Shown here piece after piece: positions 1 through 25,075 of a stretch of DNA of 25,075 nucleotides (position 1 is the first letter of the stretch; the number at the start of each line of letters is the position of its first letter). Source of the stretch: a virus; IMG/VR virus record IMGVR_UViG_3300008261_000370, positions 6,839 to 31,913 of that record. One strand, 5' to 3'. The notes below the pieces were generated by a model. The model was given only the letters and a program-made list of their open reading frames with translations. It was not told where the DNA came from and did no database searches. Made by a program: the position numbers and the translations under genes.

Positions 1-87
1 CAAGAAGATTTGCGACACATAGTAAGATTCATGAACATGGATCCAAAGTATTCAGAATACGAAGTGCAACAAGCCTTCGACAGATAA
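1..87 (+). CDS. C-terminal end of an unidentified protein (5' truncated)
   Basis: Frame 1 is open from the window edge to a TAA at 85-87 and encodes 28 residues ending VQQAFDR. A rho-independent terminator follows at once, which supports this as a real gene end. The fragment is too short to assign. In related phages a CobS/MoxR-like AAA+ ATPase often accompanies a VWA partner like the one downstream, so this could be its tail, but nothing visible here shows that. Confidence 0.55.
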   Translation, partial: QEDLRHIVRFMNMDPKYSEYEVQQAFDR

Positions 88-115
88 AAAAGAAACCCCC
101 GCAAGGGGGTTTTTT
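88..115 (+). terminator. Rho-independent terminator after the truncated first gene
   Basis: The stem AACCCCC (94-100) pairs with GGGGGTT (105-111) around a GCAA tetraloop, followed by a T run at 110-115. It starts right after the TAA at 85-87. It separates the upstream gene from the VWA-peptidase gene, which therefore probably has its own promoter. Confidence 0.9.
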
Positions 116-159
116 AATGGAAATTTTGGCTTTACCCCTTGCTGCCCATACGGTTGTGG

Positions 160-167
160 TATACTTG
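160..167 (+). promoter_or_regulatory. Possible promoter box just before the VWA-peptidase gene
   Basis: TATACTTG lies 4 bases before the ATG at 172. The gene follows a terminator, so a promoter is expected here. There is no convincing Shine-Dalgarno sequence. A very similar box (TATACTTC) precedes the HNH gene at 4693. It may be a variant of the late box or a plain sigma70-type -10; a TTGCTG at 139 is only 15 bases upstream, which is a poor -35 spacing. Confidence 0.45.
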
Positions 168-171
168 GGGC

Positions 172-2337
172 ATGAACAACACCGCAGCAAAGAACGTTCT
201 CGCCAAGATCCTCGCCACCGAAAACATCATGGTTCGCCATGATGCCAAGGCCAGCACTGCCTCATTCGACCTCCACAAGCGCGTTCTGACGCTCCCTGTG
301 TGGAAGAACATGACTAGCAGCCTCATGGACATGCTCATCGGACATGAGGTCGGCCATGCCCTCTACACCCCAGGAATGAACCCTCAGCAGTTCATGGACT
401 TCACCAAGGAGATTGGCAAGAACATGGACCTTGCCAAGCTTATTTGGAACATCGTTGAGGATGCTCGTATTGAGCGCATGATCAAGGAAGAATATCCGGG
501 TCTGCGTCGTGACTTCTTCCACGGCTACAAGGAAATTTATGAAATGGACATGTTTGAGATTGAAGGGAAGAACATCAACGATCTTCCCTTCATTGACCGC
601 ATGAACCTTCATTTCAAGATTGGTCCTGTTCTTCACAACGATGTGATCTTCACTCCCGAAGAAATGGTTTTCGTCAAGCGGTGTGAAGTGACTCGTACTC
701 ACGATGATATCAAGGTTCTGAGCAAGGACATTTACGATTTCATCAATGATCAGAATGCCAATGTCGAGAACCAGGAACAGCAGACTTCTGAAAAGTTTAG
801 TCTTTCGGAAGATGGTGAAGCTTCCTCGCTTGGTGACGAGAAGATGGAGTCTCTTTCTTTCAATCCCAACAGCGGCAACAATGATGGGGGTGAAGACGAG
901 GATCAGAACAATGCTGATTCTCAGAACAGCAGTGATGAGCGAAAGACCAATCGTACTCCGATCAATGACGGGGATACCATGAAGAACCTGGAGAAGAATC
1001 TTCAGAAGAACGTGGATACTCGTAGCGGTACTACTCATATCTGCACTCTTCCTGATATCGATCTTGATAACGCCATTGTGGATCACAAGGAGTTCTATAA
1101 GCGCGTTGATTCCAAGGCAATTGAACGGGCTTGTGGTAACAACTATGAGCATGCCAGTCGCGTGAACGAAGCCATGGATCGTCTTCTTGCCAAGGTCAAG
1201 GAGGATTCCATTCGTTCCGTCAACATCATGATCAACCAGTTCAATCGCAAGAAGGCTGCTGACGAGTCTCGCAAGTCTCGCATCAACAAGACTGGGAAGT
1301 TGAACATGGACAAGCTTCACCAGTACAAGATTTCGGAAGATATTTTCCTGTCCCGTACCATCACCAAGGATGGAAAGAATCACGGGTTCTTGATCTTCCT
1401 CGACTGGAGTGGATCGATGTCATACACGATCCACGATGTCATGATGCAGCTGTTTCAGATTGCAATCTTCTGCCGCAAGGTGAAGATTCCGTTTGAAGTG
1501 TATAGCTTCACCAACTCGTTCTTTGATGACAAGCACATTGCCAGTTTCACTCCTACCGATGAAGATTCTATCAATTTTGATAGCTTCTGCATGGTCAACC
1601 TTCTGTCTTCGCGCATGACCAACATTGAATTTGATCATGCCATGAAGATGATGAATTGGGCAGGCATTCGGTACAACCATGCCAAGATCAAGAAGCTGAA
1701 CATGGTTGGTCTTGTTCCTTCTGCTCCGGATGAATTCAGTATGTCATCCACTCCGCTGAATCAGGCCATGATTGTTGCTCTGAAGTTGATTCCTCTGTTC
1801 CGCAAGAAGTACAATCTTCAGATTGTCAACACGGTCTTCATGACCGATGGTGATGGCGATAGCTTCTACCACCGCAAGTCTATTGGCAACAATGAAAAGT
1901 ATTGCCTGTACGATTCGCAAACTGGCATGTCATATGAGTACAGCCATCGTAGTCATGACTTGACCCAGGCTCTGACCAAGATGATCAAGGATCGCACTGG
2001 TTGCAATCTGATTCACTTCCACCTTGATACTGTTCGCAAGGCAGAGAACGCAGGCTACCGCTACTTCACTGGTGAGGAGACTGAGGAGCAGAAGCAGAAG
2101 ATCAACAAGATGTACGATGACGAAGGGTTCTTCGTTGCAACCAAGAAGAGCAATTTTGATGAGGTCTTTGTCATCAAGTCAACCACCGAGATTGAGTTTG
2201 GGTTTGACGAGGATGAGTTCCTTGAGTCCAAGAAGAAGTCTTTCACTTCTCTCAAGTCTGCCTTCCTCAAGATGAATGATCGCAGGATCACTTCCCGCGT
2301 CATGCTCAATCGGTTCATCGATATGATCTCTGTCTAA
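172..2337 (+). CDS. CobT-like protein with metallopeptidase motif and VWA domain
   Basis: 721 residues from the ATG at 172; a TTG at 139 is in frame but would span the likely promoter. The N-terminal part has a zinc-peptidase motif HEVGH (residues 58-62), with an acidic helix about 35 residues later (IVEDAR) that could give the third ligand. An acidic Asn/Asp/Glu-rich linker (about 200-265) follows. The C-terminal VWA domain has a complete MIDAS: DWSGS (411-415), Thr527 in SSTPL and Asp559 in MTDGDGD. Families with this layout include CobT-type proteins, which act with a MoxR/CobS-type AAA+ ATPase, and phage versions are often labelled peptidase. Whether it acts on cobalt insertion, protein remodelling or proteolysis cannot be told. 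It lies between two terminators and appears to be a single transcription unit. Confidence 0.85.
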   Translation: MNNTAAKNVLAKILATENIMVRHDAKASTASFDLHKRVLTLPVWKNMTSSLMDMLIGHEVGHALYTPGMNPQQFMDFTKEIGKNMDLAKLIWNIVEDARIERMIKEEYPGLRRDFFHGYKEIYEMDMFEIEGKNINDLPFIDRMNLHFKIGPVLHNDVIFTPEEMVFVKRCEVTRTHDDIKVLSKDIYDFINDQNANVENQEQQTSEKFSLSEDGEASSLGDEKMESLSFNPNSGNNDGGEDEDQNNADSQNSSDERKTNRTPINDGDTMKNLEKNLQKNVDTRSGTTHICTLPDIDLDNAIVDHKEFYKRVDSKAIERACGNNYEHASRVNEAMDRLLAKVKEDSIRSVNIMINQFNRKKAADESRKSRINKTGKLNMDKLHQYKISEDIFLSRTITKDGKNHGFLIFLDWSGSMSYTIHDVMMQLFQIAIFCRKVKIPFEVYSFTNSFFDDKHIASFTPTDEDSINFDSFCMVNLLSSRMTNIEFDHAMKMMNWAGIRYNHAKIKKLNMVGLVPSAPDEFSMSSTPLNQAMIVALKLIPLFRKKYNLQIVNTVFMTDGDGDSFYHRKSIGNNEKYCLYDSQTGMSYEYSHRSHDLTQALTKMIKDRTGCNLIHFHLDTVRKAENAGYRYFTGEETEEQKQKINKMYDDEGFFVATKKSNFDEVFVIKSTTEIEFGFDEDEFLESKKKSFTSLKSAFLKMNDRRITSRVMLNRFIDMISV

Positions 2338-2341
2338 AAAA

Positions 2342-2368
2342 AAAACACTCCCTTTCGGGAGTGTTTTT
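2342..2368. terminator. Bidirectional terminator between convergent genes
   Basis: AAAACACTCCC (2342-2352) pairs with GGGAGTGTTTT (2357-2367) around TTTC. It has an A run on the left and a T run on the right, so it can terminate transcription from both strands. It lies between the + gene ending at 2337 and the - gene ending at 2388. Confidence 0.93.
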
Positions 2369-2387
2369 TCATTTCTATTTTCAGAAA

Positions 2388-2894
2388 TTACTTTTTTCTC
2401 TGAGTGGTCTGAGTTGCAGATCCTTGTGCTGACTGCATTCCACCAGCGAATGGAAGACCAAGGTATTGGGCTACCATTTGAGCTGCGTTTGGATTACCCT
2501 GAAGTCCTGCTAGGAATTGTCCGAAAGCAGCTCCGTCAAATCCGCCTTGAGCAGCTTGAGTTGGCTGGGCAGTTAGTGTTCTAGCGGCTGCTGGAACATT
2601 ACCACCGAAGCTACCAACTCCACCGGACATTAGACCACCACCAGTTGAGGTGCTGGTTGGTGACATACCGCCAGCAACCTTGCCCATTCCGCCAACGCCT
2701 AGTTGGGGTTGAGCAGCTAGCTGTGCTCCGAGTGCTGCACCGCCACCAGCTTGGAAAGCCTGGGTTGGGGACATTCCTGCGTAGTTAGCTTCGTTGATGA
2801 TGCTCTTTAGTTTTGCGTTTTCTTCCATGAGTGATGAAAGAGTTTTTTCCATTTTTTGTAGTTTGTAAGTTAATGCTGCATTGAGAGTTGACAT
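2388..2894 (-). CDS. Short coiled-coil, Gly/Ala-rich protein, probable virion component
   Basis: 168 residues. The ATG at 2894 was chosen because AAGGA lies at normal distance upstream and a TATACATA box precedes it; the longer reading to 3038 would run through both. Residues 1-36 form a heptad-like helix (LNAALTYKLQKMEKTL, then EENAKLKSII). The rest is low-complexity Gly/Ala/Gln/Thr, with a late segment GGFDGAAFGQFLAGLQGNP. Its opening MST, its helix and the GFDGAA segment match the neighbouring 277-residue protein, so the two look like paralogues. Late-type expression and the oligomerisation helix suggest a virion or fibre-associated role, but the family was not recognised. Confidence 0.8.
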   Translation of the reverse strand: MSTLNAALTYKLQKMEKTLSSLMEENAKLKSIINEANYAGMSPTQAFQAGGGAALGAQLAAQPQLGVGGMGKVAGGMSPTSTSTGGGLMSGGVGSFGGNVPAAARTLTAQPTQAAQGGFDGAAFGQFLAGLQGNPNAAQMVAQYLGLPFAGGMQSAQGSATQTTQRKK

Positions 2895-2910
2895 ATATGT
2901 TTCCTTTCGA

Positions 2911-3744
2911 TTATGTATATGAAACGTATCTTTGTCCTGATAGCGATGCAATGTCTTTTGTACTTGTTCCAGACTTTCTAAAAATAGATGGCTGCGTTGG
3001 GCTGGGGGGTGGAGGTGGGGGTGGTTCTTGTCCTCCACCTCCGCTACTGGATTGGCCCATTGCAGTTAATAATACTCCGAGTGCTGCTCCGTCAAATCCT
3101 GGTTGGCCATAATAGGAATTGAAAATTCCAAGGTCAGCACCGTCAACAACCCCGTCGCCATTATAGTCTGGTCCAGTTGGTAGTTGCGGAGATGGAGGTT
3201 GTCCCCCTCCATCAGGATTTGAACCCATAGCACTTAATAATGCACCCAAAGCAGCACCATCAAATCCTGGTTGCCCATAGTATGCATTAAAAATTCCAAG
3301 GTCAGCACCATCGACTACTCCATCACCGTTGTAGTCTGGCCCTGTTGGTAGTTGCGGAGATGGAGGTTGTCCTCCTCCTGTAGTGGGGGATGATCCTCCT
3401 CCAGTAGTAGAAGAACCTCCTCCTTGGTCTGGAGATGAAAGACCACCAGACCCCAATCCAGTAAAGGTTCCAGCATCGGGTCGTGTGCTTGTTGATCTAT
3501 ATGTGATTGGTCTTCTTCCGCCAACATTACCGCCAAATGCTGGAGGTCGCATCAATGGTTGTTCTGTTGCTATTGGACTTTTATATTCTTTTGCTGCTTT
3601 AACAGTCGAAACAGTTGGTGTTGTCGTTGCAGTTGAAACTGCTTCTACAAGCACTCTTAATTTTTTATTTTCGTTTTCGAATAACGAAATTTTATGTTCT
3701 ACAGTTTTGATTCTGTTTAGAATATTTACTTCGAAGGTGCTCAT
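2911..3744 (-). CDS. Coiled-coil protein with two dockerin-like calcium-binding repeats
   Basis: 277 residues. The N-terminal helix (about residues 8-36, IKTVEHKISLFENENKKLRV) looks like a coiled coil. A Pro/Ser/Thr/Gly-rich linker follows, then two 56-residue repeats. Each repeat has a loop DYNGDGVVDGAD with acidic or amide residues at positions 1, 3, 5, 9 and 12 (137-148 and 193-204), then LGIFNxYYG, and then a GFDGAALGxLL helix. The loop matches the dockerin type I calcium site. A Gly/Pro-rich segment and a short tail ending YVSYT close the protein. A late-type TATAAATA box lies 6 bases before the ATG. The likely role is an oligomeric, calcium-stabilised virion or host-contact protein; this is inference. 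It is a paralogue of the next gene downstream (2388-2894). Confidence 0.85.
   Translation of the reverse strand: MSTFEVNILNRIKTVEHKISLFENENKKLRVLVEAVSTATTTPTVSTVKAAKEYKSPIATEQPLMRPPAFGGNVGGRRPITYRSTSTRPDAGTFTGLGSGGLSSPDQGGGSSTTGGGSSPTTGGGQPPSPQLPTGPDYNGDGVVDGADLGIFNAYYGQPGFDGAALGALLSAMGSNPDGGGQPPSPQLPTGPDYNGDGVVDGADLGIFNSYYGQPGFDGAALGVLLTAMGQSSSGGGGQEPPPPPPPSPTQPSIFRKSGTSTKDIASLSGQRYVSYT
2912..2919 (-). promoter_or_regulatory. T4-type late promoter box for the 168-residue coiled-coil gene
   Basis: On the - strand, TATACATA is followed by ATCGA and then AAGGAAACATAT before the ATG at 2894. If initiation is about six bases after the box, as at T4 late promoters, the leader begins at the Shine-Dalgarno sequence. 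The box overlaps the TAA stop and last codons of the upstream gene ending at 2911. Confidence 0.75.
3056..3391 (-). repeat. Two direct 168-bp repeats encoding dockerin-like units
   Basis: The segments at about 3056-3223 and 3224-3391 align with a 168-base period, for example the shared landmarks CCCAT at 3056 and 3224, and GATGGAGGTTGT at 3191 and 3359. They keep the 56-residue protein unit while many third codon positions differ. This points to an older in-frame duplication under protein-level selection, not a recent slippage. Confidence 0.9.
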
Positions 3745-3750
3745 TCAGAT

Positions 3751-3758
3751 TATTTATA
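3751..3758 (-). promoter_or_regulatory. Consensus T4-type late promoter TATAAATA, leader nearly absent
   Basis: The - strand reads TATAAATA, ATCTGA, then the ATG at 3744. With T4 late geometry the transcript would start one or two bases before, or at, the start codon. No Shine-Dalgarno sequence is visible. The box abuts a + strand box for the divergent gene at 3773. Confidence 0.8.
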
Positions 3759-3760
3759 AT

Positions 3761-3768
3761 CATACATA
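3761..3768 (+). promoter_or_regulatory. Probable late promoter box before the 3773 gene
   Basis: CATACATA is followed by ATAC and the ATG at 3773, closely matching TATACATA, ACTAC, ATG at 7980-7995. A TATAAT at 3755-3760 on the same strand could instead serve as a sigma70-type -10. There is no Shine-Dalgarno sequence. Confidence 0.5.
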
Positions 3769-3772
3769 ATAC

Positions 3773-4492
3773 ATGTTTGACTTTTCGATTGGCAGAAACA
3801 AAAGTTTAGAAAACGCAGCTTCAAAAGTTTTAAATGAAGCACTATCTTTGAATAGAATGCCAGCAGCCAGAAGCCCAATTACACAAAGAAGCGTATTTGC
3901 TCCCCAAGGATCTACCGAAGATGCTTTGATGAATTGGAGGCCGGGTCAAAGACCTCTTGGGGGTATGGAAGTTCCCGGTGGTCCCATAGGAGGAGATCAA
4001 GACGCATTTGAAAGAAGCTTGCAAAGAATGGGATACTCTTCTTCCATCGATCCAGAAACAGGAAAAACAGTTTATAGTGGTGGAAGCAAACCATCCCTAA
4101 CTCTAGGAACACGCGGAAACCAGTTACAACAATCACAATATGTTCCACAGTCAAGACAATCGACACAAACAACACAAGCAAGGCAATACGGAGAAGTAAG
4201 AACTACTCCGGGATATATGGGCCAACATCCAGTAACTACTAGAACAGTAGAACAAGAAAAAATGGACAAAGAAATAGTGGATAGATCTGCTGAGGAAGTA
4301 TTTAAGAGAGAATACGGAACTTCTGCACCTAGAGGACCAGGTGGAGAAATAATGAATCCAAATACTAACAGAGTGGGTGGGTCTGGAGCACTTGCAAGAT
4401 CTAGACAAGTAGATCCAGAAAGACAAAGAATAGCAGCAGAAAGAAGACAAAAAGATCTAGAAAGAGCTAGAGCAATGGGAATGACTCCCTAA
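3773..4492 (+). CDS. Unrecognised polar, Gln/Arg/Gly-rich protein
   Basis: 239 residues starting at the first ATG, MFDFSIGRNKSLENAASKVL. After a short N-terminal amphipathic stretch the composition suggests disorder: Gly/Pro (about 60-75), a Gln/Ser/Thr-rich stretch (about 118-140), and a basic, charged C-terminal helix (DPERQRIAAERRQKDLERARAM). No signal peptide, membrane segment or catalytic motif is seen and the family was not recognised. It is divergent from the dockerin-like gene, with 28 bases between the start codons, and its TAA (4490-4492) directly abuts the stop of the - strand gene at 4493. Its place among late-type genes suggests a structural or scaffold-like role, which is inference only. 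Confidence 0.75.
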   Translation: MFDFSIGRNKSLENAASKVLNEALSLNRMPAARSPITQRSVFAPQGSTEDALMNWRPGQRPLGGMEVPGGPIGGDQDAFERSLQRMGYSSSIDPETGKTVYSGGSKPSLTLGTRGNQLQQSQYVPQSRQSTQTTQARQYGEVRTTPGYMGQHPVTTRTVEQEKMDKEIVDRSAEEVFKREYGTSAPRGPGGEIMNPNTNRVGGSGALARSRQVDPERQRIAAERRQKDLERARAMGMTP

Positions 4493-4657
4493 TCACTTTC
4501 CTCTTTTAGCTTTAGAGATTTCAATAGCGGCCAGTTGTTTGGCCGCTTTTTCTTTGGTTGGATGTGTTCCTAAAACCTTCTCACCAGAAGAATCCAGTAC
4601 TTTGTACTTATTTCCTACCTTACGAATCATCTCTATCAAATCTTGAAAGTTTTTCAT
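4493..4657 (-). CDS. 54-residue basic protein of a small phage family
   Basis: The - strand ORF runs from an ATG at 4657 to a TGA at 4493-4495. It begins MKNFQDLIEMIRKVGNKYKV, followed by a segment reading VLGTHPTKEKAAKQLAAIEI and a basic end, KAKRGK. The pattern of a predicted beta hairpin followed by KEKAxKQLAAIEI resembles small conserved hypothetical proteins seen in several tailed phages; this is from memory of the pattern, not a search. No function is known. It is the only - strand gene between 3745 and 15607. A CATAAATA box lies exactly 5 bases before the start codon and there is no Shine-Dalgarno sequence. Confidence 0.8.
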   Translation of the reverse strand: MKNFQDLIEMIRKVGNKYKVLDSSGEKVLGTHPTKEKAAKQLAAIEISKAKRGK

Positions 4658-4662
4658 GGAAA

Positions 4663-4670
4663 TATTTATG
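4663..4670 (-). promoter_or_regulatory. Late promoter box for the 54-residue gene
   Basis: The - strand reads CATAAATA, TTTCC, ATG(4657). It has one mismatch to TATAAATA, and the 5-base spacing puts the expected first transcribed base on the A of the start codon. Confidence 0.6.
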
Positions 4671-4678
4671 CGCCGATG

Positions 4679-4684
4679 TATACT
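4679..4684 (+). promoter_or_regulatory. Possible promoter box before the HNH gene
   Basis: TATACT, extended to TATACTTC, ends 6-8 bases before the ATG at 4693. It resembles the box before the gene at 172. The intergenic space to the divergent gene at 4657 is only 35 bases, so promoters for both must lie within it. Confidence 0.4.
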
Positions 4685-4692
4685 TCTGGTGC

Positions 4693-5217
4693 ATGAAACC
4701 TAAATATAAGCAGATGAGTAAAAGAGTACTACTCTTAAATGCATCAGAAGAAGTAGTGAACATTATTGAATGGAATCGTGCTGTCAAATTGCTCTATAGT
4801 GGCAAAGCACTAGAGCATGATGCTGACGAGTACTACGAAATCAAACTACCCAATAAAACTATTCGTCTTCCGAAGATCATCATTCTTCGAAATTACATTC
4901 GTATTCCTTACAGACGAATTACTCCCACTCGCAAGAATATTTTCTTGCGGGATCAATATGGCTGTCAATACTGTGAAGAAAAACTCACAGAAGATACAGC
5001 AACTATTGATCATGTCACTCCCCGTAGCAAGGGTGGTGGCTCCACATGGGAAAACATGGTTACTTGTTGCCGCAAGTGTAATCTAAAAAAGGCAAACAAA
5101 TATCCAAAGGATGTCGGACTCAAGCTACATAAGAAGCCAAGACCACCTCTTGTCAATATTCTCGGATTGAGAGAGTTGATTGAATTGAACAAGTGTTGGT
5201 CAAAATTTGTAGGATAA
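4693..5217 (+). CDS. HNH endonuclease family protein
   Basis: 174 residues from the ATG at 4693; the ATG at 4714 (MSKRVLLLNASEEVV) is an alternative. The protein opens like a broad HNH family (VLLLNAS, then a WNRAVKLLYSGKA-type segment). It then has FLRDQYGCQYC, the core TIDHVTPRSKGGG plus TWENMVTCCRKCN, and a basic tail. The CQYC and CRKC pairs fit a zinc-bound beta-beta-alpha metal fold, and His of DHV is the expected general base. Members of this family occur in bacteria and many phages and are not necessarily homing enzymes; in phages HNH proteins can act in DNA packaging or as nicking enzymes. The next gene starts 3 bases after its TAA. Confidence 0.85.
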   Translation: MKPKYKQMSKRVLLLNASEEVVNIIEWNRAVKLLYSGKALEHDADEYYEIKLPNKTIRLPKIIILRNYIRIPYRRITPTRKNIFLRDQYGCQYCEEKLTEDTATIDHVTPRSKGGGSTWENMVTCCRKCNLKKANKYPKDVGLKLHKKPRPPLVNILGLRELIELNKCWSKFVG

Positions 5218-5220
5218 ATT

Positions 5221-5520
5221 ATGCCAACATACAATTATGAATGTACAAAATGTCAGCACCTGTTTGAACAGGTAGAAACTATAGCCAATCGAAATGCTCC
5301 ATGCGAAAAGCCTTGCCCCAAATGTAAGGAAATGGGCGTGGAGAAGAGCTGGGTTGGTCAAACCCCAGGATTAGGTTCTGATACTACCCTTACACCAGAT
5401 AAGAAGACTGGTGGCCAATGGGGACAATTAATGTCCAAGATGAAGCGTGGTATGCCCAAGAGATTCCACAAAAATATGGATAGAGCCTCAAATAATACTG
5501 GGTCGAAGTGGCAGAGATGA
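5221..5520 (+). CDS. FmdB-like zinc-ribbon protein
   Basis: 99 residues starting MPTYNYECTKCQHLFEQ, with an AGGA Shine-Dalgarno sequence 6 bases before the ATG. CTKC at residues 8-11 and CPKC at about 32-35 form a zinc ribbon of the FmdB type. The C-terminal part is basic (LMSKMKRGMPKRFHKNMDRA), suggesting nucleic acid or protein contact. Phage genomes often carry such a zinc ribbon of unknown role. It is probably co-transcribed with the HNH gene upstream, and its TGA overlaps the next ATG in an ATGA. Confidence 0.8.
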   Translation: MPTYNYECTKCQHLFEQVETIANRNAPCEKPCPKCKEMGVEKSWVGQTPGLGSDTTLTPDKKTGGQWGQLMSKMKRGMPKRFHKNMDRASNNTGSKWQR

Positions 5521-6749
5521 TAAATAAGAGTATGAAGAAATACCAAGATATTCTATCTGAAACCAGCCAAGCTGCATTAGACTCACTAACTCACAGACAG
5601 CAAATAAGCAAAATCGCAGACATTTTAGAAGCATCTGAAAAGTATCTTGGTAGACCATTGTCTGAAAGTGAGATCTATTCTTTCACAGAAATTTTGATGG
5701 AAGAAGAAGCCCCTGTTTCAAGAAAAGATGAAAAGCAGAAGGGCGAAGGACAAACATTCAAAAAGGGTAGCTACAAGATTGAAATCATTACCCCTCAAGG
5801 AAAGGTTGTTCGCACTGCTTCTTCACAGAAGGGTTTGCTTGATGTGATTCATAGCGCAAAGAACTTTAGAGTTCTTGACAGCAATAACAGAGACATCACA
5901 AGCAAGGTCAAAACCTTTGTCAAGGAAAGAGAAAAGCAAGCACAGCTTCGTAAGAATTTAAAAAAAAAAGGTAAAGTAAACGAAGAGTTTCTTGCTGAAA
6001 GAATTGGCGGAAAACAATTAGCTCAACTTTTTTTAGCCGCTAAATTAGCTTTTTCTCCCGGTGCTGTTATGCCAGCAGCAAAAGCAGTTGCACCAGTTGT
6101 CACTCAAGGGGTTGTTCAAGTAGAGAAAGCAGCTGTTCAGGCTGGCACACAAGCTGCTAAAACAACAACGCAAGCTGCTACTCAAACGGCTAAAACAGCA
6201 ACGCAAACAGCAGCACCACAAGCGGCTAAAGCAACTACACAAACAGCAGCACCACAAGCAGCCAAGGCTGCTCCCAAAACAGCTCCCAAAACAGCTGCAC
6301 CACAGACCGCTAAAGCTGTAGAAACACAAGCTACCAAGGGAACTGCACAAGCTGCAACACAGGCTGCTGCACAAGCAGCAAAGGCCACTAGCCAAGAAGC
6401 AGCAAAACAAACTTCTCAACAAGCAGCCAAACAAGCTGCTAGTCAGCAAGCTGCATCTAAGGCTGTATCGCAGGCTGCTGCCCCGGTAAAGGCTGTATCA
6501 CAGGCTCCAGCTAAGGCAACGCAAGCAGCTGCTGCCACAGGAGCAGCCGGAACAGCTGCTGCAACCGGAGCTGCAACGGCAGCTGCCGCTCCAGCCGCAT
6601 TAAGAAATGCATTATTTGGTGGTGGAGGAGGTAGTGGCGGTGGTGTAGAACCTGGATATGGTGTTGGCAATCCTTCAGCAAATCTGTATAATGACACTCT
6701 AGAAACACAAGCACGAAGTGGTGTTGGTGGGACAATTTATTACGCATGA
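5517..6749 (+). CDS. Ala/Gln/Thr-rich repetitive protein, probable virion component
   Basis: 410 residues from the ATG at 5517, which overlaps the previous stop as ATGA. A second in-frame ATG at 5532 lies exactly 5 bases after GATAAATA and may be used for late transcripts. The N-terminal third is a normal globular-looking sequence (YQDILSETSQAALDSLTHRQ, then a KGSYKIEIITPQGKVVRTA strand pair). From about residue 205 it becomes low complexity, with repeated TQAAK, TQTAAPQAAK and AAKQ motifs, then an Ala-rich helix and a Gly-rich tail (GGGGGSGGG). The repeat section resembles a long Lys/Ala helix, not an enzyme. Function is unknown; an internal-head, scaffold or DNA-contacting virion role is a guess. 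The stop overlaps the next ATG. Confidence 0.8.
   Translation: MINKSMKKYQDILSETSQAALDSLTHRQQISKIADILEASEKYLGRPLSESEIYSFTEILMEEEAPVSRKDEKQKGEGQTFKKGSYKIEIITPQGKVVRTASSQKGLLDVIHSAKNFRVLDSNNRDITSKVKTFVKEREKQAQLRKNLKKKGKVNEEFLAERIGGKQLAQLFLAAKLAFSPGAVMPAAKAVAPVVTQGVVQVEKAAVQAGTQAAKTTTQAATQTAKTATQTAAPQAAKATTQTAAPQAAKAAPKTAPKTAAPQTAKAVETQATKGTAQAATQAAAQAAKATSQEAAKQTSQQAAKQAASQQAASKAVSQAAAPVKAVSQAPAKATQAAAATGAAGTAAATGAATAAAAPAALRNALFGGGGGSGGGVEPGYGVGNPSANLYNDTLETQARSGVGGTIYYA
5519..5526 (+). promoter_or_regulatory. Possible late promoter box with leaderless spacing
   Basis: GATAAATA, AGAGT, ATG(5532). It has one mismatch to TATAAATA and the same 5-base spacing as at 4657, 7392 and 7993. It overlaps the end of the zinc-ribbon gene. 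There is no Shine-Dalgarno sequence for either 5517 or 5532. Confidence 0.45.
6130..6600 (+). repeat. Low-complexity Ala/Gln/Thr/Lys codon repeats
   Basis: Degenerate repeats of GCA/CAA/ACA/AAA codons. The clearest case is an identical 20-mer at 6204 and 6240 (period 36 bases, 12 codons, encoding TAAPQAAKATTQ-type units). Flanking units are more diverged. This is slippage-type expansion inside a coding region, so it may vary in length between isolates. Confidence 0.8.
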
Positions 6750-7414
6750 TTCAAAAAACTTTCATTCATGAATTTGTAAATGTGGGAAAAGAAGTAGAGT
6801 CTTCTGAACAAGAAGGTAGAAGATTTTACATTACCGAATCTGGCCAGTTTCCAAGCGTAACCACAGTTGTTGGCTTTGAAAAGCAAGAGTTTTTCAAGAT
6901 CTGGCGAAAACAAAATCCGGAAGAAGCCAAGCGAGTTACATCTAGAGGAAACAGGCTTCACTCTATTATTGAATCATATCTAAAAAATGAAAGCATAAAG
7001 GATCTAGATCTGATGCCAAATGATCTGGATCTATTTGTACAAATCAAAAAGGAACTAGACAACATTGATAGAATTAAAGCTCTTGAGTTACCTCTTTATG
7101 GGGGCGTTGTTGGGTTGGCTGGCCGCGTGGACTGCATCGCGGATTACAAAGGCAAACTCAGTATCATCGACTTCAAAGGCAGTACCAGAGCGAAAAGAAA
7201 AGAAGATATCGAAAACTACATGATGCAGGCTACTGCATATTCTCTTCTCTGGAAAGAGATGACCGGAGAGAGCATAGATAACTTTGTCATTTTAATTACA
7301 TGTGAAGATGGTACAGTACAGATTTTCGAAGATAGTCCGATGAATTATGTTTCGAAATTGTATAATATCATCCAAAGATATAAAGAATACAATGAACGAA
7401 AAAGAACAAGTTAA
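6746..7414 (+). CDS. PD-(D/E)XK exonuclease, RecB/Cas4/MGME1-like
   Basis: 222 residues. The ATG overlaps the upstream TGA (ATGA at 6746-6749), which suggests translational coupling. The motifs occur in the order typical of this superfamily: a TSRGNRLHSIIESYL helix (about 71-85), VVGLAGRVDCIAD with the metal-binding Asp (about 126-138), SIIDFKGS giving the D-x-K pair (about 144-151), and QATAYSLLW (about 166-174). It probably degrades DNA ends, and related phage proteins are annotated simply as exonuclease. Substrate polarity is not predictable. The next gene starts inside its 3' end, 23 bases before the stop. Confidence 0.85.
   Translation: MIQKTFIHEFVNVGKEVESSEQEGRRFYITESGQFPSVTTVVGFEKQEFFKIWRKQNPEEAKRVTSRGNRLHSIIESYLKNESIKDLDLMPNDLDLFVQIKKELDNIDRIKALELPLYGGVVGLAGRVDCIADYKGKLSIIDFKGSTRAKRKEDIENYMMQATAYSLLWKEMTGESIDNFVILITCEDGTVQIFEDSPMNYVSKLYNIIQRYKEYNERKRTS
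7379..7386 (+). promoter_or_regulatory. Possible late promoter box inside the exonuclease gene
   Basis: TATAAAGA, ATACA, ATG(7392). It has one mismatch to TATAAATA, the spacing is exactly 5 bases, and no Shine-Dalgarno sequence is visible. It lies in the last codons of the upstream exonuclease gene. Confidence 0.5.
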
Positions 7415-7814
7415 TCGTAGAAACACAAGAGTTTGGGTTAGAATGAATGAGGATGCAAAGTCTCCTTACTTCAGAAACCAGTTCATCCAAAAGTACGGTG
7501 GCAAATTCATAAAAGAAGGTCGCTACTGGAAGTGGATGGAGCTTGATTTTGAGAAACTTCTGATCGAAGAATTTGAAAAGAAAAGTCAGGAGTTTGAAAA
7601 GAAGGTACAGGATTTCAAAGCTCCTGAACCTGTGATACGAGTAGAAAGAGGCAAGAGCTATGTTTTCCAGAACAAGGAAGGAAATGAAGTTCACATAAAG
7701 AATCTTCTAGAATATTGCATGGAAAACAAGCTTGTTCGCGGAGCCATGTACGACCTAATGACAGGAAAACGAAAGACCTACAAAGGTTATAAGTTTTTAA
7801 GAAAGGAGGAATGA
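7392..7814 (+). CDS. Protein with a C-terminal NUMOD-like DNA-binding module, no nuclease domain seen
   Basis: 140 residues from the ATG at 7392; the longer reading from 7347 lies within the upstream gene. The N-terminal half is charged with a Lys/Glu-rich helix (FEKLLIEEFEKKSQEFEKK, about 52-70). The C-terminal 50 residues (YVFQNKEGNEVHIKNLLEYC, then a GAMYDLMTGKRKTYKGYKF segment) follow the NUMOD/IENR-type pattern of a short beta hairpin, a helix-turn-helix and a KGY(K)F end. Such modules usually bind DNA for homing endonucleases, but no GIY-YIG or HNH motif is present here. It could be a remnant or a stand-alone DNA-binding protein. The stop overlaps a strong Shine-Dalgarno region for the next small gene. 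Confidence 0.75.
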   Translation: MNEKEQVNRRNTRVWVRMNEDAKSPYFRNQFIQKYGGKFIKEGRYWKWMELDFEKLLIEEFEKKSQEFEKKVQDFKAPEPVIRVERGKSYVFQNKEGNEVHIKNLLEYCMENKLVRGAMYDLMTGKRKTYKGYKFLRKEE

Positions 7815-7815
7815 T

Positions 7816-7944
7816 ATGGAACTAGTAATTAGCGAATCTCTAGGCACTATTTTCTATAGCGTGGTTGTTTTCGTAACAGGTGCGCTGATAGGTCAGGGCC
7901 TTTGGACTTGGGTATCCAAGTTCTTCCCTTGGAACCGGAAGTGA
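7816..7944 (+). CDS. 42-residue single-pass membrane protein
   Basis: The ORF MELVISESLGTIFYSVVVF and onward ends FPWNRK and has a strong AAGGAGG Shine-Dalgarno sequence at 7803-7809. It has one hydrophobic segment (about residues 11-27) and a Trp-rich, basic C-terminal end, so the C-terminus is probably cytoplasmic by the positive-inside rule. It starts 1 base after the upstream stop and is followed directly by a terminator. The function is unknown. A small holin-accessory or membrane-associated role is possible but unsupported. Confidence 0.75.
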   Translation: MELVISESLGTIFYSVVVFVTGALIGQGLWTWVSKFFPWNRK

Positions 7945-7949
7945 ACTGG

Positions 7950-7975
7950 GGCGGGTCGAAAGACCCGCCTTTTTT
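7950..7975 (+). terminator. Rho-independent terminator ending the 4693-7944 gene run
   Basis: GGCGGGTC (7950-7957) pairs perfectly with GACCCGCC (7962-7969) around a GAAA loop, then six T residues. It lies between the small membrane gene and the next promoter at 7980. Confidence 0.95.
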
Positions 7976-7979
7976 CATG

Positions 7980-7987
7980 TATACATA
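7980..7987 (+). promoter_or_regulatory. Late promoter box TATACATA with leaderless spacing
   Basis: TATACATA, ACTAC, ATG(7993), directly downstream of a terminator, so a promoter is needed here. The same box is used at 2912 and 19590. No Shine-Dalgarno sequence lies between the terminator and the ATG, and the predicted +1 falls on the A of the start codon. Confidence 0.75.
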
Positions 7988-7992
7988 ACTAC

Positions 7993-9192
7993 ATGCCAAA
8001 TTCCTGGTTCGATCCCGAATTTTTGAAGCGTTATAATGATGAAATTTTGCCATTTGTCCAAGATAAACTGGATGAAGGGACAAACCTCCGTGATACGGTG
8101 ATGGGACAGAAGTTCCAAAGAAGACAATTGGCATCACAAAGAAGAAATGACAAAAGACAAGGTACATTTCTTTCTGCCATGCTAAAAAGAAAACACGAAG
8201 AAGAAACCGCCGAAGGTGCTAGAAAAGATGCAATGCTTGGCACTGGCGATTATTTCGAAAAGAAGGCTTCTACTGAAATTGACGGAGAAAGATTCAGGGT
8301 CAATCTTCGCAGAAAGAGAAAAGAAGCTGAAGGAAAACGAAATAAAGCAGAACAGATTGCTGCACATGCAGAACAGAGAGGTCAGGCAAGAGCAATGGAT
8401 AAAATGCAGGGACAACCAATTCACAAGCCTTATTATGAAGCTGTAGAGCATATTTTTGAAAACAAAGAATCTGGCAAGACTAGAAGAACAAATGACATGT
8501 TCCGTGGCCTTTCTGATTTCAGAAAAGATTTACGGTTATCCACAAAAATTTCATTGACTGGTGATCCAAAAGAAAAAGACAAGCTAAGAAAAAGAGAAGA
8601 AAGAAAATTGAATGAGTATTTCTCAATTCAATCTCAGAGACTAATTAATGAACAAGAAGAAGAAACCCCAGAAGCAGATCAGCAGCCCGAAGAAGGACAA
8701 GAACAAGGCCAAGAGGGAACTCCAGGAGAAGTTCCTGTACCTATGGATCCTGCAATCGTATTCGAACAACTCAAACAAATTCGATCTAAGGTAAAGAATG
8801 TGTTTGAAAATCTCAGCAATATTTCTTACAAGATTATGACTGAGAAGCTTGGAGTAAAATCAGAAAACAAGGATGACAGAGATTTCCAAAACGAAAATGC
8901 AATCATAACGATTTCAAGAGTTTGCTCAGGTGCATCTACAGAAGAATTGCAGTATATGGGGCAATTCCAGAATGGAAGATTGTTTGACTTCAATGAAGAA
9001 GCTTTTGACACAGCAAGAAAACTATTACTTGAGCTTGGCGAATCGTGCTTCCAAAACTTAATGCACATTGACGAACTCGGAATAATGCCAGACGCTCCTG
9101 GTTTTGAACGAAGCCAACTAATCTGTAATAAACAGCATGGTTCCCATGGCTATTCCAGCAGATCCAAATATCAAACAGTACGATCAAATTGA
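7993..9192 (+). CDS. Unrecognised 399-residue charged protein, probable virion or assembly protein
   Basis: Starts MPNSWFDPEFLKRYNDEILP. The first 215 residues are strongly charged and helical, rich in Lys/Arg/Glu (for example KRKHEEETAEGARKDAML and LRRKRKEAEGKRNKAEQ). A Gln/Glu/Pro-rich linker (about 220-250) leads to a more globular C-terminal third (FEQLKQIRSKVKNVFENLS and onward). No enzyme motif, signal peptide or membrane segment is seen. The last 56 bases overlap the next gene in another frame. Its position at the head of a late-type operon and its composition would fit a scaffold, internal or connector protein; this is inference. Confidence 0.75.
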   Translation: MPNSWFDPEFLKRYNDEILPFVQDKLDEGTNLRDTVMGQKFQRRQLASQRRNDKRQGTFLSAMLKRKHEEETAEGARKDAMLGTGDYFEKKASTEIDGERFRVNLRRKRKEAEGKRNKAEQIAAHAEQRGQARAMDKMQGQPIHKPYYEAVEHIFENKESGKTRRTNDMFRGLSDFRKDLRLSTKISLTGDPKEKDKLRKREERKLNEYFSIQSQRLINEQEEETPEADQQPEEGQEQGQEGTPGEVPVPMDPAIVFEQLKQIRSKVKNVFENLSNISYKIMTEKLGVKSENKDDRDFQNENAIITISRVCSGASTEELQYMGQFQNGRLFDFNEEAFDTARKLLLELGESCFQNLMHIDELGIMPDAPGFERSQLICNKQHGSHGYSSRSKYQTVRSN

Positions 9193-10264
9193 CATGTTCC
9201 TTGCTCCCATGAGGCAGGAATTGAGCAACTTCTCGATTTACATGGTTGACGATCAGAACCCAGAACTTTTGGCAAATCCAGAAGTTACAAAAATTTTGGC
9301 AAAGTATAATATAATTGATCAAAATGGCATGATTTATGAGCAGGCCAAATTGTCAAACTTCATGAATTTGATCAAGACATACACAGATCAAATAGGAATG
9401 GACAAGAATCTTTTCTATAACACATTCTTCTTCCAGAACATGATCAATTTGTTGACCAGATATTTCATCGCTGGAATCAACACAATGGATCCAAGAGCCA
9501 ATGCCACACATCTTCTAACTGATAGTGGATTGTTCCTCATCAATGATCAATTAATCGGGGAATTTGCTAGAAAAGCTGAAGTAAAGCTCACTCCAAAGAA
9601 AACTCCAACAGGTAAAGGAAGAAGGACAAAGGGTTCAAAGCTATCTAAAAACTTTGAAAATCTAAAGACCATTGTTGAAGAAGTAAAAGATGAAATGCAA
9701 ACTCAAAAAATAGACGAGTCTATGATTGTCATCAACACCATGGACCTCTTACAGAACATCGACACTATTGTTTATCAGCAAATAATGGAAAACTTCGATG
9801 TCGATATCAATATTTCCCTCAATCCTGGAAACGAAGCATCTTCTTCTGAAAAGAAACAGAACGAATATAATATCGTCAAAATAAAGAATAAAGAAGTAAA
9901 GATCCCTGTTGTTATGGATAAGGGAGATATGTCAACAAAGACAATCAAAGAATCAAGAGAAAGATTAGAAAACATTATTCTCGAAAAATTGACTGGTTAC
10001 GAAAAGAAATACTCTGAAAAGACCAGCCACCACAGATCAAATAGAAATAAGGCTAGAAGAGCCGCAGAGAAAAAATTCGGTGCTGCCGCGATCAAAGGTA
10101 AGGATGTAGATCATAAAGACGGCAATCCCATGAACAATTCCCCAAGTAATCTTCGTCTAAGAAGCAGGGGTGAAAATAGATCCGACAATGGCCATCACAA
10201 GGGAGAACCCCACAAGAAGGCCATGAAGGGAATCACGAATACATTCAAAGGGAAGGATAAGTGA
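9137..10264 (+). CDS. Protein with novel N-terminal region and C-terminal HNH-like motif
   Basis: 375 residues from the ATG at 9137; MAIPADPN at 9146 is a possible later start. Residues 1-280 are helical and unrecognised (QYDQIDMFLAPMRQELSNF and onward). Residues about 298-360 are basic and contain KDVDHKDGNPMNNSPSNLRL, which matches the His-Asp-Asn core of an HNH fold: DH, then N-P-x-N-N, then NLRL. No zinc Cys pairs are seen, as in other small HNH types. The tail is very basic (HHKGEPHKKAMKG). It may be a virion or packaging protein with nuclease activity, or may have acquired an HNH cassette. It overlaps the previous gene by 56 bases and its TGA touches the next ATG. Confidence 0.8.
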   Translation: MVPMAIPADPNIKQYDQIDMFLAPMRQELSNFSIYMVDDQNPELLANPEVTKILAKYNIIDQNGMIYEQAKLSNFMNLIKTYTDQIGMDKNLFYNTFFFQNMINLLTRYFIAGINTMDPRANATHLLTDSGLFLINDQLIGEFARKAEVKLTPKKTPTGKGRRTKGSKLSKNFENLKTIVEEVKDEMQTQKIDESMIVINTMDLLQNIDTIVYQQIMENFDVDINISLNPGNEASSSEKKQNEYNIVKIKNKEVKIPVVMDKGDMSTKTIKESRERLENIILEKLTGYEKKYSEKTSHHRSNRNKARRAAEKKFGAAAIKGKDVDHKDGNPMNNSPSNLRLRSRGENRSDNGHHKGEPHKKAMKGITNTFKGKDK

Positions 10265-10890
10265 TGTTTGATTATGACCCTAGATTAGTCGAATACGGTA
10301 TAGCTACCGCTTCATTTCTTACTGGTGCTTATTTCGGTGTAAAAAAGATCAAAGATAAACTTTTTTCCAATAAGAAGAAAAAAGAAGGTAAGCAGTATTG
10401 GAATATTCATTCGGAGATTCATGAGATTCTTACAGAGCTTAGAATCCGCACAGACGCAGCCAGAGCACAAATCATTCAATTCCATAATGGCGAATACTTC
10501 ATGGATGGTGTATCGATGAAGAAGATGAGCCTGACCCACGAATCACTTCGTTCTGGTATCAGCGCAGAAGTAAACCAGAAAAAAGATGTTCTAATCTCTG
10601 CTTATATCGATTTCATTCGGTCTATTTTGGATAGCAAGCATCGTTTCGAAGTCGTTGGTGCAATGAAGGAATCATATCAGAAACAGCTTTTCATTGCTAG
10701 CAATGTGGTTGCTTATATGGCTGTTCCCCTCCAGAGCAAGGGAATAAATGTCGGCTATGTAATAGTACATTGGTGCAGCGATGAAAAGGTAGAAAAGGTT
10801 CAGGAGAATGCTGCATCTAATGAATTGAAGTACGCCAAGGACAGAATTGAAGTTCAGCTAAGTCATCAAATAGCACTGGGTAATCCATGA
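10264..10890 (+). CDS. Membrane-anchored GAF-like protein
   Basis: 208 residues from the ATG at 10264 (TGATG junction with the upstream stop; GGAAGGA Shine-Dalgarno upstream). One weak hydrophobic segment (about residues 9-24, YGIATASFLTGAYFG) precedes a Lys-rich stretch that would lie in the cytoplasm. The remainder (IHEILTELRIRTDAARAQII, then QFHNGEYFMDGVSMKKMSLT) looks like a GAF-type sensory fold, ending in a VAYMAVPLQSKGINVGYVIV strand pair. Similar membrane plus GAF-like proteins occur in phages as conserved hypotheticals, to my recollection. Ligand and role are unknown. Its stop overlaps a short ATG-started reading frame at 10887. Confidence 0.7.
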   Translation: MFDYDPRLVEYGIATASFLTGAYFGVKKIKDKLFSNKKKKEGKQYWNIHSEIHEILTELRIRTDAARAQIIQFHNGEYFMDGVSMKKMSLTHESLRSGISAEVNQKKDVLISAYIDFIRSILDSKHRFEVVGAMKESYQKQLFIASNVVAYMAVPLQSKGINVGYVIVHWCSDEKVEKVQENAASNELKYAKDRIEVQLSHQIALGNP

Positions 10891-10961
10891 AATTTATAAA
10901 TGAAGTCTTGAGGGTGAACCATATTCCGCATGTCTCTCAAGACAAAAGGCCAAAGAATTAG
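10887..10961 (+). other. Short reading frame that may be the displaced start of the 10985 gene
   Basis: The ATG at 10887 overlaps the upstream TGA (ATGA), the coupling junction seen elsewhere in the window, but the frame closes after 24 codons. Its first seven residues, MKFINEV, join naturally to the adjacent frame, which reads LEGEPYSACLSRQKAKELGK and runs on into the 10985 protein. A single-base change near 10904-10909 would fuse them. As a separate 24-residue gene it is unconvincing. Confidence 0.35.
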
Positions 10962-10984
10962 GAAAAGAAAAGATAGGAAACTTC

Positions 10985-12049
10985 GTGAAAAGAAAAAGAG
11001 CTGCACAATCTAAAGCTGGTAGAGGCAAAAAGGGTTCTGGTCGTAAAGGCAAGAAGCCCATCAATGTCGATACTGGCATTCGTGAACAATACGATGTCGA
11101 TAAGAAGGGTCCATCAACAACCCCCGGTCAAAAAATGAACATCGACAAGCGCAATAAGCGTTTTAAGACTCCTCCTTGCATGATAGATAATAAACAGGTG
11201 GAGCAACCAGAATATATGAATAAGATAATGAACAAGTCCGTCAGTCAAATTCTTGGCGAAGCTAAAGAAGTAAATGAAATGATGGAACTTCTTGAGAAGA
11301 ACAGTCCTACCAACAAGAAACTATGGTCAAAGGCAAAGTCTCTTGCTAGACAGAAGTTCGACGTTTATCCATCAGCCTACGCTAATGCTTGGGCCGCAAA
11401 ATGGTACAAGAAGAAGGGTGGAGGATGGAGAAAACTAAACGAAAACGAAATGCCTTATGACAATCTGGGACAAGATGTAGATTCTAGTCCAGAACAAGCA
11501 GAAGACATGAATTATGCTATAAAAAACCCAGAAAAGCTCGCAGACGATCTTCCAGTAGAAAAAGTTTTAAAGGGAGGAAAGGTCGAAATTATCGCGCTAG
11601 TTGAATCAGGAGAATCGGAAGATGGTGGTGGCTTTGGTGCTCCATTCCAGCCATCAAGAACCACCAGAAGTGCTGCAAGCGATTTTGGCGTTCACAGAGT
11701 TGAAAACGATACACAGCTAAACCGCGTAAAGGCATTCCTTTCTTCATTTACCAATAGAGAGTATATCGATCCCCGTGGTGCTCTTTCTCTACTAAGAGCT
11801 AAGATGAACATCATGGGTCTTGATTTCAATTTCAGCCCAAAGACTAAGTTGATGCCCGGACCAAATGTGTTCCCAATGAACAGATTCGGTGGAACATTCG
11901 GAACAACCCCAGACCACGACCTACTAAAGGATGGATTCCAGGTTACAGACGGAATCTCAGAGTTCAATGGTGGCAAGGGATTAAATCTTGTTATCGATGT
12001 TCAAATCACCCCATCACACTTATACAAATTTGATATAACTCTCCAGTGA
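10985..12049 (+). CDS. Basic multidomain protein with a WKKKGGGW-type segment, start uncertain
   Basis: 354 residues from the only start codon in frame, a GTG at 10985 (AGGA 7 bases upstream). The 27 codons before it are open back to a TGA at 10901 and read as protein-like, so the true start may lie at 10887 with a frameshift. The N-terminus is Lys/Arg/Gly-rich (MKRKRAAQSKAGRGKKGSGR). Residues about 107-150 contain LWSKAKSLARQKFDVYPSAY and an NAWAAKWYKKKGGGWRK segment, a conserved small domain found in phage and large DNA virus proteins (DUF5872-like, from memory). The C-terminal 130 residues look globular (LLRAKMNIMGLDFNFS, PDHDLLKDGFQVTDG). The function is unknown; a virion or DNA-associated protein is plausible. 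Confidence 0.75.
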   Translation: MKRKRAAQSKAGRGKKGSGRKGKKPINVDTGIREQYDVDKKGPSTTPGQKMNIDKRNKRFKTPPCMIDNKQVEQPEYMNKIMNKSVSQILGEAKEVNEMMELLEKNSPTNKKLWSKAKSLARQKFDVYPSAYANAWAAKWYKKKGGGWRKLNENEMPYDNLGQDVDSSPEQAEDMNYAIKNPEKLADDLPVEKVLKGGKVEIIALVESGESEDGGGFGAPFQPSRTTRSAASDFGVHRVENDTQLNRVKAFLSSFTNREYIDPRGALSLLRAKMNIMGLDFNFSPKTKLMPGPNVFPMNRFGGTFGTTPDHDLLKDGFQVTDGISEFNGGKGLNLVIDVQITPSHLYKFDITLQ

Positions 12050-12054
12050 ATTTA

Positions 12055-12441
12055 ATGAGTAAATTTGATATGTTGACGGAAGAAAATTTTGAGTTATTTG
12101 CTAAACTCAAATATAACAATCCGTCGTGTATGTCTGTTGATGAATTCAACGATGACATGAAAAGAATAAAGTATATTAAAAGACTCTTTCATAAATTTGA
12201 TAACGAAAGAGTTTTAAAGGATAGACTGATCTGCAATCATATTCTAATTCTTTGTAATGTTTTTGGGGTAGAGCCTTGCATCAGAATGCTATTTTTCAGA
12301 ATAGATAAACAATATCACGGGTTTCTAAAAACCTTTCTGAATCACATGAACATTCTTCCAAAACATATACCAGAAGTAAATCTGGATCTAATCCAAATAG
12401 ATGGTAGAATTGAAAGGCAGATAAAGAAAAATGCTAAATGA
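12055..12441 (+). CDS. Conserved phage hypothetical protein (DUF7207-like)
   Basis: 128 residues from the ATG at 12055. A GTG at 12046 overlapping the previous TGA is an alternative that adds three residues. The sequence is helical, with the pattern LTEENFELFAKLKYNNPSC, then FNDDMKRIKYIKRLFHKF, then LKDRLICNHILILCNVF. This resembles a small protein often found in T4-like phages, to my recollection. No catalytic motif or membrane segment is visible. No Shine-Dalgarno sequence precedes it and it is probably coupled to the upstream gene. Its end overlaps the next gene by 11 bases. Confidence 0.75.
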   Translation: MSKFDMLTEENFELFAKLKYNNPSCMSVDEFNDDMKRIKYIKRLFHKFDNERVLKDRLICNHILILCNVFGVEPCIRMLFFRIDKQYHGFLKTFLNHMNILPKHIPEVNLDLIQIDGRIERQIKKNAK

Positions 12442-12964
12442 GGGAATAGCTGATGCGGGTCTACTGGTAAGAAGTTTTACTGTTTATAAATTTCTTACTC
12501 TTCTTGCTACCCCATTTACCAGCTTGGATGCCTTCAAACAAGGCTTCATAGACTCAAGAGGAAACTTCAAACAGGATGCAGACACTCTGTTGAAGCAAAG
12601 AAAAATAGATCCTCTTGACATGTTGATTATCAAGCTCAAAAAATTTTTGAGCATGGTCCCTGATCCTAATGTCAGAGCAAAATTAAATAATCAAGTTTCG
12701 ATTTTAGATTTGTTCTTGAGCGAAATGTATAATTACGATGTTGAACCACATGAAAGTCTTTATTTACTTGAAACACACTGCCTAAAAGAAGGTTTTTCTA
12801 TATTAGATTTCCTTGTTGAAGATATGACGGTTGGTAGTGGTGATGTGGCTGGTCTTTTAATTACCGATATCATCGGCCCAAAGCAAAAAGAACTAAAAGA
12901 CCCATACAGAGAAAAAAAGAAGCTTTTCAAAAGAAAGCCTCTAGAAGCTGAAATCAAAGAATAA
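12431..12964 (+). CDS. Conserved T4-like phage protein of unknown function
   Basis: 177 residues beginning MLNEGIADAGLLVRSFTVYK. The segment TVYKFLTLLATPFTSLDAFK, then GFIDSRGNFK, recalls a protein shared by many T4-like phages whose versions read TVYxFxKLLVTPF with an (I/F)ID(A/S)xG motif. The tail is basic (REKKKLFKRKP). The early Leu-Asn-Glu followed by Gly is compatible with a prohead-protease site of the (L/I)xE type, suggesting a head-associated protein, but this is weak. It overlaps the previous gene by 11 bases. A consensus late promoter for the lysis-type genes follows 7 bases after its stop. Confidence 0.75.
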   Translation: MLNEGIADAGLLVRSFTVYKFLTLLATPFTSLDAFKQGFIDSRGNFKQDADTLLKQRKIDPLDMLIIKLKKFLSMVPDPNVRAKLNNQVSILDLFLSEMYNYDVEPHESLYLLETHCLKEGFSILDFLVEDMTVGSGDVAGLLITDIIGPKQKELKDPYREKKKLFKRKPLEAEIKE

Positions 12965-12970
12965 TCTCAA

Positions 12971-12978
12971 TATAAATA
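12971..12978 (+). promoter_or_regulatory. Consensus late promoter TATAAATA for the holin/spanin-like genes
   Basis: TATAAATA, ACTCT, then GGAGGTTATT and the ATG at 12994. With T4 late geometry transcription would begin at about the first G of the GGAGG Shine-Dalgarno sequence, giving a 10-base leader. This is the clearest late promoter in the window. Confidence 0.88.
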
Positions 12979-12993
12979 ACTCTGGAGGTTATT

Positions 12994-13428
12994 ATGCCGA
13001 CTGAGTTGATTTCATTGATAGGCGGAAGCCTTACTGGATTTATCTTCAAGTTCATGGCCCAGAAGAGCCAGGACCAGAAGGAAATTTTTGAGCGTCTAAT
13101 TGCTGCTAACAAGCAGACCACGGAGAACCAAGACAAGGCAGCTCAAAGAGTCCCCCTAGATGTCGGCAAGGGAGTGCGACAGCTAATCGTTCTAACTGTT
13201 CTATTTGGAACCATCGCTGCACCCTTCATTCTTCCTTTCTTCGGAGTTCCTACCTTCGTTGAAGTAGATAGCAGCAACCCAGAAGCTCTCTTTGGTTTGA
13301 TTCCAGAGACTACCAAGAAGTATTTCGTTGAGATCAACGGATATCTTTACACTTCTGAGAATAGACAAATTCTAGTTGCAATCGTCGGATTCTACTTCGG
13401 TACAGCCGCAGCAGGGAGGAAGTCATGA
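12994..13428 (+). CDS. Candidate holin with three membrane segments
   Basis: 144 residues with a strong GGAGG Shine-Dalgarno sequence and a consensus late promoter. Three hydrophobic segments are visible: about residues 4-21 (ELISLIGGSLTGFIFKFM), 63-83 (QLIVLTVLFGTIAAPFILPF) and 126-140 (ILVAIVGFYFGTAAA). A charged linker lies between the first two (KSQDQKEIFERLIAANKQ). This matches the layout of three-TM holins of the gene-transfer-agent type. The next gene looks like a spanin and overlaps it by ATGA, which supports a lysis role. No endolysin is present in the window, so the assignment rests on topology and context. A non-lytic membrane protein is the alternative. Confidence 0.65.
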   Translation: MPTELISLIGGSLTGFIFKFMAQKSQDQKEIFERLIAANKQTTENQDKAAQRVPLDVGKGVRQLIVLTVLFGTIAAPFILPFFGVPTFVEVDSSNPEALFGLIPETTKKYFVEINGYLYTSENRQILVAIVGFYFGTAAAGRKS

Positions 13429-13667
13429 GAAAACTTTGGGCATTAGTTCTAGTCGTAGCATTAGGTGTCGCTGCCTGTGCCACTAATCCAGAAATAGTTC
13501 CAGACATTACTGGCGACAGTGTAATCATGCTAGACATCAAGAGCCAGATTGAACACAACAAGACTGTAAAGGATGACTATGGCTGGGTAATCTGGTATAT
13601 ACCCGTTCTATTCCTCGTTGTTGCCTGGGGCTGGAAAGAGTTTTTCGGTAAGAAAAAGGGAGAGTAA
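13425..13667 (+). CDS. Small lipoprotein with C-terminal membrane anchor, candidate unimolecular spanin
   Basis: 80 residues; the ATGA overlaps the upstream gene and GGGAGGAAG serves as Shine-Dalgarno. The N-terminus is a lipoprotein signal: MRKLW, a hydrophobic core, and a lipobox VAAC with Cys18. The residue after Cys is Ala, so sorting to the outer membrane is expected. A short polar stretch (about 19-52) leads to a C-terminal membrane segment (WVIWYIPVLFLVVAWGW, 54-70) and a basic tail (KKKGE) that would lie in the cytoplasm. An outer-membrane lipid anchor plus an inner-membrane C-terminal anchor is the hallmark of u-spanins such as T1 gp11. The periplasmic part is shorter than that example, which is the main weakness. 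Confidence 0.65.
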   Translation: MRKLWALVLVVALGVAACATNPEIVPDITGDSVIMLDIKSQIEHNKTVKDDYGWVIWYIPVLFLVVAWGWKEFFGKKKGE

Positions 13668-15622
13668 TGGCAAAAAAAGTAAAAGTAAATAAAAGTCCAG
13701 TAAGAATTCCTTCTTCTGCCTTTAATCCTATACAATTTGGTTCGATTCCAACATCATCTTTCCCAGAAGTAGTATTTCCCGACGCAAGAACAGTTACTCC
13801 AGCTGGTTCTGGTGGGCTTCGCGCACCAGGATTTCAGACATTTGCTCCCCGTGGAGCAGCACTAGGAGCAGGGATACCGTTTGGAACACCAAGCAGTCCA
13901 AGTATTCCCAACCTATCCCCACAAATTGACTATACTTATAATCCACAGAGATTCGGTATTGGTCAAATAAAACCAAAAGTAACTAGTGGTTCTTTTGCTC
14001 CTGCTGGACAAGCACCAAAAACTGGGCCAGTAACAGTAGCACAGCAGATGGAAGGGTTAAAGCAACAAGCAGCAGCTGCCGCACAAGAAGGAAAAGCTGC
14101 TCCTAAGCGTCTTGCTACTGCTGGTCAATTTGGTACTGGAGTAGCTTCATTTGTTGGAGGAGGTCTTGCTGGTTTGGGTTATGAAGCTCTCGTTCCACAA
14201 GAATATAGAGATTGGGCAAGTAGAACCGGATTCCAATTCGGAGACACAACAGACGTAAATCTAGATAATGTTGGTCAAATGGCCGCATTTGAAGCTGGTG
14301 CTGCTATACCTAGTGTAGCCATCAATAGAATGACTGGTGGTGCTTTAGGAACACCAGCAGGCGTAGCTGCAAGAGGTTTCTTACCAAACGTACTCGGTGG
14401 TCTTGTTGGGAGTCAGCAAGGAGCCAAGACAGCAGAAAGAGCAGCTAAAGCAGTTGGTTTAGGTGACACAGGCCAAGCAGTAGCCGGAATAGCTGGAAGT
14501 ATACCAGGTTTTATCGGCGGTAGAAATGTTGCAACTAATCTCATGTCTAAAGCAGGAAGACAGTCCATGCTACAAGGTGGAGTAAAAGGATTTGGTACAA
14601 AACTAGGTGCAGCAGGAGCAATCGCAGATACAGCATTCACTGCTGTCGATCAATTTGATACAAAATATAAGGGCTTAGGTGGAGAACTAGGAGACATTCT
14701 TGATCCAGGAGATTTGTTAGCATTAGCTGGTGGTCCTGTTGGTGCTGCTTCTTTGGTAGCAACCAAGGGACTTAAAGTAGGTGGTGCTATTTCAAGAGGA
14801 ATCATGGATGCAGAACAACAAGAAAGAAATAAAACTGTATCCGATTTGACTAATGCAACTCTTGTTCTAAACAACACAGATTGGTCAAAACAGCCTGCTG
14901 GAGCAAAAGAACAGTGGCAAAAATATGCTGCTGATTTGCAGAAAAAGCGAGACACACAATCTACCTTCCTTTTAGGAGATGAAAAGAAACAAGTTGAATT
15001 GGCCAGCCAAGAAGGAATGAAGGATTTTAATTTCAGATATAATCCCGAAACCAAAGGTCTACAGTTCCAGAGTGATGTTGCAGATGAAATGAAGAGAAGA
15101 GCACAAGATACTGCAAGAGCCAGTGGTGCTACTCCAGCTCAGTTTACTGATATAGCACAAAGACAGCAAGTTGCTGCTTTGAAGAAGCAAGCAGAAGAAG
15201 CACCAAAGACTGCGGCAGGAAGAGCCAAGATTAAGGAAGTTGAATCTAAGGAACAGGCTGCTCAGAGATTTGCTGCACAAGATGCTGTAAGACAAGCAAT
15301 TGAAGCTGGATACGAACCAGATCCAGAACTTCTCAAGCAAGCTGAAGGACCTGTCGAAAAGGATCCAAATCAGAAACAAAACGCGCAAGTAGTAATTGAT
15401 GCTGAAGTAGAGAAAGTACGCAGTCAAGAAAACCAGCAAGTACAACAAGTCAAACAAAAGGAAGAAGAAAAGGAAGAAGAAAGAAAAGCTAAGAATGCTC
15501 AGGCAGAAAAGAAACTAGCCGACACTAGAGATAGAGCAAGTCTTCCAGATAAATGGGATCCAGCTCAGAAGAAATTCGTATCCCCATTTGATGCAAAATA
15601 TGATCAATTACCGGGAAGATAA
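13667..15622 (+). CDS. Large Ala/Gly-rich protein with hydrophobic core and charged coiled-coil end
   Basis: 651 residues. The ATG overlaps the upstream TAA (TAATG), with GGGAGAG as Shine-Dalgarno. Residues 1-150 are Pro/Gly/Ser-rich. Residues about 150-385 contain repeated Gly/Ala-rich hydrophobic stretches of the glycine-zipper kind (FGTGVASFVGGGLAGLGYEA, AVAGIAGSIPGFIGG, LLALAGGPVGAASLVA). The remainder is polar and helical, ending with a Lys/Glu/Gln coiled coil (VKQKEEEKEEERKAKNAQAEK). No catalytic motif is seen. This layout resembles phage internal or ejected virion proteins that insert in membranes, but no homologue was recognised. It directly follows the lysis-type pair and ends in a 15-base convergent overlap with the RuvC gene. 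Confidence 0.75.
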   Translation: MAKKVKVNKSPVRIPSSAFNPIQFGSIPTSSFPEVVFPDARTVTPAGSGGLRAPGFQTFAPRGAALGAGIPFGTPSSPSIPNLSPQIDYTYNPQRFGIGQIKPKVTSGSFAPAGQAPKTGPVTVAQQMEGLKQQAAAAAQEGKAAPKRLATAGQFGTGVASFVGGGLAGLGYEALVPQEYRDWASRTGFQFGDTTDVNLDNVGQMAAFEAGAAIPSVAINRMTGGALGTPAGVAARGFLPNVLGGLVGSQQGAKTAERAAKAVGLGDTGQAVAGIAGSIPGFIGGRNVATNLMSKAGRQSMLQGGVKGFGTKLGAAGAIADTAFTAVDQFDTKYKGLGGELGDILDPGDLLALAGGPVGAASLVATKGLKVGGAISRGIMDAEQQERNKTVSDLTNATLVLNNTDWSKQPAGAKEQWQKYAADLQKKRDTQSTFLLGDEKKQVELASQEGMKDFNFRYNPETKGLQFQSDVADEMKRRAQDTARASGATPAQFTDIAQRQQVAALKKQAEEAPKTAAGRAKIKEVESKEQAAQRFAAQDAVRQAIEAGYEPDPELLKQAEGPVEKDPNQKQNAQVVIDAEVEKVRSQENQQVQQVKQKEEEKEEERKAKNAQAEKKLADTRDRASLPDKWDPAQKKFVSPFDAKYDQLPGR

Positions 15623-16171
15623 CTGATTGTCATAAACAGCTTTGCAGATGTAAAAGGAGTCAACGATATCCGTAATAGGATTCTTGACTTCTTTTCCTAT
15701 CTGGTCAAAGTGAATTCTCAAATCAGTACCAGTCTCTTTGACAAATGCCTCAAACATTTCTTGCTTGTTGGCATTTCCCTTTCCGCTTGCAAGTTTCTTG
15801 ACTCTGGTTGGCTGAATGACATCAAGGGGTATAGATTGCTGCCACAGCTTGTACTTTAAAATGCCAGTATTCTCTGCTATATGAAAGATTCGTCCCTTGG
15901 CAGCATAGGCATAGTCCTCAAGGGCAACCTGTTCACTTCCGATGAGGAGTTCTACCGCCCAGTCTGAGATGCTGTCGTATCTACCACATTCTGCTGTATA
16001 GTCTGGAAATAGTTCTCCACGAATATTATTATTAAACATCGTGGCGTTCTTCTTGGTATCGGTCAGGAAATAGAACATGCAGTTCTTATAAGAAAACTCC
16101 CCGTGCATTCTGCCATTGAAGATACAGATGCAAGGGGAAGTTAACGAGTAGTCAATACCAGCGATTATCAC
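15608..16171 (-). CDS. RuvC-like Holliday junction resolvase
   Basis: 187 residues from a GTG at 16171; the nearest ATG upstream hits a stop after one codon. The RNase H-like catalytic set is visible: Asp7 in AGIDYSL, Glu85 in VALEDYAY, and Asp168 with Asp171 in ITDIVDSFYI. Between them IPLDVIQPTRVKKLASGKGN, then ANKQEMF, matches the RuvC-type loop and helix. Its likely job is resolving branched DNA from UvsX-dependent recombination before packaging. It is the last gene of the - strand block and follows the previous stop by 7 bases. No Shine-Dalgarno sequence is evident, and a weak CCTAAATA box lies 4 bases before the GTG. Confidence 0.85.
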   Translation of the reverse strand: MIIAGIDYSLTSPCICIFNGRMHGEFSYKNCMFYFLTDTKKNATMFNNNIRGELFPDYTAECGRYDSISDWAVELLIGSEQVALEDYAYAAKGRIFHIAENTGILKYKLWQQSIPLDVIQPTRVKKLASGKGNANKQEMFEAFVKETGTDLRIHFDQIGKEVKNPITDIVDSFYICKAVYDNQLSSR

Positions 16172-16178
16172 ATACTAT

Positions 16179-17003
16179 TTAGGCTATATTGCTATTATGT
16201 AAAGTTTCGGCATTTTTCTTTGCTCTTGATATAATTTCGCCTGTCCTACCAGGAATTCTTCTACGAATTAATATTCTAAGAGCTGCTGCTGAGGGTCCAC
16301 CAGAAGCTTTTGGTTCAGATGGCTCTAAATCATGAATTTTAAATATTTTATCAAAACTTTCTTGATCATGATAAGAATGAGTTTCTTCTAAACCAGATGC
16401 TCTTAATGCAGCATCAATCATAGAATTATGATCCTCTGCTTCTTTAAATAACTTATCATTATCTTTTTGTGACATTGATTCGTTATGAGTATGTTTTCTT
16501 CTTCTTGTTATAACAGAATAACCTCTAGATTGCGAACCATGAATGAGAATTTCATTTTTACCAATATGATCAAATAAAAGAGATTGCAGCGGTTGAGAAG
16601 GTGTTTTTGCTAATGTTTCTTTTTCTTTTTCTGGTAAATCAGCCGATCTTATCCTCATTCTTGAAGAACCAGAGGGAGAAACATCTGTTGTCATGGCATT
16701 TACTATTATTCCTAAAGGTGATGCCTTCGCAATATTTACTCTGGTATAATCCCCTCCTTTAGTTTCTCTTCCTTTTTTCGCTTCTATGTTTAGAGATACC
16801 AAACGATCTTGATGCGAAAAATCAACAGTAACATCAGCTCCTTGTCCTGGAGCATTAACTCTAGATTTTACTCCTTCTAACGGAGAATCTGAAAAATGTT
16901 GCCGGATCATATCTTGTAGAGATAGTCCGGAAGCGGCTATTGCTGATCCCCTACTTGTAGAGTTTTCTAATAACTTTTTAACCAGTTTAAGCCTATGGTC
17001 CAT
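16179..17003 (-). CDS. Unrecognised protein with a possible PD-(D/E)XK nuclease core
   Basis: 274 residues starting MDHRLKLVKKLLENSTSRGS, 3 bases after the nrdJ stop. Residues about 52-77 read GQGADVTVDFSHQDRLVS, then LNIEAKKGRE. An Asp followed by a strand ending in E-x-K is the core of PD-(D/E)XK enzymes, so a nuclease is possible but not proven. Later parts include a basic RRRKHTHNE stretch and a C-terminal RILIRRRIPGRTGEIISRA. Codon use is visibly richer in A/T at third positions than in nrdJ, which suggests later acquisition. Its place in a replication block favours a DNA-related role. Confidence 0.75.
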   Translation of the reverse strand: MDHRLKLVKKLLENSTSRGSAIAASGLSLQDMIRQHFSDSPLEGVKSRVNAPGQGADVTVDFSHQDRLVSLNIEAKKGRETKGGDYTRVNIAKASPLGIIVNAMTTDVSPSGSSRMRIRSADLPEKEKETLAKTPSQPLQSLLFDHIGKNEILIHGSQSRGYSVITRRRKHTHNESMSQKDNDKLFKEAEDHNSMIDAALRASGLEETHSYHDQESFDKIFKIHDLEPSEPKASGGPSAAALRILIRRRIPGRTGEIISRAKKNAETLHNSNIA

Positions 17004-17006
17004 ACC

Positions 17007-18929
17007 TTATTTAGTAAGATCGACTAATTCACATGCCCCAGCCGTGCAGCTAAAAGTCTGGGTTCCTGTGGTGTTGTCTTCCTTCTCATACTTGGACAAT
17101 TCGCTCCAATCAACATCCTTTGGAAGCTTGGCAAGCATGGTTTCGTACTGCTCCTTGGTGCAGTCTTCATAAGGAGCCTGACGATAGGTGTGGTCTGAGT
17201 GCGGAAGGAACGAAATACCGCTGATCTCGTCAAAGTGCTTATAGACCCAGGCTCCAACTTCCATCCACTCTTCATCACGAACAGTAATGGTAACGCTTGG
17301 CTTATGTTCGCACCAGTACTGCTGATAGGTGAGCCAGAGTTGCAACTGCTCAAGAGCGGTCATGTCATTGCGGGTGATGCAATGCTCAGGAGCCTTCATG
17401 GGGAATGAGAAGACCATAGTGTGGTTTGGCTTCATGACGCATGGCTCGGCAGGGAATCCCTTGTCAATCATAAACTGGCAGATTGGATCCTTGCGATCAG
17501 CGCGAACACGACGAATGTAATAGTTAGCGTGACGAGCATGAATACCCGAAGCAGCATCCACAAGCTGGCTAACAGTACCACTTGGCTTGACGCAAGTGAT
17601 TGCAGCAGACTCGTTGATCTTTAGCTTATGAGCATACTCCTTGTTGGTATCCACCGCGACATGGCGTAGATGCTCAAGAAGATCGGGTAGATCACCAGCA
17701 CGACCATTGGTGATCTCGTTGTCCATGATACCAGTCAGAGACACCCCAAGCAGACGCTCTTCTTCACAGTTCTTCTGCCAATCGCTTGATAGGTAGCGGA
17801 ACTTTGTAAGAGTTGACTGGAATGTACCAAGAATGGTAGCAAGACGAACCTTACGAGCAAGAGTATCTGGAGTATCGTCAGCACGAATCACGACTTCAGA
17901 TAGGTTGCAGAACTCACGATCACGCAAAATAATTTCTGAGCATGGATTGGTTCCGAAGTCATAGTTTGGATTACGACGATCACCAAGACGCTTGATTTGA
18001 TTCTTTGCAGCCTGACGATTGAAGATACCACGCTCACCGCTCTTGCTCTTGACAAGTGCAACCCATTCGTCCATGAAGGTTTCCATGTCTGGCTTGCTCT
18101 TGTATGATGCAGAGTTGTTTGCAAGTGCGCGTTGACCGTTGTTCTCCCACCATGCACCGCTCTTTGCATTACGCATGCGGTCATCGTCAAGTGACGATAG
18201 AGAGATGAGAGCAGAACGACGAACGCCACCCACAACTACGATTTCAGCAATTTTGCATACGATATCGTGGCATTCGACGGTAGTGAGCTTTCTACCAGCT
18301 GCCTTGCGGAAGGTTTCAATGGTAAAGCGGAAAAGGTCTTCCAGCGGTTCAGGTCCTGATGCTCGTCCACCGAATGTTTTAAGTCTCGCTCCAGCAGGAC
18401 GAACTTTTGAAATGTCCCATTGCGGAATCTGACCACCAATGAGTAGCGAGAAGAGTTCCTTATAAGCCTTGGCCCAGCCAATCTTAGAGTCCTCCACAAC
18501 AATGAGCGTATCACTGTTGGCAAATTCTTCAGCAATAGTAGGAAGTTTTTCAACGAAATCCCTTTCGACGGAGAATCCAACACCTGTACCGCACATTAAG
18601 ATGTATAGAATCTCATCAAACGAGCGAACCTTGCTCGTAGAAACATAAGAGCAGTTATACCCTGCTACATGGTCGCGCTCCAATGCCTCGCCTGCGGTCA
18701 TGAGGCAGCGCATAGACGGCATCACTTCCAAATTCAGAACAGCTGTTTCAAGCTCCTTGCGTAGATCCTTGGGCAACTTGTAGTTGCAGCTTTCCTTGAG
18801 GTGGGTTTCAAAGAAGTCGAAGTAACGAGTAACGGTTTCGTTCCACAATTCTCGTCTTTGTTCTAGTTCGATCCACTTAGAATAGCGACTAATTGCAATA
18901 AAATTTTGATAAGCTGAAGGTAGTGACAT
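17007..18929 (-). CDS. nrdJ: Adenosylcobalamin-dependent (class II) ribonucleotide reductase
   Basis: 640 residues with a TAAGGA Shine-Dalgarno sequence. It reduces ribonucleotides to deoxyribonucleotides using a cobalamin-generated thiyl radical. Visible landmarks are Cys93 in GYNCSYV (redox pair), NPCSEI at 328-333 with the radical Cys330 and Glu332, and Cys341 in EFCNLSEV. The C-terminal shuttle pair is CTAGAC, Cys628 and Cys633. The FSCTAGACELVD tail and single-chain layout resemble the monomeric Lactobacillus RtpR type, although at 640 residues it is shorter than that about 739-residue enzyme. No second subunit or activase gene is present, as expected for class II. Activity would depend on host adenosylcobalamin. 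Confidence 0.92.
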   Translation of the reverse strand: MSLPSAYQNFIAISRYSKWIELEQRRELWNETVTRYFDFFETHLKESCNYKLPKDLRKELETAVLNLEVMPSMRCLMTAGEALERDHVAGYNCSYVSTSKVRSFDEILYILMCGTGVGFSVERDFVEKLPTIAEEFANSDTLIVVEDSKIGWAKAYKELFSLLIGGQIPQWDISKVRPAGARLKTFGGRASGPEPLEDLFRFTIETFRKAAGRKLTTVECHDIVCKIAEIVVVGGVRRSALISLSSLDDDRMRNAKSGAWWENNGQRALANNSASYKSKPDMETFMDEWVALVKSKSGERGIFNRQAAKNQIKRLGDRRNPNYDFGTNPCSEIILRDREFCNLSEVVIRADDTPDTLARKVRLATILGTFQSTLTKFRYLSSDWQKNCEEERLLGVSLTGIMDNEITNGRAGDLPDLLEHLRHVAVDTNKEYAHKLKINESAAITCVKPSGTVSQLVDAASGIHARHANYYIRRVRADRKDPICQFMIDKGFPAEPCVMKPNHTMVFSFPMKAPEHCITRNDMTALEQLQLWLTYQQYWCEHKPSVTITVRDEEWMEVGAWVYKHFDEISGISFLPHSDHTYRQAPYEDCTKEQYETMLAKLPKDVDWSELSKYEKEDNTTGTQTFSCTAGACELVDLTK

Positions 18930-18986
18930 ATTTTAAAAATCCTTAGAGTTGTGGCATTCTAGCCGTGTTGGGTATTTAGTCAATAT

Positions 18987-19568
18987 TTACTTGATATTTT
19001 TGTTATAGTTCTCAGTAATTATTTGACATATTTCAATGAATTTTTCGTTAGATAAATCCCATTTCATGGAATTTACATCTTTATGAACCCATTGTATGTT
19101 TGTTGATGTGTAACCGTCTTTACTGTTAATTCTATCTAACGAAGCAGTTCCCATTTTTCCACTAGTTTCAAAGTTTAAAGGAAATTTTGTATAAACACAT
19201 AATCCGTTTTGGCTCTGAAAAACTTTATCTAAATCTTCTCTAGTAACAGAAAATGGTATTTTTCTTTTCTCGGCACATTTTTTAATTTTATTAAAATACA
19301 TTCCAGTTACATGTATTGAATCACCTTTCCAAAGATGACTTTTTTCAAATCTGTGCCTGTCTCCGTAACAATCGTTACAGCCATGAACATTTCCATAAAC
19401 TAAATGCCATTTACTAATTTCTTTCTCCGAACCACAATCACACTTAACTTTCCAGTATCTTATACTTGATTTTTGGCTTTTAAACTTAATTAGTTTTCCT
19501 TCACCAATAATTGTATACGATCCTACTTTTTGGTTAAGCCAATTTTTACCTTTATATATTAATTCCAT
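18987..19568 (-). CDS. Free-standing HNH homing endonuclease
   Basis: 193 residues from the ATG at 19568, chosen because AAAGGA lies 8 bases upstream; an ATG at 19577 would overlap that Shine-Dalgarno sequence. The N-terminal zinc-like region has KCDCGSEKEISKWHLVYGN, then GCNDC. The HNH part reads GLCVYTKFPLNF, then ASLDRINSKDGYTSTNIQWV, then HKDVNSMKWDLS, which is the usual homing form. It is visibly richer in A/T than its neighbours and sits between thyX and nrdJ, a typical site for mobile endonucleases near nucleotide-metabolism genes. It has its own late-type TATACATA box, as reported for several T4 homing enzymes. It may cleave allelic sites in related phages. Confidence 0.87.
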   Translation of the reverse strand: MELIYKGKNWLNQKVGSYTIIGEGKLIKFKSQKSSIRYWKVKCDCGSEKEISKWHLVYGNVHGCNDCYGDRHRFEKSHLWKGDSIHVTGMYFNKIKKCAEKRKIPFSVTREDLDKVFQSQNGLCVYTKFPLNFETSGKMGTASLDRINSKDGYTSTNIQWVHKDVNSMKWDLSNEKFIEICQIITENYNKNIK

Positions 19569-19589
19569 ATATAACATCCTTTTATAATT

Positions 19590-19597
19590 TATGTATA
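19590..19597 (-). promoter_or_regulatory. Late-type promoter box for the homing endonuclease
   Basis: The - strand reads TATACATA, AATTA, then TAAAAGGATGTTATAT before the ATG at 19568, so a short leader carries the Shine-Dalgarno sequence. It lies just after the thyX stop, inside an otherwise early/middle-type gene block. Confidence 0.65.
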
Positions 19598-19609
19598 AAA
19601 GAGTGTTAT

Positions 19610-20293
19610 TTACTTGGTAAGTTCTTCCCAGCAGACAGGGAAATAGGGCTGAATTAGGCTACCCATGGCAGTTGCGTATTCCCGAACTTCCCATTGAGCA
19701 TGGGGGTCGATTCTTTGCTTAAAAACACGGGCATAAGCGGCCAAAGAACCCGTCCAGTACCATTCGGTGTATGTACCCTGGGGCAGGGCAAAACGAGCCT
19801 GTTCTGGGGCGATTCCAGCCCCAAGGAGCCAGTGGTAGGTCTTTAGGGCATCGCTAGCCACCTCAAAATACATGGCCTCAGCAGCCGCTAGCGTGTCTTC
19901 ATTGGTCAGGAAGTCTTCTGACCCCTGTTTGGCCCCATTTGTGGGCTTTGTACGCCATTTTGGAATGTAAATTTCGGGTTCTTCGGTTACATACCGACGA
20001 GAAATTTCGTTTTCAACGAATCCGACCTTGTGCTTAAAAAGCTGGGTACGAATCGAAATAGGAGCCTTGATGTGAAGCATGATCTGGGGATGGGCAAAGG
20101 GGGTCCAGTGCTTGTGCTTGGCCAGATACGAAATAAGCTTCTTGTCCTTATCGTTCAATGCCTTACTGATATCTCCGTCCCAAGATGATTCCTTGTGGAA
20201 AGAAACTCTGGCTGCATTTACAACCGTCAAATCAGAACCCATCACTTCGATGAGTCGAACGAAACCCTTATCAAGTACATTTACTTTTTCCAT
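19610..20293 (-). CDS. thyX: Flavin-dependent thymidylate synthase
   Basis: 227 residues. It converts dUMP to dTMP using FAD and methylene-tetrahydrofolate. Visible features are VVNAARVSF near the start (22-32), KHKHWTPFAHPQIMLHIKAP (60-79), and the signature region LFKHKVGFVENEISRRYV (85-102). The family signature is usually RHRxxSxNExSxRY; here the first part is KHK and one residue longer, as in a phage-rich subgroup that I recall. GAGIAPEQARFALPQGTYTE contains the conserved Arg near the C-terminal half. GAGG lies 9 bases upstream, and the start is inside the last codons of the primase gene (13-base overlap), so the two are probably translated together. It partners with the RNR for dTTP supply. 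Confidence 0.92.
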   Translation of the reverse strand: MEKVNVLDKGFVRLIEVMGSDLTVVNAARVSFHKESSWDGDISKALNDKDKKLISYLAKHKHWTPFAHPQIMLHIKAPISIRTQLFKHKVGFVENEISRRYVTEEPEIYIPKWRTKPTNGAKQGSEDFLTNEDTLAAAEAMYFEVASDALKTYHWLLGAGIAPEQARFALPQGTYTEWYWTGSLAAYARVFKQRIDPHAQWEVREYATAMGSLIQPYFPVCWEELTK

Positions 20294-21288
20294 TTCATAA
20301 ACCTCAGTTTTGCTTCAAGTCCAGAATGCGTATTGGAGCGTATCATAGCCATCGGATCACCAAACGCAAGAACATAGTCGTTAATATCCTTGACCTTAAC
20401 ATCTGGCCAAATAAGAATCTTATGGCCCTTCTCAATAACCGTTTCCATGAAGCCACAAATCTGCTTGTTGCGCTTCTCATTATCGAAGACATAGATCACC
20501 TCGCTGTTCGCAATCTTCTCAGGAAGCTTCATGTCCCCGGCAGCACCAACCATCGCAAGAGCGTTGGGTAGGAAGATGCTGTCAATCGGTCCTTCTGTAA
20601 TGTAGATTGGTTCTTCTGGATTTACTCTCCAGAGTCCATACCATAGTTTTTCCACAGAATCCTTCTTGAGAGTAATATAGCGGATTTTGGAATCTGCTTC
20701 CAACGCTCGACCTTGGACTCCGATGAGTTGTTTCTCGTCATCGTAGAACGGAATGACCAATCTTGGCTCTCGCTTGAGTTCGTAGTCACTGCTAAAGCCC
20801 TTCGCAACTTCGGAGAAATCTTCGGCGTAATAAAAGTAGCAGAACGATTCGTCAGGGATCTTTCGCTTCTCAAGATATTTGACGATTGGATGTGCAAAAT
20901 CAAGGTCACAAACATTGACGCAATTCTTAGGCACTTCGAATGTAGTGATCTTCTTAGTTGGAACAAAGAGATCTTCCTGCTTTGGTTTCTTGTAATTTGA
21001 TCTTCCATTTTCACCATTCGTAAATCGTTTAAAAGCATACTCCTTGGCAAGCAATGGATTGATTGCTTCAAGGAAGTTGTACATGTTTGTTCCATGGCCG
21101 CAGTTGTGGCAACGGAAAAAGAAATCATTGCCCTTCTGGTAGAAATACCCACGGGCAATGTTCTTACGCTTCTTGGAATCCCCACAGAACGGACATCGAC
21201 AATTGGCAAGATTATCCTTCTTCCACTTGAACTTCTTCAAGTGTTCTGAAGCAATGTTGATAAACACCTTGTCGATGTATGCGCTCAT
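20281..21288 (-). CDS. DNA primase, T4 gp61-like
   Basis: 335 residues from the ATG at 21288, which overlaps the helicase stop (ATGA); an in-frame TTG at 21297 is not needed. An N-terminal zinc finger uses CPFC (32-35) and CHNC (60-63). The Toprim domain shows ITEGPIDSIFL with Glu232 and IYVFDNEKRN with Asp269. It should make RNA primers for lagging-strand synthesis together with the helicase encoded just upstream. Layout and length fit the T4 gp61 type. Its 3' end overlaps thyX. Confidence 0.9.
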   Translation of the reverse strand: MSAYIDKVFINIASEHLKKFKWKKDNLANCRCPFCGDSKKRKNIARGYFYQKGNDFFFRCHNCGHGTNMYNFLEAINPLLAKEYAFKRFTNGENGRSNYKKPKQEDLFVPTKKITTFEVPKNCVNVCDLDFAHPIVKYLEKRKIPDESFCYFYYAEDFSEVAKGFSSDYELKREPRLVIPFYDDEKQLIGVQGRALEADSKIRYITLKKDSVEKLWYGLWRVNPEEPIYITEGPIDSIFLPNALAMVGAAGDMKLPEKIANSEVIYVFDNEKRNKQICGFMETVIEKGHKILIWPDVKVKDINDYVLAFGDPMAMIRSNTHSGLEAKLRFMKWKK

Positions 21289-22679
21289 ATAGTCCAATCG
21301 CTCACTTTGACTAGCTTGGGAATCTCACGCGGAGCATATCCTTGTCCGTACCCATCAGGATTGTTCTGATTGGAATCGGCCAAGCCATCTTGCTCATCTC
21401 GCTTGACATCATACAGCTTCATCTTGGATCGGTCAATACCAACCACAAACTTTTTATTCACAGTTGCACTGTTGTAACGGTTCTTGAGTTGCTTGACTAG
21501 AATCTGCCCAGTCTGCTCTAGATCCTCTGTGCTGATAAGAGCAACAAAGAAATCTGCTGTGGCAGGAAGACCGAATGATTCCGAAGTGTCTTCTAGACCG
21601 AAATCGCTATTGGCAAATCCGGTTCGATTGACCTGGGTGGCTGAGAAGATTGGTACATTGTACTCTACTGCTAGACCACGAAGTTCTTCTGCAACAGACT
21701 TGATGTAGAAGTAGCTGTTCGTATTCGCATTCTGCTTGATTCTTGCAGAAGCGCAAATGTTGATATAGTCAACAAAGATGGCATCAGGAACAAACCGCTT
21801 CTTAATCTTCAGTTCGTCAAGAAGGTGCTTGAAGTTAGCAACCGATGCACTGGCAGTTGGGTATTCTTTGATAATCAACTTGCCATGAACCTTATTCTTT
21901 AGCTGCTGCATCTTCTTGTCGTAGATGGTCTTTGGAAGATCCTTGAGATTATCCAAGGTGATGTCTAGAAGATTCGCATCAATTCGCTCTGCGATTCTTT
22001 CTTCTGCCATTTCGCATGTGATGTACAGAACATTAAGATTCTGCACAAGGCAATTTGCTGCATGGTGGCATAGGAACAAGGACTTACCTACACCAGTACC
22101 AGCCATGATGATGTTAAGAGTCTTTGATGGTACTCCACCACCAGTGATGGCATTGAAGAACTCAAGATCGAACGGAATACGCTTCTCTATCTGATGATAA
22201 AACTCAAAGCGTCGATCAGCATCATCAATGTAGTCGTGACCAATATGGTTGTCAAATGACACAGACAGAGCATTAGAAAGAATACTAGGGATTGCGTTCT
22301 TGGTGTGTGTCTTTGATTTTCCGTCGAGAATATGAATAGAATCCATAATAGCATTATAGACTGCCTTATCCTTTACATGATTCTCAGTCTGCTCAATGAG
22401 CCAAGTGAGATCTGTTTGTTCTGGATTGGAATACAAAGCCTCAACACACTTGGAGCATTCTGAGAACTCGTCTTCTGAAACAAGATCAAGCTTACCAAGG
22501 CTGATATCAAGAGCCTCCCTTGTGGGGAGGCTATTGTACTTCGTGATGAATTCCGAAACCAGGGTGAAGATCTTCTTGTTTACATTGTTACTGAAATATT
22601 CTTCCTTGAGGAATGGATGTACTTTACGAACATACTGCTCATTCGTTGCCAGATTCTTCAATATAACTGATTCCATCAT
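21285..22679 (-). CDS. Replicative DNA helicase, DnaB family, T4 gp41-like
   Basis: 464 residues from the ATG at 22679; GAGAGG lies 9 bases upstream, and the reading extends in frame to a TTG at 22685. The N-terminal domain (about 1-130) is helical. The RecA-type motor has Walker A GTGVGKS (194-200), a TCEM segment after the second strand, Walker B IFVDYIN (301-307), and SATQVNRTGF as the H3-like sensor region. It is expected to form a hexamer that unwinds DNA 5' to 3' and stimulates the primase encoded next. The start overlaps the end of a small gene by 41 bases, indicating tight coupling. Confidence 0.92.
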   Translation of the reverse strand: MMESVILKNLATNEQYVRKVHPFLKEEYFSNNVNKKIFTLVSEFITKYNSLPTREALDISLGKLDLVSEDEFSECSKCVEALYSNPEQTDLTWLIEQTENHVKDKAVYNAIMDSIHILDGKSKTHTKNAIPSILSNALSVSFDNHIGHDYIDDADRRFEFYHQIEKRIPFDLEFFNAITGGGVPSKTLNIIMAGTGVGKSLFLCHHAANCLVQNLNVLYITCEMAEERIAERIDANLLDITLDNLKDLPKTIYDKKMQQLKNKVHGKLIIKEYPTASASVANFKHLLDELKIKKRFVPDAIFVDYINICASARIKQNANTNSYFYIKSVAEELRGLAVEYNVPIFSATQVNRTGFANSDFGLEDTSESFGLPATADFFVALISTEDLEQTGQILVKQLKNRYNSATVNKKFVVGIDRSKMKLYDVKRDEQDGLADSNQNNPDGYGQGYAPREIPKLVKVSDWTI

Positions 22680-22956
22680 CTTCAATTACCTCTCCGTCAA
22701 AGTCATCACCGATCATACTATTCTGTTCTTCTAGAAACTGAACTAGAAGATTGCCTACGACATTGTTGAACTCTTCTTTTTCTGACTCAAGGATTGTACC
22801 CTTAACTACCTCATAGTCAAAGTTTAAAAGGAGATTATTGTCCTTTTCCTCAAGTCTTACAACTCCATATTGAACTGCAATACCTTTGAATCTACCTTCA
22901 TCAATTTCAATATGGGCATTTCCATCCCCATCGTTTTCGATAATATTAAACTTCAT
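22639..22956 (-). CDS. Small acidic protein in the replication block
   Basis: 105 residues from the ATG at 22956; the reading to 23073 extends through the upstream gene. It starts MKFNIIENDGDGNAHIEIDE and has a beta-rich first half (FKGIAVQYGVVRLEEKDNNL), a Glu-rich helix, and an acidic tail (GDDFDGEVIEDDGISYIEES). No motif identifies its function. Similar small acidic proteins of unknown role occur in T4-like phages. The start overlaps the upstream gene by 11 bases and the end overlaps the helicase gene. Confidence 0.7.
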   Translation of the reverse strand: MKFNIIENDGDGNAHIEIDEGRFKGIAVQYGVVRLEEKDNNLLLNFDYEVVKGTILESEKEEFNNVVGNLLVQFLEEQNSMIGDDFDGEVIEDDGISYIEESGNE

Positions 22957-23209
22957 ATTCTTCTGCTCTTTCTTTTGCTTCTTCGATTGACATGTCTTCG
23001 ATGAAGACAGGAGTTTTAGAGCCAACCCAGGCCCCGATGATATTGTAATCGAAATACTCCTGTGCCTCATCAAATGTCATGCCGTCTGCCATCAAATTTT
23101 CAATGATCTTCTTTTGGCTGTATGCGGTGATTGGTTCTTTGCAACCGAATCTCCACATGAAACCAACGAAAGCATTGTCGTGACCATCACAAAAAAGTAT
23201 ATTACTCAT
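22946..23209 (-). CDS. Small conserved phage protein of unknown function
   Basis: 87 residues from the ATG at 23209, with GAGGT as Shine-Dalgarno 5-6 bases upstream. The opening is MSNILFCDGHDNAFVGFMWR. The central part (MADGMTFDEAQEYFDYNIIG, then AWVGSKTPVF) is a pattern I associate with small proteins in several T4-like phages. No catalytic residues or membrane segments are evident. It starts 7 bases after the gmd stop and overlaps the next gene by 11 bases, so it belongs to the same transcription unit. Confidence 0.75.
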   Translation of the reverse strand: MSNILFCDGHDNAFVGFMWRFGCKEPITAYSQKKIIENLMADGMTFDEAQEYFDYNIIGAWVGSKTPVFIEDMSIEEAKERAEEYEV

Positions 23210-23216
23210 AGTTACC

Positions 23217-24221
23217 TCAGATAATGTTAAACTCAAGCTTAGGATTCTGCAACTTGTGCATCCAGTAATCAACCATCTCTGCCATCATTTCATCAAATGT
23301 AATCGTTGGCTCCCATCCCATTTCCTTCTTTGCCTTGCTAGCATCGCCACGAAGGTAATGAAGTTCTTCCGGTCGTTCATATTTCTTGTCAGTCTTTACA
23401 TAGCGACGATAATCCATTCCCAGATATTCGAAGACATATTCAACCATGTCTTCTACTGAGTATGAATGTCCAGTAGCAAGAACATAATCATCTGGCTTAG
23501 GCATCTGAAGCATGTTCCACATGCCACGGACATAATCCTTGGCATGTCCCCAGTCTCGCTTGGCTCTTAGATTACCAAGAACCAGGTTTTCTGCCATTCC
23601 AAGCTTGATCTTTGATGCTTGTAGTGCTACCTTGTTCGTCACGAAGTTAATACCTCTACGAGGAGATTCGTGATTGAACAAAATTCCTGAGCAAATAAAC
23701 ATACCATATGCGTTTCTATAGTTATGGCATAGGTTGTGAGCGTAGAGCTTGGCACAACCGTATGGGCTTACAGGAGACATGTGAGTTGTTTCTCTCTGGT
23801 ACTTGTCATCATCGCACGAATTACCAAACATCTCAGAAGTAGCCGCATGATATACCTTTGAATGGGGAGAGAATCTACGAACAGCCTCAAGGACTGCTAG
23901 CGTACCACCACCGTTTACATCAAGGGTATACTTGGGAAGATCGAATGAAACTTGAACATGGGACTGTGCGGCCAGATGATAAACTTCATTTGGTTGCAGC
24001 TTCTGGATGTTAGTTTCGATGCTGATTGGATCAGTCAAATCTGCATAGTGCAACTTGATCTTTCCATCAACCCATAGGTGATCAATACGAGTTGTCTGAG
24101 ATTCTGGAACAGAGTTTCTACGAACAGTTCCATGAACCTCGTATCCCTTCTCAACAAGCAGTTCTGCGAGATACGATGCATCCTGGCCATTCGCCCCGAT
24201 AATTAGTGCTTTCTTATCCAT
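23217..24221 (-). CDS. gmd: GDP-mannose 4,6-dehydratase
   Basis: 334 residues from the ATG at 24221. It converts GDP-D-mannose to GDP-4-keto-6-deoxy-D-mannose, the precursor of GDP-fucose, rhamnose and perosamine. The Rossmann site reads [17 protein letters not shown] (Gly9, Gly12), with GTVRRNS binding the nucleotide. The catalytic set is Thr128/Ser129/Glu130 in ATSEMFG and Tyr154-Lys158 in [15 protein letters not shown] and [17 protein letters not shown] are typical substrate-loop segments. No gene for the next pathway step is in the window. It overlaps uvsX by 8 bases, an unusual place for a sugar gene, and may alter host surface sugars or supply a virion glycan. Confidence 0.93.
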
Positions 24222-25075
24222 ACTTAAAATCCTCCTGAACGCGCTCATCAATTTGCTTTAGAATCTCCTGAGTGAAATACTTCTCAGGTTCTTCGTTGAT
24301 ATGCTTCTCAAACGCCTTTGTACCATCAGGAAGCTCAATCTTGGTAGAGTTCTTCTTGAAGATACCGTAATCCAAGGCAAGGTCAACAAGACCGTAGTAA
24401 CGGTTCAGACCGCTATCGAAATTCAGTTGAACCTGAACGATCTTGTTCTCCTTGGTTAGTCGGCTCTTGTAAAGCTTGCAAGTAATTAGATTACCTACAA
24501 CTTCATCATCCTGCTTGTCCTTCTTCTTGGACAATGTTACGATAGTAGAAGCCGCATATTTTAGACCAGATCCACCACCAAGTTCCTTGGTCGGAACATA
24601 GGCTCCTACTACATCGTAGGTGTGGTTTGTCATAATCATGGGAATCTTGGCCTTGCCAAGCTTCAGCGTAAGAACGCGGAAAGTTCCCTTGATGACTTGT
24701 GCGCGTGTCATGTCGCGGGTATTCTTACCTTCAGCGACATCATTCATTTCCTTGGCAGTGCTCAACATGCCCAGCGAGTCAAGGACGATCATCATCGGCT
24801 TGCGCTCAGATTCGTCTGTCGCAAGAACCTTGTCAACGATTGTCAGACACTGGTGGCGGAACTCTTCGACTGGTTCCACTGGGAACACGGCAACCCGCTT
24901 GGGGTCAACTCCGCGCTCAGTAAACATGTCGCTGGTTACTGCCTGTTCCGTATCGAAGTAAAGAACTACGCCTTCGGGGTTTGCTGCAAGAAACTGTGCA
25001 ACGATACCAAGGCTGAAGTAAGTCTTGCCAGTAGCAGATTCACCAGCGAGACAGGTAATTTTGTTATCAGGAAGG
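24214..25075 (-). CDS. uvsX: UvsX/RecA-like recombinase (start lies beyond the window)
   Basis: 286 residues are present, and the reading is open to the window edge at 25075. Walker [11 protein letters not shown] lies near the cut end. Walker B is [11 protein letters not shown], and the L1/L2-type region has [20 protein letters not shown]. The tail [20 protein letters not shown], then [14 protein letters not shown], fits the T4 UvsX group rather than bacterial RecA. It should form filaments on single-stranded DNA for recombination-dependent replication. The missing part is the N-terminal region before the Walker A motif. Confidence 0.9.

Follow-up and report, generated by a model that had tools for sequence, protein, structure and literature searches.

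Here, we propose that a class of genes in the stretch of viral DNA analysed (25,075 nucleotides, hereafter the window) is very probably served by gp55-type (T4-type) late promoters that are shifted against the start codon, giving predicted leaderless late mRNAs. The initial annotation had suggested late promoters whose +1 would coincide with the AUG, a reading supported by what the sequences themselves contain: the box, its exact spacing with a peak at 5 bases, its conservation, the terminators that abut it, and genes for gp55 and gp45 in relatives, including a sibling contig. The underlying observation holds, and it extends further than was stated there. Our best reading is that predicted leaderless late promoters are widespread in this branch, and we found no report of them in the literature searched.

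Results

Late boxes in the window

The boxes in the window are close to TATAAATA, with a variable first position and, in this contig, sometimes a C at position 5 (TATACATA; Table 1). When matches to TATAAATA with at most one mismatch were counted at 25 curated starts, with dinucleotide shuffles as the control, a box was found at spacing 5 at 4 of the 25 (shuffle mean 0.09) and at spacings 4-6 at 5 of them (0.27 expected). None of 2000 shuffles matched the observed count, either at spacing 5 or at 4-6.

All five boxes that had been singled out as the clearest are present as sequence, and four of them (3744, 4657, 5532 and 7993) are conserved in relatives. Box and spacing at 3744 are the same in the related loci L003 and L010 (TATAAATACTCTGA-ATG), and the arrangement at 4657, NATAAATATTTCC-ATG, is conserved in L003, L005, L006 and L008, where the small protein is 96% (L003), 94% (L008) and 67-69% (L005 and L006) identical. 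In these same four loci the starts orthologous to 5532 have ATAAATA close upstream, mostly at spacing 5; the N-terminus of the 5532 product is similar to those of T4 internal proteins. The counterparts of 7993 in L003 and L008 read TATAAATA-5-ATG, the layout of terminator and then late box is repeated in L003, L005 and L008, and the gene itself has no match in PHROG or Pfam. The start at 16171, previously listed as weak, proved to be a stronger case: RuvC-like gene starts read NATAAATA-4-GTG in L010, L008 and L009 and NATAAATA-5-ATG in the distant orthologues L019, L022 and L024, and the product has a conserved IIAGID motif from residue 2.

The fifth of the clearest boxes, TATAAAGA at 7379..7386 (plus strand, 5 nt from 7392), was rejected as a promoter, as it consists of Tyr-Lys-Glu codons of the overlapping gene 6746-7414 and is not conserved in the siblings L008 and L009, which have TATAGGATGAACA-ATG at the equivalent position. 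Among the candidates that had been called weak, the boxes at 17003 and 3773 are present but overlap other features and are uncertain, while those at 172 and 4693 were reassigned from ATAAATA late boxes to sigma-70-type -10 elements. The element at 172 is an extended -10 that is kept in L003 (TTGATA-15-TATACT-6-ATG), and that at 4693 is TATACT rather than ATAAATA. A second, non-late class of predicted leaderless genes, with sigma-70-type promoters, exists alongside the late class.

The led late sites at 2894, 12994 and 19568, where the same box is followed by a Shine-Dalgarno (SD) sequence, are as had been described. At 12994, L007, L008, L009 and L010 retain the box, its spacing and the SD, and L005 and L006 differ slightly. 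A second hump of boxes in related loci lies 14-19 bases upstream of the start, with SD sequences.

Table 1. Candidate promoters, associated genes and a terminator in the window
Feature	Position	Strand	Start codon and spacing	Remarks
Late box TATAAATA	3751..3758	-	6 nt upstream of ATG 3744	Divergent start 3773 on opposite side
Gene, predicted leaderless-type late promoter	2911..3744	-	ATG 3744	Protein has two dockerin-like EF-hand repeats
Late box CATAAATA	4663..4670	-	5 nt upstream of ATG 4657	
Small gene, predicted leaderless-type late promoter	4493..4657	-	ATG 4657	54 aa, MKNFQDLIEM...
Late box GATAAATA	5519..5526	+	5 nt upstream of ATG 5532	
Gene, predicted leaderless-type late promoter	5532..6749	+	ATG 5532	N-terminus MKKYQDILSE
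Intrinsic terminator	7948..7976	+		10-bp stem and T-run; ends just 5' of 7993 late box
Late box TATACATA	7980..7987	+	5 nt upstream of ATG 7993	
Gene, predicted leaderless-type late promoter	7993..9192	+	ATG 7993	
Weak late box CCTAAATA	16176..16183	-	4 nt upstream of GTG 16171	
RuvC-like Holliday junction resolvase gene, predicted leaderless-type start	15608..16171	-	GTG 16171	phrog_159, E 1e-28
Led late promoter	12971..12988	+	ATG 12994	TATAAATA, then ACTCT, then GGAGG at predicted +1
Led late box TATACATA	2912..2919	-	17 nt upstream of ATG 2894	SD AAGGAAA at predicted +1
Led late box TATACATA	19590..19597	-	21 nt upstream of ATG 19568	SD AAAGGA
Uncertain box ACTAAATA	17008..17015	-	4 nt upstream of ATG 17003	Overlaps NrdJ stop codon
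Uncertain box CATACATA	3761..3768	+	4 nt upstream of ATG 3773	Overlaps divergent 3744 promoter
Sigma-70-type promoter TTGCTG-15-TATACT	139..165	+	6 nt upstream of ATG 172	Extended -10 (TGGTATACT)
Possible sigma-70-type promoter TGGAAA-16-TATACT	4657..4684	+	8 nt upstream of ATG 4693	Overlaps divergent late box

The spacing peak in relatives

In a pooled set of ~80 related loci with sites deduplicated, in which ATAAATA was placed against the start codon, NATAAATA-n-ATG starts numbered 59 at n = 5, as against 3 at 4, 13 at 6, 10 at 7 and 11 at 8, and eight permuted control motifs gave at most 9 at spacing 5. It had been set beforehand that a missing spacing peak across the genome would speak against the late-promoter reading; the search was run, the peak is present and the reading stands. 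Observed and expected numbers at spacing 5 were 11 vs 0.18 in G014, 9 vs 0.20 in HTVC008M, 7 vs 0.24 in Mosig, 6 vs 0.30 in G010, 5 vs 0.26 in G004 and 4 vs 0.09 in G001, with a weak excess in G003 (2 sites) and Melnitz; the latter has only 3 such sites despite its expected likeness to HTVC008M. Every spacing-5 site in HTVC008M (9/9) and Mosig (7/7) lies at an independently annotated gene start, and the genes include those for the DNA end protector, tail tube, baseplate wedge, tail-tube-associated baseplate and tape-measure proteins. From a random IMG/VR sample we used only the fraction of TATAAATA-n-ATGAAA matches that open an ORF 50 or more codons long, which among the matches listed was 87/117 at spacing 5, 40/118 at 6 and 56/118 at 8.

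A pyrimidine occupies -1 in 54 of the 59 spacing-5 sites, as at transcription starts. In the pooled relatives an SD sequence is present at 4/59 spacing-5 starts, compared with 83/98 of those spaced 13-20; the scarcity at spacing 5 is partly forced because the box occupies the SD position and hence is weak evidence only. The start codons were 59 ATG, 2 GTG and 0 TTG at spacing 5 and 98, 3 and 4, respectively, in led late genes; with ATG prevailing in both and no clear difference between them, start codons do not discriminate, and an apparent preference (P = 6e-5 against all other spacings) had no force against genuine led starts and was dropped as evidence. A capsid-targeting motif occurs in 8/59 spacing-5 proteins vs 2/98 in the pooled set and shows no enrichment (8/80 vs 5/38 and 4/54) among the matches listed from the IMG/VR sample; as the enrichment was not repeated, we claim no link between capsid targeting and leaderlessness.

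Terminators and transcription machinery

A terminator stem ends 5-8 nt 5' of the box in 10 of 69 sites (HTVC008M 6280 and 75559 among them), and any terminator was found in 0.55% of random stretches. At that distance there is no space for another promoter, and at those 10 boxes the -35 position falls inside the terminator. The sibling contig (G001) encodes gp55 (E 6e-63), as do 8/13 other records, and gp45 (E 1e-75), as do 5/7 others; gp33 is annotated in Syn9, HTVC008M, Mosig and Melnitz. Among gp55 proteins, those of cyanophages come nearest to the sibling's, with identity reaching 66% across 63% of the protein. The contig that holds the window is only 32 kb long, a fragment from which gp55 is absent, and we therefore infer gp55 for its phage from the siblings.

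Discussion

How might such promoters work? In the mechanism that we infer, the gp55 sigma factor and the sliding clamp gp45 would act at the 8-bp box at -13 to -6, the span of the T4 late box (PMC2988020). By this T4 numbering, spacing 5 makes the A of the AUG the predicted +1, so that initiation would fall on that base, and within 1-2 bases of it at spacings 4, 6 and 7; in T4 itself the sixth base after the late box is a purine in 15/18. The resulting mRNA, presumably late in timing, would have no leader, and ribosomes would begin at its 5'-terminal AUG with no SD to guide them. Another group of late genes carries this box 14-21 bases before the start, which would put the SD on the predicted +1 or directly behind it; the led late mRNAs would therefore also have near-minimal leaders. 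Promoter and ribosome-binding site appear fused at spacing 5 into a 16-base unit (box, 5 bases and AUG), which offers an annotation rule for the start codons of late genes.

Could the promoters be real but translation begin at codons further downstream, giving ordinary leaders and an unused AUG at +1? The start codons were picked from sequence and the protein N-termini are likewise only predicted, but we consider this very unlikely, as RuvC-like proteins begin MIIAGID or MIYAGID, in which residues 2-7 are the active-site motif, FmdB-like proteins begin MPTYNYEC across distant relatives, and independent annotators picked the same starts at 16/16 sites in HTVC008M and Mosig. We give equally little credence to ATAAATA being a translation-initiation signal, an A/U-rich contact for the ribosome or S1, with transcription beginning well upstream. 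The motif is indeed A/U-rich and sits in the SD position; however, other genes carry this octamer 14-21 nt before the start and have an SD between the two, which fits a promoter rather than a signal for translation. Moreover, a terminator lies 5-8 nt 5' of the box at ten sites, and in T4, where this box has an established role as a promoter, it lies at spacing 12 or more.

Alternatively, longer transcripts might be processed at the box into leaderless ones, with no initiation there, as processing can produce 5' ends at fixed positions and T4 encodes the RegB endoribonuclease. Terminators directly 5' of the box would end such longer transcripts, and the box is the late promoter consensus, making this extremely improbable. 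Chance matches in A+T-rich DNA, or overlap of stop and start codons (TAA lies within the box), could explain the weak individual sites at 7392, 17003 and 3773, but chance is scarcely credible for the whole pattern, given that shuffles of the window never reach its count, that none of the eight permuted motifs, which match the box in composition, gives a peak, and that the T4 sequence scanned has no spacing-5 sites despite a similar base composition.

Beyond the late genes, this environmental branch of the T4 superfamily may run a genome-wide leaderless programme from host sigma-70 and phage gp55 promoters, with many phage genes relying on 5'-AUG recognition, S21 perhaps helping; we put this forward tentatively, our judgement leaning against it. 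One arm would use a sigma-70 -10 element 6 bases before the AUG of replication genes (e.g. the gp41 helicase), and the other the gp55 box 5 bases before the AUG of virion genes. Among the spacing-5 phages are some whose hosts rank with the most abundant bacteria in the ocean, and leaderless translation during infection becomes testable in cultured pairs, namely HTVC008M or Mosig on Pelagibacter HTCC1062.

T4 late transcription, a textbook system, keeps the promoter apart from the ribosome-binding site. Like T4 (gp55/gp33/gp45; PMC2988020), this branch has the 8-bp TATAAATA box, homologues of gp55 and gp45 (in the sibling contig) and a led class with SD sequences. In the 100 kb of T4 scanned, however, no box lay fewer than 12 bases before an ORF-opening ATG and spacing 5 accounted for 0/45 boxes, whereas spacings in this branch have their main peak at exactly 5. 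A mix of leaderless and led late-box spacings is not the T4 pattern; it had been thought unusual for the group, but is common in related environmental contigs and in cultured SAR11 and OM43 myophages. The cyanophages Syn9, S-PM2, P-SSM2 and P-SSM4 share the late box but differ in its placement, with spacing 5 in 2/71 boxes vs 19/143 in HTVC008M, Mosig and Melnitz (P = 0.014). These last three, two pelagimyophages and a methylophage, share the spacing-5 class (9, 7 and 3 sites) and differ from the window's phage in being cultured, with complete genomes.

The cI gene of lambda is a single repressor gene with a host-type promoter. Its mRNA, the classical leaderless phage message (PMC9031893), is similar to those predicted here in its 5'-terminal AUG and want of an SD, but is the product of one gene, whereas here a whole late-gene class is concerned, with a phage sigma factor as the predicted driver. 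Late-promoter prediction is reported to have been unsuccessful on pelagimyophages in earlier work (PMC7029224), and a box abutting the AUG could explain why the usual method missed them. Where an earlier paper lists 15 late promoters, their AUG spacing goes unremarked in that part of the text (PMC9004378). Ribosomal protein S21 is encoded by SAR11 and OM43 members.

Late promoter boxes at a fixed distance from start codons

The octamers lying about 5 bases before start codons in the window and its relatives are T4-type late promoters, and leaderless late mRNAs are their most likely output. In T4 the 8-bp late box begins at -13 and runs to -6 (PMC2988020), so +1 is the sixth base after the box and a spacing of 5 puts it on the A of the AUG. 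By T4 numbering, late transcription of the gp55 (late sigma factor) type would initiate six bases past the box, at the AUG itself, with late timing and leaderless translation predicted along with that start. Of 18 led promoters from T4 itself, with a Shine-Dalgarno (SD) sequence between box and start codon, 15 have a purine as the sixth base after the box.

The initial annotation had proposed testing whether box-to-start spacing peaks at 5 bases. We listed each NATAAATA in the relatives with an ORF-opening ATG 0-39 bases downstream, deduplicated at 75% identity, and found the peak at exactly 5 (59 sites, against 3, 13, 10, and 11 at spacings 4, 6, 7, and 8), with a second hump at 14-19 (9-18 sites per spacing). 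Eight permuted motifs of similar composition gave no peak at spacing 5 (at most 9 sites). Among the IMG/VR matches listed, 87 of 117 with TATAAATA-5-ATGAAA start an ORF; the figures are 40 of 118 for spacing 6 and 56 of 118 for spacing 8. A pyrimidine precedes the ATG in 54 of the 59 spacing-5 sites, and stands at that distance from the box in about one third of led genes; a pyrimidine followed by the A of the ATG looks like a transcription start. Start codons are used alike in spacing-5 and led genes and carry no weight as evidence, and the missing SD carries little, because the box itself partly forces its absence.

Terminators lie within 80 bases upstream of 11 of 69 spacing-5 sites (0.55% of random 82-base stretches have one), and in 10 a gap of 5-8 bases separates the end of the stem from the box, a layout shared by window gene 7993. 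No other promoter would fit in between, and transcripts arriving from upstream should end there; we regard these abutting terminators as the strongest support, short of RNA data, for transcription that would start at the box.

Sites in the window and a second promoter class

Every box named in the initial annotation is present in the window sequence. A TATAAATA box (at most one mismatch) stands exactly 5 bases before 4 of the 25 curated window starts (dinucleotide shuffles average 0.09, and none of 2000 reaches 4), and 4-6 bases before 5 of 25 (0.27 in shuffles). Conservation in close relatives taken from IMG/VR (L003/L010, L005, L006, L007, L008/L009) differs between the sites, which allows them to be told apart (table).

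Features of the window and their state in relatives
Position	Feature	Relatives
172 (139-174)	Extended -10 element (TGGTATACT) 6 bases from ATG	Retained in L003
3744	Late box	TATAAATA-6-ATG in L003
2911-3744 (-)	Two near-identical dockerin-like EF-hand repeats (YNGDGVVDGADLGIFN.YYGQPGFDGAALG; Pfam PF00404, E 3e-5), proline/glycine-rich context	
4657	Late box, NATAAATATTTCC-ATG	Retained in L003, L005, L006, L008
4657-4628	Internal-head-protein-like N-terminus	
4693	TATACT 8 bases from ATG	
5532	Late box	Retained in L003, L005, L006, L008
5532-5561	Internal-head-protein-like N-terminus	
7392	Proposed late box, rejected	
7948-7971	Terminator stem upstream of 7993 box	
7993	Late box	TATAAATA-5-ATG in L003 and L008, spacer letters differing
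12994 (box region 12971-12988)	Led late promoter; predicted message starts GGAGGUUAUUAUG	
16171	Late box, RuvC-like gene	Box-4-GTG in L010, L008, L009; box-5-ATG in remoter phages
17003-17015	NrdJ stop region (ACTAAATAA), also late-box-like	RuvC-like gene directly after NrdJ in L006, L007, using this region

Three of the proposed late boxes are better read otherwise. That at 7392 consists of the upstream gene's codons and is gone in L008, and was rejected as a promoter. The boxes at 17003 and 3773 are uncertain candidates. Those at 172 and 4693 have -10-like sequences instead, and 172 falls in a second leaderless-type class found in the pooled relatives, where TATA(A/C/T)T stands 6 bases before the ATG at 86 deduplicated starts (about 20 at most other spacings). 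A -35 that agrees with TTGACA at four or more of its six positions, mostly 16 bases upstream, accompanies 78% of those starts and 31% of controls. This class, which includes gp41 helicase genes (METVILKNLV), resembles host sigma-70 promoters whose +1 would fall on the AUG; some pooled -10 sites lacking a -35 may be chance matches. The start codons of the divergent pairs 4657-4693 and 3744-3773 are just 35 and 28 bases apart, a gap in which the two promoters of a pair have to overlap. Unlike L006 and L007, the window has another gene between NrdJ and the RuvC-like gene.

In the led class, a purine-rich SD starts near the sixth base past the box, the predicted +1, so the leaders of led late mRNAs too would be close to minimal. 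At 12994 the predicted +1 is the first G of GGAGG, and the message would start with its own SD, a trend also seen in pooled led promoters.

Distribution and gene content

Leaderless-type late promoters are general in this environmental T4-superfamily branch. Observed spacing-5 sites exceed expectation in the relative genomes and contigs G014 (11 vs 0.18), G010 (6 vs 0.30), G004 (5 vs 0.26), G007 (4 vs 0.18), G003 (2 vs 0.26), and G001, the window's sibling contig (4 vs 0.09), in the cultured Pelagibacter (SAR11) phages HTVC008M (9 vs 0.20) and Mosig (7 vs 0.24), and in the OM43 methylophage Melnitz (3 vs 0.23). In contrast, parts of genomes gave 0 of 45 boxes at spacing 5 for T4 (100 kb), 0/3 for KVP40, 0/11 for phiM12, and, among cyanophages, 0/16 for Syn9, 0/16 for P-SSM2, 1/25 for S-PM2, and 1/14 for P-SSM4. 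Pooled, SAR11/OM43 phages have 19/143 and cyanophages, with genomes in part, 2/71 (P = 0.014), making the contrast clear for T4 and moderate for cyanophages.

All 16 spacing-5 sites of HTVC008M and Mosig match annotated gene starts, and the named genes are late virion genes: DNA end protector (both phages), tail tube, baseplate wedge, tail-tube-associated baseplate, and tape measure. The protein at the Melnitz site 62263 resembles their DNA end protector N-terminally. N-termini such as MKKYQDILSE, MKSFKQHL, and MKTFKQYINE, in the window and in many spacing-5 genes of relatives, resemble T4 internal head proteins (IPIII MKTYQEFIAEA, IPI MKTFKEF), a likeness that suggests capsid-targeting sequences; an IMG/VR sample did not confirm that they are enriched at spacing 5.

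In the openly licensed literature, we found no paper joining TATAAATA with leaderless, nor leaderless late genes reported for T4-like phages, cyanophages, or Pelagibacter phages. A pelagimyophage survey was unsuccessful in predicting late promoters (PMC7029224), and 15 were found in Melnitz by sequence search, their distance to start codons going unmentioned in the portions of that study consulted (PMC9004378). Leaderless late genes thus appear new for this group, provisionally, as only openly licensed papers were covered.

The source contig

The window, 25,075 bases long, makes up the greater part of a viral contig of 31,913 bases (42.7% G+C), which is a T4 superfamily member near cyanophages and Melnitz. 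It encodes UvsX, a DnaB-like helicase (gp41 type), primase, a RuvC-like resolvase, a B12-dependent ribonucleotide reductase, and a peptidase family shared with cyanophages. gp55 was not found in this contig fragment; G001 (50 kb), the largest contig among the close relatives, encodes gp55 (E 6e-63) and the sliding clamp gp45 (E 1e-75). The gp55 match stretches of two relatives, L091 (G007) and L092 (G004), each contain one in-frame TGA. HTVC008M, Mosig, and Melnitz each carry a gene for ribosomal protein S21, which may be connected with altered translation initiation.
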